Below, in pieces: positions 1 through 64,000 of a stretch of 64,000 nt of DNA. Source of the stretch: Chrysophaeum taylorii (lineage: Eukaryota > Sar > Pelagophyceae > Pelagomonadales > Pelagomonadaceae); assembly GCA_029834535.1 (NCBI GenBank), contig JAQMWT010000316.1, positions 310,001-374,000 on the forward strand, read 5' to 3'. Below the pieces are notes generated by a model that ran no database searches, had not been told where the DNA came from, and worked only from the letters and a program-made list of their open reading frames with translations. Numbering within the stretch: position 1 is the first letter of the stretch; each line of letters opens with the position of its first letter. The position numbers were made by a program, and so were the translations under genes.

Positions 1-61
1 CGCCGACGTCCAAACTTTAATCCTTACCCTAGGAGGAGCATGTAGTGCCCCGAAAAACAGC

Positions 62-1105
62 ATGTTCGTGGCCGCAGCCGTCGTGCGTGCCTGCGTCCGG
101 TCGGCCCCGAACCCGGAGTTCGCGAGCAGCCCCTCGAACTACGCGCATTGGATGCTCGCACACGCCTACCCAACGATCGTCGCGCTCCGAGGCGCGGAGG
201 TCGAACGGGTTGTGTTTCCCCTCGTCCACGGCGAGAATGAAGGGCTCCGCCTGTGGGCCCGGCAGTACGCAGACCTGCTGGGATGGCCGGTCGAGTTCGC
301 GGATGAAGCCGCCGTCGTGACGCTCGCCGAGGGATCGTTCGAGGTGCCGTTTGACGACGAAGGCGCTCTCATCGCCGCGTGCGAACGCCACGATCTGCCC
401 GCCAGCGCGTGCGCGCAAGTGCGCGCGGCGACGACCGGAGGAACCGCGATACCTGCATGCGCGGTGACCGTCTCGATCGCAGTCCCGCACCTCGCGTTCT
501 GCACCGCGACTCACTGGCGCGACTTGGCTTCGTTCCAAGACTTCGTAAGGTCGCGATTTCCCCCAAAACCCATGACACCCCGCGTCGTTGTGCTCTTGAG
601 GGCTGACGCCGACCGCGACTGGGACGTCAAGGGCCTTGAAAAGGCCTGCGCTCGCCGCTGGCCCGGCGTCGATGTTTCCTGCGAGAGCTTCTCGCGCGCG
701 ACGCGCCTCCGCGAGGTCGCGCGCGCCCTCGGCGACGCCCGCGTGCTTGTCGCGCCCCACGGCGCCGCCCTCGCCAATTGCGTCTTCTTGCCTCCAGGAG
801 CGCGCGTCTTCGAGCTCGACGCCCACGCCCACCGCCACTTCCATCGTTTCTTCTACCAGGATTACGCCCGAGGCCTCGGCTTGTCTCCGTCCAAAGTGTG
901 GCTCGACGACCACGGCCGACGCTACGACGTCCACCCCAACGACCTCCGCAACTGCACGATGTACCACGACAACGGCACCCAGATTCTTGGTCATTCGAAA
1001 CAAGCCCTACGCGCCGCTCGCATCCTCGACTACACCCACCCCATCCTTCTCACTGACGACATCCTCAATGACCTCGTTTCGGCCGCCTTAGGTCAACTCG
1101 GGTGA
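62..1105 (+). CDS. GT61-family glycosyltransferase (DUF563-like)
   Basis: A 347-residue protein that probably transfers a sugar in the secretory pathway. The clearest signature is at residues 231-252, where APHGAALANC is followed by VFLPPGARVFEL. This is the GT61 pattern (HGAxLxN followed by a hydrophobic-PPG-x-x-hydrophobic-E stretch) seen in EGF-specific O-GlcNAc transferases and plant xylosyl/arabinosyl transferases. The segment before it (MTPRVVVLLRAD, near 171-182) matches the usual strand leading into the nucleotide-sugar fold. The C-terminal part after the motif is rich in His and Tyr, with one N-C-T sequon. No signal anchor follows the ATG at 62. The frame is open back to base 2 of the window, so the true start, and a membrane anchor, may lie outside. 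Donor and acceptor cannot be told from sequence. Confidence 0.75.
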   Translation: MFVAAAVVRACVRSAPNPEFASSPSNYAHWMLAHAYPTIVALRGAEVERVVFPLVHGENEGLRLWARQYADLLGWPVEFADEAAVVTLAEGSFEVPFDDEGALIAACERHDLPASACAQVRAATTGGTAIPACAVTVSIAVPHLAFCTATHWRDLASFQDFVRSRFPPKPMTPRVVVLLRADADRDWDVKGLEKACARRWPGVDVSCESFSRATRLREVARALGDARVLVAPHGAALANCVFLPPGARVFELDAHAHRHFHRFFYQDYARGLGLSPSKVWLDDHGRRYDVHPNDLRNCTMYHDNGTQILGHSKQALRAARILDYTHPILLTDDILNDLVSAALGQLG

Positions 1106-1916
1106 TACTCTCGTCTGCTGTGAGTAAGTGAGTGAGGGAGTGAGTCAGTCCCGACTTCGTCGGGCGAGGCGGCGCGTGGTCCGGCTTCGCCACAGCTTTT
1201 CAACACAAGCTCTCGCTGCATCGGGGACCTCGGACCACTCTTTTCTCCGCGCTCATCTGGTCTTGCGAAGGGCCAAGGTGCGGAGCTGCGGCACCGCGCA
1301 AAGTCGATCTCTCTTAGCTTGCTGCGTCGTGACGGGGAGAGGGACGACACAGCATGCTTTTGAGACGCCGGGACCGCGGTCTGGGGCCACAAGGCACGCA
1401 TTTCCGAAGCCTACAGAGGTGCGCTCGTGTTGGCGCTTGAGGAGTAAAACAAAGTGGCCCCTAACCGCGCAACACTCGGGATTTCTTCCCAGATTTCCCG
1501 CCGGCGGAACTTCCGCATCAGCCCGGTAATATTGATAGCAACCATGATAACACCGATTCCGTCAAGCTGCGAGTTGAGCTATTGTGAACTACGGGTCGCT
1601 CAGGGGGGTTTCACGCGCAGCACCACGTGAAGAAGCACGCGGTAAGGTCAGTACAAGATGATAAGCGAACAGTCGTGAAGTCGGCTTCATGGTTAACTCC
1701 CGCCGAACTTGCCAATATATAGCTGCATAAAGGAGAAGTCGGGTGGAAGACTGGATGATGCGCAGGCCTGCGCGAAGAGGCCAATTGAGCAGTAGTGAGG
1801 TGTGCATTTAGAAGACGGCGAAGTCGGTCAACATTGTTTTAAGCCGAAACGAAACTCCGGGGGTAAACCTGGACTCACTTAGCTTTTTTTTTCCGTCTGC
1901 TCGATTTCGCCGCATT
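1106..1916. other. intergenic, no supported gene
   Basis: Only short overlapping frames with arginine/serine-rich, low-complexity translations occur here. I see no domain or repeat that recurs elsewhere in the window. Confidence 0.4.
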
Positions 1917-2240
1917 TTATAACACTATAGGGTTGGTCTCGTCTTCGATGGGTTGCTCGAGCTTGAGCATGGCGTTGAGATCAGCCCGTTTCTCGGTTGT
2001 ATACGCGTCGAGCCAATCGTCACGCACGCACCCACGGCTTTGCTCGAGGAGTCGAATGGTACGCGCCTGGCGCAAGATGCGCTCTCCTTCGTCTGTGTTT
2101 ATGTCGCGAGACTCTTCGGTTGTGTCTGTCTCTCGAGATGCTTTGCATAGCTGCGTGGATGACTCATCAGCCAGCCTCGACCTAATCGCCTCATTCTCTC
2201 GGGTGCTTTCATCGTCTGCTGCGCGAGGCGTTGGTTTGAA
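1917..2240 (-). pseudogene. orphan 3' reading frame cut by LINE tail
   Basis: A minus-strand frame of about 107 codons ends in TAA at 1919-1917. Its first in-frame stop upstream is the TAG created by the LINE tail at 2243-2241, and it has no start codon. The translation is hydrophilic, rich in Glu, Arg, Asp and Thr, and could form a helix or coiled coil; composition is protein-like rather than random. It may be the 3' remainder of a gene interrupted by the LINE at 2241-3467, possibly the helicase pseudogene upstream, but no domain links the two. Confidence 0.3.
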
Positions 2241-3467
2241 CTAACTAACTTCGGACCTCTCCTGGGCATGGGAGCCAGGCTGGGCCGGCAGGAGCCGGTC
2301 CAGGATCACAGAGCAAAATCACACAGTTGGGGTAGAGGCGAGGGATGAAACGGCGTTGATGGCGAACCGCCACTGCGCGCGGTCTTGTGCGAGGTCGTGC
2401 CACGAGTTGAAGGGGATGTCGCATTTCCGGAGTGCCTCGGCGAGCGTCCTCCCGTACGTCATCTGCGGAGCCCCCGGTGGGCGCTTGGAGCGGACCCAAG
2501 ACGAGAGCATCTTGCGAGGGAGTCGGGAGAAGGGCATGCGGGCGATGTGACCGGCTCCGCTGGCGGCGCGCGACGTAGACGTCTGGACTCGAGGCCGAGG
2601 CGCCGCAGCAGGATCTCCGTTGAGATGTGGTGGAGCCAGGTGTGCTTCCGGGTCACACGACACATGACGCGGGCGCACTTCGCGTGGAAGCACCGCAGCC
2701 GGCGGAACAGAACCTCGGTGAGGCACCACGATTCCGCACCGTGAAGGAGGATGGCCAGGACGAGCGAGACGTAGACGAGGCGCTTGGCGCGAGCAGAGAC
2801 GGACTTCGAGGCGAAGATGCAGTCCCGCAAGGCACCGAAGGCCTGAGAAAAACGCCTTCCTGATCCGCGCGTCGACGTCTGAGTCGTCGCGGCAGTCGCG
2901 CGCGAGAAGACCGAGCCGAGGTACTTAAAGTGGTCGACGACCGGTATGAAGCGGCCGCGCCCGAGCTCGATGTCCGAGAGGTTCGTGTCGTCGAACGACC
3001 GACTTTGGGTCGCCGTACAGGTGTGTGCCGGGCGATCGACGAACAGCATCTCCGTTTTGGACGCCGCTTTCGTGTGTCGGTTGCCGCAATGCACCTCCAT
3101 GCCCCAGGCGTCGCAGTGTTCGACGAGGCGCGGTGTCTCGCTGGCGGCGATGTGGCGGTCCCAGAAGAGAAAGGCGACGTCGTCGGCGTACGCCGATTCA
3201 TCGAAGGGAAACTCGTCGCCGCGAGCGGACCAACCCCGGTTCGTCATCAGAAAGTCCTCCTGCGTACGGTAGACACACGGGGCGCGGCCATGGCGTCGTC
3301 GAAACGACGTCGTCAGTGCCGCCACGAACAGCACGAACAGGACGGGGCCGAGGACGTCGCCCTGCTTGACCCCGATGATCGAGTCAACCGAGGCGACGAC
3401 ACCGCTGACCGAGAAGTGGACCTGGATTCGGTGGAGGCCCTTGATGACTTCGACGAGGTTTGAACAG
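2241..3467 (-). mobile_element. LINE (non-LTR retrotransposon), 3' part with reverse transcriptase
   Basis: The minus-strand frame from about 3467 to 2320 encodes the C-terminal half of a reverse transcriptase. A GVKQGDVLGPVLFVLF stretch (around 3400-3340) is the typical LINE motif before the catalytic YADD, and AYADDVAFLF (near 3190) is the YxDD box. Downstream are the thumb-type YLGSVFS and an ILLHGAESWCL segment. The protein ends with a WHDLAQDRAQWR-type tail near 2325, followed by a short 3' UTR with a CTCCC/GGGAG hairpin and a (TTAG)n tail at about 2240. Endonuclease and RT N-terminus are missing, so the copy is 5'-truncated; frames shift near 2730-2650. The tail and UTR recur at 11.6, 29.3, 33.8 and 40.1 kb. 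Confidence 0.8.
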
Positions 3468-3483
3468 ACGAATCATCTTACAG

Positions 3484-4900
3484 TCAGGAAGGAATCTTGT
3501 CAACATCCTCGACGCGGACCGCGTTGCAATTTTTCTTGAGTGCATTCCAATCAGCATTGCGGCACAGTGTGTGTGCGTTGGCAACGACAAGCAAGTGCTG
3601 CTCCTTTGCACGAGACATACCAACGCAGGCTCGCTTTGGATTCTCTGTAAAACCCAACGCGGCATGGCAATTTTTTTTCGGTTCATTGCTGGAGCGCGCG
3701 CAGCTCGACACGACGACATCGGCCTCGTGACCCTGCGCACCATCGACAGTGAGGACCCGAAGTGGACACAAATAAGGTTCGACAACCCCTTGATCTCGAC
3801 CATCATCAGCGACGCAATTGTGTGGCACCTCGAGCGACTTGAGCTCTGTTATAATGGCATCGAGTTCATCACGACGAAACGTGATAAACCATGATCGTAC
3901 TTTTCGTGTTCTTGAATTTCCTGAACAGCCTTTTTCCAAGACGCGCAACAAGCTTTTGTTTCGCCCTGGTTCTTCCAAGAGCGGTGTCCATTGATGCCAG
4001 TACTTGAACTTTCAGTACAACAATGGTCGAACCAGACGAGCGGGAATTCGCGGTTGCGAAAAACCAATATCAGGTGAATCGCCGTTATAATAGCGATAGG
4101 AGGCCACTTTCGCAATAAGCGGGTGGTGCATTCGACGATACTGAGTGAGGAGCTTCGACGGCTCGATGTGGCCGACAACGAGTGCTCGCTCGAAGAAGCT
4201 CTGAGTGAAACAACGAGAAGAGCCAAGGTTTGAGAACCTGCGAGGCAACAAACTGGATGATTGGGTTCAGCAGAGTAAAACACGCACGGTTCGAGCTGTT
4301 TGTGATCTCCGACACCATGATGCACAGTACCACCCGAATCTTTTCGAGGAGTTCCGTCGCCTCGGGCCACTTACACCTTCGGTTGCACGTAATTAAGTGC
4401 GGCGTCGAGAGAAAACAAACGGGAGGACGCAGATCGCACTCGAGGGCCAATCGGAGCAAACCGCTGTTTGATTCGTGGTCGATGAGCGTTTTCCCCCCGT
4501 GCATGAACTTGTTGAAGCGGATGTGGATGCGCTCATCACGGAAGAGCTGCTCATCGGCCGTGAAGCATACGGCGCTTTTCCCGAGGCGCTCGCGTCGGCC
4601 AATCAAAAGAAGCGGGAGCCTTTGATTAAATTTGGCAAACTTGGAAACAAAGGCGTCGATTGCTGTGTTTTGAGTGCACGCGACCAAGGTCACCGCGTCC
4701 TCGGGGAGCACGGAAGTGAAAATGTGGAAAATGGTCGTTGACTTTTTTTGCCCGTCTCTGGCGGGTCTCGGACGAACTCGAGGTTGTTGTACCTTAGGTT
4801 GTTGACGACTTTTTTTTTGGTGGTGGTTGACAGGGACGAGTTCGATCTAGAGCTCCCGATTCTGATAAGACGCCTCGCACCGTTCTCTGGGTTGCACAAC
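3484..4900 (-). pseudogene. UPF1-like SF1 RNA/DNA helicase, frameshifted
   Basis: Helicase motifs of the UPF1/SMUBP2/Senataxin group appear in order on the minus strand but in different frames. The P-loop region is degraded: VRDPPETGKK at about 4770 stands where VRGPPGTGK is expected. LVACTQNTAIDAF (4690-4650) is motif Ia. GDHKQLEP (about 4310) is motif III. ERALVVGHIEPSKLLTQYRR with a YYNG box follows (4200-4090). TVDGAQGHEADVVV (about 3690) is motif V and a GMSRAKEQHLLVVAN stretch (about 3580) is motif VI. Frame changes near 4370, 4250 and 3980 and the lost Gly residues of the P-loop mean it cannot make an active enzyme unless spliced in ways I cannot see. It ends at a stop 17 bp before the LINE. 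Confidence 0.65.
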
Positions 4901-5860
4901 AGCTCGCAGAAGCAAAGTGTCTCGATTACTTTTTAAGAAGCACGCCAAACGAACGAGGACGAAGTTATACCTATAAATCCGTATGAATAAAATTTGAAGA
5001 TATCCATGCCGTCCGCATCCGGGAATCTCCTTGGAAACTCGTTGCTGCTGCCCACCACACAAGACGGAGTCCGGGGCCAACATATCGTAGTAAGCACTGT
5101 TGATATTGCGAAAGAAGCCGACGGAATAAAAAACCAGGTTTTTCGTGTTTTTTTGTTTTAAGGCAGCGTCTGTCTTCACATCGTTCCCTAGAACGAGACC
5201 CTCGAGCCAACAACGATGTAGTTTCCGTCGAAAACGATGCTGTTGACCACCTCGAGTCCTTTGCTCCGCCAGCCTTCGCACATTTTGGATTTTGTTTCGA
5301 GCACGCGCCCCGGTACGTACGTATTCGGCGCGAATCTGACAGCAACTCGACGTAGCTGAGATACTCTTCGACGCTCGTTGATTCAGCGAGGCACGCTGAT
5401 GGCGGTTGGGTGTCTTCGGGATTGACGAAAATTCCGGTAGAAAAATCGCTCCGATGACGCTCGTTGGATTTTTAAAGGGCTCGATGATGATCGACGGAAG
5501 CAGCGGCGAGCCAACAAAGCTCTCGATTTCTCGCACACGAGGAACAGTTTCGGGCTGCGCGACGTCACTGGCCTCACTAGAAATCATATTTGAGAGCTGG
5601 GGAGCTACTTTTCTGCTTTCCGGCGTCTCCGGCGCCGTCCGTAACGGAGACGATTCTTGAGGAACGTCGTGGCAACAAATTATTCGCGTACCACGATCGT
5701 AATACACTTATCCGTCGCTTTCTGTGCCCAACAGCCTCTGGACGGACGTATGGACTCAAAACTTCGAATATTTATCCCCGGAGAGAGTGCCTCCTCGACA
5801 GGATGTGTATCGACGTGCCTCTCTCGATGCCAGCTGTCACCCACATCTTATTGCCAATAG
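4901..5860 (-). other. probable N-terminal remains of the helicase pseudogene
   Basis: The minus strand has a long frame from about 5707 to 4847 and shorter overlapping ones. The part nearest the P-loop leads into the helicase without a clear boundary, so this is likely decayed upstream coding sequence. No domain can be named; moderately AT-rich patches at 4800-5160 may be former introns. Confidence 0.3.
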
Positions 5861-5869
5861 CGACTCGGG

Positions 5870-6650
5870 ACCAACAACGACGCGCTCCGCCGCCGCATCG
5901 CTACCAGCCTCCACGGAGCTGGCAACCACCCCGTCAAGTCCAGAGCCTCGCTCCTGCCGTTCGCTCGCAGTCCGACGGCCGGTACCGCGGCAACCTCGTC
6001 GTGCCAGATATGTCATCGTCGCGCTCGGCCGTGAGCATTTCTACGACATCAAGACGCTTGTCTGGTGCACGATGTGGCCTTTCACTCCCGTAACACCTTG
6101 CCCCCGCTTCAGGCGCCCGGGTTGACTACGTCGCCCGCGCCGGCAACGTCGGCAACGTACTCGCGACCGTGGGCGCTCCGCCACCAGCCCCGTCGAGAGA
6201 CGCTTGCGGCACCATCGATGGCCTTGTATTCGACCGCGCTCATGTTTTCGCCAGCGAGCTACGAGCTCGCACGCACCAGGATCTCGGAGCGGACGTGGGT
6301 CGACGGGCTGCGCCAACGTACTCAAGGCCGCCGTAGCACAGCTCCGCTGCATTTACCGCGAGGTCTCGCAGCTGCATCGCTGCCCTTCCCGTCATCGCTA
6401 CCTCGCAGCCACGGGTAGCCCAATCCAGGCCGCCAGCGGGACGCCGAGCTCCGCCGCGCGTGCATCCGGCGGCAGAACGCGTATGCCCCGCATGCTGGCC
6501 TTCTCCACTCGTCGCCTGCTTTGCGACTCGGCGGCAACTCCGCGTGAGCCCTCGAGGTGCCTACTTCTGACGCCGTCTGGCTCGCAGCGTTCCGCGCATC
6601 CCGCTCCACGCAGCCTCCCCTTCACGCGACTTCTTGTCCCTTGATTTACG
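5870..6650 (+). mobile_element. degenerate non-LTR ORF fragment (possible PD-(D/E)XK-like end domain)
   Basis: Plus-strand frames around 5960-6400 are homologous to the frames at 13.5-14.0 kb and 36.0-36.5 kb. Shared blocks include RYRGNL, a VIVALGREHFYDIKT stretch, CGTIDGLVF (YGTVAGLVF in the 36 kb copy) and GCAN followed by AQLRCIYRE. The PD ... DIK spacing resembles a PD-(D/E)XK nuclease core, which some non-LTR retrotransposons carry at their C terminus. Frameshifts separate the blocks, so this is an old dead copy. Confidence 0.45.
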
Positions 6651-8528
6651 CCACGCCCATCTTCATACTCGGCTATCACACCGTTGATTGAGGTCCCGTC
6701 GGCCTTTCTGGTTTGCTTCGCCTTGCTCGCCGGGGACCGAATCTGGCGTGCGGGTCCTCAATGGTGCCCAGTTTGACAAAATAACAAGACAAAGATCATC
6801 ATCAATTTCGCCCGGGGTTTCCGCCCTCGTCGCTTGGATTAAACATGTTCTATTTTGGCAGTCTGGGTTGTATAGGAAGCTGGCCACTACGCAAAGGGTC
6901 GAGTTATTTCTTGGTCGCAGTTGCGATTCTTATTATTGATGTTTGCAAGTCCCAGGCTAAATTTTTTGGTATTCTGGTTCGGGCGTCCCCACTTGGCTCG
7001 GGTGTCTTCACCTAGTTCGTTAGTTAGGTATGTGTTTGTCTTTTCATCTTGTTTTTGTTATCAAATCGTCCGTGTCACAGTGAGGCCTGACTGACAGGCG
7101 AGCTGCACCAAAGCGGTGGTACGGTGCGCTGACGACACCCGGCAGAGTTAGAAGTGAAGCCCAGCGCAGAAAGCATGTTCTTGGCCACGAATCCGCCGCG
7201 AGCACTCCAAAAGATATGATCATAAAAGAAAAGTGATCCTACTCTCCCGCTAGCGCGAGCCTGTTTGGGGAGGGGTCCTAGCAACCCCGTGTTCCTGCAA
7301 AGGTTCGGAGGAATAAGGACATAAACTTGCCGGCTGCTTTTGCGGGGGCTTTGGTTTCTGCCCCCTTGGGCGCTCCTTGATCTGTCTGCTTACACTCGTT
7401 GTTGCTTCCGTTTTACTATCTGCTTCGAATCCGCGTTCGAGAACGTAGAGAGAGGGGCATTTGTTGGCGTTGAGCAGGGGTTAAAATAATACCCGACTGC
7501 GCGACTTCATTCGAGGGACGTATTGGCGCCGCAAGGGCGAAGAACTGGGGGTGCGACCGCAAGGGCAGGGGGCACCTACCGAGAACATCGAACGACGGAG
7601 ATGTGGCGGGGAAGGAGAACAAAGGTACTGAAGCATATAGCGTAGGTCGTTTAATTTTTCGAACAACATTTTGACGCCGACTTCAGAGGAAGGAAGGACT
7701 CACCGCTGATTCAAGGTAGTGACCAGAAGGCGGCGCGTGGCGGCAGTGAAGCACGAATGAAAGCCTGTTCGCGCACCCGCGCATGGTGCGGCCTAATCTA
7801 AGCTGAGCGGAAGATTGCGGGATAGAGATGTCCCTCGTGGGTCTCATAAGCTCGATGTGTGGCACCGTGCTGTGACCGCTCCACCGCGCGTAGGCTTTCA
7901 CTGCTTCATACAGTAGATAGACCCTCCTCTCGTGCTTCCCTGCTCATGGTTCTGCAGTCATTCTCTCGCGGGCAATTGAGTCTTTCCTCCCCTCCTCGTC
8001 TTCTTCGGCGCCTCTTTCGTGATGAGGTTCACCTACCGAGCGAGCTAGCTACCTAACTCGGGGCCAGCCCAATGCATGGGACGTAGGCTATTTATTCCCA
8101 GCGCCGTGGCGCCTACTGAGCTAGCCCCCCCCCCGTCATTAACACCTTTGCTCTTTCTGTGCTTCTATTTGTCTCCGCCCTCTTCCTGTTGTCACTCGCT
8201 CTGCGTATCTTTTGGCATTGGAAGCATCCTGCTCCTCGACTCCTGCTGTCGTCGACCAGGTCTGCCCTCTTCTTGACTCTTGCCCTTGGCGATTCTGTTT
8301 GCTTGTCCTATACCCGCTGCAGTATCACTCACCGACATTATTTTTCGCCGCGGCCTGAGCCGCTACCGCTCCAGTAGTTTTACAAATTATAATAAATCTC
8401 CACACAACGCACCAAAAGCTTCGATTTCCCGCAAGTCAAGTACCACCCCCCCCCCCCCTTTCTTTTCTCCTCGCAGTCGACCTTAAAATCCCAAAAAAAA
8501 GGCAAGAAAAAAGGAACGGTTTGGTGTG
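6651..8528. other. intergenic region before the carrier gene
   Basis: No convincing gene. An AACTCGGGGCCAGCCC segment with a CCCAGCGCCGTGGCGC hairpin at 8050-8115 resembles the repeat at 30.36-30.43 kb. A C/T-rich stretch follows, and a 13-bp poly-C run lies at 8446-8458, 70 bp before the carrier start, so promoter and 5' UTR of that gene are probably here. Confidence 0.4.
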
Positions 8529-9479
8529 ATGACGTCCGCCTCGTGCGTAGCGAAACCGTCGCCAGGTCCCATCGCCGCAGACGAGGTGTTTGAGCTGACG
8601 CCGCGGATGGAGCAATTGCACTGGCAACTCGGGCTGTCGGGGGTGTCGTGTTTCTGTGCACAGGGGACCGTACATTGGATCGAGACGACGATGGTCCGTC
8701 AGCAGCTCGCGCACCGTAGCGAGCTTGGGATGATCGGGATGGCGGTTCGCATCGTGCGCGAGGAGGGGGCCGCGGCGCTGTACAGGGGGTTTTCGGCGGC
8801 GAGCCTGCGGGAGCTGTCGTACTCGTCGCTGCGGTTTGGGCTGTACGAGCCGATTAAGCATTCACTGGGGGCGCGGGACGGGCAAGCGCCGTTCTACAAG
8901 AAGGTGCTCGCTGGCCTGAGCGCCGGGGCGATCGCCGCCGCCGTGGCGTCCCCCACGGATCTCCTGAAGATCCGGATGCAGAGCGAGACGGGTCGAGCGC
9001 GGTCGCTGCTTGCGCACACGCGAGACATATGGCGCGACGGCGGGGCCAGGACTTTAGGAGCTTCGGTCGGCAACTTTTACCGCGGCGTCACGACGACCAT
9101 CACTCGGGCATCGCTCATCGGCGCCACCAAGATGGCCACCTACGACCAGACCAAGCAGACCCTCCGCGAGACGATGCGATGGCGTGACGAGGTGACCGCG
9201 GAAAGGTATTCTCTCCAGTTTGTCGCGTCGGTGACCGCCGGGTTGGCCATCGTGGTCGCCTCTTCTCCAGCGACCAACGCGCGCACGATGATAATGGCGG
9301 CGGAACACGGTCGGTATAGGGGCATGCTCCACTGCATGTACGACATTGTCAAGACGCGCGGCTTTCTCGGGCTCTACCGTGGTTTTCTCGCGCAGTGGGC
9401 CCGCGTCGGGCCCTACGCCATCGTGCAGTTCTTCGTCTGGGAGCAACTCCGCACCGTCGTCGGCATGCGACCTCTCTGA
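8529..9479 (+). CDS. mitochondrial carrier family (SLC25) transporter
   Basis: A 316-residue inner mitochondrial membrane solute carrier, the usual length for the family, with three repeats of two membrane helices. The second repeat has a perfect signature, SPTDLLKIRMQ at 141-151. The first is altered (WIETTMVRQQ, 50-59: Trp for Pro, Glu for Asp, Met for Lys) and the third is PATNARTMIM (247-256), again lacking the acidic and the second basic residue. LYRGF and GLYRGF boxes follow repeats 1 and 3. Overall it resembles the uncoupling/oxoglutarate/dicarboxylate branch, but the degenerate salt-bridge networks make the substrate uncertain. The ATG at 8529 gives a short hydrophilic N-terminus. It converges with the kinase gene, with 40 bp between the stops. 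Confidence 0.85.
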   Translation: MTSASCVAKPSPGPIAADEVFELTPRMEQLHWQLGLSGVSCFCAQGTVHWIETTMVRQQLAHRSELGMIGMAVRIVREEGAAALYRGFSAASLRELSYSSLRFGLYEPIKHSLGARDGQAPFYKKVLAGLSAGAIAAAVASPTDLLKIRMQSETGRARSLLAHTRDIWRDGGARTLGASVGNFYRGVTTTITRASLIGATKMATYDQTKQTLRETMRWRDEVTAERYSLQFVASVTAGLAIVVASSPATNARTMIMAAEHGRYRGMLHCMYDIVKTRGFLGLYRGFLAQWARVGPYAIVQFFVWEQLRTVVGMRPL

Positions 9480-9519
9480 ATAACTAACATCAAGCTCCTA
9501 CTTAAAAATATCTCCACAC

Positions 9520-11100
9520 CTACGTACGAGAACTTTCTTCTTCTTCTTCCGCCACCGCCTCCGCCTTTTTTGCCGACCGGTCCGTGGCGTCTCTGAGGTA
9601 GGGGAGTCGGTCGTCCTGGAGGAGATCGATGTCGGGGGCGAGGAGCTTGGTGTACCTGTCGAAGTAGAGGGCCTGCTTGACGAGAAGGCCAAACTCGCGG
9701 GGCAGTTTGACGCCGTTCCGGTCGGCGGTCGAGACGAGGTTGACCAGCACGTCCGCGACCTCGGCGTCGTCGAGGGCGATTTGTGCCGAGTTGAGGCCCT
9801 CGGGGGTAGTTTCGAGCAGGACGGTGGGCTGTACCGCGCTGAGGGCCTCGAAGACGGCCTCGAGGTCCGCGGCGAATTTTTCGACGTCGACTCGGGCGTC
9901 CGAAGCCCCCGCGTCTCTCAGTGCTGTCGCGAGGGCCCTGTAGTCCGCCCGTACCACCGCGTCCCCGGCGGCAGCGACAGCCCCCCATATCCGCCCGGGG
10001 ACTCGGCCGACGATCCCAAAGTCCAAGAATGCCACGCGACCGTCGTCCAAGACTAGAAGATTTCCGGCGTGGACGTCGGCGTGGAAGAAGTCGCACGTCA
10101 AGACGCTCGCCGCCCACGTGTTGAGGGCGTTGACGAGGGCCGTTTCGGGATTGTCGACGACCTTCCGGATGGCGTCGAGGTCGGTGAGCGGGACGCCCCT
10201 CAACCTGTCCATCGTGAGCGTGCGCTCTCCCGAAGCTCGAGAATAGGGCGTCGGGCAGGTAGCGACGCCGTCGAGGCCCGCGGCCTCGAGCCACGCCGCG
10301 TATACCTCGAGGTTCCGCCTCTCCTTGCGAAAATCGAGCTCCTCCAGCATCGTCTCGCGGAGGTCGCGGAGAATGTCGGCCAGGGAAAGGCGGCCGAGCT
10401 CGGGCGCGATCGTCTCCAACGTTTTTCCGGCGAGCTCCACAAATCCGAGATCCGCTTTTAAGAGGTCGTCGACCCCAGGTTTCAGCACTTTCACGGCCAC
10501 CTCGCGCCCCTCGAAGACAGCCGCGTGGACCTGCGCTATCGACGCCGACGCGAGGGGCGCGGGGTCGAAGCGGTCGAAAACTCGCGACAAAGGCTTCCCG
10601 AGATCCGCCTCGACGACCTTCTTGATGGCCTCGAACGGCACGGCCGGCGTCTGGTCGAGGCACCGTTCGAACTCGCGCACGTACGCTTCGGGAAACAGGG
10701 TCGGCGAAGACGCGATGAACTGACCGATTTTTACGTACGTCGCCCCGAGTCTCTCGAAGAGGCGACGGGCAAACCTCGGACCCGTCTCTGCTGGCACCTC
10801 CTCCAAGAGCCCGCCCAGGGGCCTCAGACTCCCTGATGCGACCACCTCCTGCGCGACCCGCACCACCGTCGCGGCGGCAAGAGGCGCCGCTGGAAGCTCC
10901 CTGGCCACTTCGAACGCCGTTTCCACCACGGCGCGCTGCCCCTCGACGGTCCGCCGGATCGTCGCCCGGGGACCCGTCTCCCGCGCGACGCGCACGGCGT
11001 CCTCCACGAGCGACCGCACGCGCGACGCCGTCGTCGTCGTCGTCGTCGACAGACCGCGCGCCACGCCTGCCAACACCACCAGCAACCCTCTCTTCCTCAT
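9520..11100 (-). CDS. ABC1/ADCK/UbiB-type atypical kinase
   Basis: A 526-residue member of the UbiB protein-kinase-like family, which supports ubiquinone synthesis in mitochondria or prenyl-lipid metabolism in plastids. The family hallmark KxGQ is at 124-127 (YVKIGQFIAS), followed by the Ala-rich loop PLASASIAQVHAA (181-193). VAVKVLKP places the catalytic Lys at 204, ELDFRKE is at 254-260, FFHADVHAGN holds the catalytic Asp at 342 and Asn at 347, and FLDFG has the metal-binding Asp at 360. All key residues are present, so it is probably active as an ATPase. The Arg-rich, Ser/Thr-rich N-terminus (first 30 residues) looks like a mitochondrial presequence, though plastid targeting is possible. 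The C-terminus is Glu-rich. Confidence 0.9.
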   Translation of the reverse strand: MRKRGLLVVLAGVARGLSTTTTTTASRVRSLVEDAVRVARETGPRATIRRTVEGQRAVVETAFEVARELPAAPLAAATVVRVAQEVVASGSLRPLGGLLEEVPAETGPRFARRLFERLGATYVKIGQFIASSPTLFPEAYVREFERCLDQTPAVPFEAIKKVVEADLGKPLSRVFDRFDPAPLASASIAQVHAAVFEGREVAVKVLKPGVDDLLKADLGFVELAGKTLETIAPELGRLSLADILRDLRETMLEELDFRKERRNLEVYAAWLEAAGLDGVATCPTPYSRASGERTLTMDRLRGVPLTDLDAIRKVVDNPETALVNALNTWAASVLTCDFFHADVHAGNLLVLDDGRVAFLDFGIVGRVPGRIWGAVAAAGDAVVRADYRALATALRDAGASDARVDVEKFAADLEAVFEALSAVQPTVLLETTPEGLNSAQIALDDAEVADVLVNLVSTADRNGVKLPREFGLLVKQALYFDRYTKLLAPDIDLLQDDRLPYLRDATDRSAKKAEAVAEEEEESSRT

Positions 11101-11186
11101 CGCGCCACGTCAGGTACTACTAACCTACATTCCTTTGATCCAAAAGCTAACCCTCTCGAAGAGAGAGTGTTTTGACGCTTGTCTCC

Positions 11187-11285
11187 GTCAGTATGTCTGT
11201 CTTTAAATGTCGACTGCTAAGAGGGGGCGGGGGTGTGTGGGGAGCATGAAGGATGTGGGTGGGTTTGTGGGTCAGTATGTCTGTC
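11187..11285 (-). mobile_element. 5'-truncated non-LTR tail copy R1 with 15-bp target duplication
   Basis: The insert 11202-11270 is the 3' end of the GACA-tailed non-LTR family (motif AAATGTCGACTGCTAAG read on plus; sense is minus). It is flanked by identical 15-bp direct repeats GTCAGTATGTCTGTC at 11187-11201 and 11271-11285. The target contains TGTCTGTC, matching the element's own GACA tail. Confidence 0.85.
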
Positions 11286-11595
11286 CTGCCGGTCTTCCGT
11301 ATTTTCTTTTTAGTTCAAGTAGAAAGAAAGAAGATAAAGAAAAAACTAAGCCAAAAATAACTTGCTACTAGAAAGAGAAATTACTTACCTATAGGACGCA
11401 AGACTGCTTAGAAGGAGGACGTCTTCCGGTTTTTCTCGAAATAAAATAAACCGCGTCATGGCTCGCGCCTTCGTGGAGAGCGACTGCGGACCGCCGCGCG
11501 GCTCGGGAACAGAAAGAAAGAAGATAAAGAAAAAAGATTAGCCGGAACGACGTGCAGTGAACAAGAAAAATGATAAGCCGAAACGTGCAGGAAAA
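11286..11595. other. short intergenic stretch
   Basis: Purine-rich and moderately AT-rich, with an AGAAAGAAAGAAGATAAAGA block occurring twice (about 11321 and 11511). No gene seen. Confidence 0.4.
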
Positions 11596-11750
11596 CGAAC
11601 TAACTAACTTCAGACCTCTCCCGAGCAAGGGAGTCAGGCCGGACCGACAGGAGCCAGTCCGGAATCACGGGCCTGTAGACGAGGGGCGCCGAAAGGTGGG
11701 TCTGCGGAGAATGATCATCAAGCTTGTCGCCATGCGACGAGGAGACCGCG
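11596..11750 (-). mobile_element. LINE 3' UTR fragment, subfamily 2
   Basis: AACTAACTAAC tail, then the CAGACCTCTCCCGAGC hairpin segment shared with the LINE at 2.2-3.5 kb. From about 11670 it instead matches the segment at 30.43-30.51 kb and, reversed, at 40.04-40.10 kb. No coding sequence remains. Confidence 0.65.
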
Positions 11751-12429
11751 ATGTGACTGACAACCAACTCCTCGATAACCTTCCGTCTGCGCCCCCCGGC
11801 CATACCCCGTCCGACTGCGAACGTTCCGGCTGCCAACCGGGCCGCCAGGAAAGCGAATGGGTGCCAACCTACGAAAGGAGGGCGGATGCCCTCGCAACGT
11901 GCAGGAAACAAGCCGTAAGGTGAAGTCTCACACGAAACGCCGGATTTCGTGCATACCGCTCGGCGATGTCCGCCGCCGGATTTACGAGGGAAGAAGAAAG
12001 ACGCGCAAGATGCTTTGAGAAGAAACTGGCTGGTATTCCACTGTTCTCGCCCTGGAGTGGAATGGCGACGAGAAAATGTACACGCGCACCGTTCGTGCGT
12101 GGAAGCTCTTCGCGAAGCCGCGGTTGCCGGAGAGGAGGATGCGGCGATGCTACTTGAGCGTGAACGCGAGGCCAATCGTCGTAGTCACCAGCAGCGGCGT
12201 GATGATTGTTTACAAGAAGCGCACGCCGGCGTCGAGGATGCGATGCGCGCGCTCGACCAATAATCCGAGCGGCCAACTACTACATATCTATGACGCTAGC
12301 CGTTACATATCTATGACGCTAACCGTTGAAAATAGCAAAATAGTATAAAAAAACACAAACGTGCGGTTTGTTCAGATATATATCTAGACGTTAATGGCAT
12401 GTTTGAGCAGGGTTCCCACTTCTCGTTGA
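11751..12429. other. no supported gene
   Basis: Short frames on both strands without recognisable domains. A 17-bp direct repeat, ACATATCTATGACGCTA, occurs at about 12282 and 12304. Probably decayed mobile DNA. Confidence 0.3.
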
Positions 12430-14300
12430 AGATTCAACCCTTCAACGAACGTTCAAACCCTTGAACGGTCCAAAAAATCAACAACCGATGGAAAGCGCCG
12501 AAGAAATGATGGCGACGCCTCAGGAACTCGCGCACCAGCGACGGCGTCTCTTCCAAAAAGAGCGACTCGATCGCGCGAGACACGCGCGGCCTGCGCGGCA
12601 CCGCCCGAGCGAAGCTGAGAAACACCTGAAGCACCGCGAGCTCGACGCCGACCAAAAACGCCAGCGCCGTGCTAGCGCGCTGCCGCAGGACAAGGAAAAG
12701 GAGCGCGACCGCGCGTGAGAGCGTCGTCTTCGCGCGCAGGCGCAAGACAAGGAAAAAGGACCGCGAGCAGGCGCGACAACGTCGTGCTCGCGCGCAACCG
12801 CAGGAGCAGGAAAGAGAGGGGGGGCAAAACCGTCGGGAGGCGCAACGGAATAATCCGCGGGCCTCGAGCATCTTTATGACTGCGATGCGAGTGCCGCTCT
12901 TCGAGAAGTCCTACGACTCCCGTACCTCGAGGCCGAGCTCGAGAAGGCCAACGACCACAAAGCCGCGTGAGAGCGCTCGGGCCGCCCGGGAGAATCGCTC
13001 GCCTTCACGTGCGTCCTGGCCGCTCCTACCCCCGCGCTTGTACCCAAGCTCCTGCGCACCTTCGCCACTCGAAGCGAGGGTCCTATGGCAACTGCGCTCC
13101 GGCCACTTAGTCTCGCTGTCGATAAACAACGTTCGTCGGGTCGCGGCGTCCTCGCGGGATCGCACCACCAATTTCATCAGGTCGCGGCCCCACCCGTCGC
13201 AACTGCTGCCCAACCGCTTGTGGGTGGAAATGTGCGCCGAATGCTTTGGGTATCCACTCCGGCGTGAGAGGGCCTCGTAGGTACCAGCACGCTGCCTACC
13301 TTCGTCCTCTGGACGCCCACTTTTGCCACCTCGAATCATCTCGTCGTCTATCGTGCCTCTGAGAGGACAGTCTCGCATCACAACAGACTCCACCGCATTG
13401 CCGGTGCCTGGCATTTCCTTCATGTCTGAGGTCTTCCGCGTCTTTGCCGACGTAGTCGCGCGCCTCTTGTCCGCTCCAACTGATGGCAAGGACTGCGGCG
13501 GTGTCCGCTCCAACTTAATGGCCGTTACCGTGGTAACCTCGCCCAGCACCATGTGGTGCCCGACATCATTGTCGCGCTCGACCGTGAACGCCTCTACAAT
13601 GTCAAGACGGTCGCCTGGAGCGCGAGGTACGCGGCGCTAGCCCTCCACTCCACCATCACCACCCCTACAGACAAGTGCGCGACGAAAGTCAACGGTGACC
13701 AGCGACGCTTGCGAAAAAGGTCCTTGCAATCGCGGGCGACGCGGTCTACCGGCTCCCGTCAAGCAAAGCCTGCGCAGCTACTATATCGCCTATGACCTTG
13801 ACTGCATTTTCTTCGGCGAGGCCAGCGAGGCATAACACAAGCTCGCACACATCTGTTCGACCCGGATCGCTGAGCGGGCGTGTGTTGACAGCAGCTTTGC
13901 TAGTGTCACAAGTGCCACGACGGTCCAGCTCCGCAACATCTACCGCGAGTGGGGCCTCGCAGCTAGATTGGGCCGGTGTCGCCGCGTTCTCACCGCCCTC
14001 AGCCACTTCGACGCCTCGGGCAGCCTAAATCCAAACTCAGTGTGTCCGTACCCAGAAGAACGTACAGCTCCGTCGCATGTGTGTCCATCCGTCGGCAGGA
14101 CGAGCATGCATTGCACGCCGGACCTGTCGTCGCCTACCACCCGCCAGGTCCCGCCTCGGCGGAGACTACGACTAAGCCGGTCCTCTCTGGGTGCCAGCCT
14201 CAGGTGCCCTCTCCTCTCGCGAAACTTTGCGCTTCCTAACACACGGCGGGTTGCTCCGCGTTCGGTTTGCCTTCCTCTTTGCAAGCCCCTAATGTCACCG
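12430..14300 (+). pseudogene. degenerate non-LTR element ORF (same family as 36.0 kb)
   Basis: Pieces of one reading frame lie in series on the plus strand. At 12461-12718 is a very basic segment rich in Arg, Glu and Lys. Around 13520-13620 the blocks NLAQHHVVPDIIVALDRERL and YNVKTVAW give the PD ... NVK pattern. At 13900-14020 LRNIYREWGLAARLGRCRR and LTALSHFDASG match the 36.0 kb copy residue for residue at many sites. Stops and frame changes separate them. Whether the basic segment belongs to the same protein is inferred from position only. Confidence 0.5.
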
Positions 14301-14660
14301 GCTATTAAAAAGCCGAATTGACTTCAGTTGGCCGTAACGCGACAGGGTGGTTATCACCGCGATCCAGTCGCTGTCCTTTGGCACTGCAATTGTGGGGCAA
14401 AAGGTAGAGTAGTATCCTGGGAAAGTTGCTCTCGCTCCACGGAGCTGCGCCAACTTCGATACTGCACTCGACATGTCTCCACCAATGTTCGAGGAGCATG
14501 CTGCCAGGATAAAATGCCACGCACCGATCTTGTGACAGCTACGTCGCTCATCAACTGTGCTATCCCTTACGGTTGGTCTAAGCAACCAGGGTTGGCGGAG
14601 TCAAATTCAACATCTTCCTTAACTTCGCTCTTGGCGCTGTCCACATGCGAGATCATATAC
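14301..14660. other. 3' flank of the receptor gene
   Basis: No gene seen; would include the 3' UTR of the minus-strand receptor-like gene. Confidence 0.35.
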
Positions 14661-17600
14661 TCAAACGCCGTCGCTTTCATCGATGATGTCGAGTTCGACG
14701 ATGTCAGACTCAATGGTTTCGTCAACTTTGACTTCGAGCGTGTTTTCAAACTCAACCGATGCGGGATTTTGAAAAAGGATCGCGCTATTATTCTCGTCGG
14801 ACAGGCGCAGGGGGTGGCTGGGGCTAGAGTGGACCGTCCTTGGCCGGGAATGCTGGCGGGCGAGCCATGTACGCATGCGTCTTTGGAGCATAATTGCGAG
14901 TTTGCGCTTTTTCGCGGCGTCTCTGAAGCGTTTTACACTCGGTTGGGCGTCAACGATTTTTGTGATGAAATTGCGGAACTGCGATCGCGCGCGCGGGCCA
15001 CACTGCGTCATGAAAAAGAGGACTGAACTGCGGTGAATACTTTCAACGACGTGCGAATCCTGGTAACCACCAACTTTGTGCATGAGGTAGGTGTAGCGCT
15101 CGATGATGCTTATGGCCTCGCTCAGGACGGCCCGGCGCTTGTCCGTGCTGTGCATGAGAAGGTCGATCAGGATCGGGAAGCTGGTGTCGAGATGTCGATA
15201 GAAGGTAGCCTCGGGCAAGTTCGAGTAGTTGCTGGTAAGCGCGCTGTCGCTGACATAAGGTCCGAGGACGACCTCGAGTTTCACAATGCGCCCGATCTCG
15301 TTACGCGCTTGACGCAAGAAGCATTCGCTCGAGAAGAACGCTAGGAGAGACTCGCCTCGGAACGTTTTGAACAGCTCTAAATTGCGGAGGGACTCAGTCG
15401 AGATGGAGGGAGCGGAGTCATTCATGGTGACGCTTGAATTACATTGCGCGTTCGTGTCGCCATCAGGGAGCTTGCTTTCGGCGCCAGCCAGTGATGCTAA
15501 TGTTGTTGGAGTCACTGAGACGCGGGTCGAAGAAGGGGCGGAGTCCCGAACTGTCGACCTGAAGGAATCCAAAATGACGTTAAACAGGCTCCGTGCCTGT
15601 ACACATATGTCACGTGGGGTAACAAAACCTTTAAATGCGAATCTGCAGGACCCTCGCATAGAACTGCCGAGGTCACGAGCCGAGCGAATGATGATTTTCT
15701 GGGCGGTGAGGCGATCGGCGACGCGACGGGCATCGTGCACAGTCTCGACGATGGCGTAAACTAGATATATAAATTGAGAAACGACAAAGAGGAAGATGAA
15801 GGTCATGCGCTCGCCGGGCTGAGATATGTCGGTGGTGGTAATCTCGAACGCTGTGAAGCACATGCCGAGGACTAGCGTCAGCATGGACACGAATACACCG
15901 AACTCTTCCAATCTGTTTTCCTGGTGCGAGATGAAGGGACGGACACGGTTGTGCTCCATGGCGACGGCAAACAGCACGGTGAGGGCGGCGAGACTCTGGG
16001 AAAACGGACTCTTCCATAGCGCTTGGCTGATGAGAGTGAGAGCGGCCTGCTTAGAGATGCGTACCGAGCTCCAGTATAGAGCGTCGGATCTGTAAGACTT
16101 GTAGAGAAAGCCGTACATCCCGAGGACATCGGGCTTGTGCAGCTCGTTGCGACGCAAAAGCATGGCCATGTGATACGTGCACACACCGCAGACGACAACA
16201 AGGTATGCGAAATAAATCGACGCCACCACCCGCATGGTGTTTGCCATCGGACTGTCGCACGAATCAGCAGGCGATTCAGCAAAGACCCGCTGTTTGTGCC
16301 CGACGAACCGGCGGCAAAAGAAGGCGCTAGAGCTGTACGACATGAGGGCAGGCATCGATGTCACGACGAAAGAGAGGTGGGAACACAGCGCACTGCGCCA
16401 GGCGTTGAGCCCGCCGGATGTTACGACAGCGTTGTAGGCACATTGCATGATAAGATGGAGGATCGGCATTGCGAACATGAGGAAGAACGTGTGCACGTGC
16501 CCCCATTCGGGGAACGCGCATGTCGGCTCAAGAACGTCGACGTCAAAGAGCGCGATGTGATAGAACACGATGATATACTGGAGTTGTTTTGGCCAATAAA
16601 GGCGGAAGGAGGTGAGAATGCCAATGTCCTGGAAGACGGTCAGGACAAGGTCAAGTGCTTTGTAGTTTTTGCGGATGAAGTCGTTGATGAAGGTAAAGAG
16701 CGCGAACAGCACCGCGTAGCACAAAATTGTGAATAAAAGATGGTTGACGCGCGCCGGACACCTGGGTGCAAAAGTGGCGACCGCAAAGCGACTGTTGCCG
16801 GGTTCCTCGCAGAGCGGTTCCTCGTAGTCGTGGCCAAAGTCGCACCAGCCATTCGGTCGACCGAGGCTCATAAGTTCTCCCGACGCGCTCAGGCAGCTGC
16901 TGCCATTGTGCGCCTCAGCGTAGCCCTTGGCACAGGCCGTCGGTCGCGTGCCGCCCATGCAGAGAAACGCGTGACGGCAACGATACGCGCGAAGCTTTGT
17001 GGTCGCCGAGTTGCTGAGGTTGAGCCAGTAGGAACCTCGCGGATACGGGAGCGCAAGTCCGCCTTCGCACACCACCTTGTTCTTGAGGCTCGGTCGGTCG
17101 CAACTTCGGCACTCTGACAGTGGCCACGTCGACGTGTAGTACCCCACGAGGCACCGGCAATCTTTGGCGCTTGCGCTTCCCTCCCACCCGACCTCCGCGT
17201 TCTCGCCACAAAGCTTACACCTCGGCTGTCCCGTCAAGTCCTGGTACGACGACGCGGGACACTTAATGCACGTGCTCGCGCCCTCATTCTGTTGAAATCG
17301 TCCAGGCGGACAGGCCCTGCATCGGCCATCGTCGTCAAGATGTTTTCCTGGTGGACAGACCACGTTATCTACGGGGGCTGTCGAAGAACCGTCGCGGAAA
17401 GTGTATTGTTCCCCGTCTTCTAGTTCCCATTTGTCAATTTTCCATGTTGCCACGTGGACCGCTCTGATGCCTGCGGTGTCATTTCCGATAAAGTTGAGGA
17501 CGTCAAAGGTTACGGTCTCTGCCAGACGATTTCCGGTTTCATCGAACTTGACGAGGCCCGTGATGCCTTCAAATGCCACACCGTGCATCGCGGTGAGAAG

Positions 17601-18659
17601 CGCCTCGCCACGCGGCGTCGCGTTGCAAGCGGCAATGCCAATCGTTGCGATGGCATCGAAAGCAAAGAAGATATGTACATGTTCGATCTCTCCGATAAAA
17701 AAATCGGCGTCGAGCGCCACAAACGGCTCTACTGCATCCAGCACATTCTGGCGTTTCAGCGCAGCTCCAAGACGGTTCTCTCTTCCCCGTTCCGCGCGGA
17801 ACGCCAGCTTGAACCCACCGCGAACAAGCTCAGCGGCGTCGCCCGTCGCCCCGAGTAAAACATCGTCGGTGGTTATTTCCAAAAAAACAAAAGCGTGTTC
17901 GTCGGTGGTCGCGTTGTTCGCAACAAACCGCTCAGCAACGAACGCGAGTTCGTTGTTCGGAAACAACATGAACACGATTTTAAATTCGAAGAGTGTGTCG
18001 ATGGCCAAATCGAGCGACGTGGAGTTTCCACTCTGATAGGACGCCGACCCGCAGACGAACCACATCTCGATGCAGGCGTCCATGAACGAATCTATGTATG
18101 CTGTCGCCCAGACGAAGTCCACGTTCAGCACACCCAATTTGTCCCAGCCATGCATCTCGGCGAATCTCACCATGCGGGTTGCGGTGTCCTTATCGGTTAG
18201 TATCGTCCGCATAAGCCACGCATACTCATCAAGTGTTGGTGACGTCGCCCCGTACGATATTAGCGGCCGCTCGTCGACCTCGCAGTTTATGGCCAGCGTC
18301 TTCGTGGTGTCGCTTTCGGCGGCACCGACGATCACGTCGAGGTGCTCGTAGCTCTTCCGATACTCCACCAGCGTGTTGGAGGAGCGCCGGAACGTGTTGA
18401 ACAACGACATTTCAAGCTGCACGTCGCATGGCCCCAGCGACCCGAATTCCTCGATGATTGACGCGTTTCGCTCGTTGAATTGCGACACAGCCACTCCCGC
18501 CGCCACGGCGACTTGCTCATAAATTCCAACCGAGTCCCCGACGGTCGCCCCGTAAATGTTAGTAGATGCAAATGGCATGAAGGCTCCGATGCGCAACACC
18601 GCGGTGTGGTTGTCGCCGCTCGCGCGAAAGACGAGCAAGGCGAGGACCACCTCGACCAT
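14661..18659 (-). CDS. receptor-like multi-pass membrane protein with ligand-binding and Cys-rich ectodomains
   Basis: A 1332-residue protein from the ATG at 18659, chosen because it opens with a short signal peptide (MVEVVLALLVFRASG); the frame continues upstream only from a TTG. Residues 18-410 resemble a type-I periplasmic-binding/ANF-receptor ligand domain (IGAFMPF start, GAAESDTTKTLA, ISYGATSP, and LGVLNVDFVWATAYIDSF). Residues 435-600 hold about 20 Cys in ephrin-receptor/GCC2-GCC3-like modules (CPPGKHLDDDGRCRACPPG, then CIKCPASSYQ). About eight hydrophobic segments span 640-973, including a GFLYKSYRSDALYW block typical of large protist membrane proteins of this type. The 360-residue cytoplasmic tail has a basic IQ-like helix at about 1250-1269, a possible calmodulin site. 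It probably senses an extracellular small molecule. It is not a standard class C GPCR; ligand and partner are unknown. No intron is needed. Confidence 0.75.
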   Translation of the reverse strand: MVEVVLALLVFRASGDNHTAVLRIGAFMPFASTNIYGATVGDSVGIYEQVAVAAGVAVSQFNERNASIIEEFGSLGPCDVQLEMSLFNTFRRSSNTLVEYRKSYEHLDVIVGAAESDTTKTLAINCEVDERPLISYGATSPTLDEYAWLMRTILTDKDTATRMVRFAEMHGWDKLGVLNVDFVWATAYIDSFMDACIEMWFVCGSASYQSGNSTSLDLAIDTLFEFKIVFMLFPNNELAFVAERFVANNATTDEHAFVFLEITTDDVLLGATGDAAELVRGGFKLAFRAERGRENRLGAALKRQNVLDAVEPFVALDADFFIGEIEHVHIFFAFDAIATIGIAACNATPRGEALLTAMHGVAFEGITGLVKFDETGNRLAETVTFDVLNFIGNDTAGIRAVHVATWKIDKWELEDGEQYTFRDGSSTAPVDNVVCPPGKHLDDDGRCRACPPGRFQQNEGASTCIKCPASSYQDLTGQPRCKLCGENAEVGWEGSASAKDCRCLVGYYTSTWPLSECRSCDRPSLKNKVVCEGGLALPYPRGSYWLNLSNSATTKLRAYRCRHAFLCMGGTRPTACAKGYAEAHNGSSCLSASGELMSLGRPNGWCDFGHDYEEPLCEEPGNSRFAVATFAPRCPARVNHLLFTILCYAVLFALFTFINDFIRKNYKALDLVLTVFQDIGILTSFRLYWPKQLQYIIVFYHIALFDVDVLEPTCAFPEWGHVHTFFLMFAMPILHLIMQCAYNAVVTSGGLNAWRSALCSHLSFVVTSMPALMSYSSSAFFCRRFVGHKQRVFAESPADSCDSPMANTMRVVASIYFAYLVVVCGVCTYHMAMLLRRNELHKPDVLGMYGFLYKSYRSDALYWSSVRISKQAALTLISQALWKSPFSQSLAALTVLFAVAMEHNRVRPFISHQENRLEEFGVFVSMLTLVLGMCFTAFEITTTDISQPGERMTFIFLFVVSQFIYLVYAIVETVHDARRVADRLTAQKIIIRSARDLGSSMRGSCRFAFKGFVTPRDICVQARSLFNVILDSFRSTVRDSAPSSTRVSVTPTTLASLAGAESKLPDGDTNAQCNSSVTMNDSAPSISTESLRNLELFKTFRGESLLAFFSSECFLRQARNEIGRIVKLEVVLGPYVSDSALTSNYSNLPEATFYRHLDTSFPILIDLLMHSTDKRRAVLSEAISIIERYTYLMHKVGGYQDSHVVESIHRSSVLFFMTQCGPRARSQFRNFITKIVDAQPSVKRFRDAAKKRKLAIMLQRRMRTWLARQHSRPRTVHSSPSHPLRLSDENNSAILFQNPASVEFENTLEVKVDETIESDIVELDIIDESDGV

Positions 18660-21600
18660 TTTCCGGTATAGAGAGTGAATAATTACCAATCGCCTGGGTG
18701 CAGTTTCCGTCACATTCCCACCCACGGCTGTTTTCGTAGACTGATTATTACCAGACCAAAATGAATTGATCGCTAAAACATGTTTAAAATGGGTTGTACT
18801 TTTTACTGGTAAAAAATATTTTTGCCACAGAGTTGACACAGAGACGCAGAGAAAACAGTGCAAAACGTCAATTTGTGGTCAGGGATCATTTTCTCTTCTG
18901 CGCTTGCTGACTCCTGTCGACGTTGTACACGCCGGTGACCGTTGTACCCGTTAATGTAAAGCAAAGTCCAGTTGTATTCCGGAACCGTTACATGGCCGCC
19001 ACGTCAGCACCTCTACTCTCGATCGACGGGTTTTGGTGGTCCCCCCTCGACACCACGGTGGTGTTGCCGTGGTCGTACGTCATTCTTCAGCAACAAGCGG
19101 ACATCGGACACCAGACTTACATGGTCTGCGTGAGACGGATCACCCCATTCTGCATCCTAAAATGCGAGAGGGAGCGCGTCTTTGATAATCGACTCGGGGT
19201 CGAGAATGCGAAACTCGACGACCTCGAGAAACTGCGCAAGCAACGCCCCTCGAGCACCCAAAGATTGTAGTCCCACACTTTTGCGGGACCGTACAGGACC
19301 ACGTTCAGGAGTTCATCACCGTCGCGTACCCGATCCGGGGTTAGCTGTCCAGCTTGATCATGGGACGGCAACGCGAGCACGTGCCGTTACGCCAGCATAA
19401 TCAAGTCGCACGACCGTAAGTGAACATCTCCTTATCCTCCTCCTCCTCGCGCATCTCGACAACCCCGCCCTGCCGCAAGATCTCCCGCTGCTGCTGCACC
19501 GTCGAGAACTGTACGAGAAAGTCGGCAAATACAAGCTGCGACGCGAAGGGATGTCAAGCCTACCACCCCTGTAATTTTAACCCAGTCATCAATCACACCA
19601 AATTGAATGCCTCCAAGTTTGACCATACACACGCATCAACATGCGAATACTCGCAGAACAACATCCACAAACAAGGCCTGCGTAAGACAACGCTGATACC
19701 ACGCTGTTTCGTCGCCCAAGATTATTCGGATGCGCCTTATTAGTTCGATGTTTATGACAGACTACAGCGAAAGATCCCGGTTCGTCATCTCGTGCCGTTA
19801 GCGGATGACATTGTTGCAGATGTCTATCAAACGCATATGCCGAGAAGAGCCGCCTGACTTGCCCTCCATTAAGCCCTTGATGAGGACCGAGACGGCCTCG
19901 CAGAAGTGCTTCGCGCGATAGCTGCATCTTTGTCGGCAAGGAGGATCGGAGGAGGTGTGCCTTTTAGCACACGTGGCGGTATTGTCTACTTGCACATCAC
20001 AACGAGCAGCACGCACATAAAAGCTGCAGCTTGCATATAGCACTTGAACGACAGCGCTGTCGCGCTGTAGACCATGTTGTACACGCCGTCAACTTGCCGC
20101 CCGTGTCGAACATCATCTGCTGCAAGTCGGCCTCGAGAACACGCATGCTGAACTTAGCATCTTGGTTAGATCGAGTAAAGTGGAGCCTCGTATTTGCGCG
20201 CTCTGAGCTGCGACAGCGTACTCGGCGATCTCTCATAGTCGTTTACCTTCGTCTGGGCACGCGACCTCTCGAATTCTTTCTCGGCGTCGTGGTCAACCGA
20301 CGTCGGCGTGTTACCACCACGCTCCCGCTCGACCTGAGCGAAGCCCGCATCGATACCGTCCTCCTCGTCGTTCGTTTCGAAGTCGAAGGACGCTCCGGAG
20401 TCACAGCGCGACATGCAGAACCGCTGAAAGCTTGATCACGGCGGGCCTTGTTTTGTCAGCGAACCGTATGTTTGCTCTCTAAGAGTACAAGTTTAGTCAA
20501 CCAAGATACGGATTGACCAAACTTAAGTGACCAAACTTGTTGAGGAATTACGGCGACCAAACATATATGGTGGTTGGAAACTTGACTTTTCCCTAACTTA
20601 TTTATACCCCCTTCCTTGAACTTCGCTCGTGTAACGTTACGAAAACGCGTGATGGAATGGTTGTTCACACTATCCGTGGCACTTTTCAGCCCGAAGGACA
20701 TCATCATCATCCGAGCCTTCTAGTCGCCCAGGCCAGGCACCCGCCGCGCCTTATGATAGCGCTGCTCACAAGCTTCTACTACCATTGGAACTTTGGTATG
20801 GCCGTGGACAATGGAGATCTGTCGGCAATGTATCGTGGCTGGTACGACAACTGGTTCGTTGAGGAGGTTTAGGAGATGACAGCGTTCTGGTAGACGACTC
20901 AGCTCATCCCTTCCTTTGTCTCATCGAGGGACGTCTACATTCTACATCCTCCTCGCCGCCGGCATGTCGCCGACGAACTTCACGACGATGGTGATGGCAA
21001 TGACGTTGGTCCATCCGAGGACGGCGAGCTGTGGCGCGCGATTCTGCCTCGCGCTCTCCGATGGCTCGCCGGTGTCTAGGGTTCAGTGATTCCGACAACG
21101 CGCGTGTCTACCAAAGATGAATGCACCCTCTTTCGCGAGAACTGCCGCCGCTTGTTTTGTGACCTCGAACAGTGCGAACGCCCTTGACTCGCTTGACTTC
21201 CCTGCTTTCGTCGAGTGGTGGAAGGCCCACGTCGCAGGCCTCGAGGCTTCGAAGACTTCTCTTTCTGGCTCTTCAGAAAGACAGCTAGTTTCCAACGGCA
21301 GTATCACAAGGAGCACCTGCGTATGTTCATTATCACCGAAACATCGCGGAGTCAGCGCCGGACGCGACGTCGACGATCCGTGATGAAAACGTACTCCTCC
21401 GCGCACATCTCCGCGAGCCGTGGTGCGATGAGGCGACGCCTTCCGTGAACCGACGGGAAATTGTCTCTCATTTGGAAACAGGTCGCCCTTGTGTCAGCGT
21501 CCAACGCACCCGCTTTCAGTCTCGACGACCCACAGTTCAAGCGCCTTCGACCCCAACTGCTGCGGGCACCAGGCTCCTCCCGCAGACGGCACAAGTCCTC

Positions 21601-22173
21601 ATTCAAGACCCTCAAGTCATCAACGCACCACTTATCGACACAACCCTCGAGGCTAGACTAACCCGATGCTTACCACAGTTCTCCTTTCTGCTCTCGGACG
21701 CTCGGGCTCCCGCCAATCTAAGCTGCTTTTATTCAGCGCACGCTCCGCCCCTAATCCTTTGAGTTTGCTCCTAAACGCGATCCTATCCCGCGCCAGCCCG
21801 ATGGGCGGTCTTTTAAAAACACATACGAAGACCTTAGATGCCGACGCTGCCACCGTTTGAAAATGAGCGACAATATCGCCACCGGCAAACATGGCAACCG
21901 ACTCGCGAAATGCACGGCCGTATTCTATCTTGAAGTCATACCGCAGTGACAACCTCGAGGGATACCTAAATTGGGCTGTCAGTTTCCTTGTTACAAAGAC
22001 GTCGCGTGTAAAGTCAACTGTGACGTTTATGAGTAAACTGCATCCTTGCGCTTCCGACGTTTGGCTCCGTGTGGTGGTGCTGTAAGTGGAAAAACGCCGT
22101 TCGCCCGTCCATTATCTCCGGCTCGTCCTTGAAAGGCCAGTCTTAATTCGAGCGGACCCGATAGCGAATCGCC
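18660..22173. other. gene-poor debris region
   Basis: No supported gene in 3.5 kb. Short frames at 18923-19270, 20031-20435 and 20657-20872 lack recognisable domains and are broken by stops. A segment at 21705-21770 (CCGCCAATCTAAGCTGCTTT and its continuation) is homologous to a block inside the Helitron-type units at 25-59 kb, so part of this is old transposon sequence. 20460-20640 is AT-rich and could be a promoter or old non-coding repeat. Confidence 0.4.
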
Positions 22174-22360
22174 GGGTGGCGTTGAAGGACACAAAGCTTC
22201 CTTTTATTTGCCTCCTCTTATTTAGGAGAATTTCAAGAGGTCGCGCCACAAAATAATAATCAGCGCCCGACGGGCGGAGTGGCGCTTAAGTACACGAAGC
22301 TCCTTTCTTTTTTCTCATCGTTTTTAATAAAATAATTCTAGAGGTTGTGCCATAAAACCA
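22174..22360. repeat. imperfect tandem duplication of about 100 bp
   Basis: Two diverged units start near 22174 (GGGTGGCGTTGAAGGACAC) and 22276 (GGAGTGGCGCTTAAGTACAC). Each continues with a CACAAAGCTTC/CACGAAGCTC block, a T-rich run, a TAATAAAATAAT-type segment and AGAGGT-GCGCCA. AT-rich relative to the flanks; no coding potential. Confidence 0.55.
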
Positions 22361-23281
22361 GAGCCTAAAAATAAGGTCCCAGATCGCCTTTCGCGCTGCC
22401 GGCAGTGTGGCGATAGCACGGGAGCCTCCCGGACGACAGGTCGATGGTCTTCTCGTCTTTATAAGTCTCGATTAAGCAGAGTTCTTAATTAAGTCAATAA
22501 TTAATTACACGTCGGACGGGGCGATTTTTGTCGTAAACAAGAAACTCTTACACACCGTCGAATTGGATGTTTGTGATTTACCTACGCGTAGAGCGGCGGC
22601 AGGGGCGGCGTTTGCGCATATAAAGCCCACCTGGTGCGCACACACCCCGCGCCGACCCTAATAACCTCGACGCGCCACAAACCGAAGACCGAACAAGGAC
22701 ACGACTGCCGTAAGATGAGCCACGGCGGCCAGCGCGTGCTCGAATCAGCACGATGCGACTAGTTGTTGTTGTAAGATGCTGCGACGAAACGGAGATCAAA
22801 CGCAAGCTCGACTCAGCAAATTACACGCCCGACAGGTCGTCGCTCCAACAGCCAGACCCGTATTCCACCGAGCGTAGCGAGGTGTGAACTCGCGGCCTCG
22901 TTCTCGGGAAAAACGGCGAGGCAATCAGCAATTTGCATCTGCTCCTCCTGGCAGTATCGCAGTCGGAACAAGGTTTGTGTGTTTGATGCGTCGCGGATTT
23001 GGCGTCTTTGCCGAACATTCTCTCATGTTGCCTGTCTCGAGCCTGTATTTTGTTTTAGGTGGTTTTCGAGCACGTTGGCGACGGAGGCGTCACACAGAGG
23101 CCGCCGCCTTTCTTGCCAGCATGACAGCGAGCAAAAGGCCTATCTTACGGGTGCGAGCAGCAGGACGACTAATCCTATCGGGTTTTTCCCGCTTTCTTTC
23201 GTCCGTGTCGACCCACTCCTCGGCACCACACTTGCCCTACCAGTAGGTCGGTCTTGTTCCTTAACCCTCAAGTTGCGGCAA
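22361..23281. other. upstream region of the SNARE gene
   Basis: No recognisable gene. The SNARE frame remains open to about 22979, but the upstream translation is unlike a SNARE, so it is taken as 5' UTR/promoter. Confidence 0.35.
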
Positions 23282-23816
23282 ATGGCCTCCTTCCATGCAG
23301 AGGAACTCGAGGAAGTCCTGAAGAGCGCCTCGGCTAAGATCGAGGCCGGCGAGGACGCGAGCACGCAGCTCGACGAGGCCGACGAGCTCGTGGCACAGTT
23401 GCGCATCGACGCGCGTGGAAAGGAGGCGAAGCAACAACTTCGCGAGCGGGAGGCGCGAATTCGGGAGCTTCGCAGCAAATCCCTCTTCTCGGGGGCCAAG
23501 CCTGCATCCTCGTCCGCGAAAGGCCGCCTCATGAGCACCACCGAACGCGCGAAGGAATCAAACCGGCGCATCGAGAACACCCAGAGCCTCGTGGATGAGA
23601 TAGAGGACACGGGCAACGACATCATCGGCGAACTTCAGCGGAATCGCGAGACGATGAAGCGCATCGACGGTCACGTCAAAGAGACCAAGGGCGAGCTCGA
23701 GAAGGCCGACAAGATTGTAACGAGAATGGGCAAATGGTACAGACCCTATTGTGCTTCCTTCCTTCATAAAATTGCGCGTCACCGACGACGATGACCGCAG
23801 GTGGAGCCGCTGGTGA
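23282..23816 (+). CDS. Qb-type SNARE (Vti1/SNAP-25-like), probably one intron
   Basis: A membrane-fusion SNARE. From the ATG at 23282 the protein starts with a helical N-terminal half (MASFHAEELEEVLKSAS). After ERAKESNRRIENTQSLV comes the SNARE helix DEIEDTGNDIIGELQRNRET, whose ELQ supplies the zero-layer Gln, ending in ELEKADKIVTRMGKW. Unspliced, the frame runs into an unlikely RHRRR tail and stops at 23794. A donor GTACAG at 23737 and an acceptor CCGCAG ending at 23800 (64-nt intron, inferred) give instead a short C-terminus WWSRW and a stop at 23814-23816, 156 residues in all. There is no transmembrane anchor, so it would need lipidation, aromatic-tail membrane contact or a partner. The frame continues upstream to 22979 but that extension is unlike a SNARE. 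Confidence 0.65.
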
Positions 23817-24928
23817 CGGGCGCGCGTTACGACGGCCTCGTGCACGTGTCGTGCCATCATGCTCGCCCCCTTCCCCCCCCCCTAAGGGGGTAGAGGGTTA
23901 GGGAGTAAACTCTAGGGGTGGACGAGTCGAGAGCAGGGGGTTGGATCTACGGGCGTTTCGTGTCTCGAGGTAGGCCTCTCGACGTGTGTCTGCACCGAGA
24001 CGTCGCGAGCGGTCGTCTTCGCACGTCCTGAAGTGGAGGAAACGCGGTGCTCGCGATATTCTGCGTCAACTCGTCGCTCGTTGGCGTCTCCTTCGTGCTC
24101 GGCGCGCTCGCCTCCGTGCGCACACGCTACGATGCGCGCGTTCGCCGCAGGGTGTGTTTTCTCCAGTCTCAGCACCCCCGCGAGTCTGCTCTGTCTACGT
24201 TGCGCATGTTCGGTCAGCCAGATGCGTTTCCTCCGCGCGCTCGACGTACCAGCGTCCGTGTTGTGGCTACCTTGAACACGCCCATCTGTATTTCCTTCGG
24301 GCTTGGCATGACCGTCTGTCTGGACCCGCCAACGCGGCCCCGAAGGCGTCCTCCCATCCCGCTGGCGATCTGGCTCCCTTTCGCAGTGATCTCCTTACTT
24401 CGCCTATTCTACTCCGCTGGTCCCCGGTGTTGTGTTTTCGCCTGGCGCCATCCCTACTCTGCGGCAACAGCTGCCGGATTGTCCAGGTTCGACGACCGCA
24501 TCCTGGCTCTCGGCCCCGCTTGCAGCCGCCAGCCCCTCCCCCATCGTCCCAAGGTCTTGCGGACTCGCCTTACTCTCTCACGACTTCCCGCGTTTCTTCC
24601 GATTACCCGCTCACCGCACCAATCTCGGGAGTTCGACTTGCCTCCTCGCGGCTGGCGTGCGTTTTGCCTTGTAGCACTACGTATCCAGCGTGCATTCCAC
24701 CGCCTTTGGCCAGTATGCACGCTCCCGTGCTTACCGGCTTGGCCTGGCCTGGAGCTCAGGCGCCTTCGTCGCCTGCTTCAGAACCGAACCGAACCTCATG
24801 GCTATTTTCCTCTCGACGACGCGCTGCTCTCACCCCCGCCAATCTAAAAGCTGCTTTAATCCAGCGCATCAGTGCCATCACGGCTCGCCCTTTAACTTAA
24901 GTTTAAGTCTTAACTACTAATCGACAGA
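23817..24928. other. no supported gene
   Basis: A CCCCCCCCCTAAGGGGG inverted repeat lies at about 23872-23888. Frames at 23986-24920 overlap in all three plus phases and are Arg/Pro/Ser-rich, as expected of chance frames in GC-rich DNA. At 24832-24890 the CCGCCAATCTAAAAGCTGCT block again matches the Helitron-type unit interior. Confidence 0.4.
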
Positions 24929-24936
24929 TGTTTGTT

Positions 24937-24984
<48 letters not shown>
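24929..24984. repeat. (TTTG)n(TCTG)n microsatellite
   Basis: About 56 bp of TTTG then TCTG repeats. It joins the fixed sequence CTACTAATCGACAGATG on the left to a truncated non-LTR copy on the right, and corresponds to that family's insertion target and tail. Confidence 0.9.
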
Positions 24985-24985
<1 letters not shown>

Positions 24986-25222
24986 TTAAATGTCGACTGC
25001 TAAGAGGGGGGGGTGTGTGGGGAGCATGAAGGATGTGGGTGGGTTTGTGGGGTATGAGGGATGTGCCTGACGGGCGGAAATAAGTACGCGGGACCTAGTC
25101 GGGGTCATCGCCGAGGCGTGGGGCAGGCGAAGAGAGGACGGGCCCCGCCCGTAGGTCGTACGCATGCTGCCGCCGGACGTATGTGCGACGAAGGGTGACG
25201 TCCTGCTGGGATCGGGGCTGTC
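24985..25222 (-). mobile_element. non-LTR 3' fragment R2
   Basis: Antisense copy of the GACA-tailed family, extending to the segment that in the 36.0 kb copy encodes the protein C-terminus (reverse of RRTYVRRQ ... LRAGPVLSSP). Its 5' junction abuts CTGTCTGTCCCTCGATTT, so it sits in the microsatellite of Helitron-type unit A. Confidence 0.75.
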
Positions 25223-25224
25223 TG

Positions 25225-26204
25225 TCCCTCGATTTAGGGTAAGGATCAGGTAGGCGCGAGAGTAAGGATCAGGTAGGCGCGAGAGCCAGACAGTGATCCT
25301 CCAAGCCGTCTACGGCGACCTCGCAGACTATTTCCACGACCCGCGGCGGCTCTTTCAGCGCGCCATTCTCTCGCCCCGTCGAAACGATGCTGTCGATGCT
25401 GACAACGTGCGCATGACCTCGGCCTTTTTTTCCCGGAGACGAGGCGTCGGAGTTCTTTTCGGCCGACTAGGTTGGGTCGGAAGACGACGCCTCGCTCTCA
25501 AGAGTCGAGTTTTGAACTCCCTGACAACCAACGGCATGCTGACTTTGATCGCGAGCTCAAAGTCTTCGCAACCTCGACCCGTCGCACGGCCACTGCAACG
25601 GTACCAGATACATGATCGATCGTGTCGTTGTCACCGAGGCTCCTCCAACCTGTATCCCTTAAGGCCCGCCGACGCCAAACGATCACCAAGAGCCAGGGCC
25701 AGACGCCCCGCGAGGTCGGCGTCCTCTTGGCGAAGCCCGTCTTCTGCCACGTCCAGCTCTACGTGGCTCTCTGTCGATCGGCAACCCCGAGGATATCCTC
25801 TTTTTGGTCGACGACTCCACCCTACTCCACACGTGCTGCGCAATACCGATAAGCCCCCTCCCAGCGTCTACACGCGCACTATAGGTTAACTTACTGGGAC
25901 CCGGTGAATTTACTGAGGTTAGAGATTGGGACTAGGTGAACTTAGTGAGCAGGTGAAACTGGGACCAGGTGAACATACTGGGGTTTTTAGAGTAAAGGGT
26001 TTTTAGAGTAAACTCAAAGGGTGGCGGCGCGTGCGGATCAAAGCAGCTTAGATTGGCGGAGGCGAGAGCGACGAGCTTAAAGGAGTTGGTGTGAGCTAGG
26101 TGAACTTACTGACCAGGTGACCTTATATGAAACTTACTGAGACCAGACCTGAACTTACTAGGGTTAGAGATTGGGACTAGGTGAACTTACTGGCCTGCAC
26201 TTGT
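25225..26204 (+). mobile_element. Helitron-type unit A with Pif1-like helicase C-terminal fragment
   Basis: The unit begins TCCCTCGATTTAGGG and ends CCTGCACTTGT. Bases 25290-25885 encode, across frames, the C-terminal part of a Helitron/Pif1-family helicase: a YGDLADYFHDP block, LFQRAILSPRRNDAVDADN, LNSLTTNGM, LRNLDPSHGHCNGTRYMIDR and a QLYVALCRSATPR-type end. Those blocks follow the order of Helitron helicases. Frameshifts after about 40 codons and near 25600 kill it. The last 320 bp are AAGTTCACC/GGTGAACTT minisatellite-like repeats. Six copies of this unit occur in the window. Confidence 0.75.
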
Positions 26205-26272
26205 TACTCCTAAACCTCACGGCCAAAGGAATTAGGGTCTTGACTACTACGTCATCCAATTGGCTAATTGAA

Positions 26273-27481
26273 ATGGCGTGGCCAATAATCGCGATGCTTC
26301 TCACCGTCGCGAGCGCGCTGAGCCCGCCGTCTATCCCAGCGTCTTTCTACGCGACAGCCAACGTGCCCGTGATGCCGGACAACCCGTGTTCGTTCGCTCC
26401 CGCGGGGAATTGCAGCGCGTATCCCTACAAACTCGTCCAGGACGACGTGAACCAAAGATCGGCGACGATCGTGGATCTGAAGGACCGGTACGCCCCGACA
26501 ACCTACGCCGGGACACCGGCCGAGTGGTTCAACGTGACCCTGCTCTACACCAACACGACCAAATACACCACGCTGAACGGGTTGTGCTACCCCGAAGACG
26601 GCGGCGGCTACTCGAACATGTTCTGGTGGGTTCCGGAGTCGAGCTTCAGGGGCCTGGGAGACAGCGACTGCGAGATCTGGGAGCGTCAAGTTGGAAGCGT
26701 GACGTACTGGCTCTGCGCGAAGGACAACGAACCGGTACTCTACAACGTGTCGCTCGATGGAACGGTCGAAGAATCGTACGAATTTATCGAATTTGACGCT
26801 GGCGATGACTTCGACGAGGTCTTCGAGATCAACTCGACCGACTGTTATTACCCACCCACCTGCGGAGACGACCCCACCATCGACACGCGGGACATCTTCG
26901 TATTCCATCCCTCCGACAATTTCGACGTCGCCGGCCAGGACGTCGCCGACGCCCGAGGCGACACGTTCTTCGTGTGCGAGGATTTGGAATCAGGGACGAA
27001 CCCCTCTTTCGACCACGACTACGAGTTGATCACGCGCTACACCTTGGAGCACGTCGCGACCATCGGCCAGTACCAGAACTGTAACGGCTACCCTTCCGAC
27101 TGCATTGGCAACAACGACTACTACGTCGGCAAGGAGGCCGCGCTCGGCCTGGGCTACCCGAATGCGGGCCAGTGCACCGCCAACATCCTCACGGGCAATT
27201 GGTTCTCGCTCCCCGCGGGCGGCTACTGCGCCAACGACACGCTCACTCTCGGCCTCGACTGCACCTGGCGCGTGTCGCACGTTAAAACCATCAACGGTTC
27301 CTGCCTCATCGACGACCACGACTTTGAGGCACAGTGTATCGCCGACTCCAACGCCCCCTTCGCCACCGCCGAACGCGTCTTCTGGCGGGCCTTCGACCAC
27401 GACCTCTCGCACCTCGGCGGTTGCCCGCCCCTCCCCTACACGCCGGACTTGAGTCTCCCTGCCGTTTCATCATCCCAATAA
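26273..27481 (+). CDS. secreted Cys-rich, N-glycosylated protein of unknown function
   Basis: A 402-residue protein from the ATG at 26273, chosen because it opens with a clear signal peptide (MAWPIIAMLLTVASALS). The mature part has many Cys (for example CSFAPAGNCSAYPYKL, then CYYPPTCGDD) and several N-x-S/T sequons (NCS, NVT, NTT, NVS, NST, NDT, NGS). It is acidic and rich in Tyr, Trp and Phe. No transmembrane helix or known domain is visible, and the C-terminus is a Ser tail. It is probably an extracellular or cell-surface glycoprotein. Its start lies 69 bp beyond the end of Helitron-type unit A, so its promoter and 5' UTR must include or overlap that repeat. Confidence 0.7.
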   Translation: MAWPIIAMLLTVASALSPPSIPASFYATANVPVMPDNPCSFAPAGNCSAYPYKLVQDDVNQRSATIVDLKDRYAPTTYAGTPAEWFNVTLLYTNTTKYTTLNGLCYPEDGGGYSNMFWWVPESSFRGLGDSDCEIWERQVGSVTYWLCAKDNEPVLYNVSLDGTVEESYEFIEFDAGDDFDEVFEINSTDCYYPPTCGDDPTIDTRDIFVFHPSDNFDVAGQDVADARGDTFFVCEDLESGTNPSFDHDYELITRYTLEHVATIGQYQNCNGYPSDCIGNNDYYVGKEAALGLGYPNAGQCTANILTGNWFSLPAGGYCANDTLTLGLDCTWRVSHVKTINGSCLIDDHDFEAQCIADSNAPFATAERVFWRAFDHDLSHLGGCPPLPYTPDLSLPAVSSSQ

Positions 27482-27510
27482 GCGCTTCTTCCCCTACCGC
27501 TACAAGCTCT

Positions 27511-27540
27511 GGTGGTGGTGTTGTTGTTGTTGTTGTTGTT
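27511..27540. repeat. (TGG)n(TTG)n trinucleotide repeat
   Basis: About 30 bp of GGT/GTT repeats between two genes, ending 24 bp before the next ATG; probably in the 5' UTR or promoter of that gene. Confidence 0.85.
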
Positions 27541-27564
27541 ATCAGCGAGGGTAAAGATTCCGTG

Positions 27565-28188
27565 ATGGCTTTAGGCCTCATCAGGTTGGGTTTGGTCGCG
27601 GCGGTCGCGCGAGGTTTCAGCACCGCGCCGCGCGCTGCACCGGCTCAGCGCCTGCGCGCAACGAACGACCAGCAGGCAGCGCTCGCAGATCTCCAGCGGC
27701 GCGTCGAGGCCGTCGAGAACGAGCTCGCCGCGACGCGTCGTGCGCGCCTCGATGCTCTCGAAGCCGAGCTAGCTTCCCTTCGCCAAGGCCGCATTCGGGC
27801 GCTCGAAGCCGAGCTCGCTTCACTCCGCGGCCGCGAAAAGGTTCCACAGACGAGGGAGTCTGCAGAGGAGGCCGTCGACAAGTCCGTGGCGGCTGCGACA
27901 AAAATTCGAACGTCGATCGCCGAGGAAACGGCGATCGACTCTTCGGGGACCGTCGTCACCCCTATCCGGGCGGCCATGATGGCACGCGCTGCGCTCGGCT
28001 CCGTCCAGGCTTTGTCTGGAAAGAATGACGAGTTCGTCGACGACGATCTCGAAGACTTGCTCGAGATCGGAGGCGATCCTACCTTCCTCGAACAAGCGCG
28101 CGACACACCTCGAAGAGCCCGAAATAAAAAGCCGGACTTCGAGTGGGATGGCGTCATCGACGAAACCGCCTATTTCGACGACCTCTGA
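27565..28188 (+). CDS. small mitochondrial coiled-coil protein, function unknown
   Basis: A 207-residue protein from the ATG at 27565. The first 30 residues (MALGLIRLGLVAAVARGFST onward) look like a mitochondrial presequence with a likely cut near RGF-S. Residues 38-90 form a heptad-rich coiled coil with an internal duplication: two units of the type ARLDALEAELASLRQG and RIRALEAELASLRGR. The C-terminal third is acidic (EFVDDDLEDLLEIGGDP) and ends EWDGVIDETAYFDDL. No enzymatic domain is visible. Upstream in-frame codons to 27334 overlap the secreted-protein gene and are not used. Confidence 0.65.
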   Translation: MALGLIRLGLVAAVARGFSTAPRAAPAQRLRATNDQQAALADLQRRVEAVENELAATRRARLDALEAELASLRQGRIRALEAELASLRGREKVPQTRESAEEAVDKSVAAATKIRTSIAEETAIDSSGTVVTPIRAAMMARAALGSVQALSGKNDEFVDDDLEDLLEIGGDPTFLEQARDTPRRARNKKPDFEWDGVIDETAYFDDL

Positions 28189-29090
28189 TGGTGGCGCATG
28201 TCCTCCCTCCTTTGGTAGTACGGTTACGTTTTATTGCATCGAGCGAGATTGATTGTGGATGGTGTGGTGGAAGAGCTACCTGGGGCAGATAGGGGGGGCT
28301 CGGGCGACGCCGTTCGAGAATGTTGGCCCTTTCGGCTCGCTGCGACTGGACAGCTTGATATGGTATACTGATTTCAGTTTTGGTGATATTCGTGTTTGGC
28401 ATTCTTCTTCTTATCAGGGCATGCGTGTACTTGACTACGAGCGCCGGGGTTCAAGTAACGAAGACCTCCACGTTCCGCGTCGGGGGGTAAAGAGAGAGAC
28501 GTACCGCGGAGGTGTGGAGGGGTCGAAAAGAATGACGCAAAGGGCGAACCGCAGTGAACTTCAGCACGCTGTACACCCTCGTCCTTCGATTATACCGAGG
28601 GCGACAGTACACCCTTAAAACTCTGCCTGAGCTCTCTCGGAAGGCCCGCCTCTGACGCTTCAGCGCGCCGCACTCCCTACCCCCCACCTCGCGTGCGACT
28701 TCTCCTCGCTCTGCTCACCCAAACCCGCATTTAGCACCAAAGCGAAGGCGTTCAGGACGAGGGTCGTGTCCACGGCGTCACGGGACGTGGCAAACATACC
28801 CGCATCCATTTTTTACACACCCGCATCCATTTATGCGCCGGTGACGACCAGAGCCCCTTGATCCCCTAGGTTGTTGCGGCTATTCCGCGTTCTTTCGGAT
28901 GACTTGACTGCTGACTGGGGTCCTTCGGCGTGGTTTGTCCTGGCTGCTCTAACCCTAACCCTGCGATCGCTAACCGGCGGTTGCGATGGAGGACGGCGCC
29001 TAACACGCTTGCTCCCTGCGGCGGCCCCGGCCGTCCCGGAGTGAGACGGTGCCTGCTCGCCTCCCGGGCTGGCCGGTTAGCACCCGGAAA
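28189..29090. other. no supported gene
   Basis: Only short frames. CACACCCGCATCCATTT is directly repeated near 28805 and 28825. TAACCCTAACCCT at about 28951 is a two-unit telomere-like run, too short to mean anything alone. Confidence 0.35.
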
Positions 29091-29350
29091 GTCCGCGCTG
29101 GGATGGGGTTCGCTCGGTTGGGCAGAACGCGACGGACAGGTCGATTGTTCGTGGACCAACAAGTTTGCGGCCTGCGACGCTTTTGCACGACTTCGCACAA
29201 GACCGCGCGCAGTGGCGGTCCGTCATCAACGAGTCCTCGTCCCTCGCCTCTGCCCCAACTGCGTGATTTTCCTCTGTGATACCGTACCGGCCCCTGCCGG
29301 TCCGGTCTGGCTCCCATGCTCGGGAGAGGTCTGAAGTTAGTTAGTTAGCT
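29091..29350 (+). mobile_element. LINE 3' fragment (subfamily 1)
   Basis: Encodes the end of the LINE protein (HDFAQDRAQWRSVINESSS then LASAPTA and stop), homologous to the end of the 2.3-3.5 kb copy. The CTCCCATGCTCGGGAGAGG hairpin and a (TTAG)3 tail to about 29347 follow. Its upstream part matches the fragment at 33.78-34.03 kb. Confidence 0.75.
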
Positions 29351-30905
29351 CTAGCCATTGCGGTCTCGGGTCGGTCGGTATAAGCCGCTTTCCCCTGAAA
29401 CGCCCCACCCCCGAGGTTCCACCGGGAATCTTTTCCTTTTCCGCTAAGCGCTGCTGCGATGCGCGACGGAATTTTTCCTTTCCAAGCCCGCCGCCACACA
29501 TCTGTATCTGAACCCCGCGGCCCGGACTTCGGCTCGAGAACCTCGAGGCGGTATCCAACGAAACTCCAAGGACGGTCGCAAGAAACTCGGGCTGGGTTGG
29601 ATCTTAGTTTCCTATGACGACGACGGTTTAAGCGGGTGACTACGCGCGAACCGCTCCACCTTCTTCAACGACACCAAGCCGGCTTCCTGGCGCTTCTTGT
29701 CCGATGACAACGAACACGACGAGGAGGAGGAGTGGACGCGATGGACGTCGATGACAACGACGACTTCGCATAGCTGTGTTCGCGGGCCTCGATGCAGGCC
29801 TTCCCTGAGGATACCCGGGTCATTACAAGTGGTCCCAGCGTGCGAAAGTCCCAGTCTGGCGAAAGTCCCAGTCTAAACGTCCGCACGACCCTCATTGGGC
29901 CTACAGACATTCCTGATGCGCCGGAAGTTGTATTTGGAGCGGATGGTGGCGTGCAGAATAGAGCCGCCTAGACTCCCGCCTCCCCCGAGGAGCCAAAATA
30001 CCTCACTCCCATGTATATTCTCCAAATCGGCAGCATCCGACTTCACTCCAGTATTAAATCGGCACCATCATAGGTCAACTTGACGATGGATGGACAAAAA
30101 AGCCGGCCGATCCTTGGGGTTTTTGGCCACGGCGCGGGACCCCTGCGTTCCTTATCCGACCCTTACGAAAGCCTCCGACGAACTTTCTCAATTCGGCAGC
30201 TAAGGAGACCGTTCCATATGGTGGATCGGGGTCATTTGGGGTGCATTTCAGGGTCCTTCAAAATCCGGGCCAGTCCATGGGGGTTTTCAGTACCGGCGCG
30301 GGACCCCAGGAAACTACCCACAAAAAGCGACTAAATCCCTAAGCCCCCACGCGCAATCTAACTAACTAACTAACTATAGGCCAGCCCGGCGCATAGGGCG
30401 TAGGCTAATCCCAGCGCCGTGGCGCTGAGATTAGAGTCACCGGGTGTGTAGACACGGGGCGACGAAAGGCGAGCGGCGGGGAGTGATCATCAGGCTTGTC
30501 CCTATGCGACGGACGCGGTGAACGCAATCACCCCCCTCTTAGAAGCATCATTATTTAGGGTATGCAGACTACAAGCGGGTTTGAGCATAAAAAGATATCA
30601 GATCGCGCTAAACGCCACCCCCCCCCTCGGACCTGGCCGGACAAGCGGCCGACAGAGTCGTCGGAAGGGGTGTCTTGGGCGGTCCGTGAAGATTCGAATG
30701 GGGCTCGGCGGACCCGGCAACGTGGTGATATCGTATTTTCCGTCCGGGGCGGCGATTTTGCGACTTCGGGAGGTTTATCGCAGACACAACTCCTCCATAC
30801 CATCCGATTTCGAAGCGGATTCGCATGCGCGGGACAGCCAACGTGCCCTCCCGATCACCCTCGAGAAAGTGGTATCATGAAACGCAGCCGATGTGTATTA
30901 AAGTC
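29351..30905. other. repeat-derived region, no gene
   Basis: 30080-30330 contains two diverged halves sharing a GGTTTTTGGCCACGGCGCGGGACC-like segment (second at about 30283, GGGTTTTCAGTACCGG). At 30358-30500 a (CTAA)n tail, a CCCAGCGCCGTGGCGCTG hairpin and a TGATCATCAGGCTTGTCC segment form another LINE-like 3' UTR, related to 8.05 kb and 11.7 kb. Frames at 30518-30880 show no domain. Confidence 0.4.
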
Positions 30906-30908
30906 GTG

Positions 30909-31350
30909 ATATGCTCATGCTTCCGCCTCGCCGAGGCGAGCAAGCTCACTTTGTGGGATAGAGCGATGCGTGTGTTGTTCCCGGCGGAGTTTCTGGGTCT
31001 GCTTGGCGGCCTCGATGGTGGTGTCGTCCATTTCGGCGCCACCTTGGTTTTCGCTGGCGTACGCGAGCTTGTACTCGCGCGCCTTCCGCGAGTAGCGCAC
31101 GAGGCGAGCGACAGGCAAGTGTCGGCAGCATCAATGGGCTCGAAGATGAGGATGAGTTGGTTGGAAGTCATCTGGGCCGCAGTACCGACGTTGTGGCGAC
31201 GGTAGTACTGCTTGGACTTGCCCCACCCGTGCTCAACGCGGTTGCCGGCGAGCTCGGGATGGCACTTCGGGATGAGAGAAGGAGGTGGACGCGGTCGTCG
31301 ACAAGCTGCTGGAGGAGGCTCTTTTCACCCTTGAAGTCGGTGCAGTTCGC
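30909..31350 (-). pseudogene. DDE transposase C-terminal fragment (Tc1/mariner-like)
   Basis: On the minus strand the end of a DDE transposase can be read in two frames: TDFKGEKSLLQQLVDDR, then after a one-base shift at about 31265 IPKCHPELAGNRVEHGWGKS and KQYYRRHN. This matches the family pattern PKxHPELNxIExxWGxxKxxxR, which carries the last catalytic Glu. The following RKAREYKLAYASENQGG stretch corresponds to the RRxxRKxxxYxxAY tail. The rest of the transposase upstream is not recognisable. Confidence 0.55.
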
Positions 31351-33546
31351 CAGGATCCGTCGTGATTTTGCTTGGACTGGTGCGGTCGAGCGAACTGCGA
31401 GCGACTAGAGCTGCGGCGAGGCCCAGTGGGAGCTCCGAGTGAAACCGCCGCGGCCGCGCGCGCCTTCTTCGCTGGCGAACCGGCACCGGGGCTCGCCTCG
31501 GCCGCTTTCGTATTCTTCTTACGACCAGCAGCGTTGGCCTTGAGCTCACGCGCGAGGCGATGCTTGTTGACGAGCAGGACGACGGCTTCCGCGACAGTGT
31601 CGTAGACACCCACCCCGACGATCTCGGTCCTTCCTCGCGCCCTAGCCCTCGCTTGTGGTAGTTCAAGCACACGAAGTACTTCCCCGCGTGCTTGTGCGAC
31701 TTCGAGTACTGCCCCACGCCCTGCCCGGGAGTGGATCAAAAAGAGTCCTCCCGTGCCTTTGGAGGCCAGAGCACGGTTCTGGTGTACTCCGTCTCTTCAC
31801 CTCCGACTGCAGATATGATGACGAAAGCCACCAGGCTGCGTGGATGCATCGACGCTGTCCGGACGCGCTCGGACTGCACATCAGGCGTAAACACGCCGCA
31901 ACGCTTCTCCATTTCCGTGAAATGAGGTAAAGTCGGTCCGTTGCGTGTTCTTTTGAGTATGTTGTGCGCCCAGAATTAATTAATTAATTACGTAAGAATG
32001 GACGAAAAAGCTTCAGATCGTGATCCTACAACGTGTTCTGACGAAGCAAGCCCCCCCAAAGTCGACTAAGGGCTTTTCGATCGATCGGCACCCAGAGAGA
32101 GAAACCGCGAAACTCGATGGTCTTGCCCCCGAAACTCAGTGCCCCGAGTCGCCTCCGCTGCCTCGAACTCGCTAATCGGGACATTTCCTGGCCCCCACGT
32201 GCCGATCGACGCGTCTTGTGGCGTACTCGAAAGTGGCCAAGCGGCGTTGGTGGCGCGGTCGATCTGTAGTTGCGGGGGGCGGGTTTATGCTCAAACACGC
32301 TTGTAGAGGCAACCCGATAACAAAAACCACTCGAGACCTCTCACGGGCGATGTCAGTCCCAAGGAGGCCGGCATCTTGAGGCCGCCACCGACGTCGCGGA
32401 AGACGGACCTCTCTCGCATCCGTATCACCGACGGCCACGGCTCGGTCGAGCTGTCGGGCCTCCTCGAGGCGCGCAGACAACGAGAGACGGCTCGGGCCAC
32501 TGTGGAACAAGAGAAACGCCAGGGCGCGGGGTGCCGGAAACAGAAGCGGGTGGAGAAGGACGCGGCGTACGCGGCGATCGCGGATGCCTTTGCTCGTCGC
32601 GGCGGAGGCTGCGTCTGCGAGAACCTGCCTCGGGGTGTCGACGCGTGCTAGGCGAGCGGCCTCGAGGTGCGCGAGTTCTGCGCGTCACGTCGGCAAAATC
32701 CGCGCGGCGTACGATCCGAAACCAAAGGGGCGGTTTTTCCCAAGCCGCGACGCCAACCCCATCCCTGTAGTGCGACGGGACCAACAAGAGGTCGACTACC
32801 GAGTCGACCATTCGCGCCGAACAGAGCGTCGCGTCGGCTTCCGCAGGACCGAGGACGAGCGCCAAGAGCGACCGCCGTCGGCTGAACGAGACATAGTTGT
32901 CCAGCCGCGCAGGAGCTCACCCGGGATGACGCCTTCGCGACCGAGTGCTGTCGGTACGAAACCCGACGCCAGAGCTCCGTACTCTTGCAGGTCGAAGGCG
33001 CCGAGTCCGCACAAATTACTCGGAGTCGCATCGGTCGCGTCGCGGCGTAGAGGTCAATCCGGTCGATACTTCCAGGAGTTGGCCTGACGGGCTCTTCTTC
33101 TGATATCACCTCATTGTGTACGTCGTCCTCGTCGTCCTCCTTGTCGCGCACTCCGCCGTCGTCCCTGACGGACTTGGTTCGTTTCCTCGCGGCTGGAAGA
33201 AGGCCCTTCGACGTCGCCTTTCCTTCAGCTACCCCGCGGCTCCTCAGTACGCTTGTTGCGTTCAATCTCTTCGTTGGTACGCCGCTTTTGCTGCTGAAGG
33301 TCCCTCCCCCGAGCCATCGTTCGTTCAGTTGTCGGTCGATGTTGCTTGCTCGTCATACAGTCTTGAGCAGCACACAGCAAAATGCTGACGTGTGACGAGC
33401 TATTCTGGCATCTCACTGGCTGGTGCGCTGTCGTGTGACTAGGTAAACGAACCAATCAACGTTCAGATTAGCTCGTCATAGAGCTCGCACTACCAAAATC
33501 AGCCCCCAAAAAAATTTGGATTTTAGCATCGCGTTAGACGTACACC
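31351..33546. other. decayed sequence without a supported gene
   Basis: Frames at 31233-31739 (minus, basic), 32376-32651 (plus, a basic helix-like segment) and 32648-33265 (minus) have protein-like stretches but no domain, start context or continuity. ATTAATTAATTAATTA at about 31975 is a short AT repeat. Some of it may be upstream sequence of the DDE transposase fragment. Confidence 0.3.
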
Positions 33547-33783
33547 CAAGTGCAGGCCACTAAGTTCACCTAGTACCAATCTCTAACCCCAGTAAAAAGT
33601 TCACCTGGTCCCGTTACGTTCACCTGGTCAGTAAGTTCACCTAGTCCCAATCTCTAACCCCAGTAAGTTCAGCGTAAACCCACTCGTGCTCACACCCACT
33701 CACCCCACTCTCCTTCGAGCTCGTCGCTCTCACCTCCGCCAATCTAAGCTGCTTCGATCCGTACACGCCGCTAGCCTTTGCGT

Positions 33784-34030
33784 AACTAACTAACTAACTT
33801 CAGACCTCTCCCGAGCATGGGAGCCAGGCCGGACCGGCAGAGCCGGTACGGAATCACAGAGGAAAATCACGCAGTTGGGGCAGAGGCGAGGGACGAGGAC
33901 GGACTTGTTGATGGTGTACCGCCACTGCGCGCGGTCTTATGCGAGGTCGTGCAAAAGCGTCGCAGGCCGCGGACGTGTTGGTCCACGAACAATCGACCTG
34001 TCCGTCGCGTTCTGCCCAACCGAGCGAACC
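33784..34030 (-). mobile_element. LINE 3' fragment inside unit B
   Basis: TAACTAACTAACTAAC tail, the CAGACCTCTCCCGAGC hairpin region and the end of the LINE protein in reverse. It interrupts the CCGCTAACCTTTGAGTTTAC block that is continuous in units A, C, D, E and F. No clean target duplication is visible. Confidence 0.7.
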
Positions 34031-34731
34031 CGTTCACTCTAAAAACCCCAGTAAGTTCACTTGGTCCCAGTATGTTCACCTGGTCACTAAGTTCACCTAG
34101 TCCCAATCTCAAACCTCAGTAAGTTCACCTGCTCCCAGTAAGTTCACCTACAGTGCGCTTGTAGACGCCGGGAGGGGGGCTTATCGGTATTGCGCAGCAC
34201 GTGTGGGGTAGGGTGGAGTCGTCGACTCAGAAGAGCATATCCTCGGGGTTGCCGATCGACAGAGAGCCACGTAGAGCTGGATGTGACAGAAGACGGGCTA
34301 GGGCGAGAGGACGCCGACCTCGCGAGGCGTCTGGGCCTGGCTCTTGTTGATCGTTTGGCGTCGGCGGGCCTTAAGGGATACAGGTTGGAGGAGCCTCGGT
34401 GACACAACACGATCGATCATGTATCTGGTACCGTTGCAGTGGCCGTGCGACGGGTCAAGGTTGCGAAGACTTTAAGCTCGCGATCAAAGTCAGCATGCCG
34501 TTAGTTGTCAGGGAGTTGAAAACTCGACTGTCAAGAGCGAGGCGTCGTCTTCCGACCCAACCTAGTCGGCCGAAAAGAACTCCGACGCCTCGTCTCCGGG
34601 AAAAAAAGGCCGCGGTCATGCGCGCGTTGTCAGCATCGACAACATCGTTTCGACGGGGCGTGAGAATGGCGCGCTGAAAGAGGCGCCGCGGGTCGTGGAA
34701 ATAGTCTGCGAAGTCGCCGTAGACGGCTTGG

Positions 34732-34834
34732 AGGATCAATGTCTGTCTTTAAATGTCGACTGCTAAGAGGGGGGTGTGTGTGGGGAGCATGGAGGATGTG
34801 GGTGGGTTCATGATGTGGGTAGGATCAATGTCTG
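34732..34834 (-). mobile_element. non-LTR tail copy R3 with 14-bp target duplication
   Basis: The insert 34746-34820 is flanked by AGGATCAATGTCTG at 34732-34745 and 34821-34834. It is inserted just upstream of the helicase fragment of unit B, at the same nucleotide position used by the copy at 52243-52288 in unit E. Confidence 0.85.
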
Positions 34835-34873
34835 GCTCGCAGGCCTAAATCATCCTTACCCTAAATCGAGGGA

Positions 34874-34997
34874 CCCCGACTAGGTCCCGCGTACTTCTCT
34901 CCGCCCGTCAGGCACATCCCTCATACCCCACAAACCCACCCACATCCTTCACGCTCCCCACACACACCCCCCTCTTAGCAGTCGACATTTAAAGACA
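34874..34997 (+). mobile_element. non-LTR 3' fragment R4
   Basis: Sense copy beginning within CCCCGACTAGGTCCCGCG and ending GTCGACATTTAAAGACA, directly between the end of unit B and the terminus of unit C. Confidence 0.75.
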
Positions 34998-36001
34998 ACA
35001 AGTGCAGGCCAGTAAGTTCGCCAGTAAGTTCACATACTCCCAATCTCTAACCCCAGTAAGTTCACCTGGTCCCAGTAAGTTCACCTAGTCCCAATCTCTA
35101 ACCCCAGTAAGTTCGGCGTAAGCCCACTCCTGCTCACATCCACTCACCCCTCTCCTTTGAACTCGTCCCTCTCACCCTCGCCAATCCAAGCTGCTTTGAT
35201 CCGCACACGCCGCTAACCTTTGAGTTTACTCTAAAAAACCCAGTAAGTTCACACTTGGTCTCAGTAAGTTCACCTGGTCACTAAGTTCACCTAGTCCCAA
35301 TCTCTAACCTCCGTAAGTTCACCTGGTTCCAAAAAAGTAAGTTCACCTGGTCCCAGTAAGTTAACCTATAGTGCGCGTGTAGACGCTGGGAGGGGGCTTG
35401 TCGGTATTGCGCAGCACGTGTGGAGTAGGGTGGAGTCGTCGACCAAGAAGAGGATATCCTCGGGGTTGCCGATCGACAGAGAGCCACGTAGAGCTGGACG
35501 TGGCAGAAGACGGGCTTCGCCAAGAGGACGCCGACCTCGCGGGGCGTCTGGCCCTGGCTCTTGGTGATCGTTTGGCGTCGGCGGGCCTTAAGGGATACAG
35601 GTTGGAGGAGCCTCGGTGACACGACACGATCGATCATGTATCTGGTACCGTTGCAGTGGCCGTGCGACGGGTCGAGGTTGCGAAGACTTTAAGCTCGCGA
35701 TCAAAGTCAGCATGCCGTTGGTTGTCAGGGAGTTGAAAACTCGACTGTAAAGAGCGAGGCGTCGTCTTCCGACCCAACCTAGTCGGCCGAAAAGAACTCC
35801 GACGCCTCGTCTCCAGGAAAAAAAGGCCGCGGTCATGCGCGCGTTGTCAGCATCGACAACATCGTTTCGACGGGGCGTGAGAATGGCGCGCTGAAAGAGC
35901 CGCCGCGGGTCGTGGAAACAGTCTGCGAGGTCGCCGTAGACGGCTTGGAGGATCAATGCCTGGCTCGCTGGCCTACCTGATCCTTACCCTAAATCGAGGG
36001 A
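34998..36001 (-). mobile_element. Helitron-type unit C
   Basis: Terminus ACAAGTGCAGG at 34998, minisatellite of AAGTTCACC repeats to about 35370, reverse helicase fragment 35372-35959, and AAATCGAGGGACA at the far end. Same truncation point and frameshifts as the other units. Confidence 0.75.
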
Positions 36002-36003
36002 CA

Positions 36004-36635
36004 ACCACTGCGAATACCTCGCTCACGCCCGCGGCATCGACGCCATCATCCCCCAGCCGGGTACAGCACCACCGCCTGGCTTCTTGGGCCCTGTCGAACA
36101 GCGGCTACGTAGCTACGGCACCGTCGCCGGCCTCGTCTTCGGTGCCTTCGGTGAGGCCAGCGCGGCGTGCCACGCTCTCGCCCAAACATGCGCAGAGCGC
36201 ATCGCTGCGCGAACCTGGGTGACAAGCGGCTGCGCCAACTTCACAGAGGCAAAGGCGGCCCAAACTCGCCGCATCTACCGTGAGTGGGGGATCGCCAACG
36301 CATTAGGCCGGGCTCGCTGTGCCCTCACCGCCCTCACCCATGTCGCCGCCTCGGGGAACCCCGCCCAGGCCGCCCGATCCCAGCAGGACGTCACCCTTCG
36401 TCGCACATACGTCCGGCGGCAGCATGCGTACGACCTACGGGCGGGGCCCGTCCTCTCTTCGCCTGCCCCACGCCTCGGCGATGACCCCGACTAGGTCCCG
36501 CGTACTTATCTCCGCCCGTCAGGCACATCCCTCATACCCCACAAACCCACCCACATCCTTCATGCTCCCCACACACACCCCCCCTCTTAGCAGTCGACAT
36601 TTAAAGACAAACAAACAAACAGACAGACAGACAAA
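36004..36635 (+). mobile_element. GACA-tailed non-LTR retrotransposon 3' part with ORF (R5)
   Basis: The longest copy of the family. An open frame, entered without a start codon at about 36003 and ending at 36494, gives the protein C-terminus: CEYLAHARGIDAII, GPVEQRLRSYGTVAGLVFGA, FGEASAACHALAQTCAERIA, RRIYREWGIANALGRARCAL, ending PRLGDDPD. A 105-bp 3' UTR with a C-rich stretch (CCCCACACACACCCCCCC) and AGCAGTCGACATTTAAAGACA follows. It then runs into a (CAAA)n(CAGA)n tail and CATCTGTCGATTAGTAG. The 5' junction is in the GAGGGACA site of unit C. The C-terminal domain is homologous to the PD ... DVK-like frames at 5.9 and 13.5 kb. Confidence 0.75.
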
Positions 36636-36659
36636 CATCTGTCGATTAGTAGTTAGGAT

Positions 36660-36867
36660 CTTCGCCTGCCCCACGCCTCGGCGATGACCCCGACTAGGTC
36701 CCGCGTACTTATCTCCGCCCGTCAGGCACATCCCTCATACCCCACAAACCCACCCACATCCTTCATGCTCCCCACACACACCCCCCTCTTAGCAGTCGAC
36801 ATTTACAGACAAACTTCATGCTCCCCACACACACCCCCCTCTTAGCAGTCGACATTTAAAGTCAAAC
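36660..36867 (+). mobile_element. two stacked non-LTR 3' fragments (R6, R7)
   Basis: R6 (36660-36815) repeats the last part of R5, starting in the CTTCGCCTGCCCCACGCC region. R7 (36816-36867) is a shorter copy starting TTCATGCTCCCC. Each ends in GTCGACATTTA-(A/C)AG(A/T)CAAAC. They sit head to tail, as if each new copy entered the tail of the last. Confidence 0.7.
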
Positions 36868-36890
36868 TCATACCCCGCAAACCCACCCAC
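36868..36890 (+). mobile_element. 5' remnant of non-LTR copy R8, split by copia
   Basis: TCATACCCCGCAAACCCACC belongs to the family 3' UTR; its continuation (ACCCTTCATGCTCCCC) is found at 41537 beyond the minus-strand copia. Confidence 0.6.
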
Positions 36891-36956
36891 TGAAATGGGG
36901 ATGAGAGAACTATAATGGGGACGTGGTGCAGGGGTAAGTGTCATAGCTTCCTCACA
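36891..36956 (-). repeat. LTR (3' LTR) of the minus-strand copia
   Basis: 66 bp, identical by eye to 41468-41533. In sense orientation it starts TGTGAGGAAGCTATGACAC; its first ~36 bp match the LTR of the 53 kb copia, the rest differs. Confidence 0.75.
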
Positions 36957-39900
36957 CAGGTGCTGGAAAAGAAAGAAAAGGAAAAAAGGGTAAGTGAGGT
37001 CCTCACACAGGTGCTGGAAAAGAAAGAAAATGAAGAAGGGAAAAGGGTAAGTGAGACGCTCACAGAGGAGAAGCTTGAAGGAAGACGTCAGGAGAGGCAG
37101 TGTGGCAGAAAGAGACAGGAGATATCAGGGCGAAGTCACGAGGTGAGGTAACGAGCACGAAGCCGGAGGAAGGAAGGAGCTTCCGTACTGCGGGTGAAGA
37201 TATCGCTATGTTGGAGGTCAATGATGTGGCTGCGATGATATTCGGCGGTGCTGTAAAAAAAAACGAATATCAATATGGCGGGTGCGCCGCGTGAGACATT
37301 GGAGACGGACTTGGGTGACGGTGGTTCTGTTATCGACATACATTGGTACCGTGTGACGAGGGAGAGCAAAGTCATCAAAAAGTTTGAGAAGCCAAGAGAG
37401 CTTAGCAGTAGCGGCGTAAAGAGCGAGCAATTCAGCTTCAAAAGAGGAGCGGGCAAAGAGGTACTGCGAGCGTGAGCAGTAGGCTATCATAGAGCCAGCA
37501 AGGAGAAAACAAAAGCCAGTAGTGGAGTGGCGGTCATCAGGGTCGTCGGCCAGCTGGAGTCGGAATAACCACAGAGACGAAGGGTAGAAGCGCGACCAAG
37601 AACAAGGGCAAGATCTTGAGTACCATGGAGATAACGGAGGGTATGAGATAAGGCGCGCCAGTGGGGTTTACCAGGATTGTCAGTAAAAGGCGCACACGGA
37701 TTGACGGTCCAAGTGATATCAGGGCGAGGCATAACAGAAAGAAACAAGACACAACGGAGAATACGACGAAAAGGGATGCGTGCCACGAAGACGAGAGCAG
37801 GGGAGCCAGGTGCAGGAGAAGCAGCCGCAGAAAGAGGAAGAACTTTGGGAGCGGGAGTCAAGTCTGGTTGTGCACGAGCTCGCGTAATGCGGAGACCAAC
37901 GTAAGTGGTCAGATCAAGCTCGTTGACATCAGTGAAGGTTCGGAAACGGAGGAAGAAGGCTGGGTAATGACCAAGGCAAGGACGAGGGTGCGCCACAAGA
38001 AGATCATCAACGACGAGAACAAGGCGCTGAACCACAGTAGACTTAAGCATGAGTGTGTAGCTGCAAGTGGCACCAGAATCGCGGACAAAGCTACAATCAT
38101 TGGCAAGGAAGCGTTCAAGAGCGACGGAGCGTGTAAATGATTTTGAAACCATCGGTGGGTTGGCGAGGAGCATAACCTTCGGGTGGCCAGACATAGATGT
38201 CTTCGTCAATGGGAGCTTGGATTAAAAGCGGAGCTGATATCCAACTTATGCGAATCCCAGTCGTGAACAGCAACGCCAGACAGGGGCTTGTATGAAAGCA
38301 GAGATGACATCGACAGGACGGTACGTGTCGTGGTAAGCAATGCCGTGAACCTGGGTGTAACCGCGGACAACGAGATGAGCAGTGTACGATTTGAAGCGGC
38401 CAGATTCATACTTCGTGCGGTGGACCCACTTCAAAGGGCAGATGGTGCCAGAAAAAGTAGAAGGAACGCGAACAACATATGATATTCTTTGGCAAGGGCT
38501 TGTAACCGACGTGCAGGATTTGGATGGGCTGGGCGAGACAGAGGGGAAGGAAGACATAATGAACTAACAAACGAAAGCTAGAATAATTAACGTACAGGGA
38601 AGGACAAGATGACACAGAATCGAAGGGAATGACAAGATGACACAGAATCGACAGTGCGTGGTAAAACGCCAGTATTGTGGGTTTGAGTTGGCTCTCCATT
38701 TGTTTCTGAATAATGTGCGCTTTTTGTCGACTTTGCCCAGTCGGCTCCGTTTGGCTCGACTTTGTTTCGCATGCTTTTTGATTTGCATGCTTGTTGTTTT
38801 GTCGGCTCTGGTTGGTTCGACTTTGTTGTGCACGTTTTGTTGTTTTCTCTTCTTTGGTTCGGCGGGTTCATGAGCTCGTAGAATGGTCGGTTCACGTGAT
38901 GGGGTGATCAGTCCCAGTGAAACCGGCGCATTCTCATCAAACACAGGGGACGAGGGGGCAACAGCGGAAGAACAGGTGACAATCGGGCAAGAGCAGGAAC
39001 AGGTGACAATGGGGTAACAGTAGACGAGAGCTGAAAGGCGGAACAACGTTAAAGTTCCTTCGGTGGTTGACATTGCAAGAAATCTGATAAGCGAAACTGT
39101 CAGCAAAATCGAGGTCTGAAGAACAATAGCGACAAAAGTGCCTGGGGAGACTTGCGTTAAGCGATTGTTGCCACTGAGGATCGCAGCGGGGTAAAGATAG
39201 CGGGAACACAGGCTGGTATATATGATGGCAGTGTACCAGACGTCTGATGAGAACGTGGCCTTTGGGCAGATATGTTGCATGGTGCATGGTGACCAGGTTA
39301 CGTTGCATGGTGCATGTTGACCAGGTTATGACGATGGTCGGACTCGACAGAAGCAAAAACAGGCGTAAACAGGTTTGATGCGAACGTGGGTGTTTGGTTG
39401 TTGTGGTGCGAGCAAGTTGCCATGGGCACGACCGCGTCCTGTACGCGAAAATGGAAGACTTCGGACGCGCCAGCGGTGTAAGGAACGAACACGGGTAGAC
39501 CAGGCTGCTGTATGCCAACCTGCTGTGGCAGATAAGGAAGTGGCCCGTTTTCGCATTCGCAAGAACGAAGTTGCCATATGGGCCAACGTTGGAGGAGCAA
39601 GCGGCGAGCTTCGCTCGTCATACTCGAATAGACTGCGGTAGAAGTTGGCGAGAGTGGCAAAACAGTTGTGGCACGTAAGAACGTTGCAGATAGCGTCGCA
39701 GACGTAAGAACATTGCAGATAGCGTCGCGGGTGCTGAGCACGGAATTCACTGCGATAGCAAAACCGAATTTTAAAGGTACAGCGGCGAAAAAGGCGAGAG
39801 TGCGCGAAGGAGAACCACAAATCACACAGCGAAGAAGCGTCTGTCCAGGATCCCGAAGATGAGCGATCCAACCACATAGGAAGCACGAAAGCTGCGCACG

Positions 39901-40019
39901 CAAAAAATTGACAGGCACAGCTTAGTTGTGGCGGGTGAAATGCGCGATGGAACGTGATTCGCTGGTTTTACCAAAACCGACAAGCACAACGAGGAGTGGA
40001 TCAACGAATAGCTGAAAAT

Positions 40020-40187
40020 GCACAACGGGGAGCTTCCTACCTTCCGTCTCCGTCTCCGCCGACCGACCTTTCGGCGCTCCTCGTCTACAGGCCCGTGATT
40101 CCGGACTGGCTCCTGTCGGTCCGGCCTGGCTCCCATGCTCGGGAGAGGTCTGAAGTTAGTTAGTTAGTTAGTTAGCACAACGGGGAG
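40020..40187 (+). mobile_element. LINE 3' fragment with 13-bp target duplication inside copia
   Basis: The insert 40033-40174 ends in the CTCCCATGCTCGGGAGAGG hairpin segment and (TTAG)n. It is flanked by GCACAACGGGGAG at 40020-40032 and 40175-40187. This shows that the (TTAG)n tail is the true 3' end of this LINE family. Confidence 0.85.
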
Positions 40188-40330
40188 TGGAGCAACGAAT
40201 AGGCGAAATACAGAACGAGGAGGGGAGCAACGACGAGGTGAAAAGACAACGAGGAGGGGAGCAACGACGAGGTGAAAAGACAGAACGAGGAGAGGAGCAA
40301 CGACGAGGGGAAAATACAGAACGAAGGGCG
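40176..40330. repeat. minisatellite, GGAGCAACGA-type units
   Basis: Several diverged units of about 35-40 bp containing GGGGAGCAACGACGAGGTG and AAAGACAGAACGAGGAG, within the Pro-rich part of the decayed copia. Confidence 0.65.
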
Positions 40331-41467
40331 CGCTGACTTGGAATTATCTTGATTGGCATGAGACAGAGTATCGGGAGGGGTATGTGAGACGGTGGGTGTG
40401 GCCGTTTAAGGCGGTGAAGGGGGTGGAATAGATGGTGGTACTAAGAAAAGCGGCGGAGTGGAACTAGAATCAGTCAAGGTGGGAGTAGGCATAGGAGCAG
40501 AAAAGGTAGTGTTAGTGGTGGTGGGTTTGGGTTGGTGTTGGTGGGTGTTGTGGGTAGCGCGTTGTCGTGGAATAGCTAGGAACTTTGAAACTTGCGGCAA
40601 AGTGATCCTTGCAGCCGCCAAAATGACAGTGGGTAGTGCATCGGAATCGAGTAGAGCCAGGTTGTTGGGAAAGGGGAGCGTCTAGGGTAGGTCAGTTGGA
40701 AGAGTCTGAAGTCGTGGCTGACAACGCGGCGGATAGCGCGGCGGAAGTGGTTGCGCATGCCATCTAAATTGATTGTTGTTGAACTTCTCAAGGGTACAAC
40801 CACAGTTGTCGGTACGAAACGCGAGACGATAAAACAAAGCCAGTACGGCTTGAAGCACGATGTACGTAGTCAAATGCGAGGACACACTCGAGGGTACGTC
40901 GGATCAGGTACAATGCCGAGCAACTTGAACTCCGGTGATTGGTACAATGCCGAGCAACTTGAACGCCGGTGATAGGTACAATGCCGAGCAACTTGAACTC
41001 TGATGATGAACTTGTTGAGGAAGTTCGCTACGCGATCCCCATGGCCCATGTAGACATCGGTAATGCGCTTGTAAAGTCGCGTGAAGTTCATGTCGCGGTT
41101 TTCATGGATATCAACGTTGTTGCTTGACGCGAAATTCGCCTTCAGAGCAGCAAGATGCTGAGAAATTCTTCTTCAGAGCAGCGAGATGCTGAGATGCTAG
41201 TCCAAGGATCGTTGGTCGAGATAATGTGATCGCCGGTAGAGATGATCATGTTCGCGACGACGAGTTCAATGGTGGAAAAAAAAAAATGTCGCTCACCGCT
41301 GAAGGCATTAAGTTTGTGCGAAAGCTCGCTAGCTTGAATTTCGATCGAGGACATGATAGACGACAACGAACCGAACACGTAGCAATGAACTGAAGCCGAT
41401 GAGGAGTCGCCGTGAAGTCAAGCACAGGTTCGATCGAAACGAACGAACACTGCTGCCATGTGAGAAC

Positions 41468-41533
41468 TGAAATGGGGATGAGAGAACTATAATGGGGACG
41501 TGGTGCAGGGGTAAGTGTCATAGCTTCCTCACA
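41468..41533 (-). repeat. LTR (5' LTR) of the minus-strand copia
   Basis: 66-bp partner of 36891-36956. The following sense sequence (GTTCTCACATGGCAGC) does not show a TGG-starting primer-binding site. Confidence 0.7.
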
Positions 41534-41665
41534 CACACCCTTCATGCTCCCCACACACACCCCCCCCTCTTAGCAGTCGACATCTAAAGACAAACAAACA
41601 GACCACACACACCCCACTCTTAGCAGTCGACATTTAAAGACAAAAAAACAGACAGACAAACATCT
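41534..41665 (+). mobile_element. non-LTR 3' fragments R8 (rest) and R9
   Basis: R8 resumes with CACACCCTTCATGCTCC and ends AAAGACAAACAAACAGAC. R9 (about 41611-41650) is a shorter copy ending in GTCGACATTTAAAGAC and a CAGACAGACAAACATCTGTC junction. Confidence 0.65.
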
Positions 41666-41724
41666 GTCGATTAGTAGTTAAGAAGACTAGTAAGGCCAAG
41701 TCGGGGTTTTCCGGCCTTTTTCTT

Positions 41725-41790
41725 GGGGGGCTAGCCCCCCGAACCCCCGAGAATTGGGGGGCTCTGCCCCCCAAACCCCCCGCCGGGGGG
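41725..41790. repeat. cluster of perfect GC-rich palindromes
   Basis: Three adjacent inverted repeats: GGGGGGCTAGCCCCCC (41725-41740), GGGGGGCTCTGCCCCCC (41756-41772) and CCCCCCGCCGGGGGG (41776-41790), followed by further C-runs to about 41830. Such clusters resemble mobile GC-rich palindromes of algal and organelle DNA. Confidence 0.8.
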
Positions 41791-41870
41791 ACACCCCCTG
41801 ACCCCCCACCCCCCCCCCCCAGGGCCCCCCGGGCCTCTGCTGGCGCGCACCGACTCGGGTGCCGACCAAA

Positions 41871-43793
41871 AACGCCGTCGCACGCCGTGGAAACGGTTGT
41901 TTTTCGGCATTTTCGGTTCTTGAAGATGTTCAGATCCGTTATGAGGGTTTCTGGTAGAGCGTGTGGCTTCTGGGGTTAAGGGTTATGCGTGTGTTTTTCG
42001 GCTTTGCGTGCCGCGAGGCCGTGGACGTGGCCGCCGACCACACGCCCGTTTTATTCTCTTTCTTTGCCGTGGGATCCCGTGGGAGGAGACAACAGGCTCG
42101 GGGTGGAGGAGGCGGAGTCCCCATTGGGGAGTGTTAGGCCTTGGGAATATAGGGTGTAGTAGTCTTGTCTTTTAATATCCATGGTGCGAGTTGGAGGAGG
42201 TAGACAGGGATGAGGCGGCGGAGAATGGAGCGCGCACCGTTGGAGTTGACAGGGCGTGCGTTTCGAAGGAGCACGACGGAGATTTATCCGTGTGGCCGAC
42301 GGTTGCCGATGGTCTAGACGTACATAGCGGACGTCCCGTCGCGGTCGACGGTCGAGCGGGGTTCGGGTCGAGGACGACCCGCGCGAAGAGCGAGGCGTGG
42401 CGGTGGATGCGGGCTTCGCCGTAGACGCGAGCGGGGAGGTTCGTCTCCGTCGGCGATGGCCAGACCGCGGCCACGGGCGGTCGTCGTGGACGCGCGCGGG
42501 CGCGCGGCCGGTCGTCGGCGCGTTGGCGCGCGGCGCGCTCGTCGCGGTCGTCGCCGCGTTGTTCCTGGTCTTCGATCCGTAGGCGCTCCAGCAGTAGGTC
42601 GCGAGGTTTGCGATGGCCAGAGCGCGGCCAGTCCCAGGACGTGGCGCGACCACCGTCGACCAAAGCGAAATCGCGGTCGCAGACGCGTCGAGCTCGACGA
42701 CGCCTCGACGAAGGCCGCGACTTTACGCCGATCCGTTGTCGCCCGCGGGGGAGAGTCCGAGACCGCGGTCGCGACGGCGGTGGCCGCTCGCAGCGGCGAC
42801 GAAGCCGGCGGCACGCATCGTATCGAAGGTGAAACGGTGCTCGATCTCCACCGAGAGTCGACGGTCGAGTCTCGTTCGGTCGCGCACGTTCTCGAGGACG
42901 GCCCGTCGGAAGAGCGAGTCGTAGCCGTGGAAGCGGGCTTTGACCGCAGACGCGAGCGCGGCAAGCCGTTGTCGATTTCGGTGGCCGGTCGCAGCGGCGA
43001 CGAAGACGCCGGCACGCATCGCGCGCGTACCGAAGAGTTCGCGCGTAAAAAAGGCGAAATCGCGTCGCATTTTTGCGCGCGCCAGAACCCCGAAAGAACC
43101 CCGAAAGAAAATATGGAGCCCCCGGCATGCCATGCCGGCGTCGAGGCTCGCGTCCCTGGCTCGAGCGCGTCGTCCCGTTTGCCGGGCGAAGGCTCCATAT
43201 CGGCGTCGTCAACCTTAAACCTTCAAAAAGGTCGGCCGAGAATAGCAAATGGAAAAAAAAAAGCAATAAGGGTAAGGGTTTATTTTCTTCTAATTACTCT
43301 CGATTTTTTAAGACGACCGACCTCCAGGCTCCGAACTCGAGACGTAGGCACCGCACCCTCCCCAGAATCTCGCTCAAAGTTCGTCGGTCTCTCCAGAACA
43401 CATCACTCTCACGCACTCCAAGATGAAAACGTTTTATAAACAGCAACGCTTTTGGCGCATACATTATTAGCAAAAGAACAGAAAGTAGGGGGTGAAGCGT
43501 TTTGAAATAAATCGGCTTTACAAAACGCAGATTTTGTCGGGCCGTTCCGAACATACATAGGGATTTGAACAGAAAGTATAGGTCCGGTAATGTGTTGTCA
43601 CACATTGACTGAAGACTGACGTTTCCCAATTAATAAATTTTGTGGAAATATTCTGGAGAAATGTTACAAAAATGCACGAACCTGCAAGCTGTAATGGCCT
43701 TGGCATTTCTACAACGGGCCTTGGAGCTTCAACTTACCGAATCCTTCACCCTCGACCGAATTATTGCGTTTAGTGTTCGACACGGCAGTTGAT
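41871..43793. other. upstream region of the protease-helicase gene, with internal repeats
   Basis: 42190-43140 holds diverged direct repeats, for example TCGCAGCGGCGACGAAG at about 42793 and 42990, and GTGGATGCGGGCTTCGCC (about 42402) against GTGGAAGCGGGCTTTGACC (about 42928). On the minus strand a frame (43133-42723) shows paired MRAGVFVAAATGHR and MRAAGFVAAASGHR blocks, so it may once have coded for a repeat protein. 43220-43760 is AT-rich and likely contains the promoter and 5' UTR of the next gene. Confidence 0.4.
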
Positions 43794-46700
43794 ATGGATC
43801 CGCCTGCTGCTGCGCCTGCCCCTGGTTTAACGCAATTCACAGGCGCCGGCCAAGAGGTGGAGGTAGGACCATTGCCGCACCTCGACGGGAGTTTTCTGGG
43901 TCTCGCCGAGACCGGCAATGCGGCGGAGCTCAAAACTTGGGTCGAAAACAAACTTGGCTGGACGTGGCGTGGGGAGATTCTAGGGCCGAGAGCGGCGAGT
44001 ATGACGAAAATTTCGAGCGAACTGCTCCCTGACAAGGCACTGCCTGCTGGCTTTTACCTCGTCACTGTGAATCCAACCGGCACCCGCTTGTTCGGGCAAG
44101 AGTACCTATTCGACAGTCTTGAAGGACTCGAACGTTGCAAGTGGACGGTCGACTCGGAGAACGTGCTGCACGGGCAGGAGGTGGATGTGGAGCGGCGGTT
44201 CGTCACACCTGCGACCTCGACCAATCTCGGCGACAAAATTGCAGATTTGGCGCCGCCTGGATTAACTGGTAGCTTGGTGAGCCGGCCGGATTCGTTGGCC
44301 AAAAGACACTGGAATGACCATAAGAAGAGAATCCACTTGCTCACGATCTCGGTCAGTTACAAGCTCAACGAAAAATCTCAGGAGCCTGACTCTGTGGACG
44401 CCTCACTCGTCGGACCCATTTATGAGTCTGCCGTCGCGCCTGCTTCTGTTGGTCGTAACGCCTTCGGCCCGAATACCGTTCTCACTATCCCTGGCCCCGT
44501 TGCCGCAGGCGATACGGCTGGCTCCAGCGCTGCACCAAGCATCTTGGAACCGTCACCCTTCTCAACCGCCCGCCTCGGAGCCACCGCCGTAGGCGGTCAA
44601 CGGGATTTCGCCGCCGACCGCAGTACCTCGCGTCGCTTCCCTGAAAATGTAGATACATTCGAAGATGATGAGGCGCCAGAGGTTTTCGAAGGCGCAGGCA
44701 CTCGTCGACTACGCGATACCCAAGAAGACTGTTCCCCCGATTTGGAGAAAAGACAGGGTCCGACACGAGGGATTAGCATAAGAAAGAACGTTCACCCTAC
44801 GACGACAACAATGGCACCGGGCGGAGGCGTCGGGGAACGCACTCGCAGCCAGATGCGGATCTTGCTCATTCATTTTTGCAGCCGTAATGCGGAGCCTCTT
44901 GAACTACAGCGGGAAGTCGACGAAATCAAAAAGGAATTAATCCAGACCACTGAAGATGTCACCTACAACCTCCGCAAGCTCGACGAGGTCGGGGGGATAA
45001 CCCTGCGCAAACTTGGAAAAATCCTACAGAAATCCACGCAAAAAGGTGTGTATTATGACTATATCCAGTTCTCTGGGCACGGACATGCGAATCCTTGGAC
45101 TACTGTTACGTTTGGACTCGATTCATGCACTGATGACAACGGATATTCGGACGAACAGCAAGTCTCAATTGAGGGGCTGTCATGCTTCTTAGCGAAATAC
45201 CAGAGCGATACCGAGGACTGTCTTCGAGGCGTTTTCTTGAACTGTTGCTTTTCTTTGAAGCAAGCAAAATCGCTTTGCGACATCGGGAAAGTACCGTTTA
45301 CAGTGGGCAGCAACGATAAAATCGAAGACAAGGTCGCAATCCGTTTTGCCAGTGCTCTCTGGGGGTTTGTTGCGGGGGGATCTACTTTTGATGACGCGTT
45401 CGAGCGTGCCTGCAACGAATTGAAAGGAGCTGGGAACGATGTTCCGTACCGACTCGTCGGACCGACTACCGACACGGAGTTGCTCGAGCAACGCAAGCAC
45501 GACTCGCGCGAGCGGGCCTCCCATCCATGGATGGATAAGGGGCTTATCAGGGCCGAGTACGAGCGTGAACGCGACAAGGACGCAACACCGGTGAAAGTTG
45601 ACCTTGAGCTACGATCATACCAAACCGAAACCCTCGAGCGGTGCCGGAAGCAGAACAGTCTCCTCGTTATGCCCACGGGCGCCGGAAAGTCAGCGGTCGC
45701 ATTTACGCTCATGAGAGATTTTGCGCGCGATCCTAATCCCAGCGGTCTAAGGGTGGTGGGACAGAAAGTGGCGTTCCTGACGCAAACGGTGCCCCTGATG
45801 TTCCAGCAAGCTCGGGCGTGCGAACAATTCACACAACTTGACGTCGGAAAGTATTGCGGAGACGTCATGAATTGTGCTAGATGGCAGAAAGAAGACAATT
45901 ACGGCAAACAGCAGGCTGTCTTCTTTACCGCTGGACTGTTCTATGAACTTCTGCAGCGTCACCGTATCACGCTTGATCTGTTCTCGCTACTCGTGATTGA
46001 CGAGGCGCACCACTGCAAAAAAGAACACGTGTACAACAAAATCATGCGTGATTTTTACTTCACTCTTGATCCTTGGCTGCGACCGCACATCATGGGCCTT
46101 TCCGCGACGCCTGCAGATGCTAAGTCTCTTGATGTGAATGTCCGAAAGGTTTTCGAAGTATGCGCTAAGCTCGGAAACTCGGTGATTGTCACGCCCGAAG
46201 ACCACAACGAGGATCTCGAGCAGGCATGTCACACGCCAGAAACCAACGTGCGCGTTATTCATGCGTCAGAAGACGAAGCATATCTCGAGAGCATCGTACT
46301 CAACTACGTTGAAAAGTTGCGTGAGATATTGGCCAAGCTCAGGTGCCCGTACCTGAAGGACCTCCTCCCTGACGAGCAGCTAAAGTCAATCCAGGGATGG
46401 ATTGATTGTGGACCACCGTGCGCGACTTTTGCAAATCTTGACGATTGTCCACCAGTATGCAAATTTGTTCTGGACCACATTGCACATGTGGTCGAGGAAT
46501 ATTCGAAATATGAAAATCTCGGCGCAGGCGGTATTTTGAAGGCGATGAAACAGTGTATCGACACCTTCCTCCTCAAGCTACCGACCGTCTCCCAAGAAGC
46601 ATCGGACTCTGACCAGCTCAATTTTTTGTTGGTTTCACTGGATGATGTCGACGAGGATCTCGCCATGTACTTACACAAAGGACGCTTTGACGTCGTGGAA

Positions 46701-48140
46701 GAGGCTACGTCTAGCAAGTTTAGAGCTCTTCGCGACCTCTTGTCGGAGCGACTTGCCGAGTTCAACGAATCTGATAGGATACTCATTTTTGTGAGAATGC
46801 GCTCCACTTGCAAAGCATTGAGGGTGCTGATTAACGATTGGCTTCGCACCACCAATATCCCGCGCAAGTGTGGCTACATACTCGGTCACACGCGGTCAAC
46901 CCCCGGCAGCTCGTTATCATCAAAGGTTGAGGGAATGGGTGCGCATGAGCAACAGAGGATCGTGACTCGCTTTAGGGATCATGGCGACATCCATATACTT
47001 GTAGCGACCAGCGTGTGCGAGGAAGGTATCGACGTTGGGCGCTGCCGTCTCGTCGTTCGGTATGACCCGCCCATGAACGCGATCTCGATGCTTCAATCAA
47101 GAGGCCGCGCGCGCCATTACGCAGGCGAGATGGTGATACTGACGCGACCGGAGGAGAACGGCGAGCGCATCCTGAAGGAATACCGCTTCAAAGAAGAGCA
47201 AATGACCGAGGCTTGTCGCTTGGTAGCTCGCAGCGCGAAGGACGCGCGTGGTGGTCGCCAGTCGAAGTCGCGTCATTTCCTCCTCGAAGATGCAAAGGAC
47301 ATGCTTCACAGCTTCTGCAAAATGGCCAATTGCAACGAAAGTCCAAGATATTCGACTTGTCAGGACTTGGATGCCTCGCCGTTCTCGCTTGGTAAGACGT
47401 TTATTGCGACAGTGACGATGCCGCACGTCCCGGGTCTTCCTGAGGACTTGTCCGAGTTGGAGGCGACCGAGTCTAGGGATACCAAAGACAGTGCAGAGGA
47501 TATTGCAGCGTATGAGCTCTGTGTCAAACTTCACGAACATGAATTGCTCGGCCACATTCCTCCGGGAAAGAGGTACCTTACAAAATTACATGGCAGCCAC
47601 AAGACCGCATCTCCGGGTGACGATGGCGTTTTGATGAAACTGAACACGTTAAAGCAGAAATTGGGCCAAGATCTCGCGTGGGAACCCGCGGAGAGTGACG
47701 CTGCTGGCTTTGTTGTCGTCCTGCGCTTTGCCGACAGGGAATGGAAGGGCTGTGGCGCTACAAAGCAGGTCGCAAAGCAGCACGCGGCCAACAAGGCCCT
47801 CCAAGAACTGGGAGACCATGCCAGTGCCGTCCAAAAGTTGGGAGGCCCTGTCCAGACGACTTCCAAAGACCCTCCTACTGTGCTCCGTGAGATCGCTCAG
47901 TCGAACCAAAATGCTCGCCAGAAGCTTAACGAAATTGCCACAAAACTTGGCTTTAAATGTACCTTGAAAGAAACTGAGAACAGCAAAGTCCCGAACTTCG
48001 AGTTTGTCGTCCATGGGCCCGACGGCGCCCAACTCGGAGACCGTGGTACCGGCACAAGCAAGAACAATGCTAAGGAAAAAGCTGCCGAGAATGCAGTCAC
48101 GGCCCTGCTGGCCGACCATGCACGGGCGTTTTCGATGTGA
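43794..48140 (+). CDS. CHAT/caspase-fold protease fused to Dicer/RIG-I-type helicase and dsRBDs
   Basis: A 1448-residue single-exon protein; the ATG at 43794 is used because the frame upstream has no other ATG. Residues 1-190: unrecognised domain, shared with the second copy (WRGEILGPRA, LLPDKALPAGFYLVTVNP, RIHLLTISVSY). 191-350: low-complexity linker. 354-545: CHAT-type caspase fold, starting MRILLIHF with an LELQREVDEI helix, then YDYIQFSGHGH with His429 and GVFLNCCFS with Cys485 at the positions of the catalytic dyad, and ALWGFVAGGSTFDDAFERA. 605-1140: DExH helicase with MPTGAGKS (626-633), DEAH (736-739), LSATP, a long helical insert about 800-980 as in RIG-I/Dicer, ATSVCEEGIDVGRC and QSRGRAR (1101-1107). 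About 1180-1255: Dicer-dimerisation-like. 1278-1340 and 1362-1439: two dsRBDs. No PAZ, RNase III, CARD or RIG-I C-terminal domain. Likely role: dsRNA recognition that triggers proteolysis, as antiviral or transposon defence; this role is inferred. Confidence 0.85.
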   Translation: MDPPAAAPAPGLTQFTGAGQEVEVGPLPHLDGSFLGLAETGNAAELKTWVENKLGWTWRGEILGPRAASMTKISSELLPDKALPAGFYLVTVNPTGTRLFGQEYLFDSLEGLERCKWTVDSENVLHGQEVDVERRFVTPATSTNLGDKIADLAPPGLTGSLVSRPDSLAKRHWNDHKKRIHLLTISVSYKLNEKSQEPDSVDASLVGPIYESAVAPASVGRNAFGPNTVLTIPGPVAAGDTAGSSAAPSILEPSPFSTARLGATAVGGQRDFAADRSTSRRFPENVDTFEDDEAPEVFEGAGTRRLRDTQEDCSPDLEKRQGPTRGISIRKNVHPTTTTMAPGGGVGERTRSQMRILLIHFCSRNAEPLELQREVDEIKKELIQTTEDVTYNLRKLDEVGGITLRKLGKILQKSTQKGVYYDYIQFSGHGHANPWTTVTFGLDSCTDDNGYSDEQQVSIEGLSCFLAKYQSDTEDCLRGVFLNCCFSLKQAKSLCDIGKVPFTVGSNDKIEDKVAIRFASALWGFVAGGSTFDDAFERACNELKGAGNDVPYRLVGPTTDTELLEQRKHDSRERASHPWMDKGLIRAEYERERDKDATPVKVDLELRSYQTETLERCRKQNSLLVMPTGAGKSAVAFTLMRDFARDPNPSGLRVVGQKVAFLTQTVPLMFQQARACEQFTQLDVGKYCGDVMNCARWQKEDNYGKQQAVFFTAGLFYELLQRHRITLDLFSLLVIDEAHHCKKEHVYNKIMRDFYFTLDPWLRPHIMGLSATPADAKSLDVNVRKVFEVCAKLGNSVIVTPEDHNEDLEQACHTPETNVRVIHASEDEAYLESIVLNYVEKLREILAKLRCPYLKDLLPDEQLKSIQGWIDCGPPCATFANLDDCPPVCKFVLDHIAHVVEEYSKYENLGAGGILKAMKQCIDTFLLKLPTVSQEASDSDQLNFLLVSLDDVDEDLAMYLHKGRFDVVEEATSSKFRALRDLLSERLAEFNESDRILIFVRMRSTCKALRVLINDWLRTTNIPRKCGYILGHTRSTPGSSLSSKVEGMGAHEQQRIVTRFRDHGDIHILVATSVCEEGIDVGRCRLVVRYDPPMNAISMLQSRGRARHYAGEMVILTRPEENGERILKEYRFKEEQMTEACRLVARSAKDARGGRQSKSRHFLLEDAKDMLHSFCKMANCNESPRYSTCQDLDASPFSLGKTFIATVTMPHVPGLPEDLSELEATESRDTKDSAEDIAAYELCVKLHEHELLGHIPPGKRYLTKLHGSHKTASPGDDGVLMKLNTLKQKLGQDLAWEPAESDAAGFVVVLRFADREWKGCGATKQVAKQHAANKALQELGDHASAVQKLGGPVQTTSKDPPTVLREIAQSNQNARQKLNEIATKLGFKCTLKETENSKVPNFEFVVHGPDGAQLGDRGTGTSKNNAKEKAAENAVTALLADHARAFSM

Positions 48141-50011
48141 GTTTTATATTAGCATTTTTATTTACTGTTGTTGTGTATTTCATACCAGCAAATTCGTATT
48201 AATGTTGATGTCGCGATTATGTTACTGCGCTCTTACAGCAACCAGAGTGACACGCGCTTCGATTGTACATGTACACCGTCACTCCCCGGACCCATTTCAA
48301 AAACACGGGCAACATACACCGTATATGTCCTCGCCGGATCACACGCGATGGATAATGAGAGGACAATTGTGGTGTGATCAGAGCTGCTTCTTATTTACTA
48401 TTGTGCATATTGCGCGGCTCCAGCCATGGTAATTGGGTCGGAATAACCACCCAATATGACGATAAAAAAAGTACTATTTACCACGTAGCCCCCTCCGCCA
48501 CACGGTACTCAGCACTCAGCGCCTGGAACCGCACATCCCTCCTCATGAGCATTCTGCTCTCAAAAAGACACATCTGAGACAGGCGGCTCACTTCATTTGT
48601 CGTGCCACCTCCCCAAGTCGTGGTTTACGTAATTGAGGCGAGTCGCTCCCTCTCGAATGCGTTGCAATGGAGCAGCGGCGTCTGTTGATGGAAGCGATGC
48701 GCAACCACATATGTGGTCAACCCAAGCTATGCTTTGCGCAAGCAGCTAAAAGAGTGATTCTGACCGTACGGTCAGAAGTTCGAAGATGCGATACGTCGCT
48801 GTGGTAGCGAACATGAGCCTTTCTCGTGAGCCGCCTTCTGGGAAACTCGACAAAGGGAGGCGTGCGGCCGCATCCATGCCATGTGCGACCGCATCCAGGC
48901 ATCCAAATCCGCTATAAAATTCACCGAAAACTCAGAATGATAAACCACATGGGCACAAAAAGCCGATACTGCGCCAAAAAGGAGCATCAGCAGAGGCGAC
49001 AACGACGGCAGCAACAAGTGTTTTCGCCACAGCTATCATTGTTGTCATACTCGCAGCAGCCCACACATTTTGTCAGCAGCAACTGCCATATCCGGCGCCC
49101 CGGCAAATGTCACATCCTGCATAGGTGCAGCAGCAGCGGCAGGAGCAAAAACAATAACAACAACATTGTGATCACTTATACTGCATTGTCGGATTTGATT
49201 CATTATAAGTGTCAAGAAGCATGGAATGCTATTATTTATGCCCCACGTTCTTCGAAAGGATTTGTTGTTTCAATATGTCGTTGGTTACCACGGCTATGCC
49301 ACCAGGCCCGATCAGATATCATCGGATCTAGCTGCGGTCAGTACGCGAAGTGTCATGACACTACACAGCTTCGAAAAAGAATCGGAGTAGGTGGAACCAT
49401 TTGATCGCCTCCCATTCACCGATCAATCTGAGGATTTTACCGCGCTGGAGGAGATTGCCTAAAAAAAAGCCCGAGGATCTGATGAGTCAGTTCAACTTGT
49501 ATCAGTTTGCAGCATGCGTAGGACTTACTAAAGTAAAGAGGGGAACCCATCGATTCAGAGCAAAAAAGAGTCAATGGTGATATTGTAGCGCAAGTGCAAG
49601 AGGCGACTTTCGTACGGTTTGAACTGTGGTGCGCGTGCCATATGGCAACACTTAGCATACCGATGCAGCAAAAACTCCTTTGTATGGCGAAGTGTACAGT
49701 TGCTGCGCCAATGAATTTTGATTTTTCTCGACGACATGTTTTGTTGTTCGTGGTATGATACTTAATGCTAGTTGCAGTACGCCGGCTGCTGGTAGTTGTA
49801 CGGGGGCGCCGTCACTTCTGTCCACATCCAAAAACTACATTAAACTTAGCCACGAGCTCACGGTAGAGCCATGCTGATAGTTCTGTGTCAATTCTTCACA
49901 AAAGAGGCTTCCATCTGGTTTTATCTGTTTGAGCCAATGCCTAAATCAAAGGGGGTTCGCCTGTTCCAGGTAAGTGAGTAATAAGTACGCATTCATTATC
50001 AATAAGTACGC
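48141..50011. other. downstream region, no supported gene
   Basis: AT-richer than the flanks. Frames at 48826-49404 (Gln/Asn/Ser-rich) and 49437-49737 lack domains. A GCGGCCGCATCCATGCCATG / GCGACCGCATCCAGGCATC direct repeat lies near 48867-48903, and TAAGTACGCATTCATTATCA is partly repeated at 49982-50010 beside the terminus of unit D. Confidence 0.35.
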
Positions 50012-51026
50012 ACAAGTGCAGGCCAGTAAGTTCACCTAGTCCCAATCTCTAACCCCAGTAAGTTCACGGTCCCGTTAAGTTCACCTAGTCCCAATCTCTA
50101 ACCCCAGTAAAATCGGCGTAAACCCAATCTCTAACCCCAGTAAGTTCGGCGTAAACCCGCACCCACTCACCCCACTCTCCTTCGAGCTCGTCGCTCTCAC
50201 CCCTGCCAATCTAAGCTGCTTTGATCCGCACACGCCGCTAAGCTTTGAGTTTACTCTAAAAGCCCCAGTAAGTTCACACTTGGTCTCAGTAAGTTCACCT
50301 GGTCACTAAGTTCACCTAGTCCCAATCTCTAACCTCCGTAAGTTCACCTGGTTCCAGTAAGTTCACCTGGTCCCAGTAAGTTAACCTATAGTGCGCGTGT
50401 AGACGCCGGGAGGGGTCTTATCGGTATTGCGCAGCACGTGTGGAGTAGGGTGGAGTCGTCGACCCAGATGAGTATATCCTCGGGGTTGCCGATCGACAGA
50501 GAGCCACGTAGAGCTGGACGTGGCAGAAGACGGGCTTGGGCAAGAGGACGCCGACCTTGCGGGGCGTCTGCCTCTGGCTCTTGTTGATCGTTTGGCGTCG
50601 GTGGGGCTTGAGGGATACAGGTTGGAGGAGCCTCGGTGACAACGACACGATCGATCACGTATCTGGTACCGTTGCAGTGGCCGTGCGACGGGTCGAGGTT
50701 GCGAAGACTTTAAACTCGCGATCAAAGTCAGCATGCCGTTGGTTGTCAGGGAGTTCAAAACTCGACTCTTGAGAGCGAGGCGTCGTCTTCCGACCCAACC
50801 TAGTCTGGCGAAAAGAACTCCGACGCCTCGTCTCCGGGAAAAAAAGGCCGCGGTCATGCGCGCGTTGTCAGCATCGACAACATCGTTTCGACGGGGCGTG
50901 AGAATGGCGCGCTGAAAGAGCCGCCGCGGGTCGTGGAAATAGTCTGCGAGATCGCCGTAGACGGCTTGGAGGATTAATGGCTGGCTGGCTCGTGGGCCTA
51001 CCTGATCCTTACCCTAGATCGAGGGA
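50012..51026 (-). mobile_element. Helitron-type unit D
   Basis: Terminus ACAAGTGCAGG at 50012, AAGTTCACC minisatellite to about 50390, reverse helicase fragment 50391-50983, then TACCCTAGATCGAGGGA. Nearly identical to unit E over the helicase part, including a shared CCCAGATGAGTATATCC variant, so D and E are sister copies. Confidence 0.75.
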
Positions 51027-51297
51027 CAGACAAACAAACAGCAGGACGTCACCCTTCGACGACGTCGCACATACGTCCGGCGGCAGCATACGTACGACCT
51101 ACGGGCGGGGCCCGTCCTCTCTTCGCCTGCCCCACGCCTCGGCGATGACCCCGACTAGGTCCCGCGTACTTATCTCCGCCCGTCAGGCACATCCCTCATA
51201 CCCCACAAACCCACCCACATCCTTCATGCTCCCCACACACACCCCCCTCTTAGCAGTCGACATTTAAAGACAGACAAACAAACATCTGTCGATTAGT
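51027..51297 (+). mobile_element. non-LTR 3' fragment R10 in the microsatellite of unit D
   Basis: CAGACAAACAAACAG (51027-51041), then a truncated sense copy starting CAGGACGTCACCCTTCG (51042-51271), then CAGACAAACAAACATCTGTC. The same CAGACAAACAAACA string lies on both sides, as expected for insertion into the repeat with duplication. Confidence 0.8.
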
Positions 51298-51308
51298 AGT
51301 TAGGACTC

Positions 51309-52300
51309 ACAAGTGCAGGCCAGTAAGTTCACCTAGTCCCAATCTCTAACCCCAGTAAGTTCACCTAATCCCAGTAAGTTTCATATAAGTTCACCTGGTC
51401 AGTAAGTTCACCTAGTTCACACCAACTCCTTTGAGCTCGTCGCTCTCGCCTCCGCCAATCGAAGCTGCTTTGATCCGCACGCGCCGCCAACCTTTGAGTT
51501 TACTCTAAAAACCCTTTACTCTAAAAGCCCCAGTATGTTCTCCTGGTCCCAGTTTCACCTGGTCACTCAGCTCACCTAGTCCCAATCTCCAACCCCAGTA
51601 AGTTCACCTGGTCCCAGTAAGTTCACCTGGTCCCAGTAAGTTAACCTATAGTGCGCGTGTAGACGCCGGGAGGGGTCTTATCGGTATTGCGCAGCACGTG
51701 TGGAGTAGGGTGGAGTCGTCGACCCAGATGAGTATATCCTCGGGGTTGCCGATCGACAGAGAGCCACGTAGAGCTGGACGTGGCAGAAGACGGGCTTGGG
51801 CAAGAGGACGCCGACCTTGCGGGGCGTCTGCCTCTGGCTCTTGTTGATCGTTTGGCGTCGGTGGGGCTTGAGGGATACAGGTTGGAGGAGCCTCGGTGAC
51901 AACGACACGATCGATCATGTATCTGGTACCGTTGCAGTGGCCGTGCGACGGGTCGAGGTTGCGAAGACTTTAAGCTCGCGATCAAAGTCAGCATGCCGTT
52001 GGTTGTCAGGGAGTTGAAAACTCTACTGTAAAGAGCGAGGCGTCGTCTTCCGACCCAGCCTAGTCAGCCGAAAAGAACTCCGACGCCTCGTCTTCGGGAA
52101 AAAAAGGCCGCGGTCATGCGCGCGTTGTCAGCATCGACAACATCGTTTCGACGGGCGTGAGAATGGCGCGCTGAAAGAGCCGCCGCGGCTCGTGGAAATA
52201 GTCTGCGAGGTCGCCGTAGACGGCTTGGAGGATCACTGTCTGTCTTTAAATGTCGACTGCTAAGAGGGGGGGAGTGTGTGTGGGGAGCATCACTGTCTGG
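51309..52300 (-). mobile_element. Helitron-type unit E
   Basis: Terminus ACAAGTGCAGG at 51309, which directly abuts the TAGTAGTTAGGACTC end of the preceding unit. Reverse helicase fragment 51651-52238, interrupted just beyond by R11. Confidence 0.75.
52232..52299 (-). mobile_element. non-LTR tail copy R11 with 11-bp target duplication
   Basis: Only 46 bp long (52243-52288), flanked by ATCACTGTCTG at 52232-52242 and 52289-52299. Same insertion point as R3 in unit B. Confidence 0.85.
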
Positions 52301-52311
52301 CTCTCACCAAA

Positions 52312-52835
52312 AGGTGAGGGTAGGAATGCCGGTCCTGGTGTGTGCGAGTGCCCGGGGCTATATATACCCCTGTGCTTCCCCATCATAGTGAAACGTGAAC
52401 ATCTGGGGCGAGTCAAGCATGTACGTGTATGCGAGACGATGGGGACCCAGCAGACGACGACGCCATCTGCTTAAGATGAACATCTGCGTCGGAGATGAAC
52501 ACCCGGTCCTGGTAAGTGAAGGCGCCCAGATGAGGGGGGTCTAGTGTTTGTGCTAGACGATGGGGCTCCAGCAGTTGGCGACGGCAACTGCTTCGTAGAC
52601 ACTCACACACTCCTTGCGGCGCAGCGGTGGAGCGGATTCGAACGCGCGATCCACCTCGAGCGCTTTAAGGGCCCATAACCAGAAGGTGAGGGTAGGAATG
52701 CCGGTCCTGGTGTGTGCGAGTGCCGGGGGGTCTCTAGTGTGTGTGCTAGACGACGGGGCTCCAGCAGTTGGCGATGGCAACTGCGTCGAAGGCACTCACA
52801 CACTCCTTGCGGCGCAGCGGTGGGGCGGATTAGCC
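52312..52835. repeat. duplicated segment of about 200-370 bp spacing
   Basis: GGTGAGGGTAGGAATGCCGG followed by TCCTGGTGTGTGCGAGTGCC occurs at about 52312 and 52684. GACGGGGCTCCAGCAGTTGG-type sequence with CTCACACACTCCTTGCGGCG occurs at about 52556 and 52754. No coding potential recognised; a GGATTCGAAC string near 52634 recalls a reversed tRNA B box but no cloverleaf was found. Confidence 0.6.
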
Positions 52836-52849
52836 CCTGTGCTCACGCC

Positions 52850-52950
52850 TACCTGATCCTTACTCTCGCGCCTACCTGATCCTTACCCTAAATCGAGGGA
52901 CAAACAGACAAACAAACAAACAAACAGACAAACATCTGTCGATTAGTAGT
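52850..52950. repeat. unoccupied microsatellite target site
   Basis: TACCCTAAATCGAGGGACAA runs into (ACAGACAAACAA)n and then CATCTGTCGATTAGTAGTTA with no non-LTR copy in between. This shows the empty form of the site that is filled in units C and D and, reversed, at 24.9-25.2 kb. Confidence 0.75.
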
Positions 52951-52967
52951 TAGGATAATAGTAGTAA

Positions 52968-53055
52968 GGACTTTGTTTGTCTTTAAATGTCGACTGCTAA
53001 GAGGGGGGGGGTGTGTGTGGGGAGCATGAAGGATGTGGGTGGGACTTTGTTTGTC
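52968..53055 (-). mobile_element. non-LTR tail copy R12 with 14-bp target duplication
   Basis: The insert 52982-53041 is flanked by GGACTTTGTTTGTC at 52968-52981 and 53042-53055. The right-hand flank is itself the tail of the next copy (R13), so R12 entered R13. Confidence 0.8.
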
Positions 53056-53080
53056 TTTAAATGTCGTCTGCTAAGAGGGG
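53056..53080 (-). mobile_element. non-LTR copy R13, left part, split by copia
   Basis: TTTAAATGTCGTCTGCTAAG then AGGGG at the copia junction; the rest of the copy resumes at 58455. Confidence 0.75.
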
Positions 53081-53176
53081 TGTGGAGAAGCTATGACACT
53101 TACCCCTGCACCACGTATCCAGTATCCTTAAGTCTTTCTCTTATCGCTAGTCTAACGCCTCATACCATTCGTAACA
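53081..53176 (+). repeat. 5' LTR of copia
   Basis: 96 bp, starts TGTGGAGAAGC and ends CATTCGTAACA. Confidence 0.9.
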
Positions 53177-53284
53177 TGGTACCAGGTGTTCAAGGCCGAA
53201 CGACCTGAGCTTGACTTCACGGACAACAGCGACTCCTCCTCGGCTTCAGTTCATTGCTACGTGTTCGGTTCGTTGTCGTCTATC

Positions 53285-56200
53285 ATGTCCTCGATCGAAA
53301 TTAAGGATAGCAAGCTTTCGCAAAAACTCGATGCTTTCAGTGGTGAGCGACATCTTTTTCACCAATGGACCCGGCGCCTGGAAAACATGATCATTTCCAC
53401 CGGTGATCGCATTATCTTGACCACTGACACTTGGACTAGCATTTCCGCTTCTGGCTGCTCTGAAGAAGAATTTGGTCTCAAGCAACAACGCTGGTACAGT
53501 GCACTCTTCATGGCACTACCAATGCATGATACTGATCGTGCGGATATCCGTGAAAACCGCGATATGAACTTCACGTGGCTTTACAAACGCATTACTGATG
53601 TTTACATGGGTCATGGAGATCGTGTCGCTCAGTCTGCAATTGCTTCACTGCATTCCTTGGTGTGCAACAACATCGATGAACTTGAGTCTTTTCTTCACAA
53701 GTTCATCACTGGTGTTCAAGTTGCTCGGCATCATCAAGATTTCCCTGACTCAAGTGCATTGCAGTTGCTTCAAACGAAAATCCCCGACTCGCTCTTGTCT
53801 AAGGATCTCATTGCACTTGATCCTAAATTGCGCACATATGATGGTTTCGTTGATCGCCTCCACAGTAAAGTTTTTGATTATCTTCAGACCATGTCTGTGC
53901 ACGTCCATGCTACGTTCCGTGAAAGTCCCCGTCATCGTGAACGTTCCAACTTTTATGGTCGCCATCCTTCTGAAAAGTATTTTCATCGCTTCAATGCTTT
54001 GCGCTCTCAACAACGTTCTAGCCCACGCCCCTCTTTTCGATCATCATTCCGTCACCCACCTTCATCTTCACGTGGTTTTCATCGCAAGCGCCAACGCCAT
54101 ACTGATCTTTGTCACTTTTGTGGTATTCCTGGTCATCACCAGAAAGATTGTCATAAGCGTCAGCGCTATTTGCTCTCACAAGCTACCGCCCGCCCACGGC
54201 ATCAACACCAATACCCACGTCGGTTGCATTCCCAATACCCACCTCGGTCCACTCCCCAATACCCACCTAGGCCCCATCCACCCTTCTACCAACACCATCT
54301 TTTCACCCCCAATCCACCCTTGCCACCATCTCAATCCTCTCCGCCGCTTCTTGCGTTGCCACCCTCCACCACACCCTCTGTCCCGCCTTCCACCGCTGTC
54401 ACCCTTCCTGACCCATCCCTTTCTGCACCCACCTACCCGTCCTACAATTTCCACCTTCTTTCCATCTCCCCCTCCATTCACCAAGTCCTTTCCTCCACCA
54501 ACGCCCTTACCGCTCTGCTCACCGCTCGTGAGCGCGACTACCTTCACAGCACCAACCTTCGTCTCGTTGTCTATGATACCGGCGCCAACGTCAGCCTTTT
54601 TAATTCTCCCGCTGGCTTCACGGACCTGGACAACACTCAACAGCATTCCATCACTTCTGCTATCGGCACTGGCTCTGTTTCCGGTTCTGGCACTGCTCAC
54701 TTAACGTTCCCTTCAATTGGTCCTCTTGACAATCGTGGTCTTCCTTCTCCTGCACCCACTCTTTCCGCCCCTCATGGTATACATGTCGCGTTTCCGCATA
54801 CCCTCATCTCTCCTGGCCTTGGTGACAAACGGATTCTTTCGGATCATTCCCTTGAACAAGTTGGTTACGATTGCCACACCATTCAGGCCGTTGATCCTGC
54901 TTATCCGCAACGTATTTTACGTCACCGTCAAACGCATCACGTTATTCCCCTGCTTCGTCGCTGTGGTCTTCTTTTGATCGTCTGTTGGATCGGCAATACG
55001 ACCGCTGCGCCCTACACGGACTACGTTTCACATTTTGTGGCATTTTCTTCTTCCCCTCGTGTCCATGATCCTTGTGCGTTTCCCGCTGTGTCTCAACGCA
55101 CTCAAATAACTTTCGATCTTTGGCATGCTCGTCTTGGTCATTATAGTCCTGCCTATCTTCGGCGTTTGTCTTCTCTTGCTGTTGGCGCACCGTTTTTCCC
55201 GAGCTCCGCGTCGCTTTCTTTTTGTCCTGCTTGTGCTCTCGGTAAAATGCATGCTGCGCATGTTGGCCAACGTAAAGCTCATGCTTCCACTTCGTCTCCT
55301 TCCTCCGAGCCTTTGTCTCGTCCACGTGCCGTTGCGCCCTACCTTATTATCCACGCCGATCTCATGTTTGCTGGCGTCCCATCCTACATATTTCACGATC
55401 GCGCGATCCTCACGTTTGTCGATGATCATACGCGCCGCCGCACGCGTTACTTTGCTCCACGACACGATGCCCTTACGAACGCTCGACAACTCGAACTTTT
55501 CTGTCTACCGTGGTTCGCCCATTCGGATATCGCGTTGCCCTCATCTACACCGATCGTGACCGCTCTCTTATGGGCCAATTCGAAACCTTCTGTCTGGGCA
55601 ACAATATTGCGCTTCGGCGCGCTCCGGCAGCACAGTCCAAAACTTCACAGGCTCACGCTTTTTCCGGTGTTGTGGAACGCTCTCATCGCGCAACCGCGGA
55701 TATTACTCGCACTCTTTTGGTACATGTGCACCGTCCACCTGATTTTTGGCGTTGGGCCATGGAAACGGCTGACTTCATCTCTGAGCGTATGCCAAATGCC
55801 TCTAATCCTGGATATATGACGCCATATGAAATGCTACACGAAACACTCCCGCGTGTCGATTTTCTTCGTGTTTGGAGCTGTCCTACTGCAATTCTCACTG
55901 GCGACAAATGGCCTACCAAAGCTATAACCGGTATCTTCATTGGGTATCCCTCTGCAGGCCCTATCGCATATTGCTTCAACTCCCCACAGGTCCTGTCATC
56001 CACACCTCGATTGATGTTGTTTTTGACGAAAATTTCGCTCTGCGTAAGTCACTGTCCACCCAACCCCTTCCTCCGTCTCAAGTGGATTCTCGTTTTCCTG
56101 ACTTGTTTTATTACGACCCTCGTCTATCTTCGGCCGTAGCCCCCATATCTTCTGTTTTTGATGCTCCGGAGCCGGCCTTATCGGGACTGATCACCCCAGA

Positions 56201-58180
56201 GTCACTGCCTACGTTGTTACCGGCCAATACGAAACGTGCACCATTACGTCGTGCCAAACGGTGCCGACCGCGCAAAGTCGACCAACCAACAAACTTTTTT
56301 ACGGGCCATGTTTCATCCTGTCACAATGTTGATACGGACCATTCTGATGTTGATACGGGCCATTCTGATGTTGATACGGGCCATTCTGATGTCGATACGG
56401 GCCATTCTGTTTCATCTGTCGCTTCTGTTTCCCCCTGTAACTCTTTGTATGTCTCTTCTGTTAGCTTTCGTTTGTTAGTTCATTATGTCTTCCTTCCCCT
56501 TTGTTTAGCTAACACCCTTGTTGATCCTCATGCACACGTTTATTACTCTGTTTCCGAAGAAATGTCCCAGTATTCAGACCTTGACGAAACTACTATCACT
56601 TCCGCCCATTTACTGAAGCTTTAGCTCCGACCAATCCTGAGCGTCCTGGCTGGTTGCAAGCCATCGCTCAAGAATACAGCTCTCTTGGTCAACTTTGTTG
56701 TTGGGATGTGATTCGCCTCCCTCAAACTTTTTCTGGCAACATTTGTACCCTCAAGTGGATCCTCCGCAAGAAGTATGACTCTGGCCGCTTCAAATCGTAC
56801 AAGGCTCGCCTTGTCGTCCGCGGTTACACCCAGGTTCACGGCGTTGATTATCATGACACCTACTCACCGGTTGCCAACATCGTCACGATCCGTTTCTTTC
56901 TGACCTTTGTCGCTGTTCATGACTGGGATTTGCACAAGTTGGATGTTAGCTCCGCTTTTATTCAAGCTCCCATTGACGAAGACATCTATGTCTGGCCACC
57001 CGAAGGCTATGCTCCTCGCCAACCCACCGATGGTTCCAAAATCGTTTACAAGCTCCGTCGCTCTTGGTATGGTTGCAAATAAGCTTGTCGCAATTGGTGG
57101 CTTTATTTGGAACGCTTCCTTCTCAATGATTGTGGCTTCGTCCGCGGATCTGGTGACACTTGCCATTACAAGCTCGTGCTCAATTCTACCGTGGTCCTCC
57201 GTCTCGTTTTAGTCGTTGATGATCTTCTTGTGGCGCACCCTCCTCATTGCATTGGCCATTACCAAGCCTTTTTCCTCCGTTTCCGCGCTTTCACTGACGT
57301 CAATGAACTCGATCTCACCTCTTACGTTGGTCTTCGCATTACGCGTGATCGCCCTCGGAGAACCCTCACTCTTGACCAATCCCATGCTATCCGTGAAATC
57401 CTTACCGAACATCGCTTCATCAACAGTAAACCCGAACTCACTCCCGCTCCCAAAGGTCTTCATCTTTCTGCGGCTGATTGTCCGGCTCCTGGTTCTCCAG
57501 ATCACATCTTCATGGCACGCATCCCTTTTCGCCGTATTGTTGGCTGTGTCCTCTTCATCTCCATCATGACTCGCCCTGATATCACTTGGTCCGTCAATCA
57601 GTGTGCGCGTTTTCCCCACAATCCTGGTAAACCCCACTGGCACGCTTTATCCCACACTCTGCGTTATCTCAACGGTACTCAGGATCTTGCCCTTATTCTT
57701 GGTCGCGATTCTACCCTTCATCTCTGTGGTTATTCCGACTCCAGCTGGGCCGACGACCCTGATGACCGCCACTCTACAACTGGGTTTTGCTTTATGCTCG
57801 GCGGCTCTATGATAGCCTACTGCTCCCGCTCGCAATACTTACTTGCTCGTTCTTCTTTCGAAGCTGAATTGCTTGCTCTTTACGCTGCTACTGCTGAGCT
57901 CTCTTGGCTTCTCAAACTTTTTGATGACTTTGATCTCTCTCGTCACACGGTCCCAATGTATGTTGATAATAGCACCACCGTCACCCAAGTTCGTCTCCAA
58001 TGTCTCACACGGTGCACCCGCCATATTGACATTCGCTTTTACAGTACCGCCGAATATCATCGCAACCACATCATCGATCTCAAGCACATACCCCACCTTC
58101 ACAATCTTAGCGACATTTTCACCCGCAGTACGGAAGCTCCTTCCTTCCTCCGGCTTCGTGCTCGTTACCTCACTTCGTGA
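53285..58180 (+). pseudogene. copia gag-pol polyprotein, broken by frameshifts and one stop
   Basis: From the ATG at 53285: gag (MSSIEIKDSKLSQKL start), a CCHC knuckle CHFCGIPGHHQKDC near 54113, a Pro-rich linker, protease with VYDTGANVSLF near 54570, the LWHARLGHYSPAYL pre-integrase zinc region near 55120 and the integrase start HADLMFAG. The frame then shifts near 55505 (integrase continues with YTDRDRSLMGQFETFC), again near 55900 and near 56600. Four 21-bp units giving VDTGHSD lie at about 56330-56410. RT follows: WILRKKYDSGRFKSYKARLV, LDVSSAFIQAP, SWYGCK, a TAA at 57080-57082 where Gln is expected, then VVDDLLVAHP. RNase H (SSFEAELLALYAATAELSWL) runs to 58180. It cannot make a functional polyprotein as it stands. 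Confidence 0.85.
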
Positions 58181-58358
58181 TCTTCGCCCTGATCTCTGTT
58201 GTCTCTTTTTTTCTTGCCACAATGCCTCTGTGACGTCTTCCTCAGAGCTTCTCCTCTGTGAGCGTCTCACTTACCCCTTTTTCTTTTTCCTTCTTTTCCA
58301 GCACCTGTGTGAGGACCTCACTTACCCCTTTTTCCTTTTCCTTCTTTTCCAGCACCTA

Positions 58359-58454
58359 TGTGAAGAAGCTATGACACTTACCCTTGCACCACGTAGCCAG
58401 TATCCTTACGTCTTTCTCTTATCGCTAGTCTAACGCCTCATACCATTCGTAACA
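58359..58454 (+). repeat. 3' LTR of copia
   Basis: 96 bp, starts TGTGAAGAAGC and ends CATTCGTAACA; four substitutions relative to the 5' LTR, suggesting an insertion that is not very recent. Confidence 0.9.
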
Positions 58455-58506
58455 AGGGGGGTGCGTGTGGGGAGCATGAAGGATGTGGGTGGGTTTGTGT
58501 GGTATG
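58455..58506 (-). mobile_element. non-LTR copy R13, right part
   Basis: Begins with the copia target duplicate AGGGG (58455-58459) and continues GGTGCGTGTGGGGAGCATG to the flank of R14. Confidence 0.7.
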
Positions 58507-58634
58507 AGGGATTTGTTTGTCTTTAAATGTCGACTGCTAAGAGGGGGGTGTGTGTGGGGAGCATGAAGGATGTGGGTGGGTTTTTGGGGTATGAGGGATG
58601 TGCCTGACGGGCGGAGATAAGGGATTTGTTTGTC
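58507..58634 (-). mobile_element. non-LTR tail copy R14 with 15-bp target duplication
   Basis: The insert 58522-58619 is flanked by AGGGATTTGTTTGTC at 58507-58521 and 58620-58634. The right flank is the TTTGTTTGTCCCTCG site at the start of Helitron-type unit F. Confidence 0.85.
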
Positions 58635-59650
58635 CCTCGATTTAGGGTAAGGATCAGGTAGGCCCGCGAGCCAGACAGTGATCCTCCAAGCCGTCTACGG
58701 CGACCTCGCAGACTGTTTCCACGACCCGCGGCGACTCTTTCAGCGCGCCATTCTCACGCCCCGTCGAAACGATGTTGTCGATGCTGACAACGCGCGCATG
58801 AATGACCGCGGCCTTTTTTTCCTGGAGACGAGGCGTCGGAGTTCTTTTCGGCCGACTAGGTTGGGTCAGAAGACGACGCCTCGCTCTCAAGAGTCGAGTT
58901 TTGAACTCCCTGACAACCAACGGCATGCTGACTTTGATCGCGAGCTTAAAGTCTTCGCAACCTCGACCCGTCGCACGGCCACTGCAACGGTACCAGATAC
59001 ATGATCGATCGTGTCGTTGTCACCGAGGCTCCTCCAACCTGTATCCCTTAAGGCCCGCCGACGCCAAACGATCACCAAGAGCCAGTGCCAGACGCCCCGC
59101 GAGGTCGGCGTCCTCTTGGCGAAGCCCGTCTACTGTCACGTCCAGCTCTACTTGGCTCTCTGTCAATCGGCAACCTCGAGGATATCCTCTTCTGGGTCGA
59201 CGACTCCACCCTACCCCACACGTGCTGCGCAATACCGATAAGACCCCTCCCGGCGTCTACACGCGCACTATAGGTTAACTTACTGGGACCAGGTGAACTT
59301 ACTGCAACCAGGTGAACTTACTGGGGTTGGAGATTGGGATTAGGTGAACTTAGTGACCAGGTGAACTTACTGAGACCAAGTGTGAACTTACTGGGGCTTT
59401 TAGAGTAAACTCAAAGCTTAGCGGCGTGTGCGGATCAAAGCAGCTTAGATTGGCGGGGGTGAGAGCGACGAGCTCAAAGGAGAGTGGGTGTGGGTTTACG
59501 CCGATTACGCCGAACTTACTGGGGTTAGAGATTGGGTTTACGCCAAATTTGCTGGGGTTAGAGATTGGGACCAGGTGAACTTACTGGGACCAGATGAACT
59601 TACTGGGGTTAGAGATTGGGACTAGGTGAACTTACTGACCTGCACTTGTT
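58633..59650 (+). mobile_element. Helitron-type unit F
   Basis: Same unit as A: helicase fragment 58675-59277 (GDLADCFHDP, LFQRAILTPRRNDVVDADN, LRNLDPSHGHCNGTRYMIDR), then GGTGAACTTACTGG repeats, ending CTGACCTGCACTTGTT. An extra GAAT near 58800 adds to the frameshifts. The next gene starts 39 bp after its end. Confidence 0.75.
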
Positions 59651-59688
59651 TACTGCTAAACCCTTGAGCGTCTGTGTTAGACGCGTGT

Positions 59689-62600
59689 ATGTCCGCACCA
59701 GCGGCTGTGGCTGTTGCGGCGGCACCACCCGCGCCTGGTGTTGCGGCGCCAACCCAACCAGTCAGCGCCACCCCAAGCGCCGGCAATGAGTTGGAGGTAG
59801 TGCGAATGTCGCGTTACCAAGGATCCTTGCTTGAGCTCGCCGAGAAGGGCAACGCTGTCGAACTCAAACGTCGGATCGAAGACCAACTTGGTTGGAGGTG
59901 GCGTGGGGAAATTTTGGGACCGAGAGCGGACGGATTGAAGAAAATAACAAGCGATCTTCTCCCCAACAAGGCACTGCCTGGCGGCTTCTACCTTCTCACC
60001 GTGAATCCGGAGGGCACCCGCGTGTTCGGGCCCGAGTACCAATTCAACAGTCTCGAAGGACTTGCCCAATGCAAATGGATTGTCGGAACAGGGAACCAGC
60101 TGACGTCCCGTCGAACTCACGGACAGGAGGTGCATGTGGAGCAGCGGTACGTCACGCCTGGTAACTTGGTCTATCTTGGAGACGAAACTGAAACTGTGGC
60201 GCCCTTTGGATTTAGTGGCAGTTTGTGGAGCAGACCAGATTCGTTGGCTAGGCGACACTGGGAAGACCACGCGCAAAGAATCCACTTGCTCACGGTCTCA
60301 GTCAGCTTCAAGCACATCAAGAGAGCTGCTGCATCTGACGCTTTGCGTTCGAGACGTGCCAACGTGCCTGCCACCATCGCACCTGCGTTGCCCCCAGCAG
60401 GCGTCGGGCTTGACGCCGCTGGCTCCACGGTCGCGATCAACACCACCGACCCCATCGTTGCATCTGACGCCTGGAGGCTACCTGCTCCACTCGATGGCGA
60501 TTTCATTCCCGCGAGCGCTTCAATGTTGTCTGCAGACGCCGCACCCACTGACAATTCCACGGTCGCTGATTTCGGTCCGGCACCCACGATGTCGTCGTCT
60601 CTCTTCGAAATGTTTGGCGAACCTGATATGGTCATTGTAGGGAATCTCGGCGAGGAGGGCGGCGGCACTCGTCGACCGCGCGACGAATCAGAAGATCTTC
60701 CAAGGCAGGTGCAGAGACGACACAGGGGGGACAACAGGGATGTTTCCCGTACTACACGGGGAGGTAGCGTTGGTTCGGCGACAGGGGGGGGCAACAGGAA
60801 TGTTCCCCAGACGACACGAAGAGGCAGCGTTGGGAAGCATGGTCGCCAGACGCGGATCTTGCTCGTTCATTTTTTCAGAAGCGGTGCGCCACATCTCGAG
60901 ATACAGCGGGAAATTGAAGAAATCCGTGAGGAGCTTACCGCATTCACAAAAGGCGTCACCTACCATCTCTGCAAGTGCGAGCTCGAAGAGGTCGGTGGGA
61001 TAACCCTGCGCAAATTTGGGAATATACTACAAATGTCGGTGCGAAAAGGTGTGTATTATGACTATATCCAGTTCTCTGGGCACGGACATGCGAATCCTTG
61101 GACTACTCTTACGTTTGGACTCGATTCATGCACTGATGACAACGGATATTCGGACGAACAGCAAGTCTCAATTGAGGGGCTGTCATGCTTCTTAGCGAAA
61201 TACCAGAGCGATACCGAGGACTGTCTTCGAGGCGTTTTCTTGAACTGTTGCTTTTCTTTGAAGCAAGCAAAATCGCTTTGCGACATCGGGAACGTACCGT
61301 TTACAGTGGGCAGCAACGGTAAAATCGAAGACAAAGTCGCAATCCGTTTCGCCATTGCTCTCTGGGGGTTTGTTGCGGGGGGATCTACTTTTGATGACGC
61401 GTTCAAGCGTGCCTGCAACGAATTGAAAGCAGTTGGGAAATTGAAAGCAGTTGGGAACGATGTTCCGTACCGACTCGTCAGACCGACTACCGACACGGAG
61501 TTGCTCGAGCAACGCGAGTTTGAGTCGCGAGAGCGGACTTTGCTTCATTGGATGGACGATGGGTTTATCAGGGCCGAGTACGAGCGTGAACGCGACAAGG
61601 ACGCAACACCGGTGAAAGTTGACCTTGAGCTACGATCATACCAAACCGAAACCCTCGAGCGGTGCCGGAAGCAGAACAGTCTCCTCGTTATGCCCACGGG
61701 CGCCGGAAAGTCAGCGGTCGCATTTACGCTCATGAGAGATTTTGCGCGCGATCCTAATCCCAGCGGTCTAAGGGTGGTGGGACAGAAAGTGGCGTTCCTG
61801 ACGCAAACGGTGCCCCTGATGTTCCAGCAAGCTCGGGCGTGCGAACAATTCACACAACTTGACGTCGGAAAGTATTGCGGAGACGTCATGAATTGTGCTA
61901 GATGGCAGAAAGAAGACAATTACGGCAAACAGCAGGCTGTCTTCTTTACCGCTGGACTGTTCTATGAACTTCTGCAGCGTCACCGTATCACGCTTGATCT
62001 GTTCTCGCTACTCGTGATTGACGAGGCGCACCACTGCAAAAAAGAACACGTGTACAACAAAATCATGCGTGATTTTTACTTCACTCTTGATCCTTGGCTG
62101 CGACCGCACATCATGGGCCTTTCCGCGACGCCTGCAGATGCTAAGTCTCTTGATGTGAATGTCCGAAAGGTTTTCGAAGTATGCGCTAAGCTCGGAAACT
62201 CGGTGATTGTCACGCCCGAAGACCACAACGAGGATCTCGAGCAGGCATGTCACACGCCAGAAACCAACGTGCGCGTTATTCATGCGTCAGAAGACGAAGC
62301 GTATCTCGAGAGCATCGTACTCAACTACGTTGGAAAATTGCGTGAGATATTGGCCAAGCTCAGGTGTCCATACCTGAAGGACCTCCTCCCTGACGAGCAG
62401 CTCAAGTCGATGCAGGGATGGATTGATTGTGGACCACCGTGCGCGACTTTCGCAAGTCTTGACGATTGTCCACGAGTATGCAAATTTGTTCTGGACCACA
62501 TTGCACATGTGGTCGAGGAATATTCGAAATATGAAAATCTCGGCGCAGGCGGTATTTTGAAGGCGATGAAACAGTGTATCGACACCTTCCTCCTCAAGCT

Positions 62601-64000
62601 ACCGACCGTCTCCCAAGAAGCACCGGACTCTGACCAGCTCAATTTTTTGTTGGTTTCACTGGATGATGTCGACGAGGATCTCGCCATGTACTTACACAAA
62701 GGACGCTTTGACGTCGTGGAAGAGGCTACGTCTAGCAAGTTTAGAGCTCTTCGCGACCTCTTGTCGGAGCGACTTGCCGAGTTCAACGAATCTGATAGGA
62801 TGCTCATTTTTGTGAGAATGCGCTCCACTTGCAAAGCATTGAGGGTGCTGATTAACGATTGGCTTCGCACCACCAATATCCCGCGCAAGTGTGGCTACAT
62901 ACTCGGTCACACGCGGTCAACCCCCGGCAGCTCGTTATCATCAAAGGTTGAGGGAATGGATGCGCATGAGCAACAGAGGATCGTGACTCGCTTTAGGGAT
63001 CATGGCGACATCCATATACTTGTAGCGACCAGCGTGTGCGAGGAAGGTATCGACGTTGGGCGCTGCCGTCTCGTCGTTCGGTATGACCCGCCCATGAACG
63101 CGATCTCGATGCTTCAATCAAGAGGCCGCGCGCGCCATTACGCAGGCGAGATGGTGATACTGACGCGACCGGAGGAGAACGGCGAGCGCATCCTGAAGGA
63201 ATACCGCTTCAAAGAAGAGCAAATGACCGAGGCTTGTCGCTTGGTAGCTCGCAGCGCGAAGGACGCGCGTGGTGGTCGCCAGTCGAAGTCGCGTCATTTC
63301 CTCCTCGAAGATGCAAAGGACATGCTTCACAGCTTCTGCAAAATGGCCAATTGCAACGAAAGTCCAAGATATTCGACTTGTCAGGACTTGGATGCCTCGC
63401 CGTTCTCGCTTGGTAAGACGTTTATTGCGACAGTGACGATGCCGCACGTCCCGGGTCTTCCTGAGGACTTGTCCGAGTTGGAGGCGACCGAGTCTAGGGA
63501 TACCAAAGACAGTGCAGAGGATATTGCAGCGTATGAGCTCTGTGTCAAACTGCACGAACATGAATTGCTCGGCCACGTTCCTCCGGGAAAGAGATACCTC
63601 GCAAAATTACATGGCAGCCACAAGACCGCATCTGCGCTGCCACCGAATAAAGGCGACGATAGCGTTTTGATGAAACTGAACACTCTAAAGCAGAAATTGG
63701 GCCAAGATCTCGCGTGGGAATCCGCGGAGAGTGATGCTGCTGGCTGGATTGTCGTCCTTCGCTTTGCAGGCAGGGCATGGCGCGGCTGTGGCGCGACGAA
63801 GCAGACCGCAAAGCAGCACGCGGCCAACGAGGCCCTCCAAGAGTTGGGAGACCCTGTCCAGGCGACTTCCAAAGACGCGACTGCAGTGCTCCGCGAGATC
63901 GCTCAGTCGAACCAAAATGCTCGCCAGAAGCTTAACGAAATTGCCACAAAACTTGGCTTTAAGTGTACATTGAAAGAAACTGAGAACAGCAAAGTCCCGA
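59689..64000 (+). CDS. second CHAT protease - Dicer/RIG-I-type helicase - dsRBD gene, 3' end outside the window
   Basis: Paralogue of 43794-48140. The frame is open from the ATG at 59689 to the last base, at least 1437 codons. The N-terminal domain aligns with the first copy (LGWRWRGEILGPRADGLKKI, LLPNKALPGGFYLLTVNP) but differs at about half the positions. The linker is different and holds a duplicated segment with TTRGGSVG and TTRRGSVG (60721-60840). The CHAT dyad is kept: His465 in QFSGHGH and Cys521 in FLNCCFS. An 18-bp tandem duplication near 61430-61456 adds KLKAVG before the helicase. Helicase motifs MPTGAGKS, DEAH, SATP and QSRGRAR are all present and almost identical in DNA to copy 1. 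In the dsRBD region it differs by a 12-bp insertion and a 30-bp deletion. The second dsRBD has begun when the window ends. Same inferred role: dsRNA-triggered protease. Confidence 0.85.
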   Translation, partial: MSAPAAVAVAAAPPAPGVAAPTQPVSATPSAGNELEVVRMSRYQGSLLELAEKGNAVELKRRIEDQLGWRWRGEILGPRADGLKKITSDLLPNKALPGGFYLLTVNPEGTRVFGPEYQFNSLEGLAQCKWIVGTGNQLTSRRTHGQEVHVEQRYVTPGNLVYLGDETETVAPFGFSGSLWSRPDSLARRHWEDHAQRIHLLTVSVSFKHIKRAAASDALRSRRANVPATIAPALPPAGVGLDAAGSTVAINTTDPIVASDAWRLPAPLDGDFIPASASMLSADAAPTDNSTVADFGPAPTMSSSLFEMFGEPDMVIVGNLGEEGGGTRRPRDESEDLPRQVQRRHRGDNRDVSRTTRGGSVGSATGGGNRNVPQTTRRGSVGKHGRQTRILLVHFFRSGAPHLEIQREIEEIREELTAFTKGVTYHLCKCELEEVGGITLRKFGNILQMSVRKGVYYDYIQFSGHGHANPWTTLTFGLDSCTDDNGYSDEQQVSIEGLSCFLAKYQSDTEDCLRGVFLNCCFSLKQAKSLCDIGNVPFTVGSNGKIEDKVAIRFAIALWGFVAGGSTFDDAFKRACNELKAVGKLKAVGNDVPYRLVRPTTDTELLEQREFESRERTLLHWMDDGFIRAEYERERDKDATPVKVDLELRSYQTETLERCRKQNSLLVMPTGAGKSAVAFTLMRDFARDPNPSGLRVVGQKVAFLTQTVPLMFQQARACEQFTQLDVGKYCGDVMNCARWQKEDNYGKQQAVFFTAGLFYELLQRHRITLDLFSLLVIDEAHHCKKEHVYNKIMRDFYFTLDPWLRPHIMGLSATPADAKSLDVNVRKVFEVCAKLGNSVIVTPEDHNEDLEQACHTPETNVRVIHASEDEAYLESIVLNYVGKLREILAKLRCPYLKDLLPDEQLKSMQGWIDCGPPCATFASLDDCPRVCKFVLDHIAHVVEEYSKYENLGAGGILKAMKQCIDTFLLKLPTVSQEAPDSDQLNFLLVSLDDVDEDLAMYLHKGRFDVVEEATSSKFRALRDLLSERLAEFNESDRMLIFVRMRSTCKALRVLINDWLRTTNIPRKCGYILGHTRSTPGSSLSSKVEGMDAHEQQRIVTRFRDHGDIHILVATSVCEEGIDVGRCRLVVRYDPPMNAISMLQSRGRARHYAGEMVILTRPEENGERILKEYRFKEEQMTEACRLVARSAKDARGGRQSKSRHFLLEDAKDMLHSFCKMANCNESPRYSTCQDLDASPFSLGKTFIATVTMPHVPGLPEDLSELEATESRDTKDSAEDIAAYELCVKLHEHELLGHVPPGKRYLAKLHGSHKTASALPPNKGDDSVLMKLNTLKQKLGQDLAWESAESDAAGWIVVLRFAGRAWRGCGATKQTAKQHAANEALQELGDPVQATSKDATAVLREIAQSNQNARQKLNEIATKLGFKCTLKETENSKVP

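Follow-up and report, generated by a model that had tools for sequence, protein, structure and literature searches.

In the brachiopod Lingula anatina the RIG-I-like receptor LanRLR6 carries an N-terminal caspase catalytic domain (CASc) in the same chain, and the available part of the paper reports CASc in RIG-I-like receptors from this one species only (PMC8998645). In fungi, NLRs with a CHAT domain are seen as contracted pathways in which the caspase lies physically within the receptor (PMC10197012), and the accessible portions of two papers report that a fungal gasdermin is activated by a CHAT protease and that fungal CHAT and NLR systems function in allorecognition (PMC12881547, PMC10197012). 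Here we analysed a stretch of algal DNA of 64,000 nucleotides (the window), in which one gene, A1, encodes an N-terminal region, a CHAT domain, a Dicer/RIG-I-type helicase, a Dicer-dimerisation domain and two dsRNA-binding domains (dsRBDs), in this order.

In both A1 and LanRLR6 a single chain bears a caspase-fold domain on the N-terminal side of a dsRNA-sensing RIG-I/Dicer-group helicase. LanRLR6 however is an animal protein with a metazoan caspase domain rather than CHAT, and was placed by a tree of the RIG-I C-terminal domain, whereas A1 has a Dicer-type helicase, a Dicer-dimerisation domain and dsRBDs (PMC8998645, as far as the paper was available). The fungal CHAT-NLR and CHAT-TPR proteins share with A1 the union of a CHAT protease and a sensor in one chain, although the fungal sensor is an NLR or repeats and that of A1 a dsRNA helicase; they also control gasdermins (PMC10197012, PMC12881547, both available in part), whereas in the algal genome a gasdermin was not found by Pfam profile, a weak negative in that no control genome exceeded the cut-off. 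Dicer itself resembles A1 in the succession of helicase, Dicer-dimerisation domain and dsRBD, while A1 differs in having neither PAZ nor RNase III and in bearing CHAT in front. In the CHAT effectors of type III CRISPR systems, recognition is the task of other chains guided by CRISPR RNA, or is conveyed by cyclic oligoadenylate. In A1 the chain itself contains a dsRNA helicase. SAVED-CHAT (8tl0) is listed among the type III CRISPR proteases and Craspase/TPR-CHAT is named with them, and all share with A1 a CHAT protease linked to nucleic-acid recognition (PMC11417357, in the part available).

Since the brachiopod receptor and the fungal CHAT-NLRs are in print (PMC8998645 and PMC10197012, partial texts), the word 'undescribed' in the earlier note on this locus was too strong: the idea of a dsRNA sensor fused to a caspase fold exists already, and A1 would represent its version with a Dicer-type sensor and CHAT. 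Literature searches, mostly outside subscription journals, found no paper on CHAT together with a Dicer/RIG-I helicase or dsRNA and none on a Dicer helicase fused to a protease domain, and the accessible part of PMC7159879 contains none of the whole words CHAT, RIG-I and Dicer.

The fusion gene and its paralogues

The earlier note had read the whole fusion as one open frame from ATG to TGA, and this reading held. The open frame around it is single and 1481 codons long, and the chance for a given frame to remain open that far at the same base composition is about 1.5e-25. For the N-terminal region no Pfam family exceeded its cut-off and the best PDB match had E=0.37; residues 1-194 matched only genes A1 and A2 within their own genome, and the region diverges fast, with 47% amino acid identity between these two copies.

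Coordinates of the fusion genes and their domains in the window
Feature	Positions	Strand	Remarks
Gene A1, entire fusion ORF	43794..48140	+	1448 aa, no intron
A1 N-terminal region, aa 1-345	43794..44828	+	no known relatives
A1 CHAT caspase-fold protease domain, aa ~350-560	44841..45473	+	approximate borders; profile and tblastn evidence
A1 His429 codon (SGHG), predicted catalytic	45078..45080	+	
A1 Cys485 codon (LNCC), predicted catalytic	45246..45248	+	
A1 helicase core 1 (ResIII/DEAD), aa 604-774	45603..46115	+	motifs I PTGAGKS, II DEAH, III SAT
A1 insert between helicase halves, ~aa 821-965	46254..46688	+	putative, placed by position
A1 helicase core 2 (Helicase_C), aa 975-1106	46716..47111	+	motifs IV-VI, last one ends 47114
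A1 Dicer dimerisation domain (Dicer_dimer), aa 1167-1253	47292..47552	+	Pfam
A1 dsRBD 1, matched stretch	47706..47810	+	profile 31-66 of 66; 27.0 bits, cut-off 23
A1 dsRBD 2, matched stretch	47916..48101	+	profile 2-64 of 66; 25.8 bits, cut-off 23
Gene A2, tandem paralogue covering the entire fusion	59674..64000	+	first ATG 59689; extends past window end
A2 CHAT domain	60844..61491	+	approximate borders; both catalytic residues retained
A2 helicase cores	61624..63132	+	Pfam aa 651-1153 of listed frame

Two further genes had been missed by the earlier note. The tandem copy A2, as far as it lies in the window, shares 79% identity with A1 and matches it as far as contig position 374140 (window position 64140). 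The third gene, B, lies on another contig, is 38% identical overall and has three predicted introns, and it retains the domain order and both catalytic residues; one unbroken frame of B matches A1 residues 334 to 690, from CHAT through helicase motif I, and its last dsRBD-like stretch scored 15.6 bits, below the dsrm cut-off of 23.

When the whole A1 protein was searched against the genome it matched 17 places, all of them copies of the fusion genes except two weak ones on contig C21. Counting the six genomic copies as six genes was rejected, because several are near-identical to others. Contig C377, compared with A2 over 4.9 kb, shows 0 substitutions and 9 gap openings; it contains in-frame stops and was interpreted as the duplicated end of a contig, with indels; a second, inverted stretch of contig C163 is 98.95% identical to B, and contig C168 is 99.14% identical to it. 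The distinct fusion genes are therefore three.

The CHAT domain

Scans of A1 with Pfam, NCBIfam and PADLOC missed the CHAT domain, and the seven places listed when the Pfam CHAT model was run over the whole genome do not include the fusion genes; the CHAT region of B reached E=0.0029 and 17.5 bits against this model, below its cut-off of 24. A profile of the fusion family, in turn, matched SAVED-CHAT (8tl0) in the PDB with a whole-sequence E of 1.8e-7 (best stretch 6.5e-6), followed by a next match at E=0.67, which leaves 8tl0 as the sole solved relative found below E=0.5. The GHG and N-x-C motifs line up in this alignment, and the reversed-sequence control gave 0 matches at E<=5. With tblastn the whole protein matched four plasmid records; in three of these the match fell within the CHAT region (E 7e-6 to 7e-7), and all three plasmid proteins matched there score above the Pfam CHAT cut-off at the matched stretch. 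These results support the view that A1 carries a caspase-fold CHAT domain with a predicted catalytic dyad of His429 and Cys485, the very residues, in SGHGH and LNCC, that the earlier note had pointed out.

The dyad is invariant across A1, A2 and B, the CHAT region of B being 36% identical. In an alignment of ten CHAT domains, three from the fusion genes and the remainder picked as relatives, nine rows have His at the His429 column and all ten have Cys at the Cys485 column. Between A1 and A2 the CHAT region is under only modest constraint (dN/dS of 0.58); its first part diverges fast between the tandem copies, and the active-site stretch, residues 421-540, is its best-kept part. A CHAT-like protein with an altered residue at the His column is encoded on contig C419 of the same genome.

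The closest sequence relatives of the CHAT domain that were found outside the alga are encoded on plasmids of Nostoc, Calothrix, Agrobacterium and Haliscomenobacter. In the five plasmid proteins scanned CHAT was joined to DUF900, pentapeptide repeats, a metallophosphoesterase, a weak iSTAND match or no known domain, and unlike the algal fusion they have no Dicer-type helicase. Two scans of contigs for prokaryotic fusions found none, a weak negative given peptide patterns that were strict or poorly placed. Neither the whole protein nor the CHAT alignment brought up relatives in scans of viral contigs, and a viral origin of the fusion was rejected on these scans; phage records gave no match. With the helicase alignment at least 600 stretches of viral contigs matched, at least 107 of which encode a relative, with 23-31% best-segment identity among the 80 loci listed.

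The Dicer-like half and its genomic setting

Behind CHAT, the Pfam families ResIII, Helicase_C, Dicer_dimer and dsrm all exceeded their cut-offs in A1, in agreement with the complete DExH helicase, Dicer-dimerisation-like domain and two dsRBDs proposed before. The Dicer_dimer (DUF283) match scored 35.6 bits against a cut-off of 23.7 and is over the cut-off in A2 and B too, and each dsRBD passed when scanned singly. What we take to be helicase motifs I, Ia, II, III, IV, V and VI are all intact. About 145 residues separate the helicase halves, and the likeness of this stretch to the helical insert of Dicer and RIG-I helicases is drawn from position alone. Helicase scores by themselves do not split Dicer cleanly from RIG-I; the nearest entries are those of Dicer, namely AncD1D2 (2.2e-55), whose name suggests a reconstruction of an ancestral Dicer, and Dicer homolog 1 (3.2e-40). 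Pfam found neither the C-terminal RNA-binding domain of RIG-I, in whose place A1 has dsRBDs, nor CARD domains. With a Dicer-dimerisation domain and dsRBDs and no RIG-I C-terminal match, the helicase half, 'RIG-I/Dicer-type' in the earlier note, looks Dicer-derived, not RIG-I-like.

A1 is nevertheless not a Dicer, since the two RNase III domains are missing. The chain had been said to contain no nuclease, and Pfam indeed matched neither RNase III nor PAZ; the NCBIfam RNaseIII model reached 28.9 bits (cut-off 166) through profile positions 147-218 only, on the last dsRBD. No Cas7-type, TPR or SAVED partner matched within the chain.

The genome has 84 matches to light-harvesting proteins, which bears out an algal origin, and phycobilisome linkers were not found, so that nothing points to a red alga. 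Intron-blind searches of this genome gave no match for Piwi (Argonaute), with a control positive in 1 of 14 genomes, no Dicer, and one RNase III domain, in a single-domain protein; PAZ, ArgoL1 and RdRP also gave no match, and none in any control. As Argonaute and Dicer were not found, the sensor half has probably ceased to serve RNA interference, and with a lone single-domain RNase III the Dicer sensor looks re-armed with a protease. The same genome encodes CHAT fused to an NLR-type NTPase, a protein which the fusion-family profile also matches, and this CHAT-NLR supports an immune reading of the fusion proteins.

Proposed function and alternatives

Three distinct genes of one genome thus place a Dicer-like dsRNA-recognition unit behind CHAT with a His/Cys dyad. 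The immune and protease reading of the fusion is the best-supported inference from sequence, and we lean towards regarding A1, A2 and B as a family of algal dsRNA-sensing proteases. The helicase and dsRBDs would grip dsRNA, such as viral replication intermediates or transposon transcripts; ATP-driven closure of the helicase, or clustering on dsRNA, would release the CHAT domains or bring them together; and the active protease would cleave one or more cellular proteins, leading to a defence or cell-death response parallel to those of the CHAT proteases of fungi and bacteria. More tentatively, the lineage may have lost Argonaute and the Dicer nuclease and re-armed the Dicer sensor with a bacterial-type CHAT, yielding a one-chain protease that dsRNA would activate for death or defence, with antiviral RNA sensing switched from RNA cleavage to protein cleavage.

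An artefact of assembly or gene modelling, with CHAT and helicase as two genes, is hardly credible: the genome does have duplicated contigs with indels, but the open frame is single, a second intact copy lies in tandem and in the 38%-identical gene B an unbroken frame runs through CHAT and helicase motif I, so that a chance ORF or assembly joint was rejected. CHAT might instead be a non-catalytic scaffold or regulatory domain of a dsRNA helicase engaged, for example, in RNA turnover or displacement of viral RNA. The lack of a Pfam CHAT score in A1, the dN/dS of its CHAT region and the changed His column of the C419 protein all fit this reading, which we consider unlikely given that His429 and Cys485 are kept across A1, A2 and B, at 36% identity, and that the active-site stretch is the best kept between A1 and A2, although gene conversion could also explain the latter.

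The protease could also be real and RNA-controlled yet serve stress, sex, allorecognition or normal RNA-dependent control rather than defence against viruses or transposons. The allorecognition role of fungal CHAT and NLR systems, in the available parts of PMC12881547 and PMC10197012, speaks for this, as does the fast divergence of the N-terminal region and first CHAT part between the tandem copies; nothing counts decisively against it, since the Dicer-type helicase and dsRBDs indicate a dsRNA ligand and not its source, and we hold it to be rather unlikely. A role in RNA interference itself, as a Dicer partner or helicase cofactor whose protease trims another silencing protein, would suit the Dicer-type helicase, Dicer_dimer and dsRBDs, but sits poorly with the lack of a Piwi match in the genome, with the lone single-domain RNase III protein and with 15 of the 17 whole-protein matches being fusion copies, and is improbable.

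If the dsRNA-sensing protease reading is right, the fusion would unite two arms of immunity that are as a rule separate, dsRNA recognition of the Dicer type and execution by a caspase fold, and would parallel the brachiopod caspase-bearing receptor and the fungal CHAT-NLRs. The Dicer sensor would then be reusable without RNA interference, outside which it probably stands in this alga, and a one-chain enzyme would allow direct measurement of how dsRNA binding is coupled to proteolysis. The alga, in which Argonaute was not found, would moreover have a pathway of antiviral or genome defence. The sequences suggest that this small algal gene family may act as a one-protein alarm that turns dsRNA into protein cleavage.

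The two halves of the candidate fusion protein

The gene of interest, A1, reads from its first ATG as one uninterrupted frame of 1448 codons (1481 from stop to stop; given the base composition of the window, the probability of a given frame remaining open over that length is about 1.5e-25). Besides the Pfam matches listed in the table, its two C-terminal dsRNA-binding domains (dsRBDs) passed the cut-off of 23 when scanned singly (27.0 and 25.8 bits), and helicase motifs I to VI were all intact, bearing out the earlier note's description of a complete RIG-I/Dicer-type helicase followed by a Dicer-dimerisation-like domain and two dsRBDs. The nearest helicases by sequence were AncD1D2 (2.2e-55), whose name suggests a reconstructed ancestral Dicer helicase, and Dicer homolog 1 (3.2e-40), with LGP2 and RIG-I behind them. 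A profile of A1 and B (B being a diverged fusion gene) ranked AncD1D2, Dicer homolog 1 and MDA5 in that order, so helicase scores alone give no clean split between Dicer and RIG-I. The Dicer-dimerisation domain speaks for Dicer.

No Pfam match to RNase III, PAZ, CARD or the RIG-I C-terminal domain was found in the A1 protein, in agreement with the claim that the chain holds no nuclease; the NCBIfam RNase III model reached 28.9 bits (cut-off 166), matching with its end only, on the last dsRBD. Lacking RNase III, A1 is thus not a Dicer, and lacking both the RIG-I C-terminal domain and a CARD, it is not a RIG-I-like receptor.

Features of the fusion genes, their surroundings and related loci
Feature	Position	Strand	Basis or reading
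A1	window 43794-48140	+	single open frame
ResIII/DEAD	A1 aa 604-774		Pfam, above cut-off
Helicase_C	A1 aa 975-1106		Pfam, above cut-off
Dicer_dimer	A1 aa 1167-1253		Pfam, above cut-off
dsRNA-binding motifs	A1 C-terminus		Pfam, above cut-off
A2, tandem paralogue	window 59674 to past window end		
Dispersed repeat, ~1 kb	window 24900-26200, 34000-36000, 50000-52300, 58600-59650	both	
ORF between A1 and A2	window 53186-55819		GAG-pre-integrase domain
1400-aa ORF	window 14661-18863	-	ANF_receptor ligand-binding region and ephrin-receptor-like repeats, both above cut-off
Glycosyltransferase 61	window 62-1105	+	ordinary gene
ABC1-type kinase	window 9520-11100	-	ordinary gene
CHAT-NLR protein	contig C84, 132850-133368 (CHAT match); locus L003, 1420-3516		Pfam, above cut-off
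Agrobacterium plasmid cluster (locus L126)	NZ_CP039902.1, 53007-61324		

The CHAT domain of A1 went undetected by curated domain libraries, and when the whole genome was searched with Pfam's CHAT model, all seven places listed lay outside the fusion genes; the CHAT region of B matched the model in the expected register at 17.5 bits (E=0.0029), short of its cut-off of 24. In the PDB, a CHAT protein ranked first in a single-sequence search with A1 (E=0.045), and a profile of the three distinct family members matched 8tl0, named as a 'CHAT domain-containing protein', with the GHG and N-x-C motifs paired; E was 1.8e-7 for the whole sequence and 6.5e-6 for the best stretch by itself. The other three of the four matches listed had E of 0.67 or worse, and a reversed-sequence control profile gave no PDB match at E<=5. 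An excerpt of PMC11417357 identifies 8tl0 as a SAVED-CHAT structure.

Searching 72,556 plasmid records with the whole A1 protein (tblastn) returned four, one through the helicase and three through the CHAT region (two Nostoc, one Calothrix; E 7e-6 to 7e-7), and all three of the latter proteins carried Pfam CHAT above cut-off at the matched stretch. The CHAT region of B matched six plasmid records at E<=0.1, five annotated as CHAT domain-containing and one as TIR domain-containing; both of the two proteins scanned had Pfam CHAT above cut-off. Profile comparison of the fusion CHAT region gave a probability of 97.6 against five CHAT proteins of the genome (83 columns, Cys half only) and 96.4 against its CHAT-NLR protein (155 columns), values whose pairwise E-values are not equivalent to database E-values. 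The predicted catalytic dyad, His429 and Cys485, also held up: in a ten-row CHAT alignment, three rows of which are the fusion genes themselves, the columns were His in nine (the exception being the C419 protein) and Cys in all ten, and both residues are invariant between A1 and B. On its sequence, A1 is a CHAT-domain protein.

A small gene family and its surroundings

Searching the genome with the fusion protein returned 17 places, 15 of them fusion copies that reduce to three distinct genes, A1, A2 and B; the other two, on C21, were weaker matches to another helicase (E about 6e-6). Contig C377, a second C163 stretch and C168 were left out of the count because they are near-identical to A2 (C377, zero substitutions over 4.9 kb, indels only) or to B (the other two). 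A2 lies 16 kb downstream of A1, is 79% identical to it in the part inside the window, and has a 1493-aa open frame reaching the C-terminal dsRBD. On contig C163, one stop-free frame of B matches A1 aa 334 to 690 (CHAT through helicase motif I); removing three GT-AG introns, set by eye on a transcript-free model with A1 as guide, gave 1214 aa in which CHAT, helicase and Dicer_dimer are followed by a final dsRBD-like stretch; this lines up with its counterpart in A1 and scores only 15.6 bits by itself, against a dsrm cut-off of 23. Identity between A1 and B is 38% overall and 36% in the CHAT region. B and a neighbouring ORF, sialidase-like in our reading, occur as a long inverted repeat on C163 and once more at the start of C168, so that the arrangement is either a duplicated palindrome or a fold-back made in assembly.

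Between A1 and A2, dS fell from 0.86 over aa 1-345 to 0.17 in the CHAT region and to 0.019 in the helicase, then rose to 0.25 in the first dsRBD, and DNA identity in 60-codon steps was 89-100% over aa 421-1260 and 39-76% over aa 1-420. This looks like gene conversion across the catalytic and helicase parts with a freely diverging N-terminus, so A1 and A2 are not independent evidence for the dyad; B is. Constraint on CHAT between the two is modest (NG86 dN/dS 0.58, against 0.29 in the helicase).

The dispersed repeat (about 88-94% identity among longer copies) flanks A1 on both sides and lies directly upstream of A2, and the ORF between the two genes is probably part of a retrotransposon. The domains of the 1400-aa ORF give this algal protein a layout resembling that of animal receptors.

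Known relatives and the genomic background

Literature text searches did not find the combination of CHAT, Dicer helicase, Dicer_dimer and dsRBD. The general idea, however, has been published, so the earlier note's claim of novelty is too strong: in an excerpt of PMC8998645, LanRLR6 of Lingula anatina carries a CASc domain at its N-terminus, a domain which that paper found in a single species, and resembles A1 in placing a caspase-fold domain ahead of a dsRNA helicase. We therefore class A1 with caspase-fold proteases joined to a sensor.

The host is a photosynthetic eukaryote (84 light-harvesting-protein matches and no phycobilisome-linker match in the 70.8 Mb, 697-contig assembly). An intron-blind profile search, which yet recovered pieces of the intron-bearing B, gave no genome match to Piwi (control positive in 1 of 14 genomes) or to PAZ, RdRP and ArgoL1 (no control genome positive), and one to RNase III (control positive in 8 of 14), in a frame of 358 aa that contains just one RNase III domain. 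From this, canonical RNA interference has probably been lost in this alga, though the evidence falls short of proof.

Proposed mechanism and other CHAT proteins

Three genes, known from this one genome, carry a predicted sensor half and protease half in one chain with motifs intact. The helicase would bind dsRNA and hydrolyse ATP, assisted by the dsRBDs; this step would shift or cluster the CHAT domains, which would then cut a target, leading to defence or death. We infer this dsRNA-triggered proteolysis because of the reported behaviour of the parts: excerpts of PMC12881547 and PMC10197012 describe a fungal gasdermin activated by a CHAT protease, and CHAT in fungal NLRs, and that of PMC11417357 lists SAVED-CHAT among the proteases of type III CRISPR systems and names Craspase as a CRISPR RNA-guided caspase. 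No gasdermin match was found in the genome with Pfam profiles (no control genome above cut-off).

Among the seven Pfam CHAT places, the C84 protein carries CHAT and, after it, a STAND NTPase of the NLR type (CHAT, nSTAND1, NACHT and NB-ARC all above cut-off), resembling the fungal CHAT-NLRs but in a photosynthetic protist. Those of C647 (L004), C419 (L007/L026) and C658 (L006) have a hydrophobic stretch, in our reading probably membrane-spanning, ahead of a short CHAT domain; the C647 and C419 proteins resemble each other in the C-terminal stretch too, and C419 lacks the His at the aligned catalytic column. C25 and C521, the best Pfam CHAT matches, we read as TPR-type, and C480 is a further place. 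On an Agrobacterium plasmid, three CHAT genes lie near a TIR gene and one of the caspase family, with a winged-helix gene between, a grouping that resembles a bacterial island for conflict or defence.

For a fusion of this kind, A1 has an unusual sensor and an unusual host, and with its CHAT-NLR and hydrophobic-stretch CHAT proteins, among others, the alga appears to couple CHAT with sensors or anchors of several kinds.
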